This document shows positions 1 through 64,000 of a DNA stretch of 64,000 nt, one piece after another. Positions within the stretch are counted from its first letter, which is position 1. Every line of letters starts with the position of its first letter. The translations under genes and the position numbers were made by a program. The notes beneath the pieces are model-generated. The model saw nothing but the letters and a program-made list of their open reading frames with translations. It was not told the DNA's origin and made no database searches. This stretch comes from Guptibacillus hwajinpoensis. Lineage in GTDB: Bacteria; Bacillota; Bacilli; Bacillales; Guptibacillaceae. The DNA lies in contig NZ_JAIVAE010000017.1 in NCBI RefSeq assembly GCF_020171785.1, positions 1-64,000 of the forward strand. The letters run 5' to 3'.

Positions 1-116
<116 letters not shown>

Positions 117-126
117 TGACCAATAT

Positions 127-201
127 TCCACAGTAGCTCAGTGGTAGAGCAATCGGCTGTTAACCGATCGGTCGTAGGTTCGAATCCTACCTGTGGAGCC
201 A
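127..201 (+). tRNA. tRNA-Asn (GTT)
   Basis: Cloverleaf with 7-bp acceptor stem TCCACAG/CTGTGGA, anticodon loop CTGTTAA, a GGTTCGAATCC T-arm and encoded CCA. First tRNA of the cluster after 5S. Confidence 0.95.
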
Positions 202-205
202 TTAT

Positions 206-281
<76 letters not shown>

Positions 282-287
282 GGACAT

Positions 288-362
288 GGCCCGTTGGTCA
301 AGCGGTTAAGACACCGCCCTTTCACGGCGGTAACACGGGTTCGAATCCCGTACGGGTCACCA
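288..362 (+). tRNA. tRNA-Glu (TTC)
   Basis: Acceptor GGCCCGT/ACGGGTC, anticodon stem CCGCC/GGCGG around loop CTTTCAC, encoded CCA. Confidence 0.95.
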
Positions 363-381
363 ATATTATTTTTTACTCTGT

Positions 382-457
382 GGAGGATTAGCTCAGCTGG
401 GAGAGCATCTGCCTTACAAGCAGAGGGTCGGCGGTTCGAGCCCGTCATCCTCCACCA
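382..457 (+). tRNA. tRNA-Val (TAC)
   Basis: Acceptor GGAGGAT/ATCCTCC, anticodon stem TCTGC/GCAGA around loop CTTACAA, encoded CCA. Confidence 0.95.
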
Positions 458-550
458 TTTTTCTAATAATAATTAACTTCCTTTCAGGAGTACTCAATCG
501 AGTACACTGTTTTTTATTTGTAAGTTAGATTGATTTTTTAAAAATTCTTC

Positions 551-626
<76 letters not shown>

Positions 627-641
627 TTTTTTCTCACTTGT

Positions 642-726
642 GGAGGGGTAGCGAAGTGGCTAAACGCGGCGGACTGTAAATCCGCTCCCTCAGGGTTCGG
701 CGGTTCGAATCCGTCCCCCTCCACCA
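642..726 (+). tRNA. tRNA-Tyr (GTA)
   Basis: 85-nt tRNA with a long variable arm, acceptor GGAGGGG/CCCCTCC, anticodon loop CTGTAAA, encoded CCA. Confidence 0.95.
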
Positions 727-730
727 GTAA

Positions 731-806
731 GAGCCATTAGCTCAGTTGGTAGAGCATCTGACTTTTAATCAGAGGGTCGAAGGTTCGAGTCCTTCATGGC
801 TCACCA
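731..806 (+). tRNA. tRNA-Lys (TTT)
   Basis: Acceptor GAGCCAT/ATGGCTC, anticodon stem TCTGA/TCAGA around loop CTTTTAA, encoded CCA. Confidence 0.95.
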
Positions 807-809
807 TAT

Positions 810-884
810 GCGGAAGTAGTTCAGTGGTAGAACATCACCTTGCCAAGGTGGGGGTCGCGGGTTCGAATCCCGTCTTCCGCTCCA
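810..884 (+). tRNA. tRNA-Gly (GCC)
   Basis: Acceptor GCGGAAG/CTTCCGC, anticodon loop TTGCCAA, encoded CCA. Confidence 0.95.
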
Positions 885-894
885 AACTTTATAT

Positions 895-968
895 GCGGGT
901 GTAGTTTAGTGGTAAAACCTCAGCCTTCCAAGCTGATGTCGTGGGTTCGATCCCCATCACCCGCTCCA
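895..968 (+). tRNA. tRNA-Gly (TCC)
   Basis: Acceptor GCGGGTG/CACCCGC, anticodon stem CAGCC/AGCTG region around loop TTCCAA, encoded CCA. It follows the other Gly tRNA with only 10 bp between. Confidence 0.94.
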
Positions 969-971
969 AAT

Positions 972-1047
972 GGGGCCTTAGCTCAGCTGGGAGAGCGCCT
1001 GCCTTGCACGCAGGAGGTCAGCGGTTCGATCCCGCTAGGCTCCACCA
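972..1047 (+). tRNA. tRNA-Ala (TGC)
   Basis: Acceptor GGGGCCT/AGGCTCC, anticodon stem CCTGC/GCAGG around loop CTTGCAC, encoded CCA. Last tRNA of the array. Confidence 0.95.
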
Positions 1048-1051
1048 ATTT

Positions 1052-1078
1052 CCTTAAACCATGTTTAGGGTTTTTTTT
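1052..1078 (+). terminator. Terminator of the rRNA/tRNA operon
   Basis: CCTTAAAC and GTTTAGGG form an 8-bp stem (one U-G) with a 3-nt loop, followed by eight T. It lies 4 bp after tRNA-Ala. Confidence 0.85.
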
Positions 1079-1312
1079 ATGTTTAAAATGCTTCACATCC
1101 TCCATTTCGTTCTATTCCAAGTTTCCTGTTACCTTCAAGTTTAACTTTTACATCATTTCCTTACAGTTATTTATTCCTCCACTTATATTTATCCGCAAAA
1201 AGGTTCAATTTACGTAATTGTATGAATATTTATTCGGGTTTTATGTCCGGTTGAGTCATTTGTCGAGATCTGGGTAAAATAGAGCTAGACTAGGATACGA
1301 GGAGGACTACAT
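1079..1312 (+). promoter_or_regulatory. Upstream region and candidate promoter of the arginase gene
   Basis: AT-rich 234-bp gap without a credible gene. A candidate sigma-A promoter is TTGAGT (1251-1256), 18-bp spacer, TAAAAT (1275-1280). GAGGAGG precedes the start codon at 1313. I see no -24/-12 (SigL) elements of the kind that drive roc genes in B. subtilis. Confidence 0.35.
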
Positions 1313-2215
1313 ATGAATCATGAACTTTCAATTATCGGTGTACCAATGGATCTTGGGCAAATGAGACGCGGTGTCGATATGGGACCAAGTGCCATTCGAT
1401 ATGCAGGAATAGTCGAACGGTTAACAAAATTGAATTATGATATTGAAGATCTTGGAGATATTGAAATTGGTAGACCAGAAAAGCGACCTGAGGATCAAGA
1501 TCATCAGCTGAAGAACTTAAAAGAAGTGGCTGATGCTAGTGAGAAGCTTTCTAACGTTGTTAATGATGTCGTAAATCGAAAGCGTTTTCCGTTAGTGTTT
1601 GGGGGAGATCATAGTATTGCAATCGGTACTCTTGCGGGAGTTGCGCGTAACTACGATAATTTAGGGGTTATCTGGTATGACGCCCATGGAGATTTAAACA
1701 ACTCAGAAACGTCACCATCTGGAAATATACATGGTATGCCACTTGCTGTAAGTCTAGGAATTGGCGATGAGTCTTTAACGGGTATTTCAGGATACACTCC
1801 TAAGATTAAGCCAGAGAACATTGTAATTATTGGCGCTCGTTCACTTGATGAAGGAGAGCGAGAACTGATTAAAGAAAAAGGAATTAAAGTTTATACGATG
1901 CATGAAATAGATCGCATGGGTATGACAAAAGTAATGGAAGAAGCGATTGAGTATGTATCAAAGGATACAGATGGTGTGCATTTAAGTCTTGATCTAGATG
2001 GACTGGATCCACACGATGCACCTGGTGTAGGAACGCCAGTGCTTGGAGGAATCAGCTATCGTGAGAGCCACCTTGCGATGGAAATGCTTGCAGAAGCCAA
2101 TATTTTAACATCAGCAGAATTTGTTGAAGTGAACCCTATCTTGGATGAAAAAAATAAAACGGCTACAGTGGCTGTTGCACTAATGGGGTCTTTATTCGGG
2201 GAAAAATTAAAATAA
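1313..2215 (+). CDS. rocF: Arginase
   Basis: Hydrolyses L-arginine to ornithine and urea in the cytoplasm, the first step of arginine catabolism. The 300-residue protein has the ureohydrolase metal motifs in order: GGDHS near residue 100, DAHGDLN near 124-130, and SLDLDGLDP near 225-233, which together bind the two Mn ions. The C-terminal SAEFVEVNP segment is also typical. The start follows GAGGAGG at good spacing. It stands alone between the tRNA array and sigW rather than in a roc operon, and ends in a strong hairpin at 2225-2260. Length and motifs fit arginase better than agmatinase, so the call is firm. Confidence 0.95.
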   Translation: MNHELSIIGVPMDLGQMRRGVDMGPSAIRYAGIVERLTKLNYDIEDLGDIEIGRPEKRPEDQDHQLKNLKEVADASEKLSNVVNDVVNRKRFPLVFGGDHSIAIGTLAGVARNYDNLGVIWYDAHGDLNNSETSPSGNIHGMPLAVSLGIGDESLTGISGYTPKIKPENIVIIGARSLDEGERELIKEKGIKVYTMHEIDRMGMTKVMEEAIEYVSKDTDGVHLSLDLDGLDPHDAPGVGTPVLGGISYRESHLAMEMLAEANILTSAEFVEVNPILDEKNKTATVAVALMGSLFGEKLK

Positions 2216-2224
2216 TATAAAAAA

Positions 2225-2260
2225 CTGCTGCTTTCTTCATTAGAAAGCAGCGGTTTTTTT
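2225..2260 (+). terminator. Terminator of rocF
   Basis: GCTGCTTTC (2227-2235) and GAAAGCAGC (2243-2251) form a 9-bp stem, followed by seven T. It overlaps the 3' end of the convergent Spo0E-like gene. Confidence 0.9.
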
Positions 2261-2449
2261 ATTTCGACGCTGATCGTATTCGTTTAAAAGATAATCAAGA
2301 TAAGTGCTAATTTCTATAATTTCATTAGAGCTAAGTGGCTTGTTTCGTGCTAACAAATTCATTTTATTACGTGAAGCTTCAATTTCTTTTAGTAAAAGGT
2401 CTTTTTCCGATCCGATTTGAAAGCTTATCTTTCGATTCACCCTTTCCAT
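2240..2449 (-). CDS. Spo0E-like aspartyl-phosphate phosphatase
   Basis: A 69-residue protein of the Spo0E family. Family members dephosphorylate Spo0A-P and so delay sporulation. The signature is the ISTYLDYLLNEY stretch, which carries the S-x-x-x-D motif, preceded by a helical hairpin (SEKDLLLKEIEASRNKMNLLARN). I chose the ATG at 2449 because AAAGGTGG lies 8 bp upstream; a GTG four codons earlier is inside that ribosome-binding site. Its 3' end overlaps the rocF terminator and it is convergent with rocF. Which response regulator it acts on cannot be read from the sequence. Confidence 0.85.
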   Translation of the reverse strand: MERVNRKISFQIGSEKDLLLKEIEASRNKMNLLARNKPLSSNEIIEISTYLDYLLNEYDQRRNKKTAAF

Positions 2450-2601
2450 GAGTCGAACCACCTTTACAATAATTTATACCCTTATTACCCAAATTACTTA
2501 AGAGATAAACCGTTTTTGCTAGAAAATTATGTATTTCCATTATAAAGACCAATTCAAACGTGATAGAATAAGAAAGGATAATATAATTTTTTTTGAATTA
2601 A

Positions 2602-2627
2602 TGAAACTTTGTTTTTCCTGATACGTA
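2602..2627 (+). promoter_or_regulatory. SigW-type ECF promoter (autoregulation of sigW)
   Basis: TGAAAC (2602-2607), exactly 16 bp, then CGTA (2624-2627). This matches the B. subtilis SigW consensus TGAAAC-N16-CGTA and lies 40 bp before sigW, as expected for autoregulation. Confidence 0.94.
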
Positions 2628-2666
2628 ACTATAATAGCCGCAGGAATCAGCGGGGGTTGAGAAAAT

Positions 2667-3230
2667 ATGGACGCGATAGTAAAGCGAATCGTACTAAAAG
2701 TAAGAAAAGGGGATCATAATGCGTTTGGGGAGCTGGTAGAGCTCTATAAAGATCGAGTCTTTGCTCTCACCTATCGAATGCTAGGAAACAGGCAGGAGGC
2801 TGAGGATGTGGCTCAGGAGGCGTTTATTCGTGCATATACGAATATAGATCGCTATCAGATCGACCGGAAATTCTCTACTTGGTTATACCGGATCGCCACA
2901 AACTTATCAATTGATCGAATGCGTAAAAAGAAACCGGATTATTACCTTGATGCTGAAGTATCAGGTACAGAAGGGTTAACAATGTATTCTCAAATTTCGA
3001 CAGATGAACCATTACCTGAAGAAGAAGTGGTGTCTTTGGAAGCGCAAGAAGGGATCCATCAGGCGATTTTAAGCTTGCCAGCTAAATATCGAAGTGCTAT
3101 AACGTTAAAGTATATCCAAGAACTATCGCTCAAGGAGATTAGTGAAATTCTCGATTTGCCTGTAGGTACAGTCAAAACCCGTATTCATCGAGGGAGAGAA
3201 ACACTTAGGAAGAAACTTCGGGAGCAGTGA
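2667..3230 (+). CDS. sigW: RNA polymerase ECF sigma factor SigW
   Basis: An ECF sigma factor that controls responses to cell-envelope stress and antimicrobial peptides. The 187 residues show region 2 (GELVELYKDRVFALTYRMLG, AEDVAQEAFIRAY, KFSTWLYRIATNLSIDRMRKKK) and region 4 (LPAKYRSAITLKYIQELSLKEISEILDLPVGTVKTRIHRGRE). A perfect SigW promoter lies just upstream and the gene for its membrane anti-sigma factor follows 16 bp later. This arrangement, followed by cdaA-cdaR-glmM-glmS, is conserved in Bacillus. Confidence 0.96.
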   Translation: MDAIVKRIVLKVRKGDHNAFGELVELYKDRVFALTYRMLGNRQEAEDVAQEAFIRAYTNIDRYQIDRKFSTWLYRIATNLSIDRMRKKKPDYYLDAEVSGTEGLTMYSQISTDEPLPEEEVVSLEAQEGIHQAILSLPAKYRSAITLKYIQELSLKEISEILDLPVGTVKTRIHRGRETLRKKLREQ

Positions 3231-3246
3231 GAAAGGGGGAGAAGCT

Positions 3247-3879
3247 ATGAAATGCCCTGCAGAAATAATTGTGCTCATGCATGAAGTACTTGATGAAGAA
3301 GCTACGAATGAACAACGTCGCGAGCTATTTGATCATTTGCAAACATGTGATGATTGCAAAGAGCATTATGAAGAATTGAAAAAAACGGAATCGTTTCTCC
3401 TCAGCTCGCCTTCTATGAAGGCGCCCGATGGTTTTACATCAAAGGTAATGGATCAGCTACCTCATGAAAAGCGTACTGTTTGGATGAAACGCTGGATGAA
3501 ATCACATCCATTTGTAACGGCTGCTGTCCTATTCCTTGTTTTGATGGCAGGATCCGTTTATTCATCGTGGACGAGTGAGGATCAATTGTCTGCTCTTTCT
3601 GGGAATTTAAGATTTGAGCAGGATACAAATACAGTTATTGTGCCTGAAGGTGAAGTGATTGAGGGCGATTTAACAGTAAAAAATCGCAACCTTGAAATAG
3701 AAGGTCAAGTTAAAGGGGATGTGCTTGTCATTAACGGAGAACAGTACATGGCCTCTGCGGGACAGGTAACCGGCGAGATTGAAGAAGTCGACCATATTCT
3801 AGACTGGACTTGGTATCAAATTAAAAACCTTTTACAAGATGTTGGTAATCTTTTTTCTAGTGAAGAAGAAAAAAAGTAA
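3247..3879 (+). CDS. rsiW: Anti-sigma-W factor RsiW
   Basis: A single-pass membrane protein that sequesters SigW and is released by regulated proteolysis (PrsW, RasP and Clp in B. subtilis). The cytoplasmic N-terminus has the zinc anti-sigma signature: an upstream His and HLQTCDDC (H-x3-C-x2-C) near residues 30-38. A transmembrane helix follows near 91-110 (TAAVLFLVLMAGSVYSSW), then an extracytoplasmic domain of about 100 residues with a beta-rich stretch (EGEVIEGDLTVKNRNLEIEG) resembling a small polymer-forming repeat. Start follows GGGGGAG. It is co-transcribed with sigW and ends in a strong terminator. Confidence 0.93.
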   Translation: MKCPAEIIVLMHEVLDEEATNEQRRELFDHLQTCDDCKEHYEELKKTESFLLSSPSMKAPDGFTSKVMDQLPHEKRTVWMKRWMKSHPFVTAAVLFLVLMAGSVYSSWTSEDQLSALSGNLRFEQDTNTVIVPEGEVIEGDLTVKNRNLEIEGQVKGDVLVINGEQYMASAGQVTGEIEEVDHILDWTWYQIKNLLQDVGNLFSSEEEKK

Positions 3880-3908
3880 ATCGCCTAATAGGCGATTTAC
3901 TTTTTTTT
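3878..3908 (+). terminator. Terminator of sigW-rsiW
   Basis: AAATCGCC/GGCGATTT 8-bp stem with 5-nt loop, followed by eight T at 3901-3908. Confidence 0.92.
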
Positions 3909-3922
3909 ATGGAGGTAATTCT

Positions 3923-3982
3923 ATCAAACGCATATGGCATCCTTATTGGACAATCAAGGAGAGTGATTTAGTGAGGAGGTAG
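3923..3982 (+). other. Possible short reading frame with AUC start upstream of cdaA
   Basis: GGAGG at 3911-3915 is followed after 7 nt by ATC, opening 19 codons (I/M-KRIWHPYWTIKESDLVRR) before TAG. There is no ATG, GTG or TTG in frame between the ribosome-binding site and this ATC. The aromatic-rich WHPYW core is unusual for random sequence. It lies directly downstream of the rsiW terminator. It could equally be a decayed gene remnant or chance. Confidence 0.2.
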
Positions 3983-3990
3983 TTGCTTTT

Positions 3991-4017
3991 TTGAAGTTGT
4001 CAAAAATATGATATAAT
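3991..4017 (+). promoter_or_regulatory. Candidate sigma-A promoter of cdaA operon
   Basis: Extended -10 element TGATATAAT at 4009-4017 with a weak -35 (TTGAAG, 3991-3996; spacing 15). It lies between the rsiW terminator and cdaA. Confidence 0.6.
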
Positions 4018-4095
4018 TAAAAAGTTACAAATGTATTTTAGCGATGCATTTGAAGTGAACTTCAGGCTAAATACAATATGTTTGGAGGAAGAGCC

Positions 4096-4917
4096 GTGCT
4101 GCCTGTCGGAAATGTAAATGTACTTGATTACATAACTGAGATTATTGATATCTTACTCGTTACGTATGTGATATATAAAATTATAATGCTTATTCGCGGC
4201 ACGAAGGCCGTTCAGCTTCTAAAGGGAATAACCGTCATTATTGCAGCCTGGTTTTTAAGTAGCTTTTTCGAACTCAATACGTTGCATTGGATTTTGGAGC
4301 GAGTCGTGCTCTATGGACTTCTTGCCATTATTATTATTTTCCAACCGGAGCTTCGAAGGGCACTTGAACAATTAGGACGTGGTCGGCTGTTTGCTCGTTC
4401 GGCAGTAGAAGAGGAAGAAACGAATAAAATGGTTGAAGCGATCATTAAGTCCTCATCCTACATGGCGAAGCGAAGAATCGGTGCGTTGCTCTCTATTGAG
4501 CGTGAAACGGGACTGAACGATTATGTAGAGACAGGAATTCCAATGAATGCTAAACTGACTTCGGAGCTTTTAATTAACATTTTTATCCCTAATACCCCTC
4601 TTCATGATGGGGCAGTGATTTTGAAAAAAGATGAAATTCTAGCTGCCGCCTGCTATTTGCCCTTATCAGAAAGCCCTTTTATTTCTAAGGAGCTTGGAAC
4701 GAGGCATAGGGCAGCACTAGGTATAAGTGAAGTTACAGATAGCTTAACACTTGTTGTTTCTGAAGAAACGGGAAGTATCTCCCTGACAAAGAATGGGGAG
4801 CTACATCGAAATTTATCAGAAGAGGCTTTACGAGATCTGCTGAATGCAGAATTAAACCCATCCGTATCAAAAACCGAGTCTTCCAACCGTTTCAGTAATT
4901 GGAGGGGGAAAAAGTAA
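4096..4917 (+). CDS. cdaA: Diadenylate cyclase CdaA
   Basis: Membrane-bound enzyme that makes c-di-AMP from two ATP. Three N-terminal transmembrane helices (about residues 14-34, 40-58 and 64-82) are followed by a DAC domain with the catalytic signatures HDGAVI and GTRHRAALG. IIIIFQPELRRALEQLGRGR at the membrane-domain junction is characteristic. I chose the GTG at 4096 because GGAGG lies 7 bp upstream; an ATG at 4078 would place that site inside the gene. Its stop codon overlaps the cdaR start, and the cdaA-cdaR-glmM operon is widely conserved and links c-di-AMP to wall synthesis. At 273 residues it has normal length. Confidence 0.96.
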   Translation: MLPVGNVNVLDYITEIIDILLVTYVIYKIIMLIRGTKAVQLLKGITVIIAAWFLSSFFELNTLHWILERVVLYGLLAIIIIFQPELRRALEQLGRGRLFARSAVEEEETNKMVEAIIKSSSYMAKRRIGALLSIERETGLNDYVETGIPMNAKLTSELLINIFIPNTPLHDGAVILKKDEILAAACYLPLSESPFISKELGTRHRAALGISEVTDSLTLVVSEETGSISLTKNGELHRNLSEEALRDLLNAELNPSVSKTESSNRFSNWRGKK

Positions 4918-6155
4918 TGGATAAATTATTGACGAGTAACTGGTTTGTCAAAATCATCTCTTTTCTTCTCGCTCTTATGCTTTATACGATTGTTGCCATG
5001 CCTGATGCCTCAACGTCAACTACGAACGACGTTCTTCAACCACAGGCTGAATCAGAACGTATTCCAAACATGGAGCTCGAAGTACTTTATGATGAGGAGA
5101 ACGTGGTTGTATCTGATTTACCTGAAACTGTAGATGTTCTGGTTGAAGGTCGGACAGATGGCTTAATGCTATCAAAGCTAACAAACAAAGAAATTTATGT
5201 GGATTTACGAAATCTCACTCCAGGTCAGCATCTTGTGACAGTAAAGCATAGAGATTTCCCAGAAAACGTGGATGTGACGATTGATCCGGTTCGGGTGTCT
5301 GTTACGATCGAAGAGAAAAAATCGAACACGTTCCAAGCTGGAATCAATTTATTGAAAGCAGAAGAGCTCCCTGAAGGCTATTCAACAGAAGAACCAATTG
5401 TTTCTCCAAAAACCGTTACGGTGACAGGTGCTAGTTCCAAACTTGAACAAGTTGCCTTCGTTAGAGGATACGTGAATGTTAGCGATGCAAAGGAAGAAGT
5501 AAACGAAAGAATTACACTAAATGTGTACGATGCGAATATGGAAGAAATACAGGGGCTATCGATTGATCCTGCCGTAGTTGATGTAAAAGTACCAGTTACA
5601 GCCCCTTTTAAGAAGGTGCCAATTAAGCTTGATCAAACAGGCAAGCTTCCTGAAGGCACCAGCATCTCGTCGATTGAACTTGAGCCAAAAGAGGTATCTG
5701 TTTTTGGTCCAGAAGAGGAACTTGGAAAGTTAGAATTTCTTGATGGTATTCCGCTAGATTTATCTGAAATTACGAAGGATACAACCATTGAACTTGATGT
5801 GCCGGTGCCTGATGGAATGAAGAAAGTAGATCCAGAGACAGTAAAAGCAAAGATTACAGTCGGTAAAGAGGATGAAAAAGCATTTGAAGATGTTCCCATT
5901 AAAGTTACCGGAATATCTGAAGGCTTAGCGGCGGATATCTCAGAACCGGAGCAAGGTTCAACAAATATGACACTTTACGGTGTATCGAGTGTGCTTGATA
6001 CGATTCAGAATGGGGATTTTCAGGCTTATATTGATGCAAGCGGCCTATCTGAAGGAGAGCATGAACTTGAATTACAATGGAACGGACCATCTTATGTTCG
6101 CTGGTCAGGTTCAGATAAAAAGATTAAGCTGAAAATAGAGAATAGTTCGTCCTAA
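4917..6155 (+). CDS. cdaR: CdaA regulatory protein CdaR (YbbR domains)
   Basis: Extracellular regulator of CdaA, anchored by one N-terminal transmembrane helix (about residues 11-27, VKIISFLLALMLYTIVAM). The rest consists of four YbbR-type beta domains (boundaries near residues 45, 130, 220 and 310), with recurring V-x-V-x-G-x-x-x-x-L segments such as VTVTGASSKLEQVAFV and VSVFGPEEELGKLEFL. The ATG at 4917 follows GGAGGGGG and overlaps the cdaA stop by one base, indicating translational coupling. The glmM gene follows 36 bp downstream, and CdaR/GlmM are both known CdaA partners. Confidence 0.93.
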   Translation: MDKLLTSNWFVKIISFLLALMLYTIVAMPDASTSTTNDVLQPQAESERIPNMELEVLYDEENVVVSDLPETVDVLVEGRTDGLMLSKLTNKEIYVDLRNLTPGQHLVTVKHRDFPENVDVTIDPVRVSVTIEEKKSNTFQAGINLLKAEELPEGYSTEEPIVSPKTVTVTGASSKLEQVAFVRGYVNVSDAKEEVNERITLNVYDANMEEIQGLSIDPAVVDVKVPVTAPFKKVPIKLDQTGKLPEGTSISSIELEPKEVSVFGPEEELGKLEFLDGIPLDLSEITKDTTIELDVPVPDGMKKVDPETVKAKITVGKEDEKAFEDVPIKVTGISEGLAADISEPEQGSTNMTLYGVSSVLDTIQNGDFQAYIDASGLSEGEHELELQWNGPSYVRWSGSDKKIKLKIENSSS

Positions 6156-6191
6156 CGGGAACTGCGTCATAATAAAGGAGAGAGTAAAACG

Positions 6192-7535
6192 ATGGGTAAA
6201 TATTTTGGTACTGACGGTGTAAGAGGGATAGCGAATACTGAGCTTACCCCAGAACTTGCATTTAAATTAGGCCGTTTTGGTGGTCATGTTTTAACGAAAG
6301 ATGCGGAAAAACCTAAGATTCTAATTGGACGCGATACACGTATTTCAGGATACATGCTTGAAGGAGCTTTAGTTGCTGGTCTTCTTTCAATTGGAGCAGA
6401 AGTCATGCGTCTTGGTGTGATTTCAACACCTGGTGTTGCTCATTTAACGAAAGCACTTAGCGCACAAGCAGGTGTGATGATTTCTGCTTCTCATAATCCA
6501 GTTGGTGACAATGGAATTAAATTTTTTGGGCCGGATGGATTTAAATTATTGGATGCGCAGGAAGCCGAAATCGAAGCCCTTATTGATAGTGACGAAGATC
6601 AAGTTCCGCGTCCTACTGGTGCTGATCTCGGTATTGTAAGTGATTATTTCGAAGGTTGCCAGAAATACCTTCAATATTTGAAGCAAACAGTGGACGAAGA
6701 TTTTTCGGGTCTTCATATTGCGCTTGACTGTGCACACGGTGCTACATCATCTCTTGCAGCACACTTATTCGCTGATCTTGAAGCAGACATTTCTACGATC
6801 GGTACGAACCCAACAGGTACGAATATTAATGACGGTGTTGGATCGACCCACCCAGAAACGCTCGCTGAATTTGTGAAAGAAAAGAATGCTAATGTAGGCT
6901 TTGCTTTTGATGGTGATGGTGATCGTCTTATCGCTGTTGATGAAAATGGTGACATTGTTGATGGTGACCAGATTATGTTCATCTGTGCTAAATTTATGAA
7001 AGATCAAAAGCGCTTGCGTCATGATACGGTTGTTTCAACTGTCATGAGTAATCTTGGTTTCCACAAAGGGATGGAAGAATCAGGCGTTACGTCATTGCAA
7101 ACAAAAGTAGGCGATCGTTATGTAATGGAAGAAATGCGTAAAGAAGGCTATAACCTTGGGGGAGAGCAGTCTGGGCACATTATTTTCCTTGATCATATTA
7201 CGACAGGTGATGGTATGCTGTCTGCGCTTCAGCTTGCTAACATTATGCAAGTAACAAACAAACCGTTGTCAGAGCTTGCTGGGGAAATGAAAAAATATCC
7301 TCAATCTCTTGTGAACGTAAAGGTTACAGATAAAAACAAAGTCGATTCGAATAACCGCATTCAAGAAACCATTCAACGAGTAGAAAGCGATATGAACGGT
7401 GAGGGTCGTATTCTCGTTCGTCCATCTGGTACAGAGCCGCTTGTACGAGTAATGGCCGAAGCTCCTACGAAAGAGCTTTGTGATGAGTACGTTAATCGTG
7501 TTGTATCCATGGTGAAAGAAGAACTTGGCGCGTAA
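6192..7535 (+). CDS. glmM: Phosphoglucosamine mutase GlmM
   Basis: Interconverts glucosamine-6-phosphate and glucosamine-1-phosphate on the way to UDP-GlcNAc. Catalytic phosphoserine motif ISASHNP has Ser at residue 100, the Mg-binding loop is FDGDGDR near 240, sugar binding GGEQSGH near 325, and the phosphate-binding loop [12 protein letters not shown] near the C-terminus. Length 447 is standard. AAAGGAG precedes the ATG. It is co-transcribed with cdaA-cdaR, and in several Firmicutes GlmM inhibits CdaA by direct binding. A strong terminator at 7566-7608 separates it from glmS. Confidence 0.97.
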
Positions 7536-7565
7536 TTGACAAAAATGAAGATTTTGTACGAATGG

Positions 7566-7608
7566 TATGCATGTGCAGCACAAAATAGCTGCACGTGCAT
7601 ACTTTTTT
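7566..7608 (+). terminator. Terminator of cdaA-cdaR-glmM
   Basis: TATGCATGTGCAGC and GCTGCACGTGCATA form a 14-bp stem with one U-G pair and an 8-nt loop, followed by TTTTTT. Confidence 0.93.
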
Positions 7609-7688
7609 ATATAGAGAATTTTTTTCTACTAAGATGAGGCAAAATAGAGCTATCGAGAATAAGAGCAACTTATTCTAAGAAAAAAGAA

Positions 7689-7716
7689 TTGACCATCTTT
7701 TTACAATTGATATAAT
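7689..7716 (+). promoter_or_regulatory. Promoter of glmS
   Basis: TTGACC (7689-7694), 16-bp spacer, TATAAT (7711-7716) preceded by TGA (extended -10). Transcription would start near 7723, about 60 nt before the ribozyme cleavage site. Confidence 0.8.
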
Positions 7717-7783
7717 ATAGAAGTATGTTTGGTTTTTATTCTAGAAGGGAAAGTGAGGGAAGTTGGGTTACTTTGAAAAAAAA

Positions 7784-7940
7784 GCGCCTGGACTGTTTTT
7801 CGAACGGAAGAAAACAGTTGACGAGGAAGAGGTTTATCGATCATCGGCGGATACCTCTCGATTGCTTCACCACAATCGGATGGTTTTGTGAAAAACAGAG
7901 AGGTGACTTTCTGAACAAAAGCAAAACTATGGTGACAAAA
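7784..7940 (+). ncRNA. glmS ribozyme (glucosamine-6-phosphate responsive self-cleaving RNA)
   Basis: The leader contains the ribozyme core in order: AAGCGCC with cleavage expected between A7783 and G7784, then GTTGACGAGG, AGGTTTATCGA, TCGGCGGAT, the CCTCTCGATTG / CACAATCGGA pairing and GAGAGGTGACTTTCTGAACA. This matches the glmS ribozyme of Bacillus. Glucosamine-6-phosphate acts as cofactor for cleavage, and the cleaved mRNA is degraded, giving feedback control of GlmS. The 3' end is approximate. A separate hairpin system lies between it and the start codon. Confidence 0.95.
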
Positions 7941-7958
7941 TAGCAATTAATCGGAAAA

Positions 7959-8009
7959 GAAGGGGCAGGTATGCCCCGATGTACACCTGCTCCTTCCATT
8001 GAAGGAGGA
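7959..8009 (+). promoter_or_regulatory. Alternative hairpins overlapping the glmS Shine-Dalgarno sequence
   Basis: Segment A (7959-7972) can pair with segment B (7983-7996) over about 12 base pairs. B (7990-7996, CTCCTTC) can instead pair fully with segment C (8001-8007, GAAGGAG), which is the Shine-Dalgarno of glmS. When B is paired with C, part of A can form its own hairpin (GGGGCA 7962-7967 with TGCCCC 7972-7977). The two states exclude each other, so this is a possible translational switch downstream of the ribozyme. No T-run follows, so it is not a terminator. Confidence 0.45.
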
Positions 8010-8016
8010 CTTTTAC

Positions 8017-9822
8017 ATGTGTGGTATTGTTGGATATATTGGAAATCAAGACGCTAAAGAAATTCTATTACGAGGTCTAGAGAAGCTTGAATACCGAGGG
8101 TACGACTCAGCGGGTATTGCGCTTCTTAACGACGGTGGTCTTCACCTTTTTAAAGAAAAAGGTCGCATTGCTGATCTAAGAAAAAAGGTGGATACTAGTG
8201 TGGAAGCGACAGCGGGTATCGGCCATACACGCTGGGCAACACACGGTGAACCAAGTCAGGTAAACGCTCACCCACATCAGAGCAAAACTGAACGTTTCAC
8301 TCTTGTTCATAACGGAGTAATTGAAAACTATCAACAAATCAAACGTGACTTCTTATCCGAAGTTGATTTTGTAAGTGCAACAGACACGGAAGTTGTTGTT
8401 CAACTGATCGCAAGTCTTGTTGAAGAAAAAAACATGTCTGTTGAAGATGCTTTTCATCAAACATTGAATGAACTTCACGGTTCTTACGCACTTGCACTTA
8501 TAGACAATCATAATCCAGAAACGCTATATGTAGCGAAGAATAAGAGTCCGCTTCTCGTTGGTATCGGCGACGATTTCAACGTAGTAGCAAGTGACTCAAT
8601 GGCTATGCTTCAAGTGACAAGTAAATTCATCGAGCTAATGGATGAAGAGGTTGTCATCGTGAAGCGTGATTCAGTTACAATTAAAGATATGAATGGAAAC
8701 GTAATGGAGCGTGAGCCATTCACGGCTGAAATAGATGCAAGCGACATTGAAAAGGGGACTTATCCTCACTACATGCTGAAAGAAATTGACGAGCAGCCGC
8801 TTGCAATCCGTAACATTATTACGAAGTACAAAGATGACAACGATAATATCAAACTAGATGAAGATATTCGTGACGCGATGAAAGAAACGGATCGTATTTA
8901 TATTATTGCATGTGGCACAAGTTACAACGCGGGTCTTGTTGGTAAACAATTAATTGAGAACATTGCAGAAGTGCCGGTTGAAGTGCACATCGCAAGTGAG
9001 TTCTTATACAATATGCCGCTTGTTTCAGAGAAACCTCTCTTTATCTTTATTTCACAAAGTGGTGAAACGGCAGATAGCCGTGGCGTTCTTGTGAATGTGA
9101 AAAAGAAAGGGTTTAAGTCTCTTACAATCACGAACGTTCCTGGGTCCACATTGTCTCGTGAAGCGGATTACACGCTGCACACGCATGCAGGACCAGAAAT
9201 TGCGGTTGCATCTACTAAAGCTTATACGGCACAAATGGCTGTACTAACATTGCTTGCTGTTGATACAGCACAGGCGAAAGGCATGAAGCTTGACTTCAAC
9301 CCAATTCAAGAGCTTGGAATCGTTGCTACAGCAATGGAATCCATGATTGATCAAAAAGAAATGATTGAGACAGTTGCTCGTAACTTCCTTTCAGTAACAC
9401 GTAATGCGTTCTTTATTGGCCGCGGCGTAGATTACTACGTCTGCCTTGAAGGAGCCCTTAAGCTTAAGGAGATCTCATACATTCAAGCAGAAGGATTTGC
9501 TGGTGGTGAGTTGAAACACGGTACGATTGCACTTATTGAAAAAGGCACGCCTGTGATTGCACTTGCAACACAGAAGCATGTGAATGGAAGCATCCGTTCC
9601 AACGTACAGGAAGTGGTTTCCCGTGGTGCATCGCCATGCATTATCTCTCTTGCAGGACTTGAAGAAGAAGGCGACACCATTGTCCTAGATGAAGTGCATG
9701 AGCACCTTACGCCACTCGCTTCAGTTGTGCCGCTTCAGTTGCTTGCCTACTATGCAGCGCTGCACAGAGAATGTGATGTTGATAAGCCAAGAAACCTTGC
9801 TAAATCAGTAACGGTTGAATAA
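8017..9822 (+). CDS. glmS: Glutamine-fructose-6-phosphate aminotransferase GlmS
   Basis: Makes glucosamine-6-phosphate from fructose-6-phosphate and glutamine, the committed step of amino-sugar synthesis. The N-terminal glutaminase domain starts M-C-G-I-V-G, with the catalytic Cys next to the initiator. [16 protein letters not shown] and the SATDTEV motif follow. Two SIS sugar-isomerase domains span about residues 280-600 ([18 protein letters not shown]), and the C-terminus [12 protein letters not shown] is the family end. I chose the ATG at 8017, 7 bp after GGAGGA, because it makes Cys2 the mature N-terminus; a TTG at 7999 would add six residues. 601 residues is normal. Confidence 0.97.
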
Positions 9823-9837
9823 ACATTGATCGATAAG

Positions 9838-9872
9838 AACGGCCTTTTCCAATTGGAAAAGGCCGTTTTTTC
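9838..9872 (+). terminator. Terminator of glmS
   Basis: AACGGCCTTTTCC and GGAAAAGGCCGTT form a perfect 13-bp stem with AATT loop, followed by T-run. Confidence 0.93.
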
Positions 9873-9969
9873 TTAATAACAATGGCAGATAGAGGACTGG
9901 GACTTTCCTTCGACTACTTACAAGCATGTCCGAATATAATGATACGAATACGACGAAGGGTGGAGGCGT

Positions 9970-10599
9970 ATGAGTATCTTTATTAGCTACATCTTTTTAG
10001 GACTATCACTGTCAGCTCCAATGGGGCCGATTAATGCTGCGCAGCTCGACAGGGGAATACGATTTGGATTTATGAATGCTTGGTTGGTAGGGTTTGGTGC
10101 GATGGTAGCAGATGGTGTCTTCATGATGCTGATTTACTTTGGACTTGCTCAATTTATTGATACGCCATTTATGAAAACATTTTTGTGGTTGTTTGGTTTT
10201 TTTGTTTTAACGTATACCGGCATTGAAAATATCGCTAAGGCTAATTCCATTGGAGGGAAGGAAACGAGTAACCGAAATGGTTCAAACCGTAAATCGTTTC
10301 AAACAGGTTTCTTTATTGCGATATCAAATCCGCTAAATATTTTATTCTGGCTTGGGATTTATGGCTCTATTCTAGCTCAAACATCTAGCATGGTTGATGG
10401 GAAGCAGCTGTTGCTTTATAGTACAGGCATTTTTCTAGGCATCACTTTATGGGATCTCACCATGGCAAGTGCAGCAGCAGGTGCGCGTGCATGGGTGAAT
10501 CCAAGTATGTTGAAACGAATATCGATCCTATCAGGAATAACATTAATCGGTTTTGGTATTTATTTTGGAATACAAGCGATCAAGTTGTTCATCGGATAG
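9970..10599 (+). CDS. LysE/RhtB-family amino acid exporter
   Basis: A 209-residue integral membrane protein. The N-terminus SAPMGPINAAQLDRGIRFGFMNAWLVGFGAMVAD is the LysE/RhtB signature (GP-x-N and G-x-G-x-x-x-x-D). About five to six hydrophobic helices are visible, with a polar loop near residues 95-112 (GGKETSNRNGSNRKS) and a second SNPLNILFWLGIYG motif. Family members export amino acids or related compounds; the substrate cannot be read here. The ATG follows GTGGAGGC, and TATAAT at 9935-9940 is a possible -10. The next gene is 63 bp downstream, so they may be co-transcribed. Confidence 0.88.
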   Translation: MSIFISYIFLGLSLSAPMGPINAAQLDRGIRFGFMNAWLVGFGAMVADGVFMMLIYFGLAQFIDTPFMKTFLWLFGFFVLTYTGIENIAKANSIGGKETSNRNGSNRKSFQTGFFIAISNPLNILFWLGIYGSILAQTSSMVDGKQLLLYSTGIFLGITLWDLTMASAAAGARAWVNPSMLKRISILSGITLIGFGIYFGIQAIKLFIG

Positions 10600-10662
10600 A
10601 CTGGCACCACTTTCTGTCCCTCCTAATAAAATAACGCGTGTCGTGTTAAGGAGGGATTCCAT

Positions 10663-11421
10663 TTGGAACTATATACGAAATCATGGATTGATGAACACGA
10701 AGAAGAAATGGAAGGATGGAAGCATACTGCGTTTAATCACTTGGAGGCAATGTTAGGAGACCGTGAAAAACCTTATCCTTGTATTCCTGGAAAACAGGGG
10801 TTTTATCAAGATCATTTGCGTTACGGGTTTGCAGATGATCCAACAACAGATAGCGCAAGTACTCAGTTAGCTGCTTTGTTAGAAGATTACGGAAAATTAG
10901 CCAGGGGCACAGGTAAATATGCCTCTCTTGTCGTTTTTTTTGACTCAAGGAGGTTACAGCAACAAAATGTTGAGGTCGAGCAGTATCAATCACTTTTTTG
11001 GTCGCTATTGAACCGAGTACATGAACTGGATAAGGAAAAGTGGCCGGAGCATATTCCTAAAGATCCTCATGATCCTAAATGGGAATTTTGCTTCAATGGA
11101 GAACCGTATTTTGCTTTCTGTGCGACCCCAGCTCATGTTGTTCGACAAAGTCGTCACTTCCCTTGTTTTCTAATTGCGTTTCAACCAAGATGGGTTTTTG
11201 ATGAAATCAATTCGGAAACCACTTTTGGCCAAAAGCTTAAGAAAGCCATTCGGCAGCGTTTGGTTTCTTACGATGGGATTCCAGCCCACCCCGCTTTGAA
11301 GTGGTACGGTCAGCAAGATAACTATGAGTGGGAACAATATTTTTTATCAGATGATGACTCTTCGCTTTCTAAATGTCCTTTCATGGCGATGAAACAGAAG
11401 TGGAAGAGCATCCGTTCCTAG
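10663..11421 (+). CDS. YqcI/YcgG family protein
   Basis: 252 residues resembling B. subtilis YqcI and YcgG. The family includes GntA, a heme-dependent N-hydroxylase of guanitoxin synthesis, but most members have no known function. Visible family features are the FPCIPG-like YPCIPGKQGF segment near residue 38, LRYGFADD, FAFCATPAHVVRQSRHFPCFLIAFQPRW in the middle and SKCPFMAM at the C-terminus. It uses a TTG start with AAGGAGGG 8 bp upstream. His/Cys residues in the central motif could bind heme, which is inference. The stop overlaps the convergent permease gene by 4 bp. Confidence 0.78.
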   Translation: MELYTKSWIDEHEEEMEGWKHTAFNHLEAMLGDREKPYPCIPGKQGFYQDHLRYGFADDPTTDSASTQLAALLEDYGKLARGTGKYASLVVFFDSRRLQQQNVEVEQYQSLFWSLLNRVHELDKEKWPEHIPKDPHDPKWEFCFNGEPYFAFCATPAHVVRQSRHFPCFLIAFQPRWVFDEINSETTFGQKLKKAIRQRLVSYDGIPAHPALKWYGQQDNYEWEQYFLSDDDSSLSKCPFMAMKQKWKSIRS

Positions 11422-12728
11422 TGCTGTTTCCTTTTCATTTTAAAAAAGGTAGCCGAAGCAATGAGTAGAAGAAAGCATAGACTGACAAAAAAACCTGCTC
11501 TACTAATGCGATCAAATAACGTTCCTGAAACAGCTGTACTTATTAGCAGAATACCAATGACGAGTTTTATTTTATCTTTGAACGTGGTCTGAGTTAATTT
11601 ACGATAAGAAAAAAGGATAAACATCCAATTGTATAACAGCATTAAACCAGCGGCAGTTGTTAAATACTCAAAGATGTTTTCAGGTAATAAGAGAGCAACA
11701 CCAATTGAAAGTATGACAACTAGGGTTGTAAGACCAAAGGCGGGAAGGGAAATCTTCCTGCTTTTTTTTGCGAAAATCGCAGGCGCATCATTTTCTTCAG
11801 CGAGTGTTACAAGCATGGTTGTAACGGCATAGAGAGAAGCGACCATTGTTGAAAATCCAGCGATAATTAAAATCGCATTAAATACGTGAGGGATCCATGG
11901 GAGTTGAAATTGAGTGAGTGCTGTTAAAAACGGGCTTTCATTCTGGGTAATGCTTTTGATAGGAATAAGCTTTAAAACAACGATGAACGAAAGAATATAT
12001 AGAATGGTTAAGACGATCAGCATCACTTTTCCAGCTTTAGGAGCGTTTTTTGGATCTTCAAGCTCATTTGCCATCAGTCCCATTACTTCAATCCCACCAA
12101 ATGCATAGAAAGCATATACAAGAGCAACCCAGAGTCCCATTGCATGACCTGAAAAGAAGTCATTTGACGTCACTTGAACGGTCACGTGCTCTTGTTTAGG
12201 ATCAAGCCATCCAAGTAAGGCAGCGGCACCGATTGCGAGAAACATGACGATGGCAGCAATTTTCATTATCCCAAACACGTTCTCCATTTTTTCGACGAGC
12301 TGGACCCCTATAAAGATGATGAGTAGCCCAAGCGAAGCAAATACGGAGGCATTGAGCCAAAGAGGAGTACTTGGAAACCAGAATTGAGCGAATAGAGCAA
12401 GTGCCGTTAACTGGCTTCCCATGATAAGCATTTCAGAAGACCAGTAGACCCAACCATTGCTAAATCCAGCCCATGCCCCGAAAGCTTGTTTCGCATATGT
12501 ACGAAATGATCCTTTTGTTGGATGCTTAGCTGTTAGGTTTGAAAGAGCGTCATAAACGATCCAGGTTCCAATCGCAGCTAAAAAATATGCTACTAAAATG
12601 AGATAGCCTGCTTTTTCAATGACGATGCTGGACCCGAGAAAATAGCCTGTTCCTATGATGCAGCCAACACCAACGCATGACATTTGCCACCAGCTTAATT
12701 TTTTTCCCTGAGCTGTCGGTTTACCCAT
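11418..12728 (-). CDS. APC-family amino acid permease (YvbW-like)
   Basis: A 436-residue transporter with about twelve hydrophobic helices. The start (KLSWWQMSCVGVGCIIGTGYFLGSSIVIEKAG) carries the G-x-G-x-x-x-G substrate-binding loop of TM1 in APC-superfamily amino acid permeases. YAFYAFGGIEVMGLMANELEDPKNAPK is the TM6 and following loop of the family. It resembles B. subtilis YvbW, from memory. A GGAGGAGGTGG site precedes the ATG at 12728. It is divergent from the guanidino-modifying enzyme gene (start 12830), so the two may share a control region; that would suggest an arginine-like substrate, but this is inference. Confidence 0.88.
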   Translation of the reverse strand: MGKPTAQGKKLSWWQMSCVGVGCIIGTGYFLGSSIVIEKAGYLILVAYFLAAIGTWIVYDALSNLTAKHPTKGSFRTYAKQAFGAWAGFSNGWVYWSSEMLIMGSQLTALALFAQFWFPSTPLWLNASVFASLGLLIIFIGVQLVEKMENVFGIMKIAAIVMFLAIGAAALLGWLDPKQEHVTVQVTSNDFFSGHAMGLWVALVYAFYAFGGIEVMGLMANELEDPKNAPKAGKVMLIVLTILYILSFIVVLKLIPIKSITQNESPFLTALTQFQLPWIPHVFNAILIIAGFSTMVASLYAVTTMLVTLAEENDAPAIFAKKSRKISLPAFGLTTLVVILSIGVALLLPENIFEYLTTAAGLMLLYNWMFILFSYRKLTQTTFKDKIKLVIGILLISTAVSGTLFDRISRAGFFVSLCFLLLIASATFFKMKRKQH

Positions 12729-12829
12729 TCTACCACCTCCTCCAGCCTAGTTTGAGGCTCGAAGACAAGGTTTATGTGTTTATAAAATTGTAGAATCATT
12801 TTTTTAGTTGAGGAGAAAGTAAGAAGACC

Positions 12830-13795
12830 ATGAATATAAAGGGGTTTAGTGAGATGAACATCCAACCAAATTGTTGGAATGAATACGGACAATTAAAATC
12901 GGTTATCGTTTGTTCTCCGTCGATTTTAGATGTACCTGATCAACAGACAGCGACAGATGTGCAATGGGAAAAGGCAGTGAGACAAAAAAAGGCGAGAGAA
13001 AATCATCAAATAATGATTGAAGCGATGGAGGAAGAAGGAGTAAATGTGATTGATTACTCCGTTCATTTATCACGAGAGGAACTTTTATTAAATGAAAAAT
13101 TAATTAATCGTATTTTCGTCCGTGATCTTGCATGTGTGTTTGGACAAATGATTCTTCCCGGGGCAGCTGGGACGTCTATGAGGAGACCTGAATATTTCCA
13201 AAGTCACACGTTATTTCAACAATGGTTTGATAACGAGACGTTTCGTTTGGAAGTAAATAATGATTTGAAGGCGCTCGAATATGGAGATGTGATGATCCTG
13301 AGTAAAGATGCTATTTTAATAAATGCAGGCATTCGGACAAGCATTGAAAGTGTAGAAGCTTTGCAGAATGATTTGTTCAAGGCTGGTTTCTCAGAAATAG
13401 GCGTCATTGATTTACCCCGTCGACCAGATACAATGCACCTTGATATGAATTGTAACGTAGTTGGGGGAAAACTTTTTATTGGGAAAAGCTACATGAACTA
13501 TTTACCGATTCAAGTTATAACAGCAAAAGGGTTTACTTATGAAATGCCAGAAGTTTTTTTAAAGCGACATGGGTTTGAAACGGAGTGGACTTCTGACATT
13601 AAACATACCGTGGCAGATATCAATTTCCTAAATCTTAATCCAGAGACCCTGTTAATCAGTACAAAAGCTAATAAATCAATCTTTAAAAACCATTCTATTC
13701 TTAAAAAGAAAAAGCTGATTGAAATAGAAGTAAACGAATTAGAAAAAGGGGGCGGCGGTATCCGGTGTATGACGTTGCCTTTGGAAAGAGAGTGA
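12830..13795 (+). CDS. Guanidino-group modifying enzyme (DDAH / amidinotransferase / arginine deiminase superfamily)
   Basis: 321 residues with pentein-fold catalytic motifs: FVRDLACVFG (substrate-binding Arg-Asp) near residue 93, MRRPEYF near 115, the catalytic His in DTMHLDMNCNVVGG near 199-208, and the nucleophilic Cys in GGGGIRCMTLPL just before the C-terminus. Relatives hydrolyse methylated arginine (dimethylargininase), hydrolyse arginine, or transfer the amidino group; the sequence does not decide among them. Two ATGs are possible: 12830 (AGGAGA 13 bp upstream) and 12854 (AAAGGGG 9 bp upstream). It is divergent from an amino acid permease and is followed by a strong terminator. Confidence 0.8.
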   Translation: MNIKGFSEMNIQPNCWNEYGQLKSVIVCSPSILDVPDQQTATDVQWEKAVRQKKARENHQIMIEAMEEEGVNVIDYSVHLSREELLLNEKLINRIFVRDLACVFGQMILPGAAGTSMRRPEYFQSHTLFQQWFDNETFRLEVNNDLKALEYGDVMILSKDAILINAGIRTSIESVEALQNDLFKAGFSEIGVIDLPRRPDTMHLDMNCNVVGGKLFIGKSYMNYLPIQVITAKGFTYEMPEVFLKRHGFETEWTSDIKHTVADINFLNLNPETLLISTKANKSIFKNHSILKKKKLIEIEVNELEKGGGGIRCMTLPLERE

Positions 13796-13824
13796 AAAAA
13801 ACCTACATGTTGTAGGTTTTTTTT
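13795..13824 (+). terminator. Terminator after the guanidino-modifying enzyme gene
   Basis: AAAAAACCTACA and TGTAGGTTTTTTTT form a 6-bp GC-containing stem extended by A-T pairs, 3-nt loop, with an eight-T tail. Confidence 0.88.
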
Positions 13825-13838
13825 ATGATACGATTCAG

Positions 13839-13867
13839 TTGACACACATACCTAAGGGGGGTATATT
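13839..13867 (+). promoter_or_regulatory. csoR-copA-copZ promoter with CsoR operator
   Basis: Consensus promoter TTGACA (13839-13844), 17-bp spacer, TATATT (13862-13867). The palindrome-like ATACCTAAGGGGGGTAT (13848-13864) fills the spacer and matches the CsoR operator type (TACC...GGGTA with a G-tract). Binding of apo-CsoR here would block RNA polymerase, and Cu(I) would release it. This makes the operon autoregulated and copper-inducible, as known in B. subtilis. Confidence 0.9.
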
Positions 13868-13898
13868 GAACTTAAGAAATTTAGAGGAGTTGATTCGA

Positions 13899-14216
13899 AT
13901 GGATGACTTGAACATTCCCCTACAGCCGGAGAAGAAGCCCACTGAACCGCGAACCGAAGAAGAAAAGCAGCAGCTTCAAAACCGCTTAAAACGCATTGAA
14001 GGCCAGATCCGTGGTATTCAAAAAATGGTTGGAGAAGACCGCTATTGTGTAGACATTCTCATTCAGCTTTCTGCGATTCAGGCAGCATTAAAAAAAGTTG
14101 GTTATACGCTTCTAGAACGTCATACGAAAACGTGCGTAGCTAATTCAATTAAAGAAGGTACGGGTGATGATCAGATAGAGGAGTTAATGAAAGTCATTCA
14201 GCAGTTCTCTAAGTAG
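13899..14216 (+). CDS. csoR: Copper-sensing transcriptional repressor CsoR
   Basis: 105-residue all-helical repressor. Cu(I) ligands expected for the family are visible: Cys in DRYCVDIL, His in LLERHTKTC and Cys in HTKTCVANSI (C-x(n)-H-x3-C). The RLKRIEGQIRGIQKMV helix near residue 30 is the DNA-binding helix. I placed the start at the ATG preceded by GAGGAG 9 bp upstream; upstream in-frame codons lie inside the promoter and operator. The gene leads the csoR-copA-copZ operon, with copA 12 bp downstream. Confidence 0.95.
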   Translation: MDDLNIPLQPEKKPTEPRTEEEKQQLQNRLKRIEGQIRGIQKMVGEDRYCVDILIQLSAIQAALKKVGYTLLERHTKTCVANSIKEGTGDDQIEELMKVIQQFSK

Positions 14217-14228
14217 GAGGTGAACGAA

Positions 14229-16634
14229 ATGGAATCACAGAAGCAGATCTCCCTTCATGTTACAGGGATGACGTGTGCTTCATGTTCAACAAGAATTGAA
14301 AAGGTATTAAATAAAATGGACGGAGTAAATGCAAACGTTAATTTAACGATGGAAAAAGCAAGTGTCGCTTATGATGAAGATAAAGTAAAGGCGGAAGAAA
14401 TTGTTGGGAAAATTGAAAAGCTTGGATACGGTGTACGCAAAGAGAAAGTTGAGCTCGATATTCACGGGATGACATGTGCCGCCTGCTCGACAAGAATAGA
14501 AAAAGGCTTAAACCGTACAAAAGGTGTTGAGCTTGCTTCCGTGAACTTAACAACAGAGTCTGGCGTAGTCGAATATCAGCCTGGAGAAGTAACGTTAGAT
14601 GAAATTCTCCAAAAGGTGAAAAAGCTCGGTTATGAAGCGGTAGTCAAAAAGGATCGAGAAGAGCAGCAATCTCACAAAGATGAAGAAGTTAAAAAGAAAA
14701 AACGTCGTTTGTTTATCTCAGCGCTTCTTTCGTTACCGCTACTCTTAACAATGCTAGGTCATCTACCTGGCGGGTTAGCACTCTCGGTGCCCCATCTTCT
14801 CATGGAGCCCTGGTTTCAATTTCTTCTAGCTACACCGGTTCAGTTTGTCATTGGCGCACCATTTTATTCTGGCGCTTATCGAGCACTGGTTAATAAGAGC
14901 GCAAATATGGATGTCCTTGTTGCGCTTGGGACATCTGCAGCTTATTTTTACAGTGTGATTGAGGGCATTAGAAGTTATCTAACGGAAAGCTACAATCCGT
15001 CTCTTTATTTTGAAACAAGTGCTATTCTAATAACGCTTATTTTAGTCGGAAAGCTATTTGAAGATCTTGCGAAAGGCAGAACAACACAGGCGATTACAAA
15101 ATTGCTTAACCTCCAGGCGAAAGAAGCAAGTGTCATTCGGGATGGGGAAGAAGTAAAAGTACCTGTTGATCAAGTACAGGTAGGAGATCATATCATTGTT
15201 CGTCCTGGAGAGAAAATACCTGTAGACGGTATCGTAGAAAAAGGCAATTCATTCGTTGATGAGTCTATGATCACAGGGGAATCCATCCCAATAGAGAAAG
15301 AAGTAGGAGAGAGTGTAATTGGTTCTACAATTAATGAAAACGGTACGTTAACCATTCGCGCTGAAAAGGTCGGAAAAGACACAGCACTGGCCGGAATCAT
15401 TAAAATTGTAGAAGATGCTCAGGGGTCTAAAGCACCAATACAGCGGTTAGCCGATGTCATTTCAGGTGTTTTTGTACCGATAGTAGTCGCTATTGCCGCC
15501 GTTACGTTTTTAATTTGGTATTTTCTGGTTGATCCATACAATTTACCACAGGCGCTTGAGGTTGGAATAGCCGTTCTTGTTATTGCATGTCCTTGTGCAC
15601 TAGGTTTGGCTACACCGACATCAATTATGGTTGGGACAGGCAAAGGTGCTGAGCAAGGTATTCTTTATAAAGGTGGCGAATTTCTAGAAGCCACTCACAA
15701 AATTGATGCGATCTTACTTGATAAAACAGGGACTATTACAAAAGGAAAGCCAGAAGTAACAGATTTTGTTGCTTTTCAAAGTAATGAGAAGAGTGTGCTG
15801 GAAAAATTGGTAGCGGCTGAGAAGGCTTCTGAACATCCTCTGGCCAAGTCCATTGTAGAGTACGGTTTGAACCAGAAGATTGAAGTAGCTGAGGCAGAGC
15901 AGTTTCAAGCTATTCCAGGACATGGGATTGTGGCAACTGTGCAAGAAAAGCAAGTTCTGGTTGGGACGCGCAAGCTGATGGAGCGGGAACATATTTCCGT
16001 TTCTGCATATGAAGAGCAAATGACTACGTACGAATTAGACGGGAAGACGGCTATGTTTATTGCATTTGATAACAGTGTGCAAGGAATTATTGCTGTCGCT
16101 GATACTGTGAAAGAAACGTCTCAGAAAGCGATCGAAGTAATGCGTGCGCTTGGCATCGATGTGTATATGATTACAGGTGACAACCAACGCACAGCTGAGG
16201 CAATTGGAAAACAAGTAAATTTAAATGGCGTGTTTGCTGAGGTGCTCCCTGAGGAAAAGGCTAGTAAGGTGAAAGAGTTACAGCGAGAAGGTAAACGGGT
16301 TGCGATGGTAGGAGATGGAATTAACGATGCCCCAGCTCTTGCGACAGCTGATATTGGAATGGCTATTGGAACAGGAACAGATGTAGCTATTGAAACAGCA
16401 GATGTTACTCTCGTTGGTGGCGACCTTCACAATATTCCAAAGGCGATTCATTTAAGTCAGAAAACGATGCAGAATATTCGCCAGAATTTATTCTGGGCGC
16501 TATTCTATAATTCAATTGGTATTCCAATTGCTGCGCTCGGTCTACTAGCCCCATGGGTTGCTGGAGCGGCTATGGCATTTAGCTCCGTATCTGTCGTAGC
16601 AAACTCCCTCCGTTTGAAGCGAGTCAAACTTTAA
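14229..16634 (+). CDS. copA: Copper-exporting P1B-type ATPase CopA
   Basis: Pumps Cu(I) out of the cytoplasm. Two N-terminal heavy-metal-associated domains carry MTCASC (Cys16, Cys19) and MTCAAC (about residues 83-87). The P-type core follows: TGESIP in the actuator domain, the CPC metal site in TM6 (Cys454-Pro-Cys456), the phosphorylated Asp498 in [15 protein letters not shown] in the nucleotide-binding domain and [12 protein letters not shown] in the hinge. The ATG at 14229 follows AGGAGGT by 7 bp; a GTG at 14220 lies in the ribosome-binding site. 801 residues matches B. subtilis CopA. It is followed by copZ after 20 bp. Confidence 0.97.
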
Positions 16635-16654
16635 GAAATGAAAGGAGAATGAAA

Positions 16655-16861
16655 ATGGAACAAACAACGTTAAAAATCGAAGGTATGACATGTGATCATT
16701 GTAAAGCAGCAGTAACTAATGCATTAACAGAGCTTGATGGTGTAGCACAAGTAGATGTGAATATAAAAGAAGGAACGGCAAAAGTTTCTTACGACTCTAG
16801 AAGTGTTTCTGTTTCAGAAATGAATGAAGCGGTTGAAGAACAGGGATATGATATTGTCTAA
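16655..16861 (+). CDS. copZ: Copper chaperone CopZ
   Basis: 68-residue single heavy-metal-associated domain that carries Cu(I) to CopA and CsoR. The metal site is GMTCDHC (Cys13, Cys16) in the first loop, followed by a typical beta-alpha-beta-beta-alpha-beta pattern. I chose the ATG at 16655, 7 bp after AAAGGAG; the ATG two codons earlier is only one base from that site. Last gene of the copper operon, ending in a strong hairpin. Confidence 0.96.
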   Translation: MEQTTLKIEGMTCDHCKAAVTNALTELDGVAQVDVNIKEGTAKVSYDSRSVSVSEMNEAVEEQGYDIV

Positions 16862-16866
16862 CTAAA

Positions 16867-16909
16867 AAGGCTGAAGAAAGGAAGCAATCCTTTCTTCGGC
16901 CTTTTTTAT
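16867..16909 (+). terminator. Terminator of csoR-copA-copZ
   Basis: AAGGCTGAAGAAAGGA (16867-16882) pairs with TCCTTTCTTCGGCCTT (16888-16903), 16 bp with one U-G, followed by T-run. Confidence 0.94.
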
Positions 16910-17005
16910 GATACATAAGTTCACCACTCCAATAATAGAATGCGCTAATAGGACAAGTGGGTAGAAGAGAGAGCCTCTTCAATTTATTTAGGAGGGAATG
17001 CAGTC

Positions 17006-17719
17006 ATGATGACATCATTGTTAACTCTTTTTATGATTGGCTTTGGAGGACTTATGATCGGCTCGTTCGCAGGGAGAATGGCATTTACATATTATCAACA
17101 TCGTCTAGAAGCTCTTTACCTTATTTGCGGAGGAATGCTCATTGGTGTCATTATGTTTGAATTAATACCCGAAAGCATACGTACTTATCCGTTTTGGGCC
17201 CTCGTGGCAGGAGTATCGTTATCGGTCTTTGTGTGTGTGTTTACGGATCACACCATACACGGGATGTTTCGTGATAAAAGCTATCTTCCTGTGTTCGCTT
17301 TCGTGCTAGCCATTATTTCTCATAATATCCCTGTAGGAATCGCGCTAGGAATGACATTAGGTGAAGGTATCGGCATATCGTTGCTTATTGCTCTATTTAT
17401 TCATCATTTACCAGAAGGGGTCGCACTCTATATTTTAATGAGAATGAATGGGGTTAAACGCATTTTTGTTATCATCGGTGGGAGCTTCGTAACGATTGTT
17501 TTAACAGTGGCAGCGTGGTTTGGTATGGTGTCGAGTCAATCTATTCTTATCAACGGCATATTTTTGGGCATTGCAATCGGCTCTTTAGGCTATGTAGCGC
17601 TTCATGAAATGATCGGCCAAGTTGTCGGGAAAGTTTTAAAAAGAGAGTTGTACTTGTATACATGTTTGGGAATACTTTTGTTATCACTCTACCTACAGGT
17701 GGCTCACGAAATCTTTTGA
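17006..17719 (+). CDS. ZIP-family divalent metal transporter
   Basis: 237-residue membrane protein with about eight hydrophobic helices. The binuclear metal site of ZIP proteins is recognisable: SHNIPVGIALG in TM4 and HHLPEGVAL in TM5. ZIP proteins usually move Zn, Fe or Mn into the cytoplasm. GGAGGG lies 9 bp before the ATG pair at 17006/17009. The cadA promoter overlaps its stop codon, so import and export genes are adjacent but separately transcribed. No clear Zur or MntR box was found in the 100 bp upstream. Metal specificity is not determined by what I can see. Confidence 0.88.
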   Translation: MMTSLLTLFMIGFGGLMIGSFAGRMAFTYYQHRLEALYLICGGMLIGVIMFELIPESIRTYPFWALVAGVSLSVFVCVFTDHTIHGMFRDKSYLPVFAFVLAIISHNIPVGIALGMTLGEGIGISLLIALFIHHLPEGVALYILMRMNGVKRIFVIIGGSFVTIVLTVAAWFGMVSSQSILINGIFLGIAIGSLGYVALHEMIGQVVGKVLKRELYLYTCLGILLLSLYLQVAHEIF

Positions 17720-17777
17720 CAACGTGCAAAAGATTCAGTAAAATTGTACATAGATTAATATGAACACATGCTCATAT
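17716..17777 (+). promoter_or_regulatory. cadA promoter and ArsR/SmtB-type operator
   Basis: TTGACA (17716-17721), 17-bp spacer, TAAAAT (17739-17744). Starting about 14 bp after the -10, a near-perfect 20-bp palindrome (ATATGA at 17758-17763, TCATAT at 17772-17777, with inner CA/TG pairs) resembles the TGAA-N6-TTCA operators of CzrA/CadC repressors. Such repressors release DNA on binding Zn, Cd or Co. No ArsR-family gene is in the window, so the regulator must be encoded elsewhere. Confidence 0.78.
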
Positions 17778-17821
17778 ATTGAATACAATAGATTAAGGAA
17801 CGAAGAAAGGAGTAAAATACG

Positions 17822-19924
17822 ATGGAAGAATATCGTCTTAAGGGCTTATCTTGTCCCAACTGTGCTGCTGGCATGGAGCAACAGATTCAAAAACTTGAGT
17901 ACGGCGAATCAGCTCAAATTCAGTACAATTCAGCTAAGCTAAAAGTAGATAAAAGAGTTAACATTGAACAGGTCGAGAAAATCCTTGATTCCGATCATGC
18001 TTCTATAATGAAGGAAGAGGATGGACATACACACGCTCACGCTAGTATGAAGTGGCTCCTAGGCATTTCAACTGGTATTTTTCTATTCGCTCTGCTATTA
18101 GATTTCGCCACAGCTGTTCCGGCTGTTCCGTTTTATCTTACTGCGATTATCTTAAGCGGTTATCAAACGTTTATGAAAGGTCTTCGAAATTTAACGAAGT
18201 TAACGTTTAATATTGAAACCTTGATGACGATTGCGTTAATCGGGGCTGTTTCCATTGGAGAGTGGAAAGAAGGAACGCTTGTTGCGATTTTGTTTGGATT
18301 GAATGAATACTTAGAAGGACTTGGCATGGAGAAGGCCAGGAAGTCGATGGAATCCCTTCTTCAAATCGCACCGAAAGAAGCGCTTCTTATCCGAGATGGA
18401 AAAGAAGAAGTGGTCTCAATTAACGACCTTAAAGTAGACGATCTGGTTCTCGTTCAATCTGGCGCTAAAATTCCTTCAGATGGAATTGTATCAGCTGGAA
18501 ATAGCTCAGTGAATGAAGCTGCGATCACGGGAGAAGCCATGCCGGTTGAAAAAGGAGTTGGTGAATCTGTTTTTGGCGGAAGCATTAATAATGAGGGCAT
18601 TCTGCACGTGAAAATCTCAAAGGCCTATGAGGATTCTTCGCTCGCAAAAATATTGCATTTAGTTGAAGAAGCTCAAGAAACGAAGACACCAACGGAGTTA
18701 TTTATTAATCGTTTTTCAAGATTCTATACACCAATTATCATGGTCATCTCAGCCCTAGTTATGCTTGTTCCTCCGTTATTGTTTGGTGGGATTTGGGGTG
18801 ACTGGTTTTATCAAGGGCTTGCTGTATTAATTGTCGGTTGTCCATGTGCTCTTATACTGTCATCACCTATTGCGAACATCTCCGGTATTACAAGGAATGC
18901 GCGTAACGGCATCCTTATAAAAGGCTCGGTTTATCTTGAGCAACTGGGTAAAATCGATACGCTTGCTTTTGATAAGACAGGGACACTGACAAAAGGGTTC
19001 CCTTATGTTGAGACATATGAAAGCTATAACGATGAGAAGTTCCTATCTGTAGCAGCAGCGGTCGAGAAGCATTCTTCTCATCCACTAGCCAAAGCAATTA
19101 TGAAGAAAGTAGCTGATTTTCCTTATAGAGAACTCGAAGCAACCAATGTCGAAACGGTTTCAGGGCAAGGCATCATTGCAGAGGTTAATGGAAAGAGACA
19201 TTGGGTAGGAAATGAAAAAAGCGTATGTCATGTTACCATACCTGAGAATGTTCAATCATCAATTAATGCGATGAAACGAGATGGGCTAACGCTTGTCATT
19301 GTAGCCGATGAAACAAAGATACTTGGTATGTTTGGTATTGCGGATGAAATCCGCGAAGAAAGCCAGTCTGTTATACGTGATTTGCATCAAGCAGGTATTA
19401 AGAATACGGTGATGTTAACAGGTGATCATGAGAAAACAGCTGAGAAAGTGGCAAACCGTGTTGGTGTTCGATCTTATTTCGGTGGTCTCTTACCTGAAGA
19501 CAAAGTCTCTAAAGTAAAAGAATTAACAGCGAAAGGCAAAGTAGCCATGATTGGTGACGGAATTAACGATGCACCGGCTCTTGCTTCAGCTGATCTTGGA
19601 ATTGCAATGGGGAAAGGGACGGATAGCGCTATTGAAACTGCCGATATCGTATTGATGCAGGACCATCTCGGTAAGCTGCCAGAAGCGGTCTCGATCGCCA
19701 AACGCGTGAATCGAACGATCCGAGTCAATATTGCACTAGCCCTTGGTTTGAAACTCATTGCCTTACTCCTTACTATTCCTGGATTATTGACCCTATGGAT
19801 TGCAATATTGTCGGATATGGGTGCAACGATTCTTGTCACCTTGATTAGTTTAACGATTTTATGGGAACGGAAAGAAAAAGAAAAGCCAACGATAAAGAAA
19901 GAAGCTGAACCCCAGCATTCGTAA
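17822..19924 (+). CDS. cadA: Zn/Cd/Co-type P1B-ATPase (CadA-like)
   Basis: Exports divalent soft metals. A single N-terminal metal-binding domain has LSCPNC (Cys11, Cys14), followed by a His-rich spacer (HTHAHA). The core has TGEAMP, the CPC site in GCPCALILSSP (Cys340, Cys342), phosphorylated Asp384 in DKTGTLTKG, SSHPLAKA, and [22 protein letters not shown]. The SSP after CPC and the late TM8 region (LALGLKLIALLLTIPGLLTLWIAILSDMGAT, with K and D-x-G) are typical of the Zn/Cd (P1B-2) group rather than copper pumps. AAAGGAG precedes the ATG. 700 residues, as in B. subtilis CadA. The metal range is inferred. Confidence 0.92.
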   Translation: MEEYRLKGLSCPNCAAGMEQQIQKLEYGESAQIQYNSAKLKVDKRVNIEQVEKILDSDHASIMKEEDGHTHAHASMKWLLGISTGIFLFALLLDFATAVPAVPFYLTAIILSGYQTFMKGLRNLTKLTFNIETLMTIALIGAVSIGEWKEGTLVAILFGLNEYLEGLGMEKARKSMESLLQIAPKEALLIRDGKEEVVSINDLKVDDLVLVQSGAKIPSDGIVSAGNSSVNEAAITGEAMPVEKGVGESVFGGSINNEGILHVKISKAYEDSSLAKILHLVEEAQETKTPTELFINRFSRFYTPIIMVISALVMLVPPLLFGGIWGDWFYQGLAVLIVGCPCALILSSPIANISGITRNARNGILIKGSVYLEQLGKIDTLAFDKTGTLTKGFPYVETYESYNDEKFLSVAAAVEKHSSHPLAKAIMKKVADFPYRELEATNVETVSGQGIIAEVNGKRHWVGNEKSVCHVTIPENVQSSINAMKRDGLTLVIVADETKILGMFGIADEIREESQSVIRDLHQAGIKNTVMLTGDHEKTAEKVANRVGVRSYFGGLLPEDKVSKVKELTAKGKVAMIGDGINDAPALASADLGIAMGKGTDSAIETADIVLMQDHLGKLPEAVSIAKRVNRTIRVNIALALGLKLIALLLTIPGLLTLWIAILSDMGATILVTLISLTILWERKEKEKPTIKKEAEPQHS

Positions 19925-19950
19925 AACCTCTGGTTGTCCAGAGGTTTTTC
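19924..19950 (+). terminator. Terminator of cadA
   Basis: AACCTCTGG/CCAGAGGTT 9-bp stem, TTGT loop, short T-run. Confidence 0.88.
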
Positions 19951-20050
19951 TTTATGTGTATTTTGGGGAATTTGCCTAAATTATAGGGAGTTAAAGGTGT
20001 TTATTTAATCATGTCAACAAGTACTGCGCCGAATTCGCGTTTGGATTTCA

Positions 20051-20178
20051 TTGTATATGACTGAAAACGCTCGTATGATAAGAACTACAGAAAGTCGCAC
20101 TGGGATAAGGATCCTATATAAGCTTTCATATTAACTGATTTAAATAAGAAACGTACAAACAAAATGAAAACGCTTTTA
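20051..20178 (+). promoter_or_regulatory. Candidate mtl operon promoter with cre-like sites
   Basis: A possible promoter is TTGTAT (20051-20056), 17-bp spacer, TATGAT (20074-20079). TGAAAACGCT occurs twice: at 20062 between the promoter elements, and at 20165-20178 as TGAAAACGCTTTTA, which differs from the CcpA cre consensus (TGWAANCGNTNWCA) at one position. This suggests catabolite repression. I cannot define the MtlR operator. Confidence 0.45.
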
Positions 20179-20205
20179 ACGTGCGAGTGAAAAGGAGGAA
20201 ATACG

Positions 20206-21972
20206 ATGAGTGAACAGAACACAGAGAAATCTGGATTCAAAGTAAAAGTTCAGCGGTTCGGAAGTTACTTAAGCAGTATGATCATGCCGAATATTGGTGC
20301 GTTTATTGCTTGGGGGTTAATCACTGCTCTATTCATACCAGATGGTTATTTACCAAACGCAAGTCTAGCAGAATTAGTAGAACCAATGCTTTACTACCTA
20401 TTGCCACTACTGATTGGATATACTGGAGGTAAAATTGTCTACGGCGGTCGTGGTGGAGTGGTCGGTGCAACAGCTACGATCGGTGTTATTGTAGGCGCAG
20501 ACATTCCGATGTTCCTTGGAGCTATGGCAATGGGACCACTTGGAGGATATTTAATTAAGAAATTCGACGAGGCCATTCATGGCAAGATTAAATCAGGTTT
20601 TGAAATGCTCGTTAATAATTTTTCAGCAGGAATTATCGGTGGAGCGTTAACAATTATTGCTTCTCTAGCAATTGGACCAGTGGTATTGGGACTAAACAAA
20701 GCACTTGCTGCTGGTGTAGAAGCGATTATCGCTGCAGGTCTACTCCCTTTAGTAAGTATTCTAATTGAACCTGGTAAAGTGCTCTTTTTAAATAATGCTA
20801 TCAACCATGGGATTTTTACCCCGCTTGGACTTGAACAAGTAGCGAATACTGGTAAATCAGTGCTCTTTTTAGTTGAAGCGAACCCTGGACCAGGTCTAGG
20901 AATTCTTCTAGCCTATTCGATTGTTGGGAAAGGATCTGCAAAACAATCAGCACCAGGAGCTGCACTGATTCACTTCGTTGGGGGAATTCATGAAATTTAC
21001 TTCCCTTACATTTTGATGAAGCCAGCACTTGTACTTGCTGCCATTCTTGGTGGGATGGGTGGTGTATTCACATTTACACTTCTAGATGCAGGACTGTTAG
21101 CAGCGGCTTCACCAGGTAGTATCGTCTCTCTTATGATTATGTCACCACGAGGTGGCTATCTAAGCGTTATTGCAGGTGTTCTTGTAGCAACTGCTATTTC
21201 TTTCCTAGTCTCATTCGTTATCCTAAAACGCTCAAAAGATAGCGGAGAAAATATTTCAGAAGCAACTGAAAAAATGGAAGTAATGAAAGGGAAGAAGAGT
21301 AGCGTATCGTCTAATCTAAAAACGAATGCGGAAGAGCCAAAAGTAGAAGCATCTTCTTATGGTAACATCGCTAAAGTAGTCTTTGCATGTGATGCTGGAA
21401 TGGGCTCAAGTGCAATGGGCGCATCCGTACTTCGTAACAAATTCAAAAAAGCTGGGTTAACAGACATTGAAGTAACGAATACGTCGATTAGCAACCTACC
21501 CAATGATGCTGACCTAGTCGTAACGCACCAGGATTTAACGGATCGTGCGAAGGATAAGCTTCCAGAAGCGAATCATATCTCGGTTAAAAACTTTATGAAT
21601 AGTCCAAAATACGATGAGCTTGTTGCTGAGTTAAATTCCACTGGTGAAACGCCAGTGAAAGAAGAGACAAAACTAGAACAAGCAGAGCAGAAAAAAATTA
21701 ATAAAGTAGTCTTTGCATGTGATGCTGGAATGGGCTCAAGTGCAATGGGAGCATCTGTTCTTCGCAATAAGTTCAAGAAAGCTGGACTTCAAGACATTCA
21801 TGTAACAAATACGGCTATTAGTAACTTACCAGATGATGCTGATTTAATCATAACGCACAAGGACTTAACAGATCGAGCAAAAGCGAAACGCCCTGATGCT
21901 GAACATATCTCAGTTGCAAACTTTATGAATAGCCCGAAATACGAAGAGCTTGTTGATAGACTTAAAAAATAG
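20206..21972 (+). CDS. mtlA: Mannitol PTS EIICBB component with duplicated EIIB domain
   Basis: Imports and phosphorylates mannitol. Residues 1-345 are the EIIC membrane domain, with the mannitol signatures GGRGGVVGATATIGVIVGAD, NNAINHGIFTPLG and IHFVGGIHEIYFPY. Two complete EIIB domains follow: about residues 383-470 with phospho-acceptor Cys395 (FACDAGMGSSAMG), and about 493-588 with Cys505 in the same motif. The two copies are 110 residues (330 bp) apart and share 48 identical bases (21372-21419 and 21702-21749), so the duplication looks recent or homogenised. Normal Bacillus MtlA has one EIIB. EIIA is encoded separately by mtlF. AAAGGAGG precedes the ATG. Confidence 0.95.
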   Translation: MSEQNTEKSGFKVKVQRFGSYLSSMIMPNIGAFIAWGLITALFIPDGYLPNASLAELVEPMLYYLLPLLIGYTGGKIVYGGRGGVVGATATIGVIVGADIPMFLGAMAMGPLGGYLIKKFDEAIHGKIKSGFEMLVNNFSAGIIGGALTIIASLAIGPVVLGLNKALAAGVEAIIAAGLLPLVSILIEPGKVLFLNNAINHGIFTPLGLEQVANTGKSVLFLVEANPGPGLGILLAYSIVGKGSAKQSAPGAALIHFVGGIHEIYFPYILMKPALVLAAILGGMGGVFTFTLLDAGLLAAASPGSIVSLMIMSPRGGYLSVIAGVLVATAISFLVSFVILKRSKDSGENISEATEKMEVMKGKKSSVSSNLKTNAEEPKVEASSYGNIAKVVFACDAGMGSSAMGASVLRNKFKKAGLTDIEVTNTSISNLPNDADLVVTHQDLTDRAKDKLPEANHISVKNFMNSPKYDELVAELNSTGETPVKEETKLEQAEQKKINKVVFACDAGMGSSAMGASVLRNKFKKAGLQDIHVTNTAISNLPDDADLIITHKDLTDRAKAKRPDAEHISVANFMNSPKYEELVDRLKK

Positions 21973-21999
21973 TTATAGCCAGAATTCGAGGTGAACCAC

Positions 22000-24123
22000 G
22001 TGTTTATTTCAGCAAGGGAACGAAGGATTCTTCAGCTTCTATTAGAGAATGATGACTATTATACGGTCAAAGGGATTGCTCAAGAACTTGAGGTAAGCGA
22101 GCGAACGGTTCACCGTGACTTAGTCGGCGTAGAGGATATTCTTACTCAGTATGATTTATTCTTACAAAAGAAAGCTGGAGTAGGCGTTCAAATTGATGGT
22201 CAAGAATCTAGACGAGCTGAGTTGAAAAGCTATCTAGTTGATCTAACCATTACAGAATATACGCAACAGGAGAGGGAGACGTTGATTCTATGCAAGCTAT
22301 TGGAATCAGCTGACCCTATTAAGTTAGTTGGGCTAGCGAATGACTTGAAAGTGACAGTTGCTACTGTCAGTCATGATTTAGACAAAGCGGAAGAATGGCT
22401 TGAAAAAATGCAGCTTTCATTAATAAGAAAGCGGGGGTATGGCGTGCAAGTTGATGGGGCTGAAGCCTTGAAGAGACACGCCATGAGCTCCTTGCTTGCG
22501 CAAGAGTTTAATGATTCAGACTTTTTTACATTGTTAAAGAAGTCGATCCAAAAGAAATCTCAAACTACTGCTCTCCAATCTGCTTCCGAACGATTGCTAG
22601 GGTTAGTTGATCGAACTAAGCTTTTGAAGGTTGAGACAATCGTTGATGATGTTAACAATGAGCTACCCTATATGATCGCTGATAGTGCATATATTGGTTT
22701 AATCGTCCATCTGACCCTAGCTGTTGAACGAATTCAAAAGGGTGAAAAAATCGAGATAGATGAAGAGTATTTAAGTACCCTAGTGAATACGAAAGAGTTT
22801 GGTTTTGCTAGAATAATCGGTACAAAACTTGAAGAATCTTTTAATGTCTTAATACCTGAAGCTGAGATTGGTTATATCACCATGCATTTACGCGGAGCGA
22901 AATTGAGAAATACCGGAGATTACTATTTGGAAGAAACGAATTATCCGATTCTCGTTAAAACAAAGGAGTTAATCCGCTATGTAGATAACCACCTTAATGC
23001 GGGTTTAGTAACGAATGAATCACTTTTAGAAGGATTAGTGACACACCTCGGTCCTGCTACGCATCGCGTTAGGCAGAACATGAATATCCATAATCCTTTA
23101 CTTACAAAAATAAAAGCAGATTATGCTGAATTATTCCAACTGCTTGAAGAAGCGTTAAAAGATACTTTTCCGGGGATACCCATTCCTGATGAAGAAGTTG
23201 GTTTTCTCGTTCTCCACTTTGGTTCAGCTCTTGAAGGTCGCTTTCAACATAACGAAGTGAATATTCTTGCCGTATGCTCAAGTGGTATCGGGACATCCAA
23301 AATGCTGGCTACTCGGTTAAAACAGGAGTTGCCAGAAATTCATACCATCAAAAGTGCTTCATTATTTGAATTGCAAGATGAAGATCCTGAAAGCTATGAC
23401 CTCATTGTTTCAACCATTCCTCTTCCAGATTATGAAGGCGAGTATATTAGGGTAAATCCTTTTTTAACGGAGGAAGAGGCAACGCGCATCCGCTCGACAC
23501 TACAAAAGAAGTCGCTGATGAAAAAAAGAAGTACGGTAGAGAAACCTAAGAAGGACAAGGAATCTTTATTTATTTCAAACGATGAAGCAAACATCTGGTT
23601 TCGTAAAGCTGGAATATATAGCACGACTGTATCTTCGGTAATAGAATTATTTCGAGTAAATCAATCTGAACACAAAGAGGTCGAGAAACTCTTAGAAGAA
23701 GAGTGTATGCGTCTAGAAAAACTTAATGCGATCAGCTATTCACCAGAAGTTAAAGATGCGCTTCTGAAGCGTGAAGCCATAAGTGGAGTGGGTATTCCTG
23801 AGACTTCACTTGCATTGTTTCATACGCGGACACCTGAAGTTAAAAAACCAGTATTTACAATTGGTCGATTGATAGAACCGATTCAGCGAAAGGCAATGGA
23901 TGGTTCACTCATTGAAATAGATACTGTTCTTTTACAACTGGCACCAGAGGATTCACCTGTGGAAAGTATCGAAATCATGAGCTACATCAGTTCTCTAATT
24001 ATTGAATCAAATGAAAGCATCGCGCTTTTCTCGGAGAGCAATCAAGAATCAATTGGGTTGTACCTCGCTAACAAAATGAAAAGTTATGTAGAAAAACAAT
24101 TAGGAATTAAAGGAGACGATTAA
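22000..24123 (+). CDS. mtlR: Mannitol operon activator MtlR (PRD-containing, EIIA/EIIB-like domains)
   Basis: Transcriptional activator of the mannitol genes, controlled by PTS phosphorylation. Domains in order: DeoR/Mga-type helix-turn-helix at residues 5-60 (YYTVKGIAQELEVSERTVHRDLVGV), a second HTH near 100-150, PRD1 about 190-300, PRD2 about 305-415 (EVGFLVLHFG), an EIIB-Gat-like domain with CSSGIGTSK near 427, and a C-terminal EIIA-like domain near 520-700. I chose the GTG at 22000, 6 bp after GAGGTG, over the GTG at 21991, which is within that site. 707 residues. The stop is one base from mtlF. Confidence 0.92.
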   Translation: MFISARERRILQLLLENDDYYTVKGIAQELEVSERTVHRDLVGVEDILTQYDLFLQKKAGVGVQIDGQESRRAELKSYLVDLTITEYTQQERETLILCKLLESADPIKLVGLANDLKVTVATVSHDLDKAEEWLEKMQLSLIRKRGYGVQVDGAEALKRHAMSSLLAQEFNDSDFFTLLKKSIQKKSQTTALQSASERLLGLVDRTKLLKVETIVDDVNNELPYMIADSAYIGLIVHLTLAVERIQKGEKIEIDEEYLSTLVNTKEFGFARIIGTKLEESFNVLIPEAEIGYITMHLRGAKLRNTGDYYLEETNYPILVKTKELIRYVDNHLNAGLVTNESLLEGLVTHLGPATHRVRQNMNIHNPLLTKIKADYAELFQLLEEALKDTFPGIPIPDEEVGFLVLHFGSALEGRFQHNEVNILAVCSSGIGTSKMLATRLKQELPEIHTIKSASLFELQDEDPESYDLIVSTIPLPDYEGEYIRVNPFLTEEEATRIRSTLQKKSLMKKRSTVEKPKKDKESLFISNDEANIWFRKAGIYSTTVSSVIELFRVNQSEHKEVEKLLEEECMRLEKLNAISYSPEVKDALLKREAISGVGIPETSLALFHTRTPEVKKPVFTIGRLIEPIQRKAMDGSLIEIDTVLLQLAPEDSPVESIEIMSYISSLIIESNESIALFSESNQESIGLYLANKMKSYVEKQLGIKGDD

Positions 24124-24124
24124 A

Positions 24125-24562
24125 ATGGCAAAAGAAATTCTATCAACTGAGAACGTATTACTAAACGAAACGGCTGCAACAAAAGAAGAGGCTATCCGTA
24201 TGGCAGGTCAAATCCTTGTCGACAACGGTTATGTGGATGAAAGCTACCTTGAGCAAATGCAAGAACGTGAAAAAATCACAACGACTTACATGGGCAATTC
24301 TGTTGCTATTCCTCACGGTACGGAGGATGCTAAGAAAGCTGTGAAGCATTCTGGACTATCCATCATCCAATTGCGAGAAGGCGTTGATTTCGGAGATGGA
24401 AATATTGCGAAGATTATCATTGGGATTGCTGGTAAGGATAATGAGCATTTAGAGATCCTTTCTCAAATTGCGATTGTTTGTTCTGAAGAAGAAAATGTGG
24501 AAGAGTTGATTCAAGCGGATTCCAAAGAAACGTTAATCTCCATGTTTAACGAGGTGAATTAA
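24125..24562 (+). CDS. mtlF: Mannitol-specific PTS EIIA component
   Basis: Cytoplasmic phosphocarrier that passes phosphate from HPr to the EIIB domain(s) of MtlA. 145 residues; the phosphorylated His lies in the VAIPHGTED motif near residue 60, and the N-terminal LSTENVLLNETAATKEEAIRMAG and central GMDNEHLE-like GKDNEHLEILSQIA segments are characteristic. AAAGGAG precedes the ATG. It is one of four tightly spaced genes (gaps of 1-2 bp on both sides), so it is certainly in the mtl operon. Confidence 0.95.
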   Translation: MAKEILSTENVLLNETAATKEEAIRMAGQILVDNGYVDESYLEQMQEREKITTTYMGNSVAIPHGTEDAKKAVKHSGLSIIQLREGVDFGDGNIAKIIIGIAGKDNEHLEILSQIAIVCSEEENVEELIQADSKETLISMFNEVN

Positions 24563-24564
24563 TC

Positions 24565-25719
24565 ATGCTTGCCGTTCATTTTGGTGCTGGAAATATTGGA
24601 AGAGGATTTATTGGAAAGCTTCTTTCTCAATCAGGATATGAAGTATGCTTCGTAGATATCAATGAGACTGTGATTAATGAGCTTAATGAACGAAAGAGTT
24701 ATACGGTAGAAATATTAGGTCAGGATAGGGAACAGATTGTTGTTGAAGGCGTAAGAGGTATTAACAGCCAACAAGATCCTGAAGGAGTAATTGATGCGAT
24801 CTATCAAGCTGACCTTATTACGACAGCTGTTGGTCCTACCGTATTGAAATTGATTTCTTCTGCTATCAAAGAAGGCATCTCAAAACGTATCGCAGATGGA
24901 AAAGCTCCCGTTAACGTCATAGCATGTGAGAATATGATCGGTGGCAGTACAATGCTTCGAAATGCTGTTGAAGAAAAAATGGATGAAGCGGATCGTAAAG
25001 TGCTTGATCAATATGCTGGTTTCCCAGATGCCGCAGTGGATCGTATTGTTCCAAATCAAACGCATGAAGATCCATTAATGGTTACGGTTGAGCCCTTCTA
25101 TGAATGGGTCGTCGATCAAACGATGATGGCTGGAAAAGTTCCGGAAATAGCCGGCCTTACGTACGTTCAAGATCTTGCTCCTTATATAGAGCGGAAGTTG
25201 TTCACCGTTAATACAGGACATGCCGTGACAGCTTACCTTGGTTATCAAGCAGGGTATGAGACAATAAAGGAAGCACTAGACACTGAAGATATCTATCATG
25301 ATGTTAAGAATGCTCTTGAAGAGTCTGGTGAATTGCTTCAGCATAAGCACGGTTTTGAAAAGGAGGCGCATGCGGCTTATATTACAAAAATTCTTGGTCG
25401 TTTTCTAAATCCACATCTAGTGGATGAAGTTACTCGCGTTGGCCGAGCTCCAATTCGTAAAATTGGACCCGACGACCGTCTTGTTGGACCGGCACGTCAG
25501 CTCGCGGAATTAAACAAAGAACCAAACTATCTTGCGAAAGGAATTGCAGCAGCATTGCGATTTGATCCCTTAGAAGATGAAGATGCAGTTAAGATTCAAA
25601 GCAAAATCAAGAATGAGGGAATTTCAAGTGCGATTACTGCTTTTACAGGAATAAATGAGGGCGAGATTTTGTTTGATTTAATTAGCAAGCACTATAAAGA
25701 AATGTCAATCAGCTATTAA
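24565..25719 (+). CDS. mtlD: Mannitol-1-phosphate 5-dehydrogenase
   Basis: Oxidises mannitol-1-phosphate to fructose-6-phosphate with NAD. The N-terminal Rossmann loop is HFGAGNIGRGFIG (residues 5-17). NVIACENMIGG and the catalytic Lys segment KLFTVNTGHAVTAYLGY near residue 212 match the polyol dehydrogenase family. 384 residues is normal. Last gene of the mtl operon, followed by a hairpin with T-run. Confidence 0.96.
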   Translation: MLAVHFGAGNIGRGFIGKLLSQSGYEVCFVDINETVINELNERKSYTVEILGQDREQIVVEGVRGINSQQDPEGVIDAIYQADLITTAVGPTVLKLISSAIKEGISKRIADGKAPVNVIACENMIGGSTMLRNAVEEKMDEADRKVLDQYAGFPDAAVDRIVPNQTHEDPLMVTVEPFYEWVVDQTMMAGKVPEIAGLTYVQDLAPYIERKLFTVNTGHAVTAYLGYQAGYETIKEALDTEDIYHDVKNALEESGELLQHKHGFEKEAHAAYITKILGRFLNPHLVDEVTRVGRAPIRKIGPDDRLVGPARQLAELNKEPNYLAKGIAAALRFDPLEDEDAVKIQSKIKNEGISSAITAFTGINEGEILFDLISKHYKEMSISY

Positions 25720-25723
25720 AATG

Positions 25724-25753
25724 GAGAAGCTCATATAGGGCTTCTCTTTTTTT
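25724..25753 (+). terminator. Terminator of the mtl operon
   Basis: GAGAAGC/GCTTCTC 7-bp stem with 9-nt loop, followed by nine T. Confidence 0.85.
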
Positions 25754-25872
25754 GGTATATTTCGTATATTTTTGTTACGATTTTGCATTAGGACTTGTGC
25801 CAAACTCAATACAATTCTACTATTAGAGTATGACATGAGTCATATCCATTTTTAATGGGAAGGGGAACACGA

Positions 25873-26202
25873 ATGTTTAATATTTTATTACAGTCTCACT
25901 CAGGTTCATGGGCGATTCTTGTTTTGCTTTTAGTGATTAGTTATTTTGCACCTAAGCAAAAGATCTCGCTGATGATTCAACGCTTATTTTATCTAATTAT
26001 GCTTGGTACAGGTATCGGAATGCTCTTTATTCTTGGTTTTCCACTGATTTATGTACTAAAAGGAATTCTGGCGATTGTGTTAATCGGTGTTATGGAAATG
26101 ATTGTAGGAAGAAAGAAGCGTGGCGAATCAACAAAGATGCTTTGGATCGCGTGCATTGTTCTAATTTTAGTCATTATTTCAATCGGGTACAACTGGATTT
26201 AA
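25873..26202 (+). CDS. YisL family (DUF1516) membrane protein
   Basis: 109 residues with about four hydrophobic helices. The pattern matches B. subtilis YisL: an N-terminal His-containing start (QSHSGSWAILVLLLVISYF), IQRLFYLIMLGTGIGML, YVLKGILAIVLIGVMEMIVGRKKRG and a final helix. The function of the family is unknown. I placed the start at the ATG after AGGGG (7 bp). A strong terminator follows, and then the 121-bp repeat array. Confidence 0.82.
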   Translation: MFNILLQSHSGSWAILVLLLVISYFAPKQKISLMIQRLFYLIMLGTGIGMLFILGFPLIYVLKGILAIVLIGVMEMIVGRKKRGESTKMLWIACIVLILVIISIGYNWI

Positions 26203-26208
26203 TACCAA

Positions 26209-26243
26209 AAAGCGACGTTCCGTTTACGGGACGTCGCTTTTTC
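26209..26243 (+). terminator. Terminator of the yisL-like gene
   Basis: AAAAAGCGACGT and ACGTCGCTTTTT form a 12-bp stem, extended at the top by CCG/CGG-type pairs, ending in TTTTT. Because of the A-run on the other side it may also act on the minus strand. Confidence 0.9.
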
Positions 26244-26247
26244 TATC

Positions 26248-26522
26248 CTTGTCGGGACTAAACGGTCACTTCCGCTTTTGATTCATCTAGCTGCAGTGAC
26301 CAGTCCCTCGATCGCTTCACCATATGAAATGAACACAAAGGGCGTGTTCTTTTCATATGGCTCCAGCGCTTGTCGGGACTAAACGGTCACTTCCGCTTTT
26401 GATTCATCTAGCTGGAGTGACCAGCCTCTCGATCGCTTCACCATTTCAAATGAACACAAAGGGCGTGTTCTTTTGAAATGCCTCCAGCGCTTGTCGGGAC
26501 TAAACGGTCACTTCCGCTTTTG
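26248..26522. repeat. Tandem array of a 121-bp dispersed repeat (two full units plus 33 bp)
   Basis: Units start with CTTGTCGGGACTAAACGGTC at 26248, 26369 and 26490, exactly 121 bp apart. The third is cut after 33 bp, directly at the stop codon of the convergent thioesterase gene. Within each unit, CATATGAAA/TTTCATATG (unit 1, 26321-26329 with 26351-26359) or CATTTCAAA/TTTGAAATG (unit 2, 26442-26450 with 26472-26480) flanks a constant GAACAC...GTGTTC stem. The basal arms differ between units but remain complementary. A second locus with the same period is at 55096-55252. No reading frame or CRISPR-like spacing is present. Confidence 0.9.
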
Positions 26523-27035
26523 TTATTCCCAGGGTTTTTCTGTGGTTAGGAGGCCAGCTAGTTCTTTACTGGCTTGTCTGTGTTCCCTTCGCTTTTCTGC
26601 TCGTGCTGGTGCTGTTTCGTGTAGGTTTTTTTCTTCTTCTGATTCTGGAATTACTTTTGGGACGGGAAGTGGTTTTTTATTTTCATCCAGTGAGACAAAA
26701 GTAAGAAATGCTGTTGCTCCGATATGTCGTTCGCCTGATAAGAGATGCTCCGCAATGACTTTCACAAATACTTCCATAGAAGACTTTCCGGTGAATGTCA
26801 CGTATGCTTCGAGACAAACGGAATCGTCTGGTGTAATTGGGTGTAAGAAGTCAACAGAGTCCGTTGAGGCTGTTACAACTTCACTACGACAGTGTCGCAT
26901 AGCTGCAATTGATGCAATATCATCAATGTCTCTCATCAGTTGGCCGCCAAATAAAGTGTTGTGGTTGTTGGTTGCTTCTGGGAATACGTGGCTTGTTTTT
27001 ACTACACGTGACTCACGAATATATTTAGATTCCAT
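26523..27035 (-). CDS. Hot-dog acyl-CoA thioesterase (YkhA/YciA type)
   Basis: 170 residues. The hot-dog fold signature HNTLFGGQLMRDIDDIASIAAMRH has the catalytic Asp and backbone loop near residues 24-46, and VDFLHPI and TFVSLDENKKPLPVPKVIPES are typical of the acyl-CoA hydrolase group that includes B. subtilis YkhA. Members hydrolyse medium to long-chain acyl-CoA. AAGGAGAG precedes the ATG at 27035. The stop codon abuts the truncated third copy of the 121-bp repeat, so transcripts of this gene would end in that repeat. Substrate chain length cannot be told. Confidence 0.88.
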   Translation of the reverse strand: MESKYIRESRVVKTSHVFPEATNNHNTLFGGQLMRDIDDIASIAAMRHCRSEVVTASTDSVDFLHPITPDDSVCLEAYVTFTGKSSMEVFVKVIAEHLLSGERHIGATAFLTFVSLDENKKPLPVPKVIPESEEEKNLHETAPARAEKRREHRQASKELAGLLTTEKPWE

Positions 27036-27135
27036 AGTTGTCTCTCCTTAGTATGCTTTTCTTGTAGTCTATCTTTACTATGCCCTTGATTGAGAGGTGA
27101 AAAACCTCTGTCTTTACGAAGAAGCGAAGAGGGTA

Positions 27136-27870
27136 TCAAAAATAGCTGTTATAGAGATAATTCCATTCATCATCGTTTACGTTAAAGACATTTTTATAAT
27201 GATGCTGAGTGATGACAAGTGAATCATCTGTAAGAGTGATCCGTCCATTGTTTGTCGCAATCGTCACTATTGTATGATTTGTAAATGGTGAATTAGGGTG
27301 AGTTTGAATAAATGAGCTTAATGGTTCATATTCAGCCAACGTTCGGGGCGCGGTTGAGAATCTTATTTGAGTTTTCCATGTGTCGTTGCTAACTGCTTGT
27401 TGAAGATCATACATATCGTTTGAACGATGGACAATTTTATATCGATGAAACCCATCATCAACAATTTCACCCGAGAGAGGAATTGGCGTTTGACTCGAGT
27501 TTCCAAAGCCTACATCGGTTAGGTAAGTCGTTCCTTCGAGTTCGACAAGGTTAGTTAAGTGTGTATTTTCTTTTCCCCAATTCTTTTCATCAATTGCAAC
27601 AGTACCAGTAACCATAACTGTTGTAAATCCAATTTGTGTAAGAAGCCAGTTAAAGAGAGGATTTAGTTCAAAGCAGAGTCCTCCGCGCTTGTTTTCAATG
27701 ATTTTTGCATATATACTCTCAATATCTAAATCAATCCATCTTTTTCTAGAAATATCGAGGTTTTCAAACGGAATTTTATGCATGTGATTTCTCTGAAGTA
27801 ATTGAAGAGAATGAAAATTAACCTGCATCTGCTTTGTGCTAATTCGTTTAAGATACTTCTCAACATTCAT
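27136..27870 (-). CDS. nat: Arylamine N-acetyltransferase
   Basis: Transfers acetyl from acetyl-CoA to arylamines, arylhydroxylamines or related compounds. 244 residues with the catalytic Cys in RGGLCFELNPLF near residue 67, His in NTHLTNLVEL near 105 and Asp in YLTDVGFGNS near 120, the Cys-His-Asp triad of the family. IPFENLDI near residue 34 is also conserved. GGAGGG precedes the ATG at 27870. The physiological substrate in Bacillaceae is generally unknown. It is 101 bp downstream of no obvious partner and probably monocistronic. Confidence 0.92.
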   Translation of the reverse strand: MNVEKYLKRISTKQMQVNFHSLQLLQRNHMHKIPFENLDISRKRWIDLDIESIYAKIIENKRGGLCFELNPLFNWLLTQIGFTTVMVTGTVAIDEKNWGKENTHLTNLVELEGTTYLTDVGFGNSSQTPIPLSGEIVDDGFHRYKIVHRSNDMYDLQQAVSNDTWKTQIRFSTAPRTLAEYEPLSSFIQTHPNSPFTNHTIVTIATNNGRITLTDDSLVITQHHYKNVFNVNDDEWNYLYNSYF

Positions 27871-27994
27871 ACAAACCCTCCTTTCTCTTCATTTTCTATT
27901 TTCGTGCAGATCGGCTCATTACGCAATGAATTTACCTATGTAGTCATGAAGCATTTTCCTTAGGGAATAATAAAGTGAAAAAGGGTGTGAAAAT

Positions 27995-28759
27995 GTGAAG
28001 ATGTGGGTTTTGTTTATGTTATTAGTTATGTACCTTCCAGCCCAGGTAGGTGCAGAAGAAAATCGTGAGCTGGCTATCGTTATTGATGACTTCGGAAATG
28101 ACATGGGGGGTACGGAAGAAATGCTACGACTTCCTGTAACATTAACCGTTGCAATTATGCCATTTCTTGAAACAACTGAAAAAGATGCCGAAGAAGCGCA
28201 TAAGTTTGGACACGAAGTGATTGTGCATATTCCAATGGAGCCATTGAAAGGAAAGAAGAGCTGGCTTGGACCAGGAGCGATTACAACGGACTTATCTGAT
28301 GATGAAATTGAGAAGCGGGTCATGGCTGCAATTGACGCTGTGCCTCATGCAGTTGGTATGAATCATCATATGGGGTCAAAAGCGACAGCTGATAAACGAG
28401 TGATGAAAATCGTTCTTGAAGCATGTCGAGAAAAAGGTCTTTATTATCTAGATAGCAAAACGACAGGGAAAAGTGTCATTCCGGATCTTGCAGAAGAAAT
28501 CGGGGTTCCTTATCTTGAAAATGAACTTTTTTTTGATGACGTCTATACGATTCAGCATATGAGTAAAAAGGCTCAAGAGCTTGCAGTAAAGCTTAAAGAT
28601 GATCAGGCACATATTGCCATCGGGCATGTCGGGATTGCCGGTGAAAAAATGGTTGCGGTTTTAAACGAGTTTATTCCTATGTATAAGAATGAAGCGAAAA
28701 TTGTACCACTATCTCAAATGATCCCAGGATTCGAAATGATTGATGAGAGTATGCCATAA
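27995..28759 (+). CDS. Divergent polysaccharide deacetylase (YibQ type), secreted
   Basis: 254 residues with an N-terminal signal peptide (MKMWVLFMLLVMYLPAQVGA, cleavage after AQVGA). The mature part begins LAIVIDDFGND, the metal/catalytic Asp-Asp motif of the family, and includes HEVIVHIPMEP, GMNHHMGSKAT and IAIGHVG, which correspond to the His-containing motifs of carbohydrate esterase 4-like proteins. It probably acts on a cell-wall glycan, but the substrate is unproven. A GTG start is used, with AAGGGTG 9 bp upstream. A bidirectional terminator separates it from the convergent aldo/keto reductase gene. Confidence 0.85.
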   Translation: MKMWVLFMLLVMYLPAQVGAEENRELAIVIDDFGNDMGGTEEMLRLPVTLTVAIMPFLETTEKDAEEAHKFGHEVIVHIPMEPLKGKKSWLGPGAITTDLSDDEIEKRVMAAIDAVPHAVGMNHHMGSKATADKRVMKIVLEACREKGLYYLDSKTTGKSVIPDLAEEIGVPYLENELFFDDVYTIQHMSKKAQELAVKLKDDQAHIAIGHVGIAGEKMVAVLNEFIPMYKNEAKIVPLSQMIPGFEMIDESMP

Positions 28760-28806
28760 TAGTCTTTTGATAGTGTTAAATAAACGTTTGTTTTATTTTA
28801 TTAATT

Positions 28807-28841
28807 CAAAAAACGCCTTCTCAAATGAGAGGGCGTTTTAG
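28807..28841. terminator. Bidirectional terminator
   Basis: AAAACGCCTTCTC and GAGAGGGCGTTTT form a 13-bp stem with one U-G and a 4-nt loop. The T-run is longer (six) when read on the minus strand, so it probably serves mainly the aldo/keto reductase gene, and also the deacetylase gene. Confidence 0.85.
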
Positions 28842-28885
28842 TCTATTTAAGCAAAAAAGGAATAGATCTCGAAAATCACGACTAT

Positions 28886-29788
28886 TTATGGAATATCATA
28901 CCCCATTGAACTTGTAAGGATTTCGAACCACTGATCACGAGTTAATGAGTACGTGAGGGCATCAACTGCACTATCGATGCGCTCAGGCTTACCTGATCCA
29001 ACGATTGGCATAATGTTTGCCGGATGGTTGAGGAGCCAAGCATATAGAACCTGATCCATTCCTTCAGCACCGATTTCAGAAGCGACTTTCTTAACCGTTT
29101 CGCGAAGACGTATGGCTTTTTCGTCATTTGAGGTGAATACATTCCCACCTGCAAGAGGAGACCATGCCATTGGCTTCATTCGTTTTTCTTGACAGAGATT
29201 AAGGGTACCATCCTCAAAGTTCTCAAGGTTGTAAGCAGAAAGCTCAAGCTGGTTTGTAATGAGGGGCTGCTCCACATACGATTGAAGCATGTTAAATTGG
29301 TGGTGTTTAAAGTTAGAAACGCCAAAATGACGAACTTTTCCTTCTTTTTTTAATGTAGAAAAGGCTTCAGCCACTTGTTCAGGGTCCATAAATGGATCTG
29401 GACGGTGGATGAGAAGAACATCAATATGATCAATACCTAGTGAGGTGAGCGATTGTTCAGCAGAAGTGATAATGTGCTCCTTACTTGTATTGTAATGATG
29501 TGATTGGTGAGCTGGTCTGTTTGGTGATTCAATCACAATTCCGCACTTTGTAACGATTTCCATTTGGTCACGTAAGGAAGGTTTCAGAGCGAGAGCTTTT
29601 CCGAAAAGCTCTTCACACTCGTAACTTCCATAAAGATCAGCATGATCGAAGGTAGTAATGCCACGATCAAGGTTATGTTCAATGAGTGAAAGGGTTTCTT
29701 TACTTGTTTGATTCCAATCTGCCAGTCGCCAAAGACCATGAATAATACGAGAAAAAGATAAATCTTCTGTTAAATGAACACGTTGCAT
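28886..29788 (-). CDS. Aldo/keto reductase (YdhF-like)
   Basis: NADPH-dependent carbonyl reductase with a TIM-barrel fold. 300 residues. The catalytic tetrad is visible: Asp and Tyr in TFDHADLYGSY (Asp near 50, Tyr near 53), Lys in IVTKCGI near 83, and a His in VLLIHRPDP near 128. FGVSNF and the C-terminal IMPIVGSGKPERI are typical of the family, closest in my recall to E. coli YdhF. GGGGGAC precedes the ATG. The substrate is unknown. The upstream region (29810-29920) is shared with a divergently oriented Fur-controlled gene. Confidence 0.9.
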   Translation of the reverse strand: MQRVHLTEDLSFSRIIHGLWRLADWNQTSKETLSLIEHNLDRGITTFDHADLYGSYECEELFGKALALKPSLRDQMEIVTKCGIVIESPNRPAHQSHHYNTSKEHIITSAEQSLTSLGIDHIDVLLIHRPDPFMDPEQVAEAFSTLKKEGKVRHFGVSNFKHHQFNMLQSYVEQPLITNQLELSAYNLENFEDGTLNLCQEKRMKPMAWSPLAGGNVFTSNDEKAIRLRETVKKVASEIGAEGMDQVLYAWLLNHPANIMPIVGSGKPERIDSAVDALTYSLTRDQWFEILTSSMGYDIP

Positions 29789-29881
29789 GGATAGTCCCCC
29801 TATTTTTTATGTGCTTTTCTTATAATAGAGGAATTAAACCGCTTGCACAACTATTGAGTCTTCTGTGAAATGTGGTTGACG

Positions 29882-29923
29882 TTAATGATAATGCTTCTCA
29901 TTATCATTAAGCCGTGTTATAAT
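29882..29923 (+). promoter_or_regulatory. Fur box 1 and promoter of the 54-residue membrane protein gene
   Basis: Perfect 12-bp arms TTAATGATAATG (29882-29893) and CATTATCATTAA (29899-29910) form a Fur box. An extended -10 TGTTATAAT is at 29915-29923. The Fur box covers the -35 region, so iron-loaded Fur would block transcription. It could also influence the divergent aldo/keto reductase gene. Confidence 0.92.
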
Positions 29924-29955
29924 GATAAAAACATTCAAAATAAGAGGTGGATAAA

Positions 29956-30120
29956 ATGGTTGAAACGTTACAGATATCCATGTTTTTGTTCATTTTGCTC
30001 TTGTCTTTCACAGCATTTGCGCTAGTTTTAAGAGCAGAAGCGGTTAAAAGTGGATTACGCGAGAAGAAAGCAAGCGCATTTGAATCAACACCTTCGATTT
30101 CATTTAAGAAAAGTTATTGA
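29956..30120 (+). CDS. Fur-controlled 54-residue single-pass membrane protein
   Basis: I do not recognise this protein. ATG follows AGAGGTGG by 5 bp. The sequence is a short N-terminus (MVETLQIS), one strongly hydrophobic helix at residues 9-26 (MFLFILLLSFTAFALVL) and a basic tail (RAEAVKSGLREKK...SFKKSY) of about 26 residues. A canonical Fur box overlaps its promoter, so it should be made under iron limitation. It is immediately followed by a second Fur box and a probable small RNA. B. subtilis also pairs its Fur-controlled small RNA with small basic proteins (FbpA, FbpB, FbpC), but those are not membrane proteins and I see no similarity in sequence. Confidence 0.75.
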   Translation: MVETLQISMFLFILLLSFTAFALVLRAEAVKSGLREKKASAFESTPSISFKKSY

Positions 30121-30128
30121 CTTTGTAA

Positions 30129-30157
30129 TTGATAAAGATTATCATTATCATCATAAA
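30129..30157 (+). promoter_or_regulatory. Fur box 2 and promoter of the probable small RNA
   Basis: TGATAAAGATTATCA (30130-30144) matches the 7-1-7 Fur consensus TGATAAT-N-ATTATCA at all but one position, and continues with TTATCA. TTGATA (30129-30134), 17-bp spacer and CATAAA (30152-30157) could form the promoter, with the Fur box between the elements. Confidence 0.85.
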
Positions 30158-30163
30158 AGAGAA

Positions 30164-30278
30164 TAGACATGGTGTTCCCCGACACAAATTGTTCTATATC
30201 ATTCAAACAAAGCCAAAGAAGTTCCCCCTTCTCCAATTGTTTGATAATCGTAGCTGCCAACGCCGGCAGCTATTTTTA
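30164..30278 (+). ncRNA. Probable Fur-regulated small RNA, FsrA-like
   Basis: About 115 nt between a Fur-controlled promoter and an intrinsic terminator, with no credible reading frame. Hairpin 1: GTGT/ACAC (30172-30175, 30182-30185) displays the loop CCCC. Hairpin 2: TCAAACAA/TTGTTTGA (30203-30210, 30237-30244) encloses AGAAG/CTTCT (30217-30221, 30228-30232), whose loop is TTCCCC, followed by unpaired TCC. Terminator: TAGCTGCC/GGCAGCTA (30251-30258, 30265-30272) plus TTTTT. C-rich loops suit pairing with Shine-Dalgarno sequences, the mode of action of B. subtilis FsrA, the Fur-controlled RNA that represses iron-using enzymes. The 5' end is inferred. Confidence 0.7.
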
Positions 30279-30353
30279 TTTGCCAAATTTTATAATTATA
30301 CAAAACCCTTATTATATCAGCATTCAAAAGAAATTTTTATCCATTTATTATCA

Positions 30354-30381
30354 TTTACAAATTTGGATTTAGTGCTAAACT
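30354..30381 (+). promoter_or_regulatory. Candidate promoter of the lipoprotein gene
   Basis: TTTACA (30354-30359), 16-bp spacer, TAAACT (30376-30381) with TGC extension. Confidence 0.4.
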
Positions 30382-30418
30382 ATTTTTTGGAAGTACACAT
30401 CAATAGGGGGTTTGACAT

Positions 30419-30958
30419 ATGAAGAAGTTATTATCTGTTTTAAGTTTATCCATGCTTCTAATCGTAGCAGCATGCGGTTCAAATACAAACAGCGAAAGTG
30501 ACACAAGTGGAGAAACAGAGCAAGCTGATACGAAAAGTGTTCTACTAGATTTTCAATCAGAAGTGGTCAGTGTTCTTAAGAAACATAATGACGCAATCGT
30601 CGCTTATGAATCAGCAAAAGCTGCTTTTCATGACAGTGAAACACCTGATGCAGACAAGCCTTCAACAGAAGAGCTTGAAGAGTTAAAAGGAAGTGCTACT
30701 GAAGCTAGTAAAGCAACAGTAGAAGGTATCAAAGGTCTATCTGTTCCAGCTGAACTAGACGACTCTAAAGAGGAAATTGAGAGTGCATTTGACGATTTAA
30801 TACAAGCATATACCATTCGCGCAGAACAAGCGGACATTGATGATCCTTCTGTACAGGAGAAGGCGTTAGAGCAATTTACCAAGTTTGAAGATAAAATGGG
30901 TAAGGTTTTTGAAGAGACTGGTCTGATTAAGCCAAGTTTTGCGAAAGAGTTACAATAG
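30419..30958 (+). CDS. Putative lipoprotein, helical
   Basis: 179 residues of unknown function. A lipoprotein signal (KKLLSVLSLSMLLIVAACGS) places the lipidated Cys at residue 20. A Ser/Thr/Glu-rich linker (residues 21-40) leads into an all-helical acidic domain with heptad-like pattern (LLDFQSEVVSVLKKHNDAIVAYESAKAAF, LKGLSVPAEL-like GIKGLSVPAELDDSKEEIESAFDDLIQAY). It resembles small extracytoplasmic helical-bundle lipoproteins of Bacillus but I cannot assign a family. AGGGGG lies 8 bp before the ATG. It is monocistronic, flanked by terminators, and follows the iron-controlled region. Confidence 0.7.
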   Translation: MKKLLSVLSLSMLLIVAACGSNTNSESDTSGETEQADTKSVLLDFQSEVVSVLKKHNDAIVAYESAKAAFHDSETPDADKPSTEELEELKGSATEASKATVEGIKGLSVPAELDDSKEEIESAFDDLIQAYTIRAEQADIDDPSVQEKALEQFTKFEDKMGKVFEETGLIKPSFAKELQ

Positions 30959-30967
30959 ATACGACAG

Positions 30968-30996
30968 ACTCCTGCATGTATTGCAGGGGTTTTTTG
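30968..30996 (+). terminator. Terminator of the lipoprotein gene
   Basis: ACTCCTGCA/TGCAGGGGT 9-bp stem with one U-G, 5-nt loop, six T. Confidence 0.88.
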
Positions 30997-31085
30997 TGTG
31001 TTAATAAAGTGAACAGAATTCACTTATGATAAGCTAGGAGAGGGAAAGTAGAAAAAAGCTTAATTTATATAAAGGAAGTGTCACT

Positions 31086-32186
31086 ATGAACACACGTTTA
31101 TCAAAAATGACAGATTGGCTTACTGAACAAAAACAAGACTTTGCTTATATTCATTCCCCTTCAAATGTCTTTTACTTATCGAATTTCCATTGTGAACCGC
31201 ATGAAAGGTTACTTGGTCTTTTTATCGTACCTCATCATGAACCATTCCTTGTAGTACCAGGGATGGAAGCTTCACAAGCGCGTGACGCAGGATGGGAATA
31301 TGAGATCATTGGCTATAGCGATTCAGAAGATCCTTTTGACTTTATTCATGAGGCATTGAAAGAACGCGGTGTGCATCAACCAACTAGTGCTTCAATTGAG
31401 AAAGGAACGCTTGCCTATGAGCGCGCTGAAGAATTGCAAACTCGCTATCCGAACCTTCAGTATCATTCTGCAGAACTTGGACTGAATCAATTTCGTCTTA
31501 TTAAAGATGAGAAGGAAGTTGAAGTATTACGTGAAGCAGCCGCACTTGCTGATTTCGGTGTAGAGACGGGGGTAAAGGCTTTACGCGAAGGAATTACTGA
31601 AATGGAAGTACTCGCTACAATCGAATTTGAATTGAAAAAGAAAGGTATTCGTGAAATGTCTTTTTCAACCATGGTTTTGTTTGGAGAGAAATCTGGCCAA
31701 CCTCATGGTAATCCTGGCGATCGTCAGTTGAAGAAAGGGGACCTCGTTTTATTTGACCTTGGCGTTGTTCTTAACGGGTATTGCTCTGATATAACGCGGA
31801 CAGTGGCGTTCGGTAAAGTGAATGAGAAACAAAAAGAAATTTATGATACCGTTTTGCGTGCTCTAACGGAATCACTTCATATCTCAAAGCCAGGAACTAG
31901 ACTTGGCGATATTGATCTTGCATCTCGAAATGTTATTTCAAATGCAGGATACGGAGATTATTTTCCGCATCGGATCGGTCATGGTATCGGAATTGAAGTA
32001 CACGAGTTTCCATCTTTGAGTGAGAAAAACGATAGTCTGCTACAAAAAGGCATGACCTACACGATTGAGCCGGGCATCTACTTGCCGGACGTTGGTGGGG
32101 TAAGGATTGAAGATGATGTGCTTGTTACGGAGAATGGGTATGAGACGTTAACGAAGTATCCGAAGGAATTACAGATTATTGAATAA
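31086..32186 (+). CDS. M24B metallopeptidase (Xaa-Pro dipeptidase, YkvY-like)
   Basis: 366 residues. The N-terminal creatinase-like domain (SPSNVFYLSNFHCEPHERLLGLFI) is followed by the pita-bread catalytic domain. The two-metal ligands of the family are visible: Asp in DLGVVLNGYCSDITRTV (two Asp, near residues 224 and 235), His in HRIGHGIGIEVHE near 300, Glu in YTIEPGIY near 330, and Glu in VRIEDDV near 345. Such enzymes cleave X-Pro dipeptides. It most resembles B. subtilis YkvY. Start follows AAAGGAAG. A symmetrical AAGTGAA/TTCACTT element lies 60 bp upstream. Confidence 0.92.
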   Translation: MNTRLSKMTDWLTEQKQDFAYIHSPSNVFYLSNFHCEPHERLLGLFIVPHHEPFLVVPGMEASQARDAGWEYEIIGYSDSEDPFDFIHEALKERGVHQPTSASIEKGTLAYERAEELQTRYPNLQYHSAELGLNQFRLIKDEKEVEVLREAAALADFGVETGVKALREGITEMEVLATIEFELKKKGIREMSFSTMVLFGEKSGQPHGNPGDRQLKKGDLVLFDLGVVLNGYCSDITRTVAFGKVNEKQKEIYDTVLRALTESLHISKPGTRLGDIDLASRNVISNAGYGDYFPHRIGHGIGIEVHEFPSLSEKNDSLLQKGMTYTIEPGIYLPDVGGVRIEDDVLVTENGYETLTKYPKELQIIE

Positions 32187-32199
32187 GTGAAAAACCAAG

Positions 32200-32226
32200 G
32201 CCGACTCTGATAAGGAGTCGGCTTTG
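32200..32226 (+). terminator. Probable terminator of the M24B peptidase gene
   Basis: GCCGACTC/GGAGTCGGC-type 8-bp stem (32200-32207, 32215-32222) with 7-nt loop, but only TTT follows, so termination may be weak. Confidence 0.65.
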
Positions 32227-32319
32227 TAATCGTATTGTCACGTTTCATCTTTTTAAAAGTCGATTGCTGTGGTGTATAATGGAACTACATTTTGGTTTGA
32301 AAAGAAGAGAGGTACAGCT

Positions 32320-32757
32320 GTGAAACCTGAGCAAAAAAGTGAATATTTGTTATTTGGCGCCTGGGCTACTTCAGTCCTTGCCCTTGCTGGAAGTTTGTAT
32401 TTTTCTGAAGTAATGAAATATGAACCATGTGAGCTTTGTTGGTATCAACGAATTCTTATGTATCCTTTAGTCATTTTCCTTGGAATAGCTATGATAAGAA
32501 AAGATGCGTCACAGTGGCTATATGTCTTGCCGTTATCGGTCATTGGTGTATGTGTTTCTCTTTATCATTATTTGATTCAAAAAACATCTTTTTTTGCAGA
32601 ATCAGCGCCCGCTTGCGGGAGAGTTCCTTGTACGGGAGAGTATATTAACTACGCCGGGTTTATCACGATTCCGTTTCTAGCATTCATTGCTTTTCTATCC
32701 ATTACGATTCTTATGATTTTCTTAAATAAGCAGACGAAAAAGGAGAAAAACGTATGA
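32320..32757 (+). CDS. bdbC: Thiol-disulfide oxidoreductase BdbC (DsbB family)
   Basis: Membrane quinone-linked protein that reoxidises extracytoplasmic thiol oxidases. 145 residues, four transmembrane helices. CELCWYQRILMYPL after TM1 contains the CxxC pair (near residues 36-39), and the second redox pair is CGRVPC near 100-105. The GTG at 32320 follows AGAGAGGT by 7 bp. The next gene overlaps by 4 bp (ATGA) and encodes a membrane-anchored thioredoxin-like protein, a likely redox partner. In B. subtilis BdbC works with BdbD. Confidence 0.94.
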   Translation: MKPEQKSEYLLFGAWATSVLALAGSLYFSEVMKYEPCELCWYQRILMYPLVIFLGIAMIRKDASQWLYVLPLSVIGVCVSLYHYLIQKTSFFAESAPACGRVPCTGEYINYAGFITIPFLAFIAFLSITILMIFLNKQTKKEKNV

Positions 32758-33218
32758 AAAAAGCTATTATTTTTCTTGGTATCATTATCGTATTATTTGG
32801 AGCGCTCGCATTTGTTACAAATTACAGCAATAGTGAAAAAGCAGAGGGGAATCCTTATGGGAAAGACACACTAGATCCTGCAACGATCGATCAGCTCGAT
32901 GATCCGCTTTACCAAAATCAAATTCTTCCTGATGAGCTCGATAAAAAACTTTCTAACGAAGATGATGTATTTGTCTATTTCTATAGCCCAACTTGCATTC
33001 ATTGTAAAAACACCTCTCCGATCCTTGTGCCACTCGCAGAAGATATGGATATTGACCTAAAGAAGTACAATGTCCTGGAATTTGAACAAGGTTGGAATGA
33101 CTATCAAATTGAATCAACACCAACCCTCGTCCGGTTTAAAGATGGGAAAGAAGTGGATCGCATTGTTGGAACTCAAACAGAAGAAACGTTTAAACAATGG
33201 ATTGAACAAAATAAGTAA
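32754..33218 (+). CDS. Membrane-anchored thioredoxin-like protein, partner of BdbC
   Basis: 154 residues. The N-terminal hydrophobic segment (IIFLGIIIVLFGALAFVTNY, residues 5-24) anchors the protein outside the membrane. The thioredoxin fold has the active site SPTCIHCKNTSP (Cys near residues 82 and 85) and the cis-Pro loop IESTPTLVRF near 122. The start overlaps the bdbC stop (ATGA), so the genes are translationally coupled. The domain is a single thioredoxin fold of the TrxA type rather than a DsbA-like fold with a helical insertion, so it differs from B. subtilis BdbD while occupying its place. Oxidase or reductase direction is not certain. Confidence 0.85.
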   Translation: MKKAIIFLGIIIVLFGALAFVTNYSNSEKAEGNPYGKDTLDPATIDQLDDPLYQNQILPDELDKKLSNEDDVFVYFYSPTCIHCKNTSPILVPLAEDMDIDLKKYNVLEFEQGWNDYQIESTPTLVRFKDGKEVDRIVGTQTEETFKQWIEQNK

Positions 33219-33225
33219 CTAGCGA

Positions 33226-33250
33226 AAGCACCTATGCCAGGTGCTTTTTT
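33226..33250 (+). terminator. Terminator of bdbC operon
   Basis: AAGCACC/GGTGCTT 7-bp stem, 7-nt loop, six T. Confidence 0.85.
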
Positions 33251-33328
33251 GTTTGAACACATCCTAATGTTTATTGGTGAGTCAAGCGGGAACTAGAAAG
33301 ACGTAGATAAAAGGAAAGGTGGATTATC

Positions 33329-34078
33329 ATGAGTCATATTAATGGAAAAGTCGTAATTATTACTGGAGCAAGTAGTGGAATCGGCGAAGCAACAGCAAAG
33401 AAACTTGCCGGAGACGGGGCGAAGGTAGTTCTTGCAGCGCGACGTGAGGATCGCCTTGAAGAGCTGAAGAAAGAAATCACTAATAGCGGTGGAGAAGCGA
33501 TCATTCAAAAAACGGATGTGACGTCAAGAGAGCAAATGCAAGCTCTTGCTGATAAAACGATTGAGCAGTATGGACAGATCGACGTCATCATCAATAACGC
33601 AGGATTGATGCCACTATCCTTCATGAACAAACTTAAAATTGATGAATGGGATAAAATGGTCGATGTTAACATAAAGGGCGTACTTTACGGTATTGCTGGC
33701 GTCCTTCCTCATATGGAAGAAAGAAAATCAGGTCATATCATTAATGTTTCTTCTGTCGCGGGGCACGAAATTATGCCAGCCGGTGCAGTGTATTGCGGTA
33801 CGAAATTTGCAGTAAGAGCCATTACAGAAGGTCTACGGAAAGAGATGTCTCCTTCTACAAATATCCGAGCGACAATCATTTCACCAGGAGCAGTTGCAAC
33901 AGAATTAACGAATACAATTACTGATGAAGATGTACAAGAGAAGTTAAACAATCGTGGTCCAAATGGTCTCGATCCACTCGATCCCCAAGCGATTGCAGAT
34001 GCAATTTATTACGCTGTTGGCCAACCTGATAGTGTGTCCATTAACGAAGTTCTTGTTCGCCCTACTTCACAAGGATAA
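33329..34078 (+). CDS. Short-chain dehydrogenase/reductase
   Basis: 249 residues, classical SDR. The cofactor loop [12 protein letters not shown] is at residues 12-23, the ARREDR after beta-2 suggests NADPH preference, NNAG is near 90, the catalytic Ser lies in INVSSVAG near 140, and Tyr/Lys in YCGTKFAV near 153-157. SPGAVATEL follows. It resembles the YdfG-like group of broad hydroxy-acid dehydrogenases. AAAGGTGG precedes the ATG. Substrate unknown. Confidence 0.92.
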
Positions 34079-34086
34079 AGGTATAG

Positions 34087-34122
34087 AAAAATCCGTCCCC
34101 CTAAAGGAGGACGGATTTTTTC
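34087..34122. terminator. Bidirectional terminator
   Basis: AAAAATCCGTCC and GGACGGATTTTT form a 12-bp stem, with T-runs on both strands. It ends the SDR gene and the convergent DUF819 gene. Confidence 0.92.
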
Positions 34123-34135
34123 TTTGTAAAAGAAG

Positions 34136-35350
34136 CTAAAACATTGTGGCGACCATCCTAGCCAATTGAGCACAGAGCACAGCTGCATAGCTACCAACAA
34201 CGTTACCTACAATTCCCATCAATAGTCCAACCGGAGCAAGTGAGGGTTGAAAGACAGAAGCCACGATTGGAGCTGAACTTGTTCCACCAATATTTCCTTG
34301 TGATCCAACGGCAACAAAGAAAAGTGGGGCACGCAGTAATCGTGCTGCAATAAAAATAACAAGAATATGAATACTAAGCCATACAATACCCATTAGTACA
34401 TATTGGGGAGAATCGACTACATATGCAAGATCGGCTCTAGCCCCAATTGTTGCGAGCAAAAGATATATGGCAGTATAGCCGACTTTACTAGCTCCATATC
34501 CCTCTAACTTTTTCACAGGGGTGAAAGAGAACAGAATACCGATAGCTGAAATAATCATAACGGTCCATGTCGTTGTAGAAAGAACGGCCGTTTGTGGTAG
34601 GTTCTCAGAAATTTTTAATACGATGTAAGAGACACCAAAGGCAAGTCCAAGTAAGCCTAATAGCTGAGGAACTTGAATAGGACGTTCATTCTTACGTTGA
34701 ATATCATTCATTTCTTTATTCACGCTTTGAATAACTGAGTCATCTGCTTTGTTCCACTTATTAAATTTATCTTGGAATCCTGCAAGGAAAATCATAATTC
34801 CCATCCAGCTATAACCAACAACCGTATCGACAACGATAATGGGGGATAATATTTCTTTTGGTGTTCCGACTGCTTCGATCATTGCTGCCATGTTCGCTGA
34901 TCCACCAATCCAGCTTCCTGCTAGAGCAGCAACACCTGTCCAAGCATTCTCTGGTAACCATGGTTGGAAAATGGCAAGAGCAATTGGCCCACCGATAATG
35001 ACACCGATCGTACCAGCAAGGAACATGAGTAGTGCTTTTGGTCCTAATCGAAGTGTAGCCGGAACGTTAGCTGATAACAGTAACAGCAATAAGCCGACAG
35101 GAAGAATATATGTGGATACAAATCCATATAAACTTGACTCTTGCGGAATAATAGCAAAGGTCGTTGAGAGCATTGGAATAAAGTATGTCCAAATTAATGG
35201 AGGGGCGTAGTGGAAAATCTTTTGCATTACAGCGTTTTTTGATTCGCCAAGCATAAAGATTAATCCAACGACAACTGTTAGATAGACAAACACAGCCATC
35301 GGATCCTCAATTAAGGGATTAGCCTTTGACCAGGCTAGGGCAAATGTCAT
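34136..35350 (-). CDS. DUF819 family membrane protein (YjcL-like)
   Basis: 404 residues with about ten to eleven hydrophobic helices. LGPKALLMFLAGTIGVIIGGP, ALAGSWIGGSANMAAM and GSQGNIGGTSSAPIVA are the conserved glycine-rich segments of the family that includes B. subtilis YjcL. The paired G-G-S/T-x-N motifs in the two halves suggest an inverted-repeat transporter fold. The substrate is unknown. AAGGAG precedes the ATG. Between the halves lies a cytoplasmic, charged loop (residues 200-225). Confidence 0.85.
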   Translation of the reverse strand: MTFALAWSKANPLIEDPMAVFVYLTVVVGLIFMLGESKNAVMQKIFHYAPPLIWTYFIPMLSTTFAIIPQESSLYGFVSTYILPVGLLLLLLSANVPATLRLGPKALLMFLAGTIGVIIGGPIALAIFQPWLPENAWTGVAALAGSWIGGSANMAAMIEAVGTPKEILSPIIVVDTVVGYSWMGIMIFLAGFQDKFNKWNKADDSVIQSVNKEMNDIQRKNERPIQVPQLLGLLGLAFGVSYIVLKISENLPQTAVLSTTTWTVMIISAIGILFSFTPVKKLEGYGASKVGYTAIYLLLATIGARADLAYVVDSPQYVLMGIVWLSIHILVIFIAARLLRAPLFFVAVGSQGNIGGTSSAPIVASVFQPSLAPVGLLMGIVGNVVGSYAAVLCAQLARMVATMF

Positions 35351-35524
35351 GATTGTTCACTCCTTGATGTTAGACTATAGTCGCAAAAAAACATTATATC
35401 ATCTATCAGGCTTATGAAGCTTTTATAAAAAATTATAGAAAAATTACAACCATTAAAAAAATTCATAGCTTGTATGAATGCCGCATACATATTGTGTAGA
35501 GTGAGCTTAAAGGAGTGAATTCCC

Positions 35525-36028
35525 ATCGGTCTATTAAATGAATTCCGCCATTTTGCTATTAGAGGAAATGCAGCTGATATGGGGATAGGTATTGTTCTCG
35601 GTGCAGCATTTAGCAGTTTTATCGATTCACTCGTTTCGGACATTATTCTTCCGCCAGTCGGTCTTGTTTTAGCACAAATTAATTTTGCGGATTTGTATAT
35701 TAGTTTGAATGGACATTACTATCCTTCCCTTTCCGATGCGAAAGAAGCGGGAGCCGCAACAATTAATTATGGTGTTTTTTTAACGACTTCCATCCGCTTT
35801 TTAATCATTTTTTTCTCCGTCTTTCTAGTTGTTCGACAACTAAATAGATGGCGCAAACCTGGACAGGATCCAATAAATTCAATGACTCGTAAGGAATGTC
35901 CGTACTGTTGTACACCCATTCCTTCTAAAGCGGTGATTTGCCCCAATTGCTCAACATCGCTTCAAGATGAAAGGAAAGCTTCTTTAGCAATTCACTATAG
36001 CAAAGGATCAAAAGTTACAAAGCGTTAA
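35525..36028 (+). CDS. mscL: Large-conductance mechanosensitive channel MscL with non-AUG start and zinc-ribbon tail
   Basis: Osmotic safety valve. GLLNEFRHFAIRGNAADMGIGIVLGAAFSSFIDSLVSDIILPPVGL is the N-terminal helix and pore-lining TM1 of MscL; TM2 is near residues 88-105. The C-terminal region has a zinc-ribbon-like CPYC...CPNC (near residues 128-150) and a basic tail. The reading frame upstream of the ATG at 35579 (residue 19, inside TM1) is closed by TGA at 35516, and contains only ATT (35519) and ATC (35525) as possible starts. ATC lies 9 bp after AGGAG and aligns with the normal initiator Met, so an AUC start is likely. Expression may be weak or IF3-sensitive. Confidence 0.88.
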   Translation: MGLLNEFRHFAIRGNAADMGIGIVLGAAFSSFIDSLVSDIILPPVGLVLAQINFADLYISLNGHYYPSLSDAKEAGAATINYGVFLTTSIRFLIIFFSVFLVVRQLNRWRKPGQDPINSMTRKECPYCCTPIPSKAVICPNCSTSLQDERKASLAIHYSKGSKVTKR

Positions 36029-36124
36029 AAACGGATTGGATTAACAGCACAATAACCGGTTAACTTTTTTCTCCTGGTGGTATTATAAAAAGTAAACTTT
36101 AGGAGGAAAGGTGAGGGAACGAAT

Positions 36125-36835
36125 ATGATCGGTTGTTTGCTCATACATGGATTTACTGGTGCACCTTATGAAGTGGAACCGCTGGCAGAATATTTTCGAA
36201 GCCATACAAATTGGGTCGTTTCATCTCCAACGCTTCCAGGGCATGGTGAACAAGATTCGCTTCGCGGTATTACTTTCCAGCAATGGATTGATACGGCTGA
36301 ATCTCATCTCCAACACTTACTAGAGCAATGCGACACCGTATACGTTATAGGCTTTTCTATGGGCGGCGTTCTAGCTGGTTATTTGGCGACAAAGTATCAA
36401 GTGAATAAGTTAGTTTTATTAAGCGCAGCGCTTCAATATATTCATCCCATTCAAATGGTTAAAGACATTGGAGGGATGGTAACGGACCTATGTAGAGGAC
36501 AACTATTCAAAAACGAATTGTTTATTCGTTATAGTCGAAAGGTGAGAAGTACACCATTTGTTGCTTCGCTAGAATTTCGTAAGCTGGTGCAACATCTTAA
36601 GCCTTCGTTTGAATCTGTTTTCACTCCTACGATGATTCTTCAAGGAAAACTGGATGGGCTCGTTCCTTATAAAACGGCAGATGCGATATACAACCTCATC
36701 GGTTCAGAAGAGAAACAGGTTAAGGTGATGGAGAATTCAAAGCACCTTATCTGTCATGGGGCAGATCGTAATGAGGTAATTGATTCCGTTTACCGATTTT
36801 TAACAAGTGAAACTAAAACTAATGAAGATAAATAA
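36125..36835 (+). CDS. Alpha/beta hydrolase, carboxylesterase (Est30 type)
   Basis: 236 residues. Oxyanion-hole motif LLIHGFTGAPYEV at the N-terminus, nucleophile in GFSMGG (Ser near residue 79), catalytic Asp in GKLDGLVP near 177 and His in NSKHLICH near 207. The overall plan matches the small thermostable carboxylesterases of Bacillus/Geobacillus (Est30), which cleave short-chain esters. GGTGAGGG precedes the ATG. The natural substrate is unknown. Confidence 0.9.
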   Translation: MIGCLLIHGFTGAPYEVEPLAEYFRSHTNWVVSSPTLPGHGEQDSLRGITFQQWIDTAESHLQHLLEQCDTVYVIGFSMGGVLAGYLATKYQVNKLVLLSAALQYIHPIQMVKDIGGMVTDLCRGQLFKNELFIRYSRKVRSTPFVASLEFRKLVQHLKPSFESVFTPTMILQGKLDGLVPYKTADAIYNLIGSEEKQVKVMENSKHLICHGADRNEVIDSVYRFLTSETKTNEDK

Positions 36836-36909
36836 GTAGAAAAGAACGACGGACCGGCTTCGTCCTTGCAAGCTTTTTCTAAGGGTCTTGGTGAAAAGGA
36901 GAAAATGAG

Positions 36910-37584
36910 ATGCGACATGTACTAATCACTCCACTAATGATTGAAAAATACGCAAAACGTCTTGTTGATCGATTGAAAAATCCATTGTTAAAGGGCGTTG
37001 TGATTACTGGAAGCTTTGCACGAGGAGAAGCGGGTCCATATTCCGATTTGGATATTTGGTGCTTTTATAACGAACCACTGATAAAATCACCCTCTTTGCC
37101 AGAATTAATGGGTATTTCTCTAGATATGAGAGAGGTATGCTTGAAAGATTTTAGAGATGTAGCCAATGGTTCGAAAGAATATGTAGCACCGTGTTTTGAG
37201 CAATTGAAGATCTACGGAGAGACACCATTTGTCCTACCTTCAAGAAATAAAATAAAGAGTGGTCTCATAACATTATTGCTCTCGATTGACAGTCGAATAA
37301 AGCAGTTTGTTTCTCCAATCAACTCTTACGAATTACTAAACGATCTTATGTACATACTTCGCATTGAACACTTTCTCGCCACTTCTCAATATCCATTAAC
37401 ACTTTCAGAACTCTATTCGATGCAAATAGAGGCGAGCAATCGCTTCCTTGTTGAGCTTTATTCGGGCTTTTTATTTGGTCATAATCATCAGCAACGAACG
37501 GAAGAAGAAATCAGATTTGCTGTGCAACAATTTGTTCAGAAACGCTTAAGCAGGAATTCGCTCATAGAACGAGAATCTGATTAA
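36910..37584 (+). CDS. Nucleotidyltransferase-domain protein (first of two)
   Basis: 224 residues. The N-terminal polymerase-beta-like domain shows GSFARGEAGPYSDLDIW (G-S-x10-D-x-D, residues 34-51), the catalytic motif of minimal nucleotidyltransferases. The C-terminal 110 residues are helical (SRIKQFVSPINSYELLNDLMYILRIEHFLA) and look like a HEPN- or KNTase-C-like bundle. Proteins of this plan adenylylate small molecules such as aminoglycosides, or tRNA or proteins; the target is not evident. The ATG follows AAAAGGAG. A second protein of the same plan lies 460 bp downstream, with csaA between them. Confidence 0.8.
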   Translation: MRHVLITPLMIEKYAKRLVDRLKNPLLKGVVITGSFARGEAGPYSDLDIWCFYNEPLIKSPSLPELMGISLDMREVCLKDFRDVANGSKEYVAPCFEQLKIYGETPFVLPSRNKIKSGLITLLLSIDSRIKQFVSPINSYELLNDLMYILRIEHFLATSQYPLTLSELYSMQIEASNRFLVELYSGFLFGHNHQQRTEEEIRFAVQQFVQKRLSRNSLIERESD

Positions 37585-37626
37585 GAGGATCATGCTCCTA
37601 AAGAAGTAAAAGGCAGGGTGAATAGA

Positions 37627-37956
37627 ATGGCAACGTTTGATGATTTTATGAAGCTTGATATTCGAGTAGGCGAGATTATTGAAGTCAATGATTTTAAAAA
37701 GGCGAAAAAGCCAGCTTACCAACTAAAAGTTGATCTTGGTAAAGAAATTGGTATTAAGAAGTCTAGTGCACAAATCAAGGATCTTTATGAGATTGAAGAT
37801 TTAATTGGTAAACAAGTGATGGCGGTCGTAAACTTTCCTCCACGGCAAATTGCTGATTTTATGTCAGAAATACTGGTTCTTGGTATATATGGAGAAAAAG
37901 GTGTTGTTTTGATACAGCCTGATCAAAAAGTAAAGAATGGCGATAAGCTAGGATGA
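37627..37956 (+). CDS. csaA: Chaperone CsaA (tRNA-binding domain)
   Basis: 109 residues forming a single EMAP/Trbp111-type OB fold. DDFMKLDIRVGEIIEV at the start and VVNFPPRQIADFMSEILVLGI are the family core. In B. subtilis CsaA suppresses secretion defects and binds unfolded preproteins; the fold also binds tRNA. I chose the ATG at 37627 over a GTG three codons upstream that falls in the AGGGTG ribosome-binding site. It is placed between two nucleotidyltransferase genes, possibly in one transcript with the first. Confidence 0.93.
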   Translation: MATFDDFMKLDIRVGEIIEVNDFKKAKKPAYQLKVDLGKEIGIKKSSAQIKDLYEIEDLIGKQVMAVVNFPPRQIADFMSEILVLGIYGEKGVVLIQPDQKVKNGDKLG

Positions 37957-37981
37957 GGAGTGTGCTTTAGCACTCTTTTTT
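37957..37981 (+). terminator. Weak terminator of csaA
   Basis: GAGTGT/GCACTC stem with one U-G, 6-nt loop, six to seven T. Confidence 0.7.
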
Positions 37982-38043
37982 GTTGTCCATCAGCTTTTTC
38001 GCTAGGTAATGATCGATTTTGATGAAGGATTGGAGTTGGGGAG

Positions 38044-38799
38044 TTGAAACAGGAAGAAGCAGTAAGAGTCATAACAGATCATCTTAAAGAGGAACCACTC
38101 GTAAAAGCGGTGTTTCTTAAAGGATCAATGGGACGGGACGAGCATGATGATAATTCAGATGTTGATCTTTATTGCCTTGTTGATGAGGGAGATGTGGAGG
38201 CTTTCCTAAAGAAACGAAAAAGCTATTTAGAAGCCTATAGGAGTCTTCTTTTCTATGATGAAATCTTTATTATTGCGCCACAAGTGATTGCTGTGTTTGA
38301 TAATTTGTTGCATCTTGATTTGTTTACAGTAACTGCTGAAACATTAATTGAAAAAGATTTTTGCAGAGTACTTTACGATCCACATCAATGTCTAAGTCAT
38401 TTTAACGAACAGTTAACTTTATCGAAACAAGAGTTTATTGATCATGTTGATGATACGGCATTCTTCTTGTTTCAATATGAAAAGTCCAGAAGAAGAGGGA
38501 ATGATATTTGGTCGGTTCACTTATTGAATCAAGTCATGGTTCACTATTCACGAGTCGTTCTCCACCATTACCATCCTGAGAGAGCGCAGCTTGGATTAAA
38601 AGCGCTCCACAAAACACTTGAAGAAGTGAACCTTGAAAAAACGAATGAAATCTTCCAGCATATGACGACACACGAGCATGAAAAAGCAGTGCAATTGATA
38701 AGAAATTGGCTCATAGAAGAAGAGGGCTGGATACAAAATCAGCTTCAAGGAACAACGTACAGTAGCGCATTTCTTAAACAGATAATTGAAATAATTTGA
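38044..38799 (+). CDS. Nucleotidyltransferase-domain protein (second of two)
   Basis: 251 residues. KGSMGRDEHDDNSDVDLYCLV (G-S-x10-D-x-D near residues 27-43) marks a minimal nucleotidyltransferase domain. The remaining part is helical, with a His/Tyr-rich face (HLLNQVMVHYSRVVLHHYHP) and DTAFFLFQYEKSRRRGNDIWS, resembling streptomycin/kanamycin-type adenylyltransferases in layout. A TTG start follows GGGGAG closely, and GGAGTTGGGG may contribute. It shares the domain order of the gene at 36910 but little sequence beyond the motif, so they are distant paralogues at most. Target unknown. Confidence 0.78.
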   Translation: MKQEEAVRVITDHLKEEPLVKAVFLKGSMGRDEHDDNSDVDLYCLVDEGDVEAFLKKRKSYLEAYRSLLFYDEIFIIAPQVIAVFDNLLHLDLFTVTAETLIEKDFCRVLYDPHQCLSHFNEQLTLSKQEFIDHVDDTAFFLFQYEKSRRRGNDIWSVHLLNQVMVHYSRVVLHHYHPERAQLGLKALHKTLEEVNLEKTNEIFQHMTTHEHEKAVQLIRNWLIEEEGWIQNQLQGTTYSSAFLKQIIEII

Positions 38800-38816
38800 T
38801 TGAAAATAGAAATAAC

Positions 38817-38844
38817 AAAAAAGGTGCTCTAAGCACCTTTTTTG
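38817..38844. terminator. Bidirectional terminator
   Basis: AAAAAAGGTGCT/AGCACCTTTTTT 12-bp stem with a 3-nt loop, T-runs on both strands. Serves the nucleotidyltransferase gene and the convergent flavin oxidoreductase gene. Confidence 0.92.
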
Positions 38845-38854
38845 TTATGAAAGG

Positions 38855-40798
38855 TTACTGAACAAAAATTGTCTCAGGTTCAAAAGCAATTTTTGCTCCT
38901 TCATAGATCGCTCGCTTAGCATCAAGCTCTCCAGCAAGTCGTGCACCACCGATCACAGCTATATCGATCCCTCTTTGTGATAGATCTTCAAATTCTTCAG
39001 GTATATTTGACTCTTGGCCAGCAGCCAGGATGATGGTATCAGCTTCTAGGAATTCCTGTTCACCTGTCTCGCTGTTTGTAATCTTTAACCCTTCAGGCGT
39101 GATTTCTTCGTATGAAAGGTTGGTTCTGAACGTAACCCCATTTTGCTTCAAGTCTTGCAACATCGCCCATTTTGTCGTCTTTCCAAGCCCTTCTCCCATT
39201 TTTCCGTTTCGTCTGAGAAGAAGAATGTCATGAACTCCTTTTTCAATCAGAAAGTGTGAGACATCACACCCAATTCCACCTGCACCAATGATAATGACTT
39301 TTTTTCCAACTTCTCGGTCCCCAGAAAGAATTTCAGGATATGGAATGGCGTGTTTAATGCCATTGATGACAGGCAGCCTTGGAACAACACCTGTTGCCAG
39401 TACAACGAGATCAGGTGAGTGGGCTAGCAAGTCGTCAGCATTCGGTTTATGATTAACGTTAATTTGAACGCCTAATCGGTTTAGCTCTGTTGTGTAGTAA
39501 CGAATGGTCTCATCGAATTCTTTTTTTATTGGGATTTTTCTCGCCAGATTAAATTGCCCGCCAATGGCTTCGTTCGCTTCGTAAAGCGTAACCGTATGGC
39601 CTAGTTCAGCATGGGCTCTCGCTGCCTCCATTCCGGCGACTCCGCCACCAATCACAACAACTGTTTTTGTTTTGTCCGCTTTTTTTATTGTCCATTTATG
39701 TTCTCTTCCAGCACGAGGGTTAACAAGGCAAGAGACGGCTTTTCCTTCAAAGGCATGATCAAGGCACGCCTGATTACAAGCAATACAAGTATTGATTTGA
39801 TCAAGAGCTTGTCCTTTTGCTTTTGCTAGTAAATTAGCATCAGCAAGGAATGGTCTCGCCATCGAAACCATATCGAGTTTATAAAGCAGTTCTTCTGCTA
39901 GAAGTGGATCATTAATCCGATTGCTACCAATGACCGGGATGTTAACGGATTCTTTAATTTTGAGAGCAGGTTCAATGAAGCCAGCGCGTGGCACCATCAT
40001 TGAAATTGTTGGGACAGTTGATTCGTGCCAACCAATACCAATATTTAAAATATCGGCCTCATGCTCTTCTAACTTCTTTGCAAGTTGGATCGTTTCTTCA
40101 GGTGTTGAAGAATCAGGCACAAGATCGAGACCTGACATTCGAAAAATAATAGGATAATCGTCTCCAACAGCGTTTCGAACAGATTTCAGTACTTCAATCG
40201 CAAACCGGGTGCGATTCTCAAAATTACCTCCCCACTTATCTGATCGCTTATTCGTCCTCGGTGACAGGAATTGATTAATTAAATACCCTTCAGAACCCAT
40301 AATTTCTACGGCATCAAAGCCAACAGCTTTCGCTTTTCTCCCTGCTTCTGCATAGGATTCAAGCAAATTAAGGATATCGATTTCAGTTAATTCTTCTGGA
40401 ACCTCTCTGTGTATAGGCGATTTTATAGGAGAGGGGGCGACGGATGGCACGCCATTCATTTGTGAATAGGCATATCGACCAGCGTGAAAAAGTTGCGCAG
40501 CAATGCGTCCGTTTGCCTCATGGACGCTATCTGTAAGTCGTTTCATCACTCTAAGATCATCTTCCCTGTAGAATCCTAGAAAATGATGTCCTCCATCTCC
40601 TTCGGGAGAAACGGAAATGCCACCAGTCACAATCAGTCCAGGACCGTTATCACCTGACCGTTCAGTATAGAAGGAAATGAGTGCATCCTCCTGATCTTTA
40701 CTTCCTTCCATTCCAAGGTGCATCGACCCCATCATCACTCTGTTCGGCAAGGTCAGTTTTCTTAATTGAATAGGCTCAAATAATTTTTCCCACTTCAT
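38855..40798 (-). CDS. Old yellow enzyme-type NADH:flavin oxidoreductase (2,4-dienoyl-CoA reductase / trimethylamine dehydrogenase family)
   Basis: 647 residues with three parts. Residues 1-335 are an FMN-binding TIM barrel (FEPIQLRKLTLPNRVMMGSMHLGM, AQLFHAGRYA). Next comes a 4Fe-4S cluster motif, CIACNQACLDHAFEGKAVSC (C-x2-C-x3-C-x11-C, near 337-357). The C-terminal part has FAD and NAD(P) Rossmann motifs (VVVIGGGVAGMEAARAHAELGH and KVIIIGAGGIGCDVSHFL). This plan reduces enoyl or dienoyl-CoA (FadH) and related unsaturated compounds. A palindrome at 40838-40853 lies 40 bp upstream of the start. The ribosome-binding site is weak. Confidence 0.9.
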   Translation of the reverse strand: MKWEKLFEPIQLRKLTLPNRVMMGSMHLGMEGSKDQEDALISFYTERSGDNGPGLIVTGGISVSPEGDGGHHFLGFYREDDLRVMKRLTDSVHEANGRIAAQLFHAGRYAYSQMNGVPSVAPSPIKSPIHREVPEELTEIDILNLLESYAEAGRKAKAVGFDAVEIMGSEGYLINQFLSPRTNKRSDKWGGNFENRTRFAIEVLKSVRNAVGDDYPIIFRMSGLDLVPDSSTPEETIQLAKKLEEHEADILNIGIGWHESTVPTISMMVPRAGFIEPALKIKESVNIPVIGSNRINDPLLAEELLYKLDMVSMARPFLADANLLAKAKGQALDQINTCIACNQACLDHAFEGKAVSCLVNPRAGREHKWTIKKADKTKTVVVIGGGVAGMEAARAHAELGHTVTLYEANEAIGGQFNLARKIPIKKEFDETIRYYTTELNRLGVQINVNHKPNADDLLAHSPDLVVLATGVVPRLPVINGIKHAIPYPEILSGDREVGKKVIIIGAGGIGCDVSHFLIEKGVHDILLLRRNGKMGEGLGKTTKWAMLQDLKQNGVTFRTNLSYEEITPEGLKITNSETGEQEFLEADTIILAAGQESNIPEEFEDLSQRGIDIAVIGGARLAGELDAKRAIYEGAKIAFEPETIFVQ

Positions 40799-40837
40799 TT
40801 ACCATTCACCACACTTCTTCGTTTTGAACACATTTCG

Positions 40838-40853
40838 ATGAATGGTCATTCAT
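40838..40853. promoter_or_regulatory. Palindrome upstream of the flavin oxidoreductase gene, possible TetR-family operator
   Basis: ATGAATG-GT-CATTCAT: perfect 7-bp arms around 2 bp. The arm sequence equals that of the B. subtilis FadR operator (TGAATGAnTAnTCATTCA) but with shorter spacing. It sits where it could block transcription of the minus-strand gene starting at 40798. Confidence 0.4.
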
Positions 40854-40913
40854 TTCCTGTAAAGAAAGCGCTTTTTTTATTTATTTTTTGTGAGGAACGA
40901 TGATAATACATAA

Positions 40914-40937
40914 AAAAGAGCGCCTCGGCGCTCTTTC
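40914..40937 (-). terminator. Terminator of the DegV-family gene
   Basis: AAAGAGCGCC/GGCGCTCTTT 10-bp inverted repeat; read on the minus strand it ends in TTTTTT. Confidence 0.88.
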
Positions 40938-40949
40938 TAAACATGCTTT

Positions 40950-41807
40950 TTAGTTTTTCTTAAATGAGACCAGAAGTCCACCTTCTCCGGCGTATGTTCC
41001 GATAAGTGGGCCCATAGTTGAGAGAATCACTTGTTTAAACGGATAGCGTTCTTGAATTTGGTCAATCAATGCCCGGGCTTTGTCTTCACAGTTACTATGA
41101 GCAACTGCAATTACTTTATCTTCCAGGTTATGGCCATAGTCTCCGATCTTCTGAATGAATTGACGAACAGCTCGTTTATTCCCACGAATTTTATCAAGGA
41201 CTTCAAGCGAGCCATCGTCATCACTTGCTTTCATAAGGAGCTTAATATTAAGGGCAGAAGCAATGGTTCCTCTCACTCGATCAAGGCGTCCTCCCTTGAT
41301 AACGTTCTCAAGTGTATCAAGTAAAAACATCGTGAGCGTATCTTCTGTATACTCGTGTGCTTGTTCAACAATGTCATTAAAACTATGACCATCGCGTGCC
41401 ATCTCAGCCGCATGATAAACAATAATCCCAAGCCCGGATGAAGCTGTTTTAGAGTTGATCACTTCAATGTTTCGGTCAGGATGTTCCTCATGAAACATGT
41501 TTTTCGCTAAAACAGCGTTGTCATACGTACTACTAAGTGCTTCAGAAAGCGCTACTACGAGAATATCGTCTTCCGGACTAGTTTCTTCAAATTTTGTAAG
41601 AAAGTCCTGGGGTGACGGGGCAGAAGACTTAGGAAGTTCTTTTGATTTTTTGAGTTTTTGATAGAACGTCGGTGTATCAAGATCTACTCCAGCTTTGTAT
41701 TCTTCGTCACCAAAGAGAAGGTTGAGTGGAACGACCGTTACGTTCAATTCATTGAGCAGTTCTTCAGGGAAGTCAACACTGCTGTCAGTAATGATTCGAG
41801 TTGCCAT
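40950..41807 (-). CDS. DegV family protein (fatty-acid-binding, FakB type)
   Basis: 285 residues. The N-terminal MATRIITDSSVDFPEELL contains the TDSS motif of the family, which binds the carboxylate of a fatty acid. SLSEALSSTYDNA-like VALSEALSSTYDNA near residue 90 and FKQVILSTMGPLIGTYAGEGG near the C-terminus are also diagnostic. FakB proteins present fatty acids to the kinase FakA for phosphorylation and incorporation into phospholipid. Fatty-acid preference cannot be predicted here. AAGGGG precedes the ATG. The gene is divergent from uvsE. Confidence 0.9.
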   Translation of the reverse strand: MATRIITDSSVDFPEELLNELNVTVVPLNLLFGDEEYKAGVDLDTPTFYQKLKKSKELPKSSAPSPQDFLTKFEETSPEDDILVVALSEALSSTYDNAVLAKNMFHEEHPDRNIEVINSKTASSGLGIIVYHAAEMARDGHSFNDIVEQAHEYTEDTLTMFLLDTLENVIKGGRLDRVRGTIASALNIKLLMKASDDDGSLEVLDKIRGNKRAVRQFIQKIGDYGHNLEDKVIAVAHSNCEDKARALIDQIQERYPFKQVILSTMGPLIGTYAGEGGLLVSFKKN

Positions 41808-41955
41808 ACAATTACCCCTTTTTTATTATTACCCGCATCCAGGTATTACGTCTATTGTACCACGCATCCACTCCTAATCGAGGGGAAGTTATTGCTCATG
41901 TATGAAGAGTGAAATGGACAGCCTAATAGAAAGATTTTTGAGAGGTGAGAACAAA

Positions 41956-42921
41956 TTGACAATCATTCAACTTGGCTATGTCGCTATGAGTACAGAACTT
42001 GTAAACAGCTCTCCGTCTCAGACGATGACTTACGCTCAATTTCAGAAAATCAAAAACAAAGAGGCCGCGATACGTAAGCTTGAGCGGATCGCTCAATCAA
42101 ACTTAGAAAATTGTCTCAGACTTTTAAAACATAATAAAGGGAACGACATCCACTTCTTTCGGTTAAGTTCTCGCTTAATTCCTCTTGCTAACCATGAGGC
42201 CCTGGAAGGATGGGATTATTTAACACCGTTAAAAAATGAGTTGAAAGAATTGGGTGATTATGCAAAAAAAGAAAAAATGAGAATCGGTTTTCACCCAGAT
42301 CATTTTGTACTGCTTAATTCTCCCAAAAAAGAAATCTTACAAGCTTCTGTTCAAATGCTCGCTTTGCACGTTCGTCTTCTTGAGGGAATGGGCATCGATT
42401 CGACCCATCGATGTGTCTTGCATGTGGGTGGGGGTTATGACGACAAAGAGCTGTCGCTTGAACGCTTTATCCATAATTGGATGTATACCCCAAAGAAAAT
42501 ACAAGAAACCATTATTTTAGAGAACGATGATACAACCTTCACGCTTTTGGATACGCTCTATTTATGTGAGAAGTTAAATGTTCCAATGGTTTTTGACTAT
42601 CACCACCATATGGCCTGCCATGATACCAAAGAGTGGGAGAAGGATTGGGAAAGAGTGGTTAGTACTTGGAAGAACTCGCCACTCCCTGTTAAAATGCATA
42701 TTTCCTCACCAAAAAACGAGCAAGAATTTCGTAGTCATGCTGATTATGTAGATGTTGATTGGTTCTTTTCATTCTTGAACAAAGTAAAAGGAAGTACCGA
42801 GCAAATTGATTGCATGATTGAAGCGAAGCAGAAGGATGCGGCTTTATTTCAATTAATGGGACAAATTAAGAAGCGAGATGATATCGAACTCATTGATGGG
42901 TCTACATTTAGAATAAAGTAA
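41956..42921 (+). CDS. uvsE: UV DNA damage endonuclease UvsE
   Basis: Cuts DNA 5' of UV photoproducts, starting alternative excision repair; important in spores. 321 residues, TIM barrel with metal-binding His/Glu/Asp: FHPDHFVLLN near residue 115, LHVGGGYDDK near 155, ILENDDTTFT near 190, FDYHHHMACHD near 215 and MHISSP near 250. I chose the TTG at 41956 because AGAGGTGAG lies just upstream and the following IIQLGYVAMS matches the family N-terminus; an ATG at 41902 lacks a ribosome-binding site and would add 18 non-conserved residues. Confidence 0.92.
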   Translation: MTIIQLGYVAMSTELVNSSPSQTMTYAQFQKIKNKEAAIRKLERIAQSNLENCLRLLKHNKGNDIHFFRLSSRLIPLANHEALEGWDYLTPLKNELKELGDYAKKEKMRIGFHPDHFVLLNSPKKEILQASVQMLALHVRLLEGMGIDSTHRCVLHVGGGYDDKELSLERFIHNWMYTPKKIQETIILENDDTTFTLLDTLYLCEKLNVPMVFDYHHHMACHDTKEWEKDWERVVSTWKNSPLPVKMHISSPKNEQEFRSHADYVDVDWFFSFLNKVKGSTEQIDCMIEAKQKDAALFQLMGQIKKRDDIELIDGSTFRIK

Positions 42922-42947
42922 AACCGGGCATGCTTTGCCCGGTTTTA
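42919..42947. terminator. Terminator of uvsE
   Basis: TAAAACCGGGCA/TGCCCGGTTTTA 12-bp stem with 5-nt loop. Its right arm overlaps the stop codon of the convergent 36-residue gene. Confidence 0.88.
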
Positions 42948-43055
42948 CTCTGTGATTCGTTTACTTCTTTGTTTTGTTGAGGGTTTAGTTTCATTGGCGT
43001 GGTCAACTGCCTGAGAAAGTTCTTTCTTCATACCACGTTTTTTTTCTTTTGCCAT
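42945..43055 (-). CDS. 36-residue basic protein of unknown function
   Basis: I do not recognise it. GGAGGAG lies 5 bp before the ATG at 43055, one of the best ribosome-binding sites in the window. The sequence begins MAKEKKRGMKKELSQAVDH and ends KQRSKRITE: lysine/arginine-rich, no hydrophobic segment, no Cys. Composition and size resemble minor small acid-soluble or other spore-associated peptides of Bacillus, but no family assignment is safe. It lies between convergent uvsE and the TetR gene; the link to a spore UV-repair gene is only positional. Confidence 0.65.
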   Translation of the reverse strand: MAKEKKRGMKKELSQAVDHANETKPSTKQRSKRITE

Positions 43056-43184
43056 AATATCTCCTCCTTACATGAAGTTAGCGTGTCCGAACCTGCGAGT
43101 TTTATCCATTGCAAGTGGCTCTTCTAACATGATTCTTAAAAATGGAGAAGGAATGAATTGAAAAATGCGACTGGACGAGCCGCA

Positions 43185-43769
43185 TTAGCTTAAGTATGAG
43201 GTAATGGCTTGATAACACGCCTGTTTGTAAGCCCTGTGTTGTGAATGATCGCCGGTCATCATCCATTGAATCATATAGCCGTCAATCATAGTCCGTATGG
43301 CTCGACCAGCCGTTTCGAAATCGTTCACGACAAATGTTTTTTCCTTCGCTCCCTGCATTAAAATCTGCTTAGAAATTGAAGCGCAATTTTGGTAAAAGCG
43401 TTCGTTGATCTCACGATATCGGTTGTTTTTTGTAGCCTGTGCTAGAAAATCTAAATATACACGGTAGAATTTCTCATTCTCTTCAGCACTAACAAACACA
43501 GTATTTATATAAGCTTGAAGCATGCTTTCTGCAGATGTTTCTTTTTCAACCGCTTCTTTTTCTTTCTCATAAATTCGCTCCGTAATTTGAGCGAGGAGAT
43601 GAGCAAGGACATCTTCTTTGTTTTGAAAATAATAATTCGGAACGCCTTTACTTACATTGGCATAATCCGCAATATCTTGTAGTGTCACGGCTTCGTAACC
43701 TTTATCAGAAACGGCTTGATAAGCTGCTTTAATGATTTGTTGCCGTTTTAACTCTGCTTTACGGTTCAT
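43185..43769 (-). CDS. TetR/AcrR-family transcriptional regulator
   Basis: 194 residues. The N-terminal helix-turn-helix (QQIIKAAYQAVSDKGYEAVTLQDIADYANVSKGVPNYYFQNKEDVL, residues 10-55) is typical. The C-terminal ligand domain is helical. It is divergent from the quinone-oxidoreductase gene starting at 43898, and TTGACCAGTCA (43836-43846) between them has TGAC/GTCA arms that could be its operator. Ligand unknown. The 129-bp gap downstream of it (43056-43184) shows no further gene. Confidence 0.9.
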   Translation of the reverse strand: MNRKAELKRQQIIKAAYQAVSDKGYEAVTLQDIADYANVSKGVPNYYFQNKEDVLAHLLAQITERIYEKEKEAVEKETSAESMLQAYINTVFVSAEENEKFYRVYLDFLAQATKNNRYREINERFYQNCASISKQILMQGAKEKTFVVNDFETAGRAIRTMIDGYMIQWMMTGDHSQHRAYKQACYQAITSYLS

Positions 43770-43897
43770 TTGAGTCCTCTCCTTACAGAGATTATTATAC
43801 AGGAATTCAAATGAGGATTAAAGAATTTAGTTTAATTGACCAGTCAGAATAATTTCTGTTAAGCTTATACCGAATGAAAGATCAAGGAGGAGTAAAA

Positions 43898-44887
43898 ATG
43901 GATCAATTTAAAGCATTAGTTGTTAATAAAGTTGAGGATGATACAAATATAGCAATTCAGGAATTTACGAAGGAAGACCTACCTGAAGGTGATGTGTTGA
44001 TCAAAGTTCATTATTCAAGCGTGAATTACAAAGATGGATTAGCAGCGCATCCAAAAGGTAATATCGTAAGAAACTACCCTCATGTTCCAGGGATTGATCT
44101 TGCAGGAGTTGTGGCTGAATCGGATCATCCAGATTGGAAAGAAGGAGACCGCGTCATCGTTACGAGCTATGAATTAGGCGTATCTCATTATGGCGGATTT
44201 AGTGAATACGCAAGAGTGAAATCTGACTGGATTGTCCCGCTTCCCGATGGTTTATCTCTTAAAGAAGCGATGGTTTATGGAACAGCTGGTTTTACGGCCG
44301 CGCTATCTGTTTACCAAATTGAACAAGCAGGAATTAAGCCAGACAAAGGTCCTATCCTTGTAACGGGCGCTACCGGTGGCGTTGGAAGTATGGCTGTTGC
44401 GATTCTTGCCAAAAAGGGATATGAAGTTGTAGCCAGCACAGGGAAAGAATCTGAGCATAGCTATTTAAAAAAGTTAGGCGCAACTACAATTGTTGGCAGG
44501 GAAGAAGTAGCTCCAGAAGGGTTTAAGCCAATTGGTAAGCAAAAGTGGGCTGGCGTAGTGGATCCAGTTGGTGGAGAAACACTTGCAGCTGTATTAAGTA
44601 ACACGATGTACGGCGGCGCTGTGGCGGTTAGTGGTCTTACAGGCGGACCAAAGGTTCCTACGACAGTATTTCCTTTTATTCTAAGAGGCGTTAATTTATT
44701 AGGAATTGATTCTGTGTACTGTCCGATGGAAAAACGGAAAGAGATTTGGAAAAAAGCTGCTGATGAATACAAGCCATCTGAGCATCTTGAAGCTATTCAA
44801 AATGAAATTACTCTTGATGAACTACCAGAAGTATTACGCAACATTTTAAATGGCAAAGTTCGTGGCAGAACAATCGTTGCATTCTAA
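43898..44887 (+). CDS. YhdH/YhfP-family quinone oxidoreductase (acryloyl-CoA reductase-like)
   Basis: 329 residues, zinc-free medium-chain reductase. HYSSVNYKDGLAAHPKGNIVRNYPHVPGIDLAGVV is diagnostic of the YhdH/YhfP/AcuI group, and ILVTGATGGVGSMAVAILAKKGYEVVASTGK is the NADPH site. AcuI members reduce acryloyl-CoA; the substrate of Bacillus YhfP is uncertain. The ATG at 43898 follows AAGGAGGAG. Divergent from a TetR-family gene, which may control it. Confidence 0.9.
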   Translation: MDQFKALVVNKVEDDTNIAIQEFTKEDLPEGDVLIKVHYSSVNYKDGLAAHPKGNIVRNYPHVPGIDLAGVVAESDHPDWKEGDRVIVTSYELGVSHYGGFSEYARVKSDWIVPLPDGLSLKEAMVYGTAGFTAALSVYQIEQAGIKPDKGPILVTGATGGVGSMAVAILAKKGYEVVASTGKESEHSYLKKLGATTIVGREEVAPEGFKPIGKQKWAGVVDPVGGETLAAVLSNTMYGGAVAVSGLTGGPKVPTTVFPFILRGVNLLGIDSVYCPMEKRKEIWKKAADEYKPSEHLEAIQNEITLDELPEVLRNILNGKVRGRTIVAF

Positions 44888-44891
44888 AACG

Positions 44892-44920
44892 GGAGGCGGA
44901 GCAAAGCTCTGCCTCCTTTC
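44892..44920 (+). terminator. Terminator of the quinone-oxidoreductase gene
   Basis: GGAGGCGGAGC/GCTCTGCCTCC 11-bp stem with one G-U, AAA loop, short T-run. Confidence 0.8.
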
Positions 44921-44931
44921 ATTTATTACGG

Positions 44932-45570
44932 TTAAGGCTTTACTCGGCAAATGGTAAGGCCATCGCAAAGAGGGAGAAGCATTGCTTCCACTCTCTCATC
45001 AGTGGCAACTTGTTCGTTGAATTCGCGTATAGCGGTTACATGAGCAGTGGTTACATTTTCATCAAAAACGTTGTCACCCTGGAGTGTATTATCAGCTACG
45101 ATAACAGCTCCTGGTGTAGCTAATTTTAACGCGGCTTGAAAATAATTTGGGTAATTGATTTTATCGGCGTCAATAAAGAAAAAATCGTACTGTTGACCAG
45201 CACTATGTAGAGAATCCATGTTCTGAAGAGCTGGACCAATTACATATTTAACTTTATCGCCAAGACCCGCCCTATTTAAGTTGTCTTTCGCGACATTTGC
45301 ATAAGCTTCCTCTAATTCGAGCGACGTAAGTGAACCTTCTTTATCAAGTGCGCTAGCAAGCATAATACCACTATAGCCGCCCAAGGCTCCAATTTCCATA
45401 ATGTTTCGTGGCTTAGCAATGCTCACAAGTAAAGAGAGAAAGCGCCCAACCTCTGGTTTAACTGAGATAGCAGGCATACCATTTTTACGAATACTTTCAT
45501 TGACTGATTGCAGTGCTTCGTCTTCATTTCCGAATAGATGGTGTATATACTCATCGTGGTTACGTGCCAA
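44932..45570 (-). CDS. Class I O-methyltransferase (YrrM / caffeoyl-CoA OMT type)
   Basis: 212 residues. The SAM-binding motif I is IMEIGALGGYSGIMLASAL near residue 60; SLELEEAYANVAKDNLNRAG, DFFFIDADKINYPNYF and VADNTLQGDNV are the following motifs with metal-binding Asp. B. subtilis YrrM (TrmR) of this family methylates tRNA, others methylate catechols. A TTG start at 45570 follows AAGGATGAG. The long spacer 45571-45925 upstream separates it from a divergent gene of unknown function. Confidence 0.88.
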   Translation of the reverse strand: MARNHDEYIHHLFGNEDEALQSVNESIRKNGMPAISVKPEVGRFLSLLVSIAKPRNIMEIGALGGYSGIMLASALDKEGSLTSLELEEAYANVAKDNLNRAGLGDKVKYVIGPALQNMDSLHSAGQQYDFFFIDADKINYPNYFQAALKLATPGAVIVADNTLQGDNVFDENVTTAHVTAIREFNEQVATDERVEAMLLPLCDGLTICRVKP

Positions 45571-45925
45571 GCAAATCTCATCCTTCCTCGTATTAGTGGA
45601 TTCGTACTCATTGTTATGCAGTAAAAGGTGGCTGTCAAGGTTAAAGTGCTACTTTTGAAGGAGCGTCGAATGGAAAAGGAGCAGTAGAGAAATTCGCTTC
45701 ATTCTAATGCTGAGGAGTAAAGACCTATAACTTTCCACAATACTTGGGAAAGTAGGAAACAATTCACGCTAATAATCCTACTAAAGATATTGTTATTTCC
45801 CAATACCCCCTTGACGAATTGTTTGTTAAACTAGTAATAACAGCAAGGATCGGTTGCAAACATCTATCCTTTTTCCTACTTGCCTCAACGGAAGAAGGCA
45901 GCTGATTACGAAGGGAGCGTTTAGA
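45571..45925. other. 355-bp intergenic region between divergent genes
   Basis: A candidate promoter for the rightward gene is TTGACG (45811-45816) with an AGTAAT-like -10 near 45834. The transcript would begin with two small hairpins: AAGGAT/ATCCTT (ending in a short T-run) and GCCT/AGGC. I found no match to a known riboswitch, and no gene in the left half. Confidence 0.4.
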
Positions 45926-46822
45926 ATGCCGTTTGAGCAAGGGAGCAAAGCACTAAAATCTGATGGGCATAAGCACACTACCCAAACATCTGAGCGGGTC
46001 AATGTACCCAAACTACCAATCGCAAGTGAAGAAGGCTTTTCTAATGTTGTGAGGGATTCAAACCAAAATTATTGGTTTACCAAGCAACTTTCGCCTAATC
46101 ATGTCGAGGTTTACGTCTTTGTTCATAGCCTTGCTCAACTAAGAACGTTCCAAGTAAATGGTAAACCAAGCTTTTATGAGTATCCTGAAACCATTTGTAT
46201 TGCGTGTGAAGGAGAAGAATGGAACGGTTGGATTTATGAGTTTTCGAAGGAAGACCCAAGAATGACGCATCAGTGGCACGTGAATGGTATTTTTTGTGAT
46301 TTAAAAAGAAGAGGAAATCAGCTTATTGTATCATCGTACCATGTTGAAGGGGATGAGGCCCTGTTAACAACATTCGGTGATTCTGGTAAAAAGGTGATTC
46401 CTTTAGAAGCAGGCTATTCCCCGGTAAACATGATGGTTGCTGAAGAGGGCGTTTATGTTGCTGCTCTATCGATTACTGCTTCTTACCAGGATCAGGTTCT
46501 TTTACTTGATGATACGTATCAAATTAAAAATACGTTTAAACTTGATTTTTCACCGCGAACGATTCATTCCTGGAACGGGAGTTTAATCGTCCATGGGATT
46601 AACAGAAGAACTGGTAAAAGTGATCAGCTTGTTTACATTTGTTCTAAAACAGGTCGACAGGAGAAATTCCCGATACCGAGTTGTGAACTAGTTCAGTGTT
46701 CAGAGCAGCATTTAACTTTTTATAATGCAGATACTAAAATATTATCGATCTTTGACCATCAACAAAAAGAAATCGTTAGTATGAGAGAATCAGAACGTCC
46801 TTACGTATCAAATCACTTTTAA
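45926..46822 (+). CDS. Protein of unknown function, probably beta-rich
   Basis: 298 residues, not recognised. No signal peptide or membrane segment. The body alternates short hydrophobic strands with polar turns (YWFTKQLSPNHVEVYVFVHS, QVLLLDDTYQIKNTFKLDFSPRTIHSWNGSLIVHGIN), as in WD40/beta-propeller-like proteins, and several segments have the spacing of propeller blades (about 40-45 residues). GGGAGC precedes the ATG at 45926. An upstream in-frame ATG at 45854 lacks a ribosome-binding site. Flanked by terminators, so monocistronic. Confidence 0.65.
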   Translation: MPFEQGSKALKSDGHKHTTQTSERVNVPKLPIASEEGFSNVVRDSNQNYWFTKQLSPNHVEVYVFVHSLAQLRTFQVNGKPSFYEYPETICIACEGEEWNGWIYEFSKEDPRMTHQWHVNGIFCDLKRRGNQLIVSSYHVEGDEALLTTFGDSGKKVIPLEAGYSPVNMMVAEEGVYVAALSITASYQDQVLLLDDTYQIKNTFKLDFSPRTIHSWNGSLIVHGINRRTGKSDQLVYICSKTGRQEKFPIPSCELVQCSEQHLTFYNADTKILSIFDHQQKEIVSMRESERPYVSNHF

Positions 46823-46829
46823 TAAGAGT

Positions 46830-46865
46830 AAAAAACTCGAGCTGAAAATAGCTCGTGTTTTTTTA
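46830..46865 (+). terminator. Terminator of the unknown gene
   Basis: CGAGCT/AGCTCG (46838-46843, 46850-46855) extended by AAAAAC/GTTTTT across one mismatch; T-run follows. Confidence 0.85.
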
Positions 46866-46978
46866 TTATCCAACCTTTCTTATTATGAAACAGAGGAATA
46901 GAAGCCATAACCTAAGAATGATATAATTATTCTCATACTTAAGAGATGATAACTACTCAATAGAAAGTGAGGAAGCCG

Positions 46979-47461
46979 ATGCGACTGGAACCTTCAAAAC
47001 GAATTGACCCAAAAGGGTTGAAAGTATGGCAAATTACAGGGGGAATGGTTTCACTTATTCCCATTTTACTCCTAAGTGGTTTGTTTGTCGTTCATGTCAT
47101 CGTACGACCTCTCTCTTTATGGATTTTAGCGGTAGGTTGTGTGCTTGCTCTTCTATTTGTCATTCTCCAGACATGGTTGCTACCAAAACTTCGCTGGAAA
47201 AAATGGAGATATGAAGTCACTGAACACGAGATTGAACTGAAACATGGCGTCATTATTGTGAAACGAACTCTCATTCCGATGGTTCGAGTTCAACATGTTG
47301 ATACGAGACAGGGACCGCTGTTACGAGCTTATCGTCTGTCATCGGTAACGATTTCAACTGCAGCTACGACGCATGAAATACCAGCTCTTTCAAACGAAAT
47401 TGCTGATGAGCTAAGAAATCGGATCTCGATTCTAGCAAGGGTGGCCGAAGATGATGTCTGA
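46979..47461 (+). CDS. YdbS-like membrane protein with bacterial PH domain
   Basis: 160 residues. Two hydrophobic helices (residues 18-40 and 44-64) precede a bPH2 domain (YEVTEHEIELKHGVIIVKRTLIPMVRVQHVDTRQGPLLRAYRLSSVTISTA). B. subtilis YdbS and YdbT work as a membrane pair that gives resistance to the bacteriocin amylocyclicin. The ATG at 46979 follows GTGAGGAAG. An extended -10 TGATATAAT lies at 46919-46927. It overlaps ydbT by 11 bp. Confidence 0.88.
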   Translation: MRLEPSKRIDPKGLKVWQITGGMVSLIPILLLSGLFVVHVIVRPLSLWILAVGCVLALLFVILQTWLLPKLRWKKWRYEVTEHEIELKHGVIIVKRTLIPMVRVQHVDTRQGPLLRAYRLSSVTISTAATTHEIPALSNEIADELRNRISILARVAEDDV

Positions 47462-48896
47462 GAAAAAACGCCTGCATTCAGCAGCCATGTTGCTATCTTT
47501 TATAAAGTACGCTAAAGAAGCGGCCATCCCGCTGATTTTCTTTGTTTTTGTTGGAGGAGGAAATGGCTACGCGTGGTGGCACTTTCTAATGATTGGAGCA
47601 CTTCTTCTATTCACCGTAGGAAATGGAGTGCTCGGATGGTTCTTTTATACATATCACATTGAAAACAATGAGCTACGCATCCATCAGGGATTTATTTTTC
47701 GTAAAAAGCGATTCATTCCTAGGGAGAGAATTCAATCGATTGATTTTTCTCAAGGTTTAATACAGCGTGCATTTGGACTCGTTAAAGTGCAAATTGAGAC
47801 TGCCGGGGGTGGCGGGGAACCGGAAGTAGTCATGTCAGCGTTAAGACGGACTGATGCGGAATTGTTAAAAAGCAATCTTTATCAGAAAAAAAATGAGGTC
47901 ACTAATGAACTGATGGAAGAAGTGGAGGAGAAACCGCCGCTGCTTTATAAACTTTCATGGAAAGAATTACTGATTACAGCTTCAACTTCAGGTGGTATAG
48001 GAGTTGTTCTTTCCTTCGTAGCGGCAATTGCCTCACAAGTAGATGATTTCATTCCTGATCAGTTCTATGAAAGTCTCACAGAGCGGGTGATGGATGCTAC
48101 ACTTCCATTTCTATTACTTGCAGTTGCCTTTCTCCTCTTGATATCATGGTTTTTCTCAGTGGTTGGTACAGTGCTAAAATACGGTGGGTTTGTTCTCAAG
48201 CGGCATGAGGATGATTTAATTATTAATAGAGGGATTCTGGAAAAGCGTCAGTTAACCATTCCTGTCCATCGCATTCAGGCGATTCGAATTGTGGAAGGTC
48301 TCCTTCGCCAACCTTTTGGTTATTCGGTACTTTACGTAGAAAGTGGCGGCGGTGGAGGAAAAGAGGAACAGTTTTCAACCGTTTTATTTCCACTCGTTAA
48401 ACGAAAAAGAGTGAAAACATTATTGGGGGAAATCCTACCTGAGATGGCCATCCATGAAGAATGTTCTTCCTTGCCTTTAAGAGCAAAAAGACGTTATTTC
48501 ATTCGAACCCTACTCCCTGCCGTATTACCAGTAGGATTAATAACTTACTTTGTTCCATACGGAGCTTTCTCACTCTTGTTATTGCCAATTTGCTTTTTCA
48601 TTGGGTATTTCCATTATCGCGATGCAGGTTGGGGCATTAAAAAAGACGTCGCTCTTCTGCAATTTAGACAAATTTCAAAAACGAGAGTATACGTAGCAAG
48701 AAAAAACATTCAAGCCATGGAGATGGAGTCAACATTTCTTCAAGAGCCTAAACAATTAACGACCTTCAAAGTATCAATTTTATCAAGCTTTGCCGGAAAA
48801 CAATTTAGGGTGAAAGATATTGAACATACAGATGGAGAAGATCTTTTAAATTGGTATTCTTACTGTGCCAAAAAAAATAGAAAAGAAGAGGTATAA
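47451..48896 (+). CDS. YdbT-like membrane protein with three bacterial PH domains
   Basis: 481 residues, five or six hydrophobic helices with interspersed bPH2 domains. Recurrent segments F-I-P-R-E-R-I-Q-S-I-D, LTIPVHRIQAIRIVEGLLRQPFGY and VARKNIQAMEMES, each followed by a glycine-rich turn and strand, mark three PH units (near residues 65-135, 250-330 and 400-470). Paired with YdbS by 11-bp overlap. In B. subtilis ydbST lies close to acpS, as here, but several extra genes are placed between in this genome. Confidence 0.88.
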   Translation: MMSEKKRLHSAAMLLSFIKYAKEAAIPLIFFVFVGGGNGYAWWHFLMIGALLLFTVGNGVLGWFFYTYHIENNELRIHQGFIFRKKRFIPRERIQSIDFSQGLIQRAFGLVKVQIETAGGGGEPEVVMSALRRTDAELLKSNLYQKKNEVTNELMEEVEEKPPLLYKLSWKELLITASTSGGIGVVLSFVAAIASQVDDFIPDQFYESLTERVMDATLPFLLLAVAFLLLISWFFSVVGTVLKYGGFVLKRHEDDLIINRGILEKRQLTIPVHRIQAIRIVEGLLRQPFGYSVLYVESGGGGGKEEQFSTVLFPLVKRKRVKTLLGEILPEMAIHEECSSLPLRAKRRYFIRTLLPAVLPVGLITYFVPYGAFSLLLLPICFFIGYFHYRDAGWGIKKDVALLQFRQISKTRVYVARKNIQAMEMESTFLQEPKQLTTFKVSILSSFAGKQFRVKDIEHTDGEDLLNWYSYCAKKNRKEEV

Positions 48897-48918
48897 CATT
48901 TCTGTAAGGAGGGTATAT

Positions 48919-49224
48919 ATGTACATTGTTAATTCGGTAATTAACGTACCAGAAGAAAAAGTAGATGAAGTGATTGGCATTTATCAGTCACGTTCGCGAC
49001 GAGTGGATGAGTTTGAGGGATTTGAATCTTTTCGACTTCTCCAAAATGAGAGCAAACCATCAGAACTCACTGTTCAAATGAAGTGGAAAACGAAAGAATC
49101 TTTTTTAACTTGGATTAAAAGTCCTTCTTATAAAGAAATACATGACCTTGAAAAAAAATATCCTGATCAGGAGCTTGCGGCGATAAAACCAAAAGTATCT
49201 CGTTTTAAGGTTGTAGCGGAATGA
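48919..49224 (+). CDS. Heme-degrading monooxygenase-like (ABM domain, HmoA/IsdG type)
   Basis: 101-residue dimeric alpha/beta-barrel (ABM) protein. MYIVNSVINVPEEKVDEVI, the aromatic FEGFESFRLLQ segment, and W-x-x-K-E-S-F-L-T-W-I-K-SPSYKEIH near residues 55-75 match HmoA-type enzymes; the His in KEIHDLEKK is the expected heme ligand. Such enzymes open heme and release iron. AAGGAGGG precedes the ATG at 48919. The stop overlaps the next gene's start by 4 bp, so it is coupled to the cobalamin/STAS module. No Fur box is seen upstream, unlike hmoA. A role other than heme breakdown is possible. Confidence 0.8.
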   Translation: MYIVNSVINVPEEKVDEVIGIYQSRSRRVDEFEGFESFRLLQNESKPSELTVQMKWKTKESFLTWIKSPSYKEIHDLEKKYPDQELAAIKPKVSRFKVVAE

Positions 49225-49601
49225 TGAATCAAATCGACGCGATTATTGACCGGGTTGTTCAGGGTATCTACCATGATATGCCGGAACTATTAGACAAGTT
49301 CGGGGAGCAGGGGCGTGTGAAGTGTCGTGAAGATAATTATCATCACATCAAACACTTGAATTCGGCACGCAACCTGGATTCGAATGATTTTTTTGTTGAC
49401 TATGTTTTATGGTTAAACAACATTCTAACTGCTAGAGGGATGAAAACCGAGCACTTAATTGATAATTTTAAGCGTCTAGAAAATGAATTGCGTGCATCTG
49501 AGTCGTTCGAGGAGAAGGAAGATTATCTTAAAACGTTAAAAATAGGTCTTGCAGAGCTGGAAGAATTAACAGTTGATAGTTCTTCGTATACAAAGAGGTG
49601 A
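49221..49601 (+). CDS. Helical protein of unknown function in the cobalamin/STAS module
   Basis: 126 residues, predicted all-alpha: VVQGIYHDMPELLDKFGEQGR, VKCREDNYHHIKHLNSA, FFVDYVLWLNNILTARGMK and EHLIDNFKRLENELRA read as four amphipathic helices. I recall similar C/D-R-E-D-x-x-x-H-x-x-x-L...DYVxW...L-x-x-R-G segments at the N-termini of some bacterial cobalamin-binding sensors, so it may be the split-off helical domain of such a sensor. Its ATG overlaps the preceding stop (ATGATGA) and its own stop is 4 bp from the next GTG; the genes are clearly coupled. Function is unassigned. Confidence 0.6.
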   Translation: MMNQIDAIIDRVVQGIYHDMPELLDKFGEQGRVKCREDNYHHIKHLNSARNLDSNDFFVDYVLWLNNILTARGMKTEHLIDNFKRLENELRASESFEEKEDYLKTLKIGLAELEELTVDSSSYTKR

Positions 49602-49605
49602 GCAT

Positions 49606-50265
49606 GTGTCGATAGATATAAAAGGGTTAACAGATGATTTTCTTGAAGGTGATCAAGATCAAGCGTGGGAAAGAATAACAGAGCAGGACGAATTGATGGC
49701 AAATAGCCATTTAACTTTTGAAGCTCTTACGAAAGCCATGCAGCGCATTGGTAAGCTATGGGAAGAAAACGAGATATCAGTTGCGGACGAGCACTTAGCT
49801 ACGACTACGTGTGATTATGTTCTTTCACGATATGCCCATTTTAGGAAAATTACGAATAAGAACGAAGGTGGCCCGAAAGCCCTTTTTCTTTGTATTGAAC
49901 AAGAACAGCATTATTTAGGCTTAAAAATGATATCGTTACTCTTTCAAGAATATGGTTGGCAAACAAAGTTGTTTGGAGCCAATTTACCTCTAGAATATGC
50001 CTTAGAAAAAACAGAGAAATGGGGAGCATCAGTTGTTGGTATTTCGGTTGCAATCTTGTACCATGCTGAGCGATTAAATCGTTATGTCACGGAGCTTGAA
50101 GCGTTGGAAAATCCTCCTGAAGTCTTAGTTGGAGGGAGGCTTACCTCACAGTACAACTTGTCTAAATATTGTTCTGAACATACAACGTTGGTTCCGGATT
50201 TACATCGTGTTCGTGAATGGTTGGATGAGCGGAAAGGGAGTATGAATAATGTTCGATATAAATGA
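49606..50265 (+). CDS. Cobalamin-binding protein with CarH/LitR-type photosensory signature
   Basis: 219 residues. Residues 1-80 form the helical capping domain; it contains W52-x9-E62-H63 (LWEENEISVADEH), the W-x9-EH signature of AdoCbl photoreceptors CarH/LitR, in which these residues cover the upper face of the cofactor. Residues 88-205 are a Rossmann-like B12-binding domain with E100-x-H102-x-x-G105 (His expected as lower ligand), ISVAIL (S-x-L region) and VLVGGRL (GG). Unlike CarH there is no MerR-type DNA-binding domain, so output must go through another protein, probably the PAS-STAS protein whose gene overlaps by 17 bp. GTG start after AGAGGTG. Light sensing is inference. Confidence 0.82.
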   Translation: MSIDIKGLTDDFLEGDQDQAWERITEQDELMANSHLTFEALTKAMQRIGKLWEENEISVADEHLATTTCDYVLSRYAHFRKITNKNEGGPKALFLCIEQEQHYLGLKMISLLFQEYGWQTKLFGANLPLEYALEKTEKWGASVVGISVAILYHAERLNRYVTELEALENPPEVLVGGRLTSQYNLSKYCSEHTTLVPDLHRVREWLDERKGSMNNVRYK

Positions 50266-51019
50266 TCATCCACTCCCTGCTTTTTTAGTTGATGAGGAAC
50301 TAAACATTCTTTCGCAATCAAAGCTTGCAACGGAAGCTTTTTCTCCTCGTTCTTCTTTTTTAGAGTTAGTTGACATCGATAGTCGAACGAAAGCTGCAAA
50401 AATGCTGAATCCGCTTTTGAAAGAAACAGAGGTTGAATTAGTTATGGGTACTGCCCAGTCTCCTTATTCTCTCTTTCATGTTTATGCAAAGTGGTCCAAT
50501 AATGGTGGAGGACAGCTTGTGTGTGTAAGGCAAGATGAACGATTGGAAAAACTATCAAATGCGCTTCAAAAACAGCAGGAAAGACTTGCGGATACAAATT
50601 TTGATTTGTTGGATAAAAAAGAAGAGCTTGAAGCAGCTTTAGTGAAAGTGAAAAAGCTTTCTAGCCCTTTCCTCCCCATTTCAACGTCACTTGGCATTAT
50701 TCCATTGTTTGGCGAGCTTGAGGAAAACCTGTTTCGAGTTAATGAGCATCAGCTGTTACAAACGCTTCAGAATGGCGATTATGAACGTGTCATTCTAGAT
50801 TTTAGTGGGATTGGTGAAGTACACGCTAGTGGTGTGCTTGCACTGATTTCGTTTTGTAGTATGCTCGAAGTAGTCGGGGTTTCTCCGATTTTATGTGGGA
50901 TTAATCCAAGCCATGCCCGACATCTAGCGAATCATGACTTTACGTTACACCAACATTTTGATATAACAGGAAATTTAAAAAACGCCGTTAGCTACTATTT
51001 AAATGAGTCTTTCATGTAA
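50249..51019 (+). CDS. PAS-STAS protein, RsbR-like stressosome paralogue
   Basis: 256 residues. The N-terminal PAS-like domain (HPLPAFLVDEELNILSQSKLATEAF, to about residue 100) is followed by a coiled-coil linker (LSNALQKQQERLADTNFDLLDKKEELEAALVKVKKL, residues 105-142) and a STAS domain. The linker-to-STAS segment SSPFLPISTSLGIIPLFGEL matches the conserved S-x-P-x-I-P-V-x-x-x-I-x-x-x-P-L-x-G of RsbR paralogues, and EVHASGVLALISFCSML contains the candidate phosphoacceptor Ser, aligned with the RsbS site. ATG lies 8 bp after AAAGGGAG within the end of the cobalamin gene. It resembles B. subtilis YtvA in layout, with PAS in place of LOV; no photo-active Cys motif (NCRFLQ) is present. Confidence 0.82.
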   Translation: MFDINDHPLPAFLVDEELNILSQSKLATEAFSPRSSFLELVDIDSRTKAAKMLNPLLKETEVELVMGTAQSPYSLFHVYAKWSNNGGGQLVCVRQDERLEKLSNALQKQQERLADTNFDLLDKKEELEAALVKVKKLSSPFLPISTSLGIIPLFGELEENLFRVNEHQLLQTLQNGDYERVILDFSGIGEVHASGVLALISFCSMLEVVGVSPILCGINPSHARHLANHDFTLHQHFDITGNLKNAVSYYLNESFM

Positions 51020-51048
51020 AAGACCAGTGATGAGATCACTGGTCTTTA
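51018..51048. terminator. Bidirectional terminator
   Basis: AAAGACCAGTGAT/ATCACTGGTCTTT perfect 13-bp stem, 3-nt loop; separates the PAS-STAS gene from the convergent rhomboid gene. Confidence 0.85.
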
Positions 51049-51063
51049 ATACTATCATTTTCA

Positions 51064-51825
51064 TTATAAATATCTTGCTATAAAACCAAGTATCACAAGA
51101 CCGATAAAAATCCCCCAGATAATTTTCCCACCACCAGAAGGTCCAGTTCGGATTTTTCTTCGCTGCCATCGATTTGGCTTAAAGCGAATTTCTCCACTAT
51201 CAGCTGTTCGTCTTACGCGAACGATCCCTCGATTAATAAAAGGCTTCGCACCAATTAAAAGAATAGGTGCAAGTGCCGCTCCTCCAATGAAGCCAAAGAG
51301 GTGTCCAAGAATATTAATATTTGGACTAATGAACGTCATGACAAGTCCAATTCCGAGGATCATTAGTATGAGTTGGGAATTTGCCTGGTCGATTAATTCT
51401 TTACGATAGAAAGCCATGTAAAAATAGATGCCAAACAATCCAAAAATAGCACCTGAGGCACCGACATGACTAAAGTTACTATCCTGCAAATAGAATGTAG
51501 CGATGTTCGCAATAATCCCAGCCCCAAAATATCCAATCAAGAACTTTGCTTTACCGAGCATTTGCTCGAGAGCAGGTCCAAAGAGGTAAAGTGAAAAGGA
51601 ATTAAAGAGAACGTGGGCAAATCCACCATGAAGGAAGATTGGAGTGATGAGTCTCCAGTATTCTCCTAGTTCAATCGCTCTGTTGTAACCTACCCCCAAC
51701 CTCAGTATTGAGAACATTCCAAATAGGTTTACTAGAACGAAGAGGAGGATATGTATACCAATAAGTATGGAGATGATAGGATAATAACGAATAAATGAGC
51801 GGAAATCTTCATTTCGCACGAACAT
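51064..51825 (-). CDS. Rhomboid family intramembrane serine protease
   Basis: 253 residues with six transmembrane helices and a basic C-terminal extension. YWRLITPIFLHGGFAHVLFNSFSLYLFG is the L1 loop and TM2 with HxxxN; the catalytic Ser is in GASGAIFG and the His in NILGHLFGFIGG. B. subtilis has a rhomboid gene (ydcA) at the same place beside acpS. I chose the ATG at 51825, 7 bp after AAAGGTGG, over a GTG nine codons upstream. Its substrate is unknown. Confidence 0.92.
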   Translation of the reverse strand: MFVRNEDFRSFIRYYPIISILIGIHILLFVLVNLFGMFSILRLGVGYNRAIELGEYWRLITPIFLHGGFAHVLFNSFSLYLFGPALEQMLGKAKFLIGYFGAGIIANIATFYLQDSNFSHVGASGAIFGLFGIYFYMAFYRKELIDQANSQLILMILGIGLVMTFISPNINILGHLFGFIGGAALAPILLIGAKPFINRGIVRVRRTADSGEIRFKPNRWQRRKIRTGPSGGGKIIWGIFIGLVILGFIARYL

Positions 51826-51992
51826 TTGTTGACCACCTTTCTTGGAAACCAAAGTGTAAATGTTAGAATTGACTGCTCGCTTTATATAAAATCGAAATGG
51901 TTATTGCTTATAAGTTTAGCATAGCCATAGGAAAAATCACTATTGAAAACACTATGCTAACTTTTAATGATTTAGTACGAAGGGGTTGTCTC

Positions 51993-52352
51993 ATGATTAA
52001 AGGTATTGGGATTGATATGATTGAGCTTGATCGAATAAAAAAAGTCATGCAACGAAATGCTTCGTTTGCAGAGCGCATTCTAACAGAAAGTGAATTAAGT
52101 ACTTATTACTTACTTAATGGTCATCGAAGTGTTGAATTTTTGGCTGGCCGTTTTGCTGTAAAAGAAGCATACGCAAAAGCAAGAGGAACTGGTATCGGGA
52201 AACTGAGCTGGCAAGATATTTGTGTACAGAAATCAACTGAAGGTGCTCCTTATATCGAAACAAAAGAGGAAAATGAGATCGTACATATATCTATTTCACA
52301 TACAAAGCAACATGCTGTTGCACAGATCATTATTGAGTGCTCGTCAAGCTAG
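51993..52352 (+). CDS. acpS: Holo-[acyl-carrier-protein] synthase AcpS
   Basis: Transfers phosphopantetheine from CoA to apo-ACP. 119 residues. IKGIGIDMIELDRI holds the Mg-binding Asp, FLAGRFAVKEAYAKARGTGIG the conserved Glu/Lys motif, and HISISHTKQHAVAQIIIE the C-terminal strand. I placed the start at the ATG before IKGIGID, after AAGGGG; in-frame upstream codons add 32 residues not found in the family. It starts the conserved acpS-nnrDE-ydcC-alr gene order. Confidence 0.95.
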   Translation: MIKGIGIDMIELDRIKKVMQRNASFAERILTESELSTYYLLNGHRSVEFLAGRFAVKEAYAKARGTGIGKLSWQDICVQKSTEGAPYIETKEENEIVHISISHTKQHAVAQIIIECSSS

Positions 52353-52409
52353 TCTGCATATGATGGAGACTTGCCTCATATAATTTACCACGGTCAGGAG
52401 GGACCTGTT

Positions 52410-53942
52410 GTGAGAATCGTATCCGGAGAAGAAATGTATGAAGCGGACCGGTTTGCCATGGAGGAGATTGGAATAGCTGGTGCGATGTTAATGGAGAACG
52501 CAGGAAAATCTCTATTTGAAGCGATGAAAAGCAAACTTCATAAGAATGAGCGTATGGCGCTGTTAATCGGCACAGGGAATAATGGAGGCGACGGTTTTGT
52601 GCTTGGAAGGTATTTGAAAGAGCATGGGTATGATGTTGATCTTTGGTTAATTCCCTCATATTCAAAAGTAAAGGGAGATGCTAAAACCCATCTAGCCATC
52701 TTTCAAAATCTGACCTACACGTGGAAAGCGTATGAAGATGGCAAAGCATTTGTAGGCTCACTTCCCGAGTATGGTGTTATCATTGATTGCTTACTAGGAC
52801 TCGGTTTATCTGGTGCTGTTCGTCAACCATATGATGATGTCATTAGGCTAGTGAATCAAACTAGTGCGACTGTTTTGTCAGTTGATCTTCCAAGTGGTTT
52901 ACAGGCAAATGGTGGTTACGAAGAAGAGTGCGAGCCTATTCGTGCTGATTATACGTATACTATTCAATGTCCAAAGCTTGGAGCTTATCTTTACCCTGAC
53001 GCTGAATATTATGGAGAATTGGAGATTGTTGATATCGGTCTTCCACAAGCCGCTTTTTCATCAAGTGATAGAGCACTCTGGCAAAAATCAGACGTATATC
53101 GCACGCTTTCTGATCGATCGGCATCCTCTCATAAAGGAAGCCATGGAAAAGGTCTGGTAATTGGCGGATCAAGAGGAATGGTTGGCGCACCAATTATGAC
53201 AGCAAAAGCAGCCTATCGAAGCGGAGCCGGTTTAATACAAGTTTCTGTTCCAGAGGAAATCCTGTCGATGACAGCTGGTGCCGTAGTTGAAGCGATTTTC
53301 CAGGGGTATCCATCTCGTAATGGATTTTTCTCTGGTGAGGTGCCTGACGACGATCTCGCTTCATTTGACGGAATCGCGGTTGGTCCAGGTCTTGGAAGAC
53401 AACCAGGGTGCAAGCAAATCGTTGAAACGATGTTAGCGACAGATTCGCTCCTCATTTTGGACGCAGATGCCTTGTATCACTTAGCTGAATTGAAAGAGCG
53501 ACTTAAGGCAAGAGAAGCACCAACTGTTTTGACACCTCATCCTGGTGAGATGGCGAGGTTAACTGGGCTGTCGATCAAGGAAGTGCAAAGGAAGCGATTC
53601 AATATCTCGCGAGCATTTGCTAAAGAGTTCGGTGTTTATCTTGTTTTAAAAGGCCCTTATACGATTGTAACTGCTCCTGATGGAAGTCAATATGTGAATA
53701 CAACAGGTAATCCTGCGCTCGCTAAGGGTGGATCTGGTGACGTTTTAACTGGCATGATTCTTGCGTTTGTCATGCACAGTGCGTCTGTTCAAGAGGGGAT
53801 AAGCAATGCCGTTTATATACACGGTCAATCAGCAGATACTCTCGTGCAAACCGCTCATTCTACTCTTGATGTACTGGCAACTGACGTCATTGCTACAATA
53901 CCAACCGTTCTGCATTCATTTCTCGAGCAACACCACGGATAG
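52410..53942 (+). CDS. nnrDE: Bifunctional NAD(P)H-hydrate epimerase / ADP-dependent dehydratase
   Basis: Repairs hydrated NAD(P)H. Residues 1-210 form the YjeF-N epimerase domain (MLMENAGKSLFEAM, GTGNNGGDGFVLGRYL, DCLLGLGLSG). Residues 225-505 form the ribokinase-like dehydratase domain (SHKGSHGKGLVIGGSRGMVGAPIMTAKAAYRSGAGL, AVGPGLGR, VLTPHPGEMARLTG, and GSGDVLTGMI with the catalytic Asp). I chose the GTG at 52410, 7 bp after AGGAGGG. B. subtilis has the two domains in separate genes, but fusions are common elsewhere. 510 residues. Confidence 0.94.
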   Translation: MRIVSGEEMYEADRFAMEEIGIAGAMLMENAGKSLFEAMKSKLHKNERMALLIGTGNNGGDGFVLGRYLKEHGYDVDLWLIPSYSKVKGDAKTHLAIFQNLTYTWKAYEDGKAFVGSLPEYGVIIDCLLGLGLSGAVRQPYDDVIRLVNQTSATVLSVDLPSGLQANGGYEEECEPIRADYTYTIQCPKLGAYLYPDAEYYGELEIVDIGLPQAAFSSSDRALWQKSDVYRTLSDRSASSHKGSHGKGLVIGGSRGMVGAPIMTAKAAYRSGAGLIQVSVPEEILSMTAGAVVEAIFQGYPSRNGFFSGEVPDDDLASFDGIAVGPGLGRQPGCKQIVETMLATDSLLILDADALYHLAELKERLKAREAPTVLTPHPGEMARLTGLSIKEVQRKRFNISRAFAKEFGVYLVLKGPYTIVTAPDGSQYVNTTGNPALAKGGSGDVLTGMILAFVMHSASVQEGISNAVYIHGQSADTLVQTAHSTLDVLATDVIATIPTVLHSFLEQHHG

Positions 53943-54004
53943 GTTTTTCACCATACAGGAACCTTCTTTGTCGTTTTAAATGAGGCAAAGGAGTTGGGGA
54001 TAGA

Positions 54005-55006
54005 GTGAAAAAGTTCGGTGCAGTTTTATTAATTGGGATATTGATTGCGGTGCTTGCAGGTTGCGGACAAAAAAGTCAGGAAGACGTGGTTAATGCTCTT
54101 GATAAGAAATTGAACGAAATGGAAGGGTACAAAGTTAACGCAAAAATGACGCTTGAAACAGGAGAAGAACCACAGCGTTACGATGTAGAGATTTGGTACC
54201 AAAAGCCATCTTATTATCGAGTTGAATTGAAAAACGAATCAAAAGAGCAAAGTCAAATTATCTTGCGAAATGATGAAGGTGTTTTTGTTCTCACCCCCGC
54301 ATTGAATAAAAGTTTTCGATTCCAAAGTGATTGGCCTGAAAATGGAAGCCAGGCCTATCTGTATAATACGCTCGTGCAGGATATTTTAAATGATTCGGGA
54401 GCTCAATTCGAAGCGAAAGAAAATGATTATGTGTTTACAACGAAAACGAATTACCAAAACAAGAACTTATCAACCCAATCGATTCAATTAAATAAAAAGG
54501 ACCTTGCACCAGAAAAAGTCACCATTATGAATCAAGATCAAAAGCCTCTTGTTGATATTGAATTTTCGGATATGAAATTCAATGCTTCTTTTGATAAAGG
54601 TGCTTTTGATATGGAGCGAAACATGACGGCTGCTCAACTGGAAGTGCCGGTGCTTGCAACTACGAATGAGCCTTTTGAAGTTGTGTATCCGATGTATGAG
54701 CCGCAAGGAACTGGTTTAACTGATGAGAAAGAAGTGGCAACCAACAAAGTTATGCTAAGTTTTACTGGAGAAAAATCTTTCACGTTAATTGAAGAGAAAA
54801 GCGAGGCTGCTGTTGAAACGAGTGCTCCTGTTAATGTAAGTGACGGGCAACCCATTGATTTAGGTTTCACGATGGGAGTTATGACTGATACGACTGTCTC
54901 ATGGCATCACAATGGAGTTGATTTTTTCCTTGCGTCAAATGATTTATCTCAAGAAGAAATGGCTGCCGTAGCGAGGTCTGTGTACGGCATGACGGAAATT
55001 AAATAA
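54005..55006 (+). CDS. ydcC: YdcC-like lipoprotein (LolA/MucB-fold)
   Basis: 333 residues. The lipoprotein signal KKFGAVLLIGILIAVLAGCGQ puts the lipidated Cys at residue 19-20. The body follows the outer-membrane-lipoprotein-sorting-like pattern: VNALDKKLNEMEGYKVNAKMTLETG, YDVEIWYQKPSYYRVEL, IILRNDEGVFVLTP. B. subtilis YdcC sits at the same place between acpS and alr and is sporulation-linked by expression. The GTG start follows GGAGTTGGGG. Exact role unknown. A terminator and one copy of the 121-bp repeat follow. Confidence 0.88.
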   Translation: MKKFGAVLLIGILIAVLAGCGQKSQEDVVNALDKKLNEMEGYKVNAKMTLETGEEPQRYDVEIWYQKPSYYRVELKNESKEQSQIILRNDEGVFVLTPALNKSFRFQSDWPENGSQAYLYNTLVQDILNDSGAQFEAKENDYVFTTKTNYQNKNLSTQSIQLNKKDLAPEKVTIMNQDQKPLVDIEFSDMKFNASFDKGAFDMERNMTAAQLEVPVLATTNEPFEVVYPMYEPQGTGLTDEKEVATNKVMLSFTGEKSFTLIEEKSEAAVETSAPVNVSDGQPIDLGFTMGVMTDTTVSWHHNGVDFFLASNDLSQEEMAAVARSVYGMTEIK

Positions 55007-55016
55007 TACTTCAATG

Positions 55017-55050
55017 AGGTTCAGCTATGACACATGGCTGGACCTTTTTT
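55017..55050 (+). terminator. Terminator of ydcC
   Basis: AGGTTCAGC/GCTGGACCT 9-bp stem with one U-G, six T. Confidence 0.85.
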
Positions 55051-55095
55051 GGAAATAGGAAGTACTCAACCCACCACATTGAGATCCGCCTTAAG

Positions 55096-55252
55096 CTTGT
55101 CGGAACTAAACAAGACGCTTGCGCTTTTCTTGTCTAGCTTCAGCGTCTATCCCCTCGAGTCGCTTCAACTTTTGATCAGAACACAAAGAACGTGTTCCGT
55201 TCAAAAGCTTCCAGCGCTTGTCGGGGATAAACAATACGCTTGCGCTTTTCTT
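55096..55252. repeat. 121-bp dispersed repeat, second locus (one full unit plus partial)
   Basis: CTTGTCGG motifs at 55096 and 55217 are 121 bp apart, the same period as at 26248-26522. The conserved apical stem GAACAC/GTGTTC (55179-55184, 55192-55197) is kept, while the basal arms are now CTTTTGA/TCAAAAG (55169-55175, 55201-55207), a third arm sequence that still pairs. The flanking GCTTGCGCTTTTCTT replaces CACTTCCGCTTTTG of the other locus. It lies between ydcC and alr. Confidence 0.85.
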
Positions 55253-55303
55253 AAAATCTCCTAAAATAGAGGGCAGAGTGTATTGTTGTGGGAGGAAGTT
55301 GGA

Positions 55304-56470
55304 ATGGACAATCAAGTGTTTTATCGTGGGACATGGGCTGAGGTAAACCTCGATGCTATCGAAGAGAATGTGAAGTCTTATAAACGATACGTATCGGATG
55401 AGGTTGGAATAATGGCTGTTGTGAAAGCCAACGGATATGGACATGGAGCGGTTGCAGTTGCCGAGAAGGCTTTACATGCTGGGGCTGAATATTTAGCAGT
55501 AGCGATTTTAGACGAAGCGATTGCTCTACGAGAAGCAGGCATTCAAGCTCCTATTCTAGTATTGGGGTGGGTACCGCCTATTTATGCTAAAGTAGCGGCT
55601 GTGAATGAGATCACCCTTACTGTTTTTCAAGAAAAGTGGTTAGAGGAAGCTTTTGCAGTGTTGGACGGAATGTTGCTGAACGTTCATCTGAAAATAGACA
55701 CGGGTATGGGACGACTTGGCATTAAGGGAAAAAAGGAAGCCAAGCAAATCATTGAGTGTTTGAATAAATTTGCCTCATTTCATATAGAAGGTTTTTATAC
55801 TCATTTTGCAACAGCAGATGAGCCTAGTAATTCGTTTATTGAAACACAGATAAAGAAATTTGAAGACATTACTTCCTTTCTTAAGGAGAATGGTTTGCAA
55901 CCAAAGTGGATCCATCTTGGAAATAGTGCTGGATCGTTACGGGTTCCCGAACGAGTTGGCAATCTGATTCGTCTAGGCATTTCGATGTATGGGCTAAGTC
56001 CTTCTCAAGAAATGAAGCCAATACTACCTTTTGCATTAAAGCCTGCGTTTTGTCTCTATAGTCAGCTTGTGCACGTAAAGAAAATGAAGGCTGGAGAACC
56101 GATTAGCTATGGTTCTACGTATCACACGGCTGAAGGTGAATGGATTGGAACGATTCCGATTGGATATGCTGATGGATGGATACGTAAGCTAGGTAAAGCG
56201 TATGTGCTCGTAAACGGTGAGCGTGCTCCGATCGTTGGGCGTATTTGTATGGATCAATTCATGGTTCGCTTGCCTTCGCAAGTAGAGGTTGGTACGAAGG
56301 TGACACTGATAGGAACAGAGGGTGCAGAAGAAATTACAATAGATGACATTGCTGAGCGACTTGAGACGATAAACTATGAAATTCCTTGTATGATTGGACC
56401 GCGTGTTCCGAGACTTTTTCTCGAAAATGGAGAAAAAAAAGGCGTAATGAATACAATTATAAAAAAATAG
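55304..56470 (+). CDS. alr: Alanine racemase
   Basis: PLP enzyme that makes D-alanine for peptidoglycan. 388 residues. The PLP lysine is in MAVVKANGYGHG near residue 40, the substrate-binding region is KIDTGMGRLGI, and the catalytic Tyr lies in ISYGSTYHT near 270 with GRICMDQFMV after. I chose the ATG at 55304, following GGGAGGAAG. It is placed as in B. subtilis between ydcC and the EndoAI/EndoA pair. Confidence 0.96.
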   Translation: MDNQVFYRGTWAEVNLDAIEENVKSYKRYVSDEVGIMAVVKANGYGHGAVAVAEKALHAGAEYLAVAILDEAIALREAGIQAPILVLGWVPPIYAKVAAVNEITLTVFQEKWLEEAFAVLDGMLLNVHLKIDTGMGRLGIKGKKEAKQIIECLNKFASFHIEGFYTHFATADEPSNSFIETQIKKFEDITSFLKENGLQPKWIHLGNSAGSLRVPERVGNLIRLGISMYGLSPSQEMKPILPFALKPAFCLYSQLVHVKKMKAGEPISYGSTYHTAEGEWIGTIPIGYADGWIRKLGKAYVLVNGERAPIVGRICMDQFMVRLPSQVEVGTKVTLIGTEGAEEITIDDIAERLETINYEIPCMIGPRVPRLFLENGEKKGVMNTIIKK

Positions 56471-56604
56471 TAAAATAAAAGAAGGATTTTGCAAGAATAT
56501 GATGAAATAGTCTTGTGGAAAGTTGTTTTGCAATGCGTCTCGCGCAATGGTAAGATTAATGGTGGAATACAATATGAGTAGCAGTGCTTCGGAGGTGTAT
56601 GTTT

Positions 56605-56883
56605 GTGTCAGAGGCAAACAAAAAATCGATTGTTGTAACTCTCCCACAACATATTTTAAATGAGGTGGATGGTATTATTCAACAGGAACAGCTTGATCGT
56701 AACGAGTTCATATCACAGGCCACGACAATGTATATTCGCGAACGAAAGAAGCGACAAATTCGTGACGCCATGCGCCAGGGATACATGGAGATGGCTAAGA
56801 TTAATTTGAACCTTGCAGCAGAAGCCTTTCTTGTTGAGGAGGAAGCAGAGCACACCGTGGACCGCTTAGTAAGCGGGGTGTAG
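56605..56883 (+). CDS. ndoAI: Antitoxin EndoAI (ribbon-helix-helix)
   Basis: Neutralises the EndoA ribonuclease and represses its own operon. 92 residues. The N-terminal ribbon-helix-helix DNA-binding segment is [33 protein letters not shown]; the C-terminal [22 protein letters not shown] and ERLVSG-like DRLVSGV are strongly conserved toxin-binding parts. The GTG at 56605, 9 bp after GGAGG, gives the family N-terminus (SEANKKS); an ATG at 56599 is too close to the ribosome-binding site. Confidence 0.94.
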
Positions 56884-56887
56884 TGGC

Positions 56888-57238
56888 TTGATTGTCAAAC
56901 GAGGTGATGTGTATTTTGCTGACCTTTCTCCTGTTGTAGGTTCTGAACAAGGTGGAGTAAGACCCGTCTTGATTATTCAGAACGACATTGGGAATCGTTT
57001 TAGCCCTACTGTCATTGTTGCTGCAATCACTGCGCAAATTCAGAAAGCAAAGCTTCCCACACATGTCGAAATCGATGCGAAGCGCTATGGATTTGAACGT
57101 GATTCGGTTATACTGCTAGAACAAATCCGTACTATTGATAAACAGCGTCTAACTGATAAAATCACTCACCTTGATGAGGGTATGATGCAAAGGGTACAAG
57201 AAGCTTTGCAAATCAGCCTTGGACTTATTGATTTTTGA
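56888..57238 (+). CDS. ndoA: mRNA endoribonuclease toxin EndoA (MazF family)
   Basis: Sequence-specific RNase (UACAU in B. subtilis). 116 residues, standard length. [32 protein letters not shown] is the MazF/PemK signature with the catalytic Arg; the catalytic Thr lies in [23 protein letters not shown] start is used, 4 bp after the antitoxin stop. A terminator follows, so the pair is separate from the rsb operon, although the gene order is that of B. subtilis. Confidence 0.95.
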
Positions 57239-57261
57239 AAACGTATAATATCCAAACGAAG

Positions 57262-57287
57262 CTGCTCCTATGAGCAGTTTTTTTTAT
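57262..57287 (+). terminator. Terminator of ndoAI-ndoA
   Basis: CTGCTC/GAGCAG 6-bp stem, CTAT loop, eight T. Confidence 0.82.
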
Positions 57288-57515
57288 ATAAATTCATTCA
57301 AACACAAACTAATTATGGTGAATATGGAACAGATTGGTTCCTTCGAATTCCGAACATTTAGTAGTGAGGACAGCAGGGAATTTTCTAGTTATGTCGAAAA
57401 GTGTGTTAAGATGAAAATGATGTAATGTGCTAAGACTAGGAAAGCATAATTATTGCGAGAGGTTCCATGCAATGAGAAGATAAATGAATGTAGAAAGATC
57501 GTAGGGAGGAGCAAG

Positions 57516-58337
57516 ATGGACAAGTTAGTCATACAATTATTGAATGAAAGTCGTGAACGAATCTACACCAGGTGGATGGATGAGATGGAGAGGGTTCGTG
57601 ATGAGCATCGGCTACAATCAATAACGGATACAGCCTATGAAGAAACGAACAAAGAGCTCTTTGAAATCATTTACACGCATATCGAGCAAAATGTTCATAG
57701 GCCAACAGATCGAATGACAGAGTTTGCTGAACATCTAATGAAGATTGGTTGGAGACTTAGCTATATAACGCAAGGTTTGCAAAACTTCCGTCGAATTATT
57801 TTAGCAGTACTACTAGATGCGAATCAATCGAATGAAAAAGTATACAGTATGTATGATGAAATAGATCGTTGGATTGACCCTATTGTGAACCAGCTGATTA
57901 ATGAAAGTGCAAAGAACTGGGAAAACACAGTTTCTATTCAGAAGGTCGCTCTTCAAGAATTGTCGGCACCGCTTATTCCGGTGTTTGAGAATATTAGTGT
58001 CATGCCACTGATCGGAACTATTGATACTGAGCGAGCCAAGCTGATTATGGAGAATTTGTTAACCGGCGTCATTAAACATCGATCACAAGTGGTCCTTATT
58101 GATATTACTGGAGTGCCTGTAGTCGATACAATGGTAGCTCATCATATTATACAGGCAGCAGAAGCAGTTCGTCTCGTTGGGGCGCAGTGTATTCTAGTTG
58201 GAATTAGACCGGAAATTGCTCAAACAATCGTTAACCTGGGGATCGATCTTGGTCAATTCCCGACGAAAAGCACGTTATTTAAAGGCATGAAAACTGCATT
58301 AGAAATGACAAAACGCAAAATGATTGAGATTGAGTAA
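57516..58337 (+). CDS. rsbR: Stressosome sensor RsbR (RsbRA)
   Basis: 273 residues. The N-terminal globin-like sensor domain (residues 1-130) is followed by a linker helix and a STAS domain. QELSAPLIPVFENISVMPLIGTID is the linker-STAS junction, with its conserved phosphorylatable Thr region, and LIDITGVPVVDTMVAHHIIQAAEAV holds the second Thr. RsbR proteins form the stressosome with RsbS and capture RsbT. ATG follows GGGAGGAG. An extended -10 TGTTAAGAT at 57404-57412 may start the operon. Confidence 0.95.
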   Translation: MDKLVIQLLNESRERIYTRWMDEMERVRDEHRLQSITDTAYEETNKELFEIIYTHIEQNVHRPTDRMTEFAEHLMKIGWRLSYITQGLQNFRRIILAVLLDANQSNEKVYSMYDEIDRWIDPIVNQLINESAKNWENTVSIQKVALQELSAPLIPVFENISVMPLIGTIDTERAKLIMENLLTGVIKHRSQVVLIDITGVPVVDTMVAHHIIQAAEAVRLVGAQCILVGIRPEIAQTIVNLGIDLGQFPTKSTLFKGMKTALEMTKRKMIEIE

Positions 58338-58349
58338 GGGGGGAAGACA

Positions 58350-58706
58350 ATGCGAATTCCTATATTAAAATTGAATCAATATTTACTAATTACAATTCAA
58401 GTTGATCTCGATGACAAAACTGCACTTCAATTTCAGGAAGATTTGCTCGAGAAGATTCATGAAACAGGAGCAAAAGGCGTTGTAATTGATCTAACATCTG
58501 TCGATATGATTGACTCCTTCATTGCTAAAGTTTTAGGCGATGTGGTGCGCATGTCAAATTTAATGGGGGCAAAAGTAGTGCTGACAGGAATCCAACCTGC
58601 TGTTGCTATTACGCTAATTGATTTAGGTATCATGATGAAAAACGTCCCAACTGCATTAGATTTAGAACAGGGGTTAGAGAAATTACAACAGGAATTGGGG
58701 GGATAA
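58350..58706 (+). CDS. rsbS: Stressosome scaffold RsbS
   Basis: 118-residue single STAS domain. The RsbT phosphorylation site is the Ser in [15 protein letters not shown] near residue 59. Antagonises RsbT until phosphorylated. GGGGGG precedes the ATG; 12 bp after rsbR and 3 bp before rsbT. Confidence 0.95.
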
Positions 58707-58709
58707 GTT

Positions 58710-59111
58710 ATGAATATCCAATCCTGTGTGGAAGTACGAAATGAGTGGGATATCGTGAAAGCGAGGCAGTCTGGTAGGAATATTGCTAAAGAACTTGGCT
58801 TCGGTACAGTTGATCAAGCTCGCATTACAACGGCTATTTCTGAACTCGCGCGTAACATATACCTCTATGCCGGAAGTGGCGAAGTAGCCATTGAACGTGT
58901 AGAAAACGGTGGGAAATTTGGTCTTAAAATTGAAGCATCCGACTCTGGTCCAGGAATTAAAGACATTAGAAAAGTAATGGAAGATGGTTTTACAACCTCT
59001 GGTGGTCTTGGAGCTGGTTTACCTGGTGTTAAACGATTGATGGATGAGTTTACAATTGATTCGAAAGAGAACGAAGGTACAGTTATCACTTCTATTAAAT
59101 GGCTCCGTTAA
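58710..59111 (+). CDS. rsbT: Serine/threonine kinase and switch protein RsbT
   Basis: 133 residues, GHKL ATPase fold: ITTAISELARNIYLYAG (N-box), EASDSGPGIKDI (G1) and GGLGAGLPGVKRLMDEF (G2). Phosphorylates RsbS and RsbR, is released, and activates RsbU. AATTGGGGGGA precedes the ATG. Confidence 0.95.
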   Translation: MNIQSCVEVRNEWDIVKARQSGRNIAKELGFGTVDQARITTAISELARNIYLYAGSGEVAIERVENGGKFGLKIEASDSGPGIKDIRKVMEDGFTTSGGLGAGLPGVKRLMDEFTIDSKENEGTVITSIKWLR

Positions 59112-59127
59112 GGAGGGATCGAGCATA

Positions 59128-60138
59128 ATGGACGACCGAGATCTTCAATATCAAAAGTATAAAGCAATATTAGAAAATTATTTAGAAGAGCAATCTGAGC
59201 AAACCTTATATAAGGGACAGCAGTTTAGTCGGAAGATGATTGAACAAAAGATCTCCCCTGAAGAAGCAGTTAGTCTCCATGTAAGTGTTCTAGAGGAACT
59301 ATTTCCTGATATTCCTGAGCCGCTTAAAAACTCGTATGATTTTTTGCTTGAAATGATGATTGGATACGGATTCGCCTATCGAGAGCATCAAAGTCTTCGG
59401 AGTCGACAGCAGCAGTTGGAATCTGAAATTGAAATTGCTGCAAATATGCAACAAACGTTACTAGCGGGCGATAAACCGGAAGTACCCAATCTTGATATTG
59501 GTGCCATTAGTAAACCCGCCCAGAAAATGAGCGGGGATTACTATCACTTTGTTCAAGACGAGAATGATTGTGTAAGTGTAGCGATTGCAGATGTTATTGG
59601 GAAAGGTATTCCCGCCGCACTTTGTATGAGTATGATTAAGTATACAATGGATAGCGCGCCAGAGCAGCGAATGCAGCCAGGAGCTGTTCTAGAGAACCTT
59701 AATCGCGTAGTGGAACAAAATGTTGATCCTAATATGTTTATTACGATGTTTTATGGATTATATGATCCAAGGGTGCATTCATTTTATTACGCTGGAGCCG
59801 GTCATGAGCCGGGCTTTTTTTACGATGCGGAAAAGGATGAATTTGAAGAGCTCTTTACAAAGGGACTTGTGCTTGGTGTTTCAAAGAAAACGTCCTATCA
59901 AGAATATCAGCGCGTACTTAATGGAAATGATATGGTTATCATGCTTTCTGACGGTGTTACAGAATGCCGTTCGACAAATGGTTTTATTGAACGCGATGAA
60001 ATCGTAGCGTTGATTCGTAAATATATTCACCTCTCAGCACAAGAAATTGTGGAAGAGGTTTACCGAGAACTTGAGCGTCTGCAGGAGTTTGAACTTAGAG
60101 ATGATTTCACTCTGGTTATTTTAAGACGCGAGGTTTAA
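59128..60138 (+). CDS. rsbU: RsbV-P phosphatase RsbU
   Basis: 336 residues. The N-terminal domain (1-110) binds RsbT. The PP2C-like domain begins LEIAANMQQTLL-like IEIAANMQQTLL near 113 and carries MSGDYYHF, VAIADVIGKGIPAAL (metal Asp) and IMLSDGVTE near 285. Start at ATG 59128 after AAGGAGGG. The GTTTAA at its 3' end (60133-60138, including the TAA stop) is also the -35 of the candidate SigB promoter. Confidence 0.95.
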   Translation: MDDRDLQYQKYKAILENYLEEQSEQTLYKGQQFSRKMIEQKISPEEAVSLHVSVLEELFPDIPEPLKNSYDFLLEMMIGYGFAYREHQSLRSRQQQLESEIEIAANMQQTLLAGDKPEVPNLDIGAISKPAQKMSGDYYHFVQDENDCVSVAIADVIGKGIPAALCMSMIKYTMDSAPEQRMQPGAVLENLNRVVEQNVDPNMFITMFYGLYDPRVHSFYYAGAGHEPGFFYDAEKDEFEELFTKGLVLGVSKKTSYQEYQRVLNGNDMVIMLSDGVTECRSTNGFIERDEIVALIRKYIHLSAQEIVEEVYRELERLQEFELRDDFTLVILRREV

Positions 60139-60159
60139 CTTCTTTCTAAAAGTGGAATA
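60133..60159 (+). promoter_or_regulatory. Candidate SigB-dependent promoter of rsbV-rsbW-sigB-rsbX
   Basis: GTTTAA (60133-60138), 15-bp spacer, GGAATA (60154-60159). The SigB consensus is GTTTAA-N13-15-GGGTAT; the -35 is perfect and the -10 deviates at position 3. In B. subtilis the SigB promoter is at the same place, with the same AGGTTTAAC context at the end of rsbU, which supports the call. Confidence 0.7.
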
Positions 60160-60213
60160 AGGAAATAATGACTTTAACTAATAATTAGAAGCAACCTAAC
60201 AGGGGGTAATGTT

Positions 60214-60543
60214 ATGAATTTACAGATCAAACAAGAAGATCATGAGAATACACATCATTTACATATAGGTGGAGAGATTGACGCTTACACGGCGCCACAG
60301 TTAAGAGAGGCTTTACTTCCGCTAACTGGAAAAGAAGGTCATGAAACGCTCGTTCATCTTGGTGATGTTAATTATATGGATAGCACAGGTTTAGGTGTAT
60401 TTGTTGGTGCGCTGAAATCTTCCAAAGAGCACGGTAGCTCGTTGAAACTAACTGGAATGACTTCACGCGTACAGCGTCTATTTGAAATCACTGGACTTGA
60501 TGAAGTGATTGACATTGAAGACGTAAAGGGGGGATCAAAGTGA
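60214..60543 (+). CDS. rsbV: Anti-anti-sigma factor RsbV
   Basis: 109-residue STAS protein. The phosphorylatable Ser is in VNYMDSTGLGVFVGAL near residue 57. When unphosphorylated it binds RsbW and frees SigB. AGGGGGT precedes the ATG. The stop overlaps the rsbW GTG by 4 bp. Confidence 0.96.
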   Translation: MNLQIKQEDHENTHHLHIGGEIDAYTAPQLREALLPLTGKEGHETLVHLGDVNYMDSTGLGVFVGALKSSKEHGSSLKLTGMTSRVQRLFEITGLDEVIDIEDVKGGSK

Positions 60544-61022
60544 TAAACATTTCAGATTTTGTTGAAATGAAAATCCCTGCTCAAGCAGAATTTGTTGGCG
60601 TAACAAGATTAACGGTTTCTGGAATTGCGAATCGCATGGGCTACTCCTATGATGAAATCGAGGACATTAAAATAGCACTATCAGAAGCATGTACAAATGC
60701 TGTTAACCACGCATATAAAGAAAATGAAAAAGGACAAATTACTATTGGGTTTGGTATTTATGAAGACCGTTTAGAAATGATGGTCCTTGATCGTGGACAA
60801 AGCTTCGACTATACAAAGGTTTCTGAGAAACTAGGACCAGTTGATAGCGACAAGTCAGTTGAACAACTCAGTGAGGGAGGATTGGGACTCTTTCTGATTG
60901 AATCACTAATGGACAAAGTGGAAATCAGTGGAGAGGACGGAGTAGTAGTCATGATGACAAAGTTCCTCCACAGAGATGGGGTGGAAGTAGATGCCGACAC
61001 AATCTCATCATCCCCGCAATAA
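60540..61022 (+). CDS. rsbW: Anti-sigma-B factor and kinase RsbW
   Basis: 160 residues, GHKL kinase: IKIALSEACTNAVNHAYKE (N-box), MVLDRGQSFD (G1) and EGGLGLFLIESLMD (G2). Binds SigB and phosphorylates RsbV. GTG start coupled to rsbV; its last 32 bp overlap sigB. Confidence 0.95.
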   Translation: MINISDFVEMKIPAQAEFVGVTRLTVSGIANRMGYSYDEIEDIKIALSEACTNAVNHAYKENEKGQITIGFGIYEDRLEMMVLDRGQSFDYTKVSEKLGPVDSDKSVEQLSEGGLGLFLIESLMDKVEISGEDGVVVMMTKFLHRDGVEVDADTISSSPQ

Positions 61023-61782
61023 CAATAACAACGAAGTATATGAGTGGATTGAACAGTACCAAAAGGATCCAACAGACGAAGTTGTGCAATTGAAGCTAGT
61101 GGAGCGATATCAAGATCTCGTTCAGTCACTTGCCCGTAAATTTTCTAAAGGGAAAAGTATTCACGACGATCTTTCTCAAGTAGGGATGATTGGGTTGCTT
61201 GCTGCGCTTCGTCGGTATGATCCTGAATTTGGTAGAAGTTTTGAATCTTTCGCAGTACCTACAATCGTAGGGGAAATCAAACGATTTATTCGAGACAAAA
61301 CGTGGAGCGTACACGTTCCAAGAAGGATTAAAGAACTAGGTCCACGTATTAAGAAGGCAGTCGAAGAACTTACTAATGAACTTCAACGGTCTCCAAAAGT
61401 TGATGAGCTTGCTGAGTATTTAAATGTATCTGAAGAAGAAGTACTTGAGACGATGGAAATGGGCAAAAGTTATCAAGCACTTTCTGTGGATAGTTCAATT
61501 GAAGCTGATCAAGAGGGGAGTACGGTCACATTACTCGATCTTGTTGGCGATCAAGAACAAGGATTTGATCTTGTTGACCAGCAGATGCTTCTTAAAAAGG
61601 CTTTTGCAGTACTCACAGAACGAGAGCAAGAAATTTTGAACTGTACGTACTTTGAGAATATGAGTCAGAAAGAAACAGGTGAGAAGTTGGGTATCTCACA
61701 AATGCATGTTTCCCGTCTGCAAAGAAGAGCCCTAGAAAAATTAAGACAGGCCATTCGAATTGAACCTACGGAGGCTTTCTAG
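60991..61782 (+). CDS. sigB: General stress sigma factor SigB
   Basis: 263 residues, SigB/F/G type. Region 2 includes QLKLVERYQDLVQSLARKFSKGKSIHDDLSQVGMIGLLAALRRYDPEFGRSFESFAVPTIVGEIKRFIRDKTW, region 3 VHVPRRIKELGPRIKKA, and region 4 LTEREQEILNCTYFENMSQKETGEKLGISQMHVSRLQRRALEKL. The ATG lies inside rsbW, with GGGGTGG upstream, as in B. subtilis. rsbX follows after 2 bp. Confidence 0.97.
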   Translation: MPTQSHHPRNNNNNEVYEWIEQYQKDPTDEVVQLKLVERYQDLVQSLARKFSKGKSIHDDLSQVGMIGLLAALRRYDPEFGRSFESFAVPTIVGEIKRFIRDKTWSVHVPRRIKELGPRIKKAVEELTNELQRSPKVDELAEYLNVSEEEVLETMEMGKSYQALSVDSSIEADQEGSTVTLLDLVGDQEQGFDLVDQQMLLKKAFAVLTEREQEILNCTYFENMSQKETGEKLGISQMHVSRLQRRALEKLRQAIRIEPTEAF

Positions 61783-61784
61783 TC

Positions 61785-62387
61785 ATGATCCATCATCATG
61801 ATTTTGAGAAGCTTACTGTTGCTGCATACCAAAAGCCAAAGGCCGGTAACCAGATGTGCGGGGACAGCTATTTTGTGGCTGAAACATCCGATTATTTCAT
61901 TTGTGCTGTAGCAGATGGTCTTGGCAGTGGTGACATGGCCAAGGATTCTTCTTTAGCTGCTATAAATGCAGTGAAGGACTATCAAGAAGAAGACGTAGAA
62001 TCGTTAATGGTACGAGCGAATGAAGAGATGCGAGGAAAACGAGGGTGTGTTCTTTCTGTTTTTAAGCTTGATCTAAAGACGAGGCAACTTGAGTATAGTG
62101 GAATAGGGAATATTAATTTGATTATCTATCAACCAGATGGGAAAATTATTCGCCCGATTTCTTATTCAGGTTATTTGTCAGGTAAGCTACAAAAAGTGAA
62201 AGTGCAAACTATTGATTACCCTTCAGGTTCTTCGTTCGTCACGTATTCTGATGGCGTTCAAATAAGTTCGAAAAACTATTCGATGATTGCTCGTTTCGAC
62301 TCAGTGCATGAATCGTTTAAACATTTAACTGATACGCTTCCGTCTACAAATGATGATATCACTCTCCTTGTAGGGAAAACCGTATAA
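61785..62387 (+). CDS. rsbX: Phosphoserine phosphatase RsbX
   Basis: 200 residues, PP2C family. AVADGLGSGDMAKDSS has the metal-binding Asp, GIGNINLIIY and FVTYSDGVQISS follow. Dephosphorylates RsbS-P and RsbR-P and so resets the stressosome. GGAGG precedes the ATG. Last gene of the operon. Confidence 0.94.
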   Translation: MIHHHDFEKLTVAAYQKPKAGNQMCGDSYFVAETSDYFICAVADGLGSGDMAKDSSLAAINAVKDYQEEDVESLMVRANEEMRGKRGCVLSVFKLDLKTRQLEYSGIGNINLIIYQPDGKIIRPISYSGYLSGKLQKVKVQTIDYPSGSSFVTYSDGVQISSKNYSMIARFDSVHESFKHLTDTLPSTNDDITLLVGKTV

Positions 62388-62426
62388 AAAAGTTCTTCCG
62401 TTTCGATATAGGAAGAACTTTTTTTA
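62386..62426 (+). terminator. Terminator of the rsb-sigB operon
   Basis: AAAAGTTCTTCC/GGAAGAACTTTT 12-bp stem (62388-62399, 62411-62422), 11-nt loop, seven T. Confidence 0.92.
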
Positions 62427-62540
62427 TTTTCATTAAAAAGACATGTGCAGTAATTGCGATTTTTTAGAGGGAAGCTTTTAACAAATCAACTTATCCGGTA
62501 AACTGATACTAGTATAGAAGGCTCTTAAGGAGGAATTGTT

Positions 62541-64000
62541 TTGGAAATGACAGTAGATCAAAAACAATCAGAACATTTTCGTAAAGTTGCTCAAAATTTG
62601 AAGCTTGCTGAACGAAGTGTAAGAGAAGTGATTACGTTATTGAATGATGGGAATACTGTTCCTTTTATCGCGCGATATCGTAAAGAGTTAACAGGCGGGC
62701 TTGATGAAGTTCAACTAAGAGATATACAGGAAGCGTGGACATACCTTCAAAATTTAGATCAGCGAAAAGAAGAAGTGATCCGTCTTATTCAAGAGCAGGA
62801 TAAATTAACGGATGAACTAAAGAAGCAATTAAAAGCTGCTACAAAGCTTCAAGAAATAGAAGATATCTATCGCCCATATAAACAAAAAAAGCGGACAAAG
62901 GCTACGGTTGCTAAAGAAAAAGGGTTAGAACCTCTTGCTCAATGGATACTAGTAGATGGAAATAGTGATCCATCACAAGTTGCTAAAAAGTACATATCAA
63001 AAGAAAACGAAGTCTTATCGGTGGAAGAAGCGATTCAAGGAGCCCAGGATATCATTGCAGAATGGATTTCTGATGATGCTGACGCTCGAAAATGGACAAG
63101 AGCGAAAACATTCCAACATGGATTACTCCAAACGGTTGTTAAATCAGAGGAAGATGACCCTAAACAAATTTTTGAGATGTATTATTCCTATCAAGAAGGC
63201 ATTTCAAAAATTGTTCCCCATCGTATCCTTGCCATTAACAGAGGTGAAAAGGAGAAAGTTCTAAGAACATCAATCACACCTCCAACTGATTCAATTCACG
63301 AGTATTTAAAAAGAAAAACAATTAAAAATCAGCAAAAAGATTGCGTGACTCTGCTTGAGGAAGCGATTATTGATGGCTATAAACGTCTTATTCAACCTTC
63401 AGTAGAAAGAGAGATACGGAAAGAATTAACAGAAAGAGCTGAAGATCAGGCGATTCATATCTTTTCTGAGAATTTAAAGCATCTTTTATTGCAGCCTCCA
63501 CTAAAGGGGAAGCGTGTACTTGGTGTAGATCCCGCCTATCGTACAGGATGTAAACTTGCTGTTGTGGATGATACAGGTAAGATGCTAGAAGTATCAGTTA
63601 TTTACCCAACGCCACCTAAATCAGAAGTAGAAAAGTCAAAAGCAGCTGTCATACAAATGATCAAGAAGTATGATATTGAAATGATTGCAATCGGGAACGG
63701 AACGGCATCACGTGAAACAGAACAGTTTATTGCAGATGTGATTAAAGAAGTTGAAAAAAAGGTCGTTTATCTCATTGTCAATGAGGCGGGAGCAAGTGTT
63801 TATTCAGCGTCTGATTTAGCACGCGAAGAATTTCCGGATCTTCAAGTAGAGGAACGCTCTGCAGTTTCCATCGCGCGAAGGGTTCAGGATCCATTGGCTG
63901 AACTTGTGAAAATTGATCCGAAATCTGTTGGTGTCGGCCAATATCAACACGATGTCTCACAGAAAAAATTAAATGATCAATTAACGTTTGTGGTAGAAAC
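62541..64000 (+). CDS. tex: Transcription accessory protein Tex (partial, runs off the window)
   Basis: 486 residues are visible and the frame stays open to the window end. The start KVAQNLKLAERSVREVITLLNDGNTVPFIARYRKELTGGLDEVQLRDIQ is the Tex N-terminal helical domain; LLLQPPLKGKRVLGVDPAYRTGCKLAVVDDTGKMLE is the YqgF/RNase H-like domain (near residue 315), and VNEAGASVYSASDLAREEFPDL follows. A TTG start lies 7 bp after AAGGAGG; an ATG two codons later is 13 bp away. The HhH and S1 domains should lie beyond 64000. In B. subtilis the homologue (ydcI) occupies the same place after rsbX. Confidence 0.94.
   Translation, partial: MEMTVDQKQSEHFRKVAQNLKLAERSVREVITLLNDGNTVPFIARYRKELTGGLDEVQLRDIQEAWTYLQNLDQRKEEVIRLIQEQDKLTDELKKQLKAATKLQEIEDIYRPYKQKKRTKATVAKEKGLEPLAQWILVDGNSDPSQVAKKYISKENEVLSVEEAIQGAQDIIAEWISDDADARKWTRAKTFQHGLLQTVVKSEEDDPKQIFEMYYSYQEGISKIVPHRILAINRGEKEKVLRTSITPPTDSIHEYLKRKTIKNQQKDCVTLLEEAIIDGYKRLIQPSVEREIRKELTERAEDQAIHIFSENLKHLLLQPPLKGKRVLGVDPAYRTGCKLAVVDDTGKMLEVSVIYPTPPKSEVEKSKAAVIQMIKKYDIEMIAIGNGTASRETEQFIADVIKEVEKKVVYLIVNEAGASVYSASDLAREEFPDLQVEERSAVSIARRVQDPLAELVKIDPKSVGVGQYQHDVSQKKLNDQLTFVVE

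Follow-up and report, generated by a model that had tools for sequence, protein, structure and literature searches.

A candidate split photocobilin-type light sensor with a predicted stressosome output in Guptibacillus hwajinpoensis

Photocobilins, characterised in 2024 on the basis of two proteins with fused domains, one of the two having a cyclase output, are among the closest described counterparts of the operon reported here: according to PMC10979010, a cyclase domain supplied separately responds in vitro to free photocobilin proteins, while STAS/SpoIIE partners of SasPcob are predicted only, from an interaction network. The separate globin BBAG-2 binds biliverdin (PMC10151467). As regards the stressosome, YtvA is an RsbR-family subunit that raises its output in blue light (PMC3944199).

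The window analysed is a stretch of 64 kb from Guptibacillus hwajinpoensis (GCF_020171785.1, contig NZ_JAIVAE010000017.1, positions 1–64,000 of the forward strand). An earlier note on this DNA had proposed a three-gene unit; the GLB, CBD and STAS partner genes are present where it placed them, but the unit comprises four genes, as HO overlaps GLB:

HO, 48919..49224, forward strand: 101 aa, ABM/IsdG-fold heme-degrading-type protein, probable bilin supplier (Pfam, NCBIfam and PDB profile matches)
GLB, 49221..49601, forward strand: 126 aa, predicted stand-alone photoglobin, i.e. a bilin-binding-type globin (PDB profile matches, contact residues)
CBD, 49606..50265, forward strand: 219 aa, GTG start, AdoCbl photoreceptor-type B12-binding protein (Pfam, PDB profile, motifs)
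STAS partner, 50249..51019, forward strand: 256 aa, PAS-like/coiled-coil/STAS protein, probable stressosome subunit and output (Pfam STAS, YtvA model)
rsbR-rsbS-rsbT-rsbU-rsbV-rsbW-sigB-rsbX, 57453..62387, forward strand: presumed receiver, given as context (Pfam for the first three)

HO and GLB overlap by 4 bp, which is presumably the 4-bp overlap mentioned in the earlier note, and the 4-bp gap between GLB and CBD and the 17-bp overlap of CBD with the STAS partner are as described there. In the window, the operon precedes a rhomboid gene in the block leading to rsb. The rsb-sigB block does begin about 6.5 kb downstream, as had been stated: rsbR, rsbS and rsbT are recognised by Pfam (Rsbr_N plus STAS, STAS and HATPase, respectively), and the rsbU, rsbV, rsbW, sigB and rsbX frames were named by eye. 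We reject this nearness as proof of function: among the matches listed, close spacing, judged by eye, occurs only in families f1 and f46. Two crude patterns for a SigB-type promoter found none upstream of HO at 46 loci (base-shuffled controls, 0.55 and 1.53), and no Rfam family reached the gathering threshold in window positions 44000–64000.

CBD matches Pfam B12-binding_2 (3.5e-11) and B12-binding (2.8e-11) and, in agreement with the earlier note, Pfam finds no DNA-binding domain of the kind that characterises CarH in its 219 residues. Both motifs on which the photoreceptor assignment had been based, W52-x9-E62-H63 and E100-x-H102-x-x-G105, are found in the protein. They are kept in the family, which carries the motifs of the photocobilin-type AdoCbl domain (W-x-EH and E/DxH): G49, W52, E62, H63, H102 and G105 occur in 35/35 homologues and E100 in 33/35, with Asn in the other two. 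The signature given by SignatureFinder for light-responsive CBDs comprises GxxW, EH, GxxH and GxxxP (PMC11796333); GxxW and EH are present in 35/35 members, the G124 and P128 of GxxxP in 35/35 and 34/35, respectively, and GxxH in 14/35, the window having Q. The family profile finds SasPcob as its best PDB match (1.3e-27), CarH being also among the matches. These observations bear on the idea that the operon works in the dark, sensing B12, heme or redox state on behalf of the stressosome, with AdoCbl occupancy as the signal and GLB reporting heme breakdown. B12 domains are common in the host genome (8 matches, 6 over cut-off), so that B12 is in use there. However, light-responsive CBDs share the W-x9-EH adenosyl pocket that is invariant here, and the closest relatives of solved structure are photocobilins, CarH being another match, which makes a dark sensor decidedly improbable.

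The gene preceding CBD had been described as encoding a small helical protein: the gene is there, but its identity had been missed. GLB is a photoglobin, its fold being assigned from sequence profiles together with two invariant residues. Indeed, the top PDB matches of the family profile are the two solved photocobilins, although with weak E-values (SasPcob 8J2X/8J2W, 0.008; AbPcob 8J2Y, 0.026), followed by phycocyanin 2VJR (0.028). The Asp and Trp expected of a bilin-binding globin of the photocobilin type, D38 and W64, are found in 49/49 homologues and align to the bilin contacts Asp270 and Trp296 of SasPcob, with the same +6 numbering offset as relates W52 to Trp61, E62-H63 to Glu71-His72 and H102 to His108 of that protein. 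An RGM stretch is partly kept (R in 31, G in 42 and M in 35 of 49), and no Cys follows it in any of the 49. The B12 and globin domains are not fused in the window, where GLB is a separate gene; GLB frames measure 49–171 aa among the matches listed for the family and the order. Outside the order, 6/7 matches (L196–L200, L202) have the GLB domain and a B12 domain in one chain, and one of these fused genes (L198) lies directly behind an HO of the operon's family. Plasmid records gave three weak GLB matches, two from Azospirillum and one from Skermanella, the last of them lying within a "cobalamin-dependent protein".

HO matches Pfam ABM (6.2e-13) and NCBIfam HmuQ (2.2e-11, below that model's cut-off), and its family profile matches the heme-degrading monooxygenase 8AVH, IsdI, IsdG, MhuD and HmoB in the PDB. 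Heme oxygenases of the IsdG family use a catalytic Asn-Trp-His triad (PMC5557675, PMC6018153). In the HO family W65 (43/45) and H75 (45/45) are conserved, and the column of the catalytic Asn holds Ser in 44/45 members, so that the triad is incomplete and heme-oxygenase activity is putative. Judging from these matches, HO is probably an IsdG-fold heme-degrading-type protein that supplies the bilin. A second HO-like copy in the host genome is 29% identical to it, and canonical heme oxygenase (PF01126), another conceivable bilin source, was found in 0/48 genus representatives at E<=0.001. The earlier note had proposed a sensor based on a B12 cofactor, perhaps photolytic; the AdoCbl photoreceptor-type domain agrees with this, but a photoglobin next to an IsdG-fold HO means that the sensor would most likely use B12 plus bilin, not B12 alone.

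The distribution of HO and GLB was examined in 397 genomes of the order, 48 genus representatives and 15 genomes of the family. GLB is present in 162/397 genomes, and it co-occurs strongly with CBD: 150 genomes have GLB and a strong CBD, 12 GLB only, 24 CBD only (of 174 with a strong CBD) and 211 neither, these counts not being corrected for kinship. The 12 include a decayed copy (G007) and a CBD split over two frames (G065). HO lies beside GLB in 46/48 genus representatives and at 89/91 loci, some of which share one genome. The order HO-GLB-CBD-STAS, the three-gene part of which the earlier note had suggested looking for in other Bacillaceae, is complete in 27/48 representatives across the order and in 10 of the 11 genomes of the family in which GLB is matched; among these is a genome of another genus, with a different upstream gene, which argues that the arrangement is more than chance. 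The operon-type HO and GLB occur in the same 11 of the 15 family genomes, and are thus present or missing together in 15/15.

The same data allow a simpler sensor to be considered, in which CBD and the STAS protein sense light through B12 only and HO and GLB are heme-recycling neighbours, no bilin taking part in the light response. Four genomes of the same genus as the window (G003, G004, G005, G011) retain CBD-STAS at the same place, HO-GLB being gone; 11/48 representatives have HO-GLB with no CBD in the run; and, for AbPcob and SasPcob, AdoCbl suffices for a response to green light (PMC10979010). By contrast, the 11 representatives just mentioned all carry a strong CBD at another place in their genomes, and neither the GLB–B12 fusions in other Bacillota, nor the co-occurrence of GLB and CBD over the 397 genomes, nor the invariance of D38 and W64, nor the joint presence or loss of HO and GLB is what mere neighbours would lead one to expect, and we consider B12-only sensing unlikely.

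The STAS partner matches Pfam STAS (2.1e-7), as do 27/29 of its homologues, and the YtvA family model over residues 123–233 (1.9e-17, below the model's cut-off). With S138, P140, G155 and D184 conserved in 29/29, it has the conserved linker and C-terminal STAS domain of RsbR/YtvA subunits, which bears out the RsbR-type linker-STAS junction previously noticed. The PAS part of the proposed PAS-coiled coil-STAS architecture fares less well: Pfam detects no PAS domain in the protein encoded in the window, and at most 2/29 homologues are matched by PAS models at E<=0.01, so that the label "PAS-like" stays weak. A plausible phosphoacceptor Ser had also been proposed, and we reject it as an RsbT target: the column of RsbRA-T205/RsbS-S59 holds Ala in the window and Ser/Thr in 2/29 homologues, and that of RsbRA-T171 holds Glu in the window and Ser/Thr in 0/29. 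With no conservation of the proposed Ser and neither RsbT site present, a phospho-switch acting on the STAS partner itself, as envisaged in the earlier note, appears unlikely.

The output partner of CBD is interchangeable: downstream of CBD, the encoded proteins have similar N-termini, and their output is STAS, a histidine kinase or GGDEF, some partners being short proteins that adjoin a CheB-CheR-PAS-kinase gene. At 40 fetched CBD loci away from GLB, a match to the partner family lies directly downstream in 40/40, three being in pieces or shortened. RsbT is found in 170/174 strong-CBD genomes and in 145/223 other genomes. The four strong-CBD genomes that lack it (G076, G163, G187, G212) all belong to one family and have a histidine-kinase partner, not STAS (L111, L162 and L124 by Pfam, L211 by eye). 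The link between partner type and RsbT is not strict, as kinase partners are also found in genomes having RsbT (L108, L120, L171). The variety of partners and the dearth of Ser/Thr in both RsbT phosphorylation columns fit a light sensor whose STAS protein stays outside the stressosome and acts on another kinase, phosphatase or similar target. We nevertheless rate such an output as improbable in view of the near-universal RsbT of strong-CBD genomes, the YtvA-model match and the RsbR-type or LOV-STAS genes that adjoin the operon in some genomes: an RsbR-type STAS gene lies just upstream of HO at two loci (L094, L131), and PAS-STAS (LOV by eye) and RsbR-like STAS genes adjoin CBD-STAS at a third (L186). 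The host genome has a separate YtvA match over cut-off. The suggestion that the STAS output fits the stressosome thus holds up, and on these sequence features the partner probably enters it as a subunit.

Taken together, the operon is, in our judgement, rather likely to encode a split photocobilin-type light sensor with stressosome output, and two cob(I)alamin adenosyltransferase matches in the host genome agree with this. The earlier interpretation survives in its AdoCbl photoreceptor-type domain and stressosome-fitting STAS output, and not in its phosphoacceptor Ser or in sensing by B12 alone. We infer the following for the chemistry of the bilin, the response to light and the entry into the stressosome. 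The IsdG-fold HO would open heme to a linear tetrapyrrole, which the stand-alone GLB would hold, as suggested by homology and the invariant contact residues. CBD, which has the motifs, would bind AdoCbl with chemistry like that of SasPcob: green light on B12, or red light via the docked bilin, would break the Co-C bond and change the CBD assembly. Through protein contact, this change would reach the PAS-like/coiled-coil N-terminal part of the partner, whose STAS domain, within the RsbR/RsbS/RsbT stressosome, would alter RsbT release and SigB by shape and not by its own phosphorylation. CBD and its partner would form the core, with HO-GLB an accessory that can be lost. More tentatively, Bacillus relatives may possess a two-pigment sensor family with exchangeable parts: a Ser-for-Asn IsdG-fold enzyme making an unusual bilin, a separate GLB carrying it, a separate CBD that switches, and a shared PAS-like adaptor driving a stressosome, a histidine kinase or a diguanylate cyclase. 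If so, the general stress response would extend beyond blue light to green and red.

What the proposal amounts to is an operon-encoded, split version of the photocobilin, with GLB widespread in the order, a nonstandard heme-opening-type protein and an apparent stress-pathway output. If the proposal is true, the operon would offer a genetically tractable system for studying the transfer of light signals from B12 and bilin to a partner protein, bear on stressosome inputs for which the input subunit need not be phosphorylated, and provide natural split parts for red/green optogenetics. Among the papers listed on photocobilins, photoglobins and cobalamin/STAS/stressosome light sensing, none, judged by its title and the start of its abstract, describes the operon. 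Such neighbourhoods may already be shown in the photoglobin work of Schneider et al. (2022), and priority is therefore not claimed.

Like the photocobilins SasPcob and AbDPcob, the operon encodes an AdoCbl domain, with identical residues in the adenosyl pocket and as Co ligand, and a globin domain; the two residues that contact biliverdin in SasPcob recur in GLB, whereas the Asp is His in AbPcob (PMC10979010). Photocobilins, however, combine B12 and globin in one chain, with diguanylate cyclase as the measured output (PMC10979010), whereas the operon, known here from sequence, has CBD and GLB as separate genes next to an IsdG-fold gene, occurs in Bacillota and has a STAS output. Separate globin and B12-protein genes and an association with heme oxygenase are common to the operon and to BBAG-2 and related globins, which are described from pre-2 bilin-reductase clusters and some Myxococcales (PMC10151467); the main text of that paper contains no occurrence of STAS, IsdG, Bacillus-type names or Firmicutes. 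BBAG-2 also has the Cys motif RGMC (PMC10151467), whereas the RGM stretch of GLB, if the sites correspond as assumed, lacks the Cys. HO has the ABM fold and the heme-ligand His and ruffling Trp positions of IsdG, IsdI, MhuD and HmoB, and differs from them in its Ser at the catalytic Asn column and in being operon-bound. As in YtvA, the LOV-STAS blue-light subunit, a sensor input is joined to STAS by a linker, which matches the YtvA model; the flavin of YtvA belongs to that same polypeptide, whereas the operon's pigments would sit on two other proteins. Finally, CBD has in common with CarH a helical cap and a B12 domain with W-x9-EH but, being devoid of a DNA-binding domain, would address a protein partner instead of an operator.

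The trio described in the earlier note, a cobalamin sensor with a small helical neighbour and a STAS output, was recovered at the positions and with the spacing and motifs claimed, but the unit is not one of three genes: it begins with a fourth gene, which overlaps the next by 4 bp. The unit therefore reads as follows.

48919-49224: HO, 101 aa, heme-degrading-type protein with an ABM/IsdG fold (Pfam ABM, 6.2e-13)
49221-49601: GLB, stand-alone photoglobin
49606-50265: CBD, B12 protein of the AdoCbl photoreceptor type
50249-51019: STAS, the presumed output protein, here the partner of CBD

In a phmmer search of the PDB with the single GLB sequence, the photocobilin AbPcob (8J2Y), in which B12 and globin domains share one chain, came second (E 0.38). 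A profile of 49 GLB homologues placed the two structures of another photocobilin, SasPcob (8J2X and 8J2W, 0.008), ahead of 8J2Y (0.026) and phycocyanin 2VJR (0.028). Against Pfam, the GLB members matched 24 families in all, most of them once; the one that drew the largest number of members was Phycobilisome (8/49 with E no higher than 0.1; lowest E 7.9e-4). The chain numbering of 8J2W is that of PMC10979010 minus 6, an offset that we checked on CBD, whose W52, E62-H63 and H102 fall on chain positions 55, 65-66 and 102, i.e. Trp61, Glu71-His72 and His108 of the paper. With the same offset, D38 and W64 of GLB align with Asp270 and Trp296 of SasPcob, which the text of PMC10979010 gives as biliverdin contacts, and each is conserved in 49/49 homologues. 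Where phycocyanin has the Cys of its CxRD stretch, GLB has C35, a column with Cys in 33/49 and Thr in 15/49.

The closest PDB matches of CBD are also photocobilins (8J2W, 1.3e-27 with the profile and 2.3e-9 with the window protein). G49, W52, E62, H63, H102, G105 and G124 are invariant (35/35); the window CBD has three parts of the four-part light signature set out in the text of PMC11796333, and GxxH occurs in 14/35 homologues. The strongest sign that GLB and CBD may act as one is their fusion. A phylum-wide search of 299 genomes returned nine GLB matches, seven of them outside the order; in six of these seven (two from one genus), GLB is followed by CBD in one frame of 359-368 aa, and the seventh (L201) has no CBD in its frame. 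Directly upstream of one fusion (L198) stands a member of the HO family (9.7e-44).

Within the family, GLB was matched in 11 of 15 genomes, and the same 11 carry the operon-type HO (67-100% identical); a second HO-like copy (28-31% identical) lies elsewhere in all 15. The order HO-GLB-CBD-STAS is intact in 10 of the 11 GLB-bearing genomes. At L019 (G007, of the window's genus), HO has an early stop and a single deletion runs from GLB into the STAS part, so that the whole unit is degraded. An unrelated transporter-like gene precedes the four genes in G001 (L018), and the ydbT-like gene found upstream elsewhere is thus not part of the unit. Four genomes without GLB (G003, G004, G005 and G011) retain CBD-STAS at the same site, flanked by the ydbT-like gene and the rhomboid gene, which marks CBD with its partner as the core and HO-GLB as a module that can be removed.

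Across the order, GLB is present in 162/397 genomes and 51/135 genera; 23 named loci, from one scan of named genomes, include Alkalihalophilus pseudofirmus OF4, Metabacillus and Domibacillus. Sixty regions were taken, 46 of them one per genus (g29, g31 and g113 were left out), which with two genera already in hand gave 48 genus representatives. HO lies immediately 5' of GLB in 46/48. The order HO-GLB-CBD-STAS accounts for 27 representatives (26 plus L131, which adds an RsbR-type gene in front), CBD-partner-HO-GLB for four, HO-GLB without CBD in the run for 11 and other arrangements for six. All 11 genomes match CBD strongly (defined here as E below 1e-40) elsewhere, at L117 just upstream on the opposite strand. 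CBD is broken over two frames at L109 and L110, the latter also with a short HO. A two-gene HO-GLB unit with a strong CBD at another place was noted at L095, L098, L101, L102, L105, L112, L121, L129, L134 and L135, so the sensor can be divided between two loci. The only GLB loci lacking a directly upstream HO match (2/91) are L113 (G283) and L125 (G195). Over the 397 genomes, 150 have GLB and a strong CBD, 12 GLB only, 24 CBD only and 211 neither (Fisher odds ratio 110, kinship uncorrected). At 40 CBD loci away from GLB, picked from the places listed and not at random, a partner-family match always lies directly 3' of CBD (40/40), fragmentary or shortened in L170, L187 and L188.

The HO family profile matches the heme-degrading monooxygenase 8AVH (7.5e-9), IsdI, IsdG, MhuD and HmoB, and NCBIfam HmuQ matches 45/45 members (best 4.4e-16; window protein 2.2e-11, below the model cut-off). 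The heme-ligand His is kept in 45/45 and the Trp in 43/45. We did not class HO as an IsdG-family oxygenase, because the Asn-Trp-His triad is termed required in the texts of PMC5557675 and PMC6018153 and the catalytic Asn is Ser in 44/45. From the position of HO beside GLB and the absence of the canonical heme oxygenase PF01126 from 48/48 genus representatives, we infer that HO makes a bilin.

The partner has a similar N-terminus and a variable output part. Pfam STAS was found in 27/29 partner homologues, and the STAS part of the window partner scores against the YtvA model, though short of the cut-off. At the RsbT columns, Ser/Thr occurs in 0/29 (T171 column) and 2/29 (T205 column); the window's RsbR has Thr in both, and its RsbS Ser in the second. 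A STAS input of this kind may still signal, since the text of PMC3944199 reports that stressosomes can signal when T171 and S59 are not phosphorylated. RsbT (E<=1e-20) is present in 315/397 genomes, namely 170/174 with a strong CBD versus 145/223 others. The four exceptions all belong to family f20 and have, after CBD, a histidine-kinase-type partner with the same N-terminus. These four were recognized by Pfam HisKA and HATPase_c at L111 (G076), L124 (G187) and L162 (G163) and by eye at L211 (G212); other kinase partners, at L108, L120 and L171, occur in genomes that do have RsbT. GGDEF partners are found at L123 and L141. At L167, a short partner without Pfam domain adjoins a CheB-CheR-PAS-kinase protein, so the B12 switch may have yet another signalling output there. 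L169, L178, L180, L192 and L193 resemble it by eye (CBD, short partner, long CheB-CheR-PAS-kinase gene). RsbR-type STAS genes lie just 5' of HO on the same strand at L131:2920-3765 and L094:5362-6171; the latter may be the output of its locus, as no partner-family gene stands behind the L094 CBD.

Photocobilins (PMC10979010) and separate globin/B12/heme-oxygenase clusters (PMC10151467) are already published, and the text of PMC10979010 predicts a STAS partner from a network. Word searches found neither Bacillus-type names nor 'Firmicutes' in the main texts of these two papers, and no IsdG in that of PMC10151467, the one paper searched for it. Set against these published systems, the apparent novelty lies in a Bacillota version split into separate proteins, an IsdG-fold protein as companion, a partner that can be exchanged and the putative YtvA-like STAS output; light response, bilin and stressosome entry of the operon are predictions. 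The window's genome also has a YtvA (LOV-STAS) match above cut-off (G000:C10:51542-54260, L205), with a further linker-STAS match about 1.6 kb on and seven more such matches elsewhere in this genome, outside the window, and the operon would thus put a second pigment system on the pathway of YtvA.
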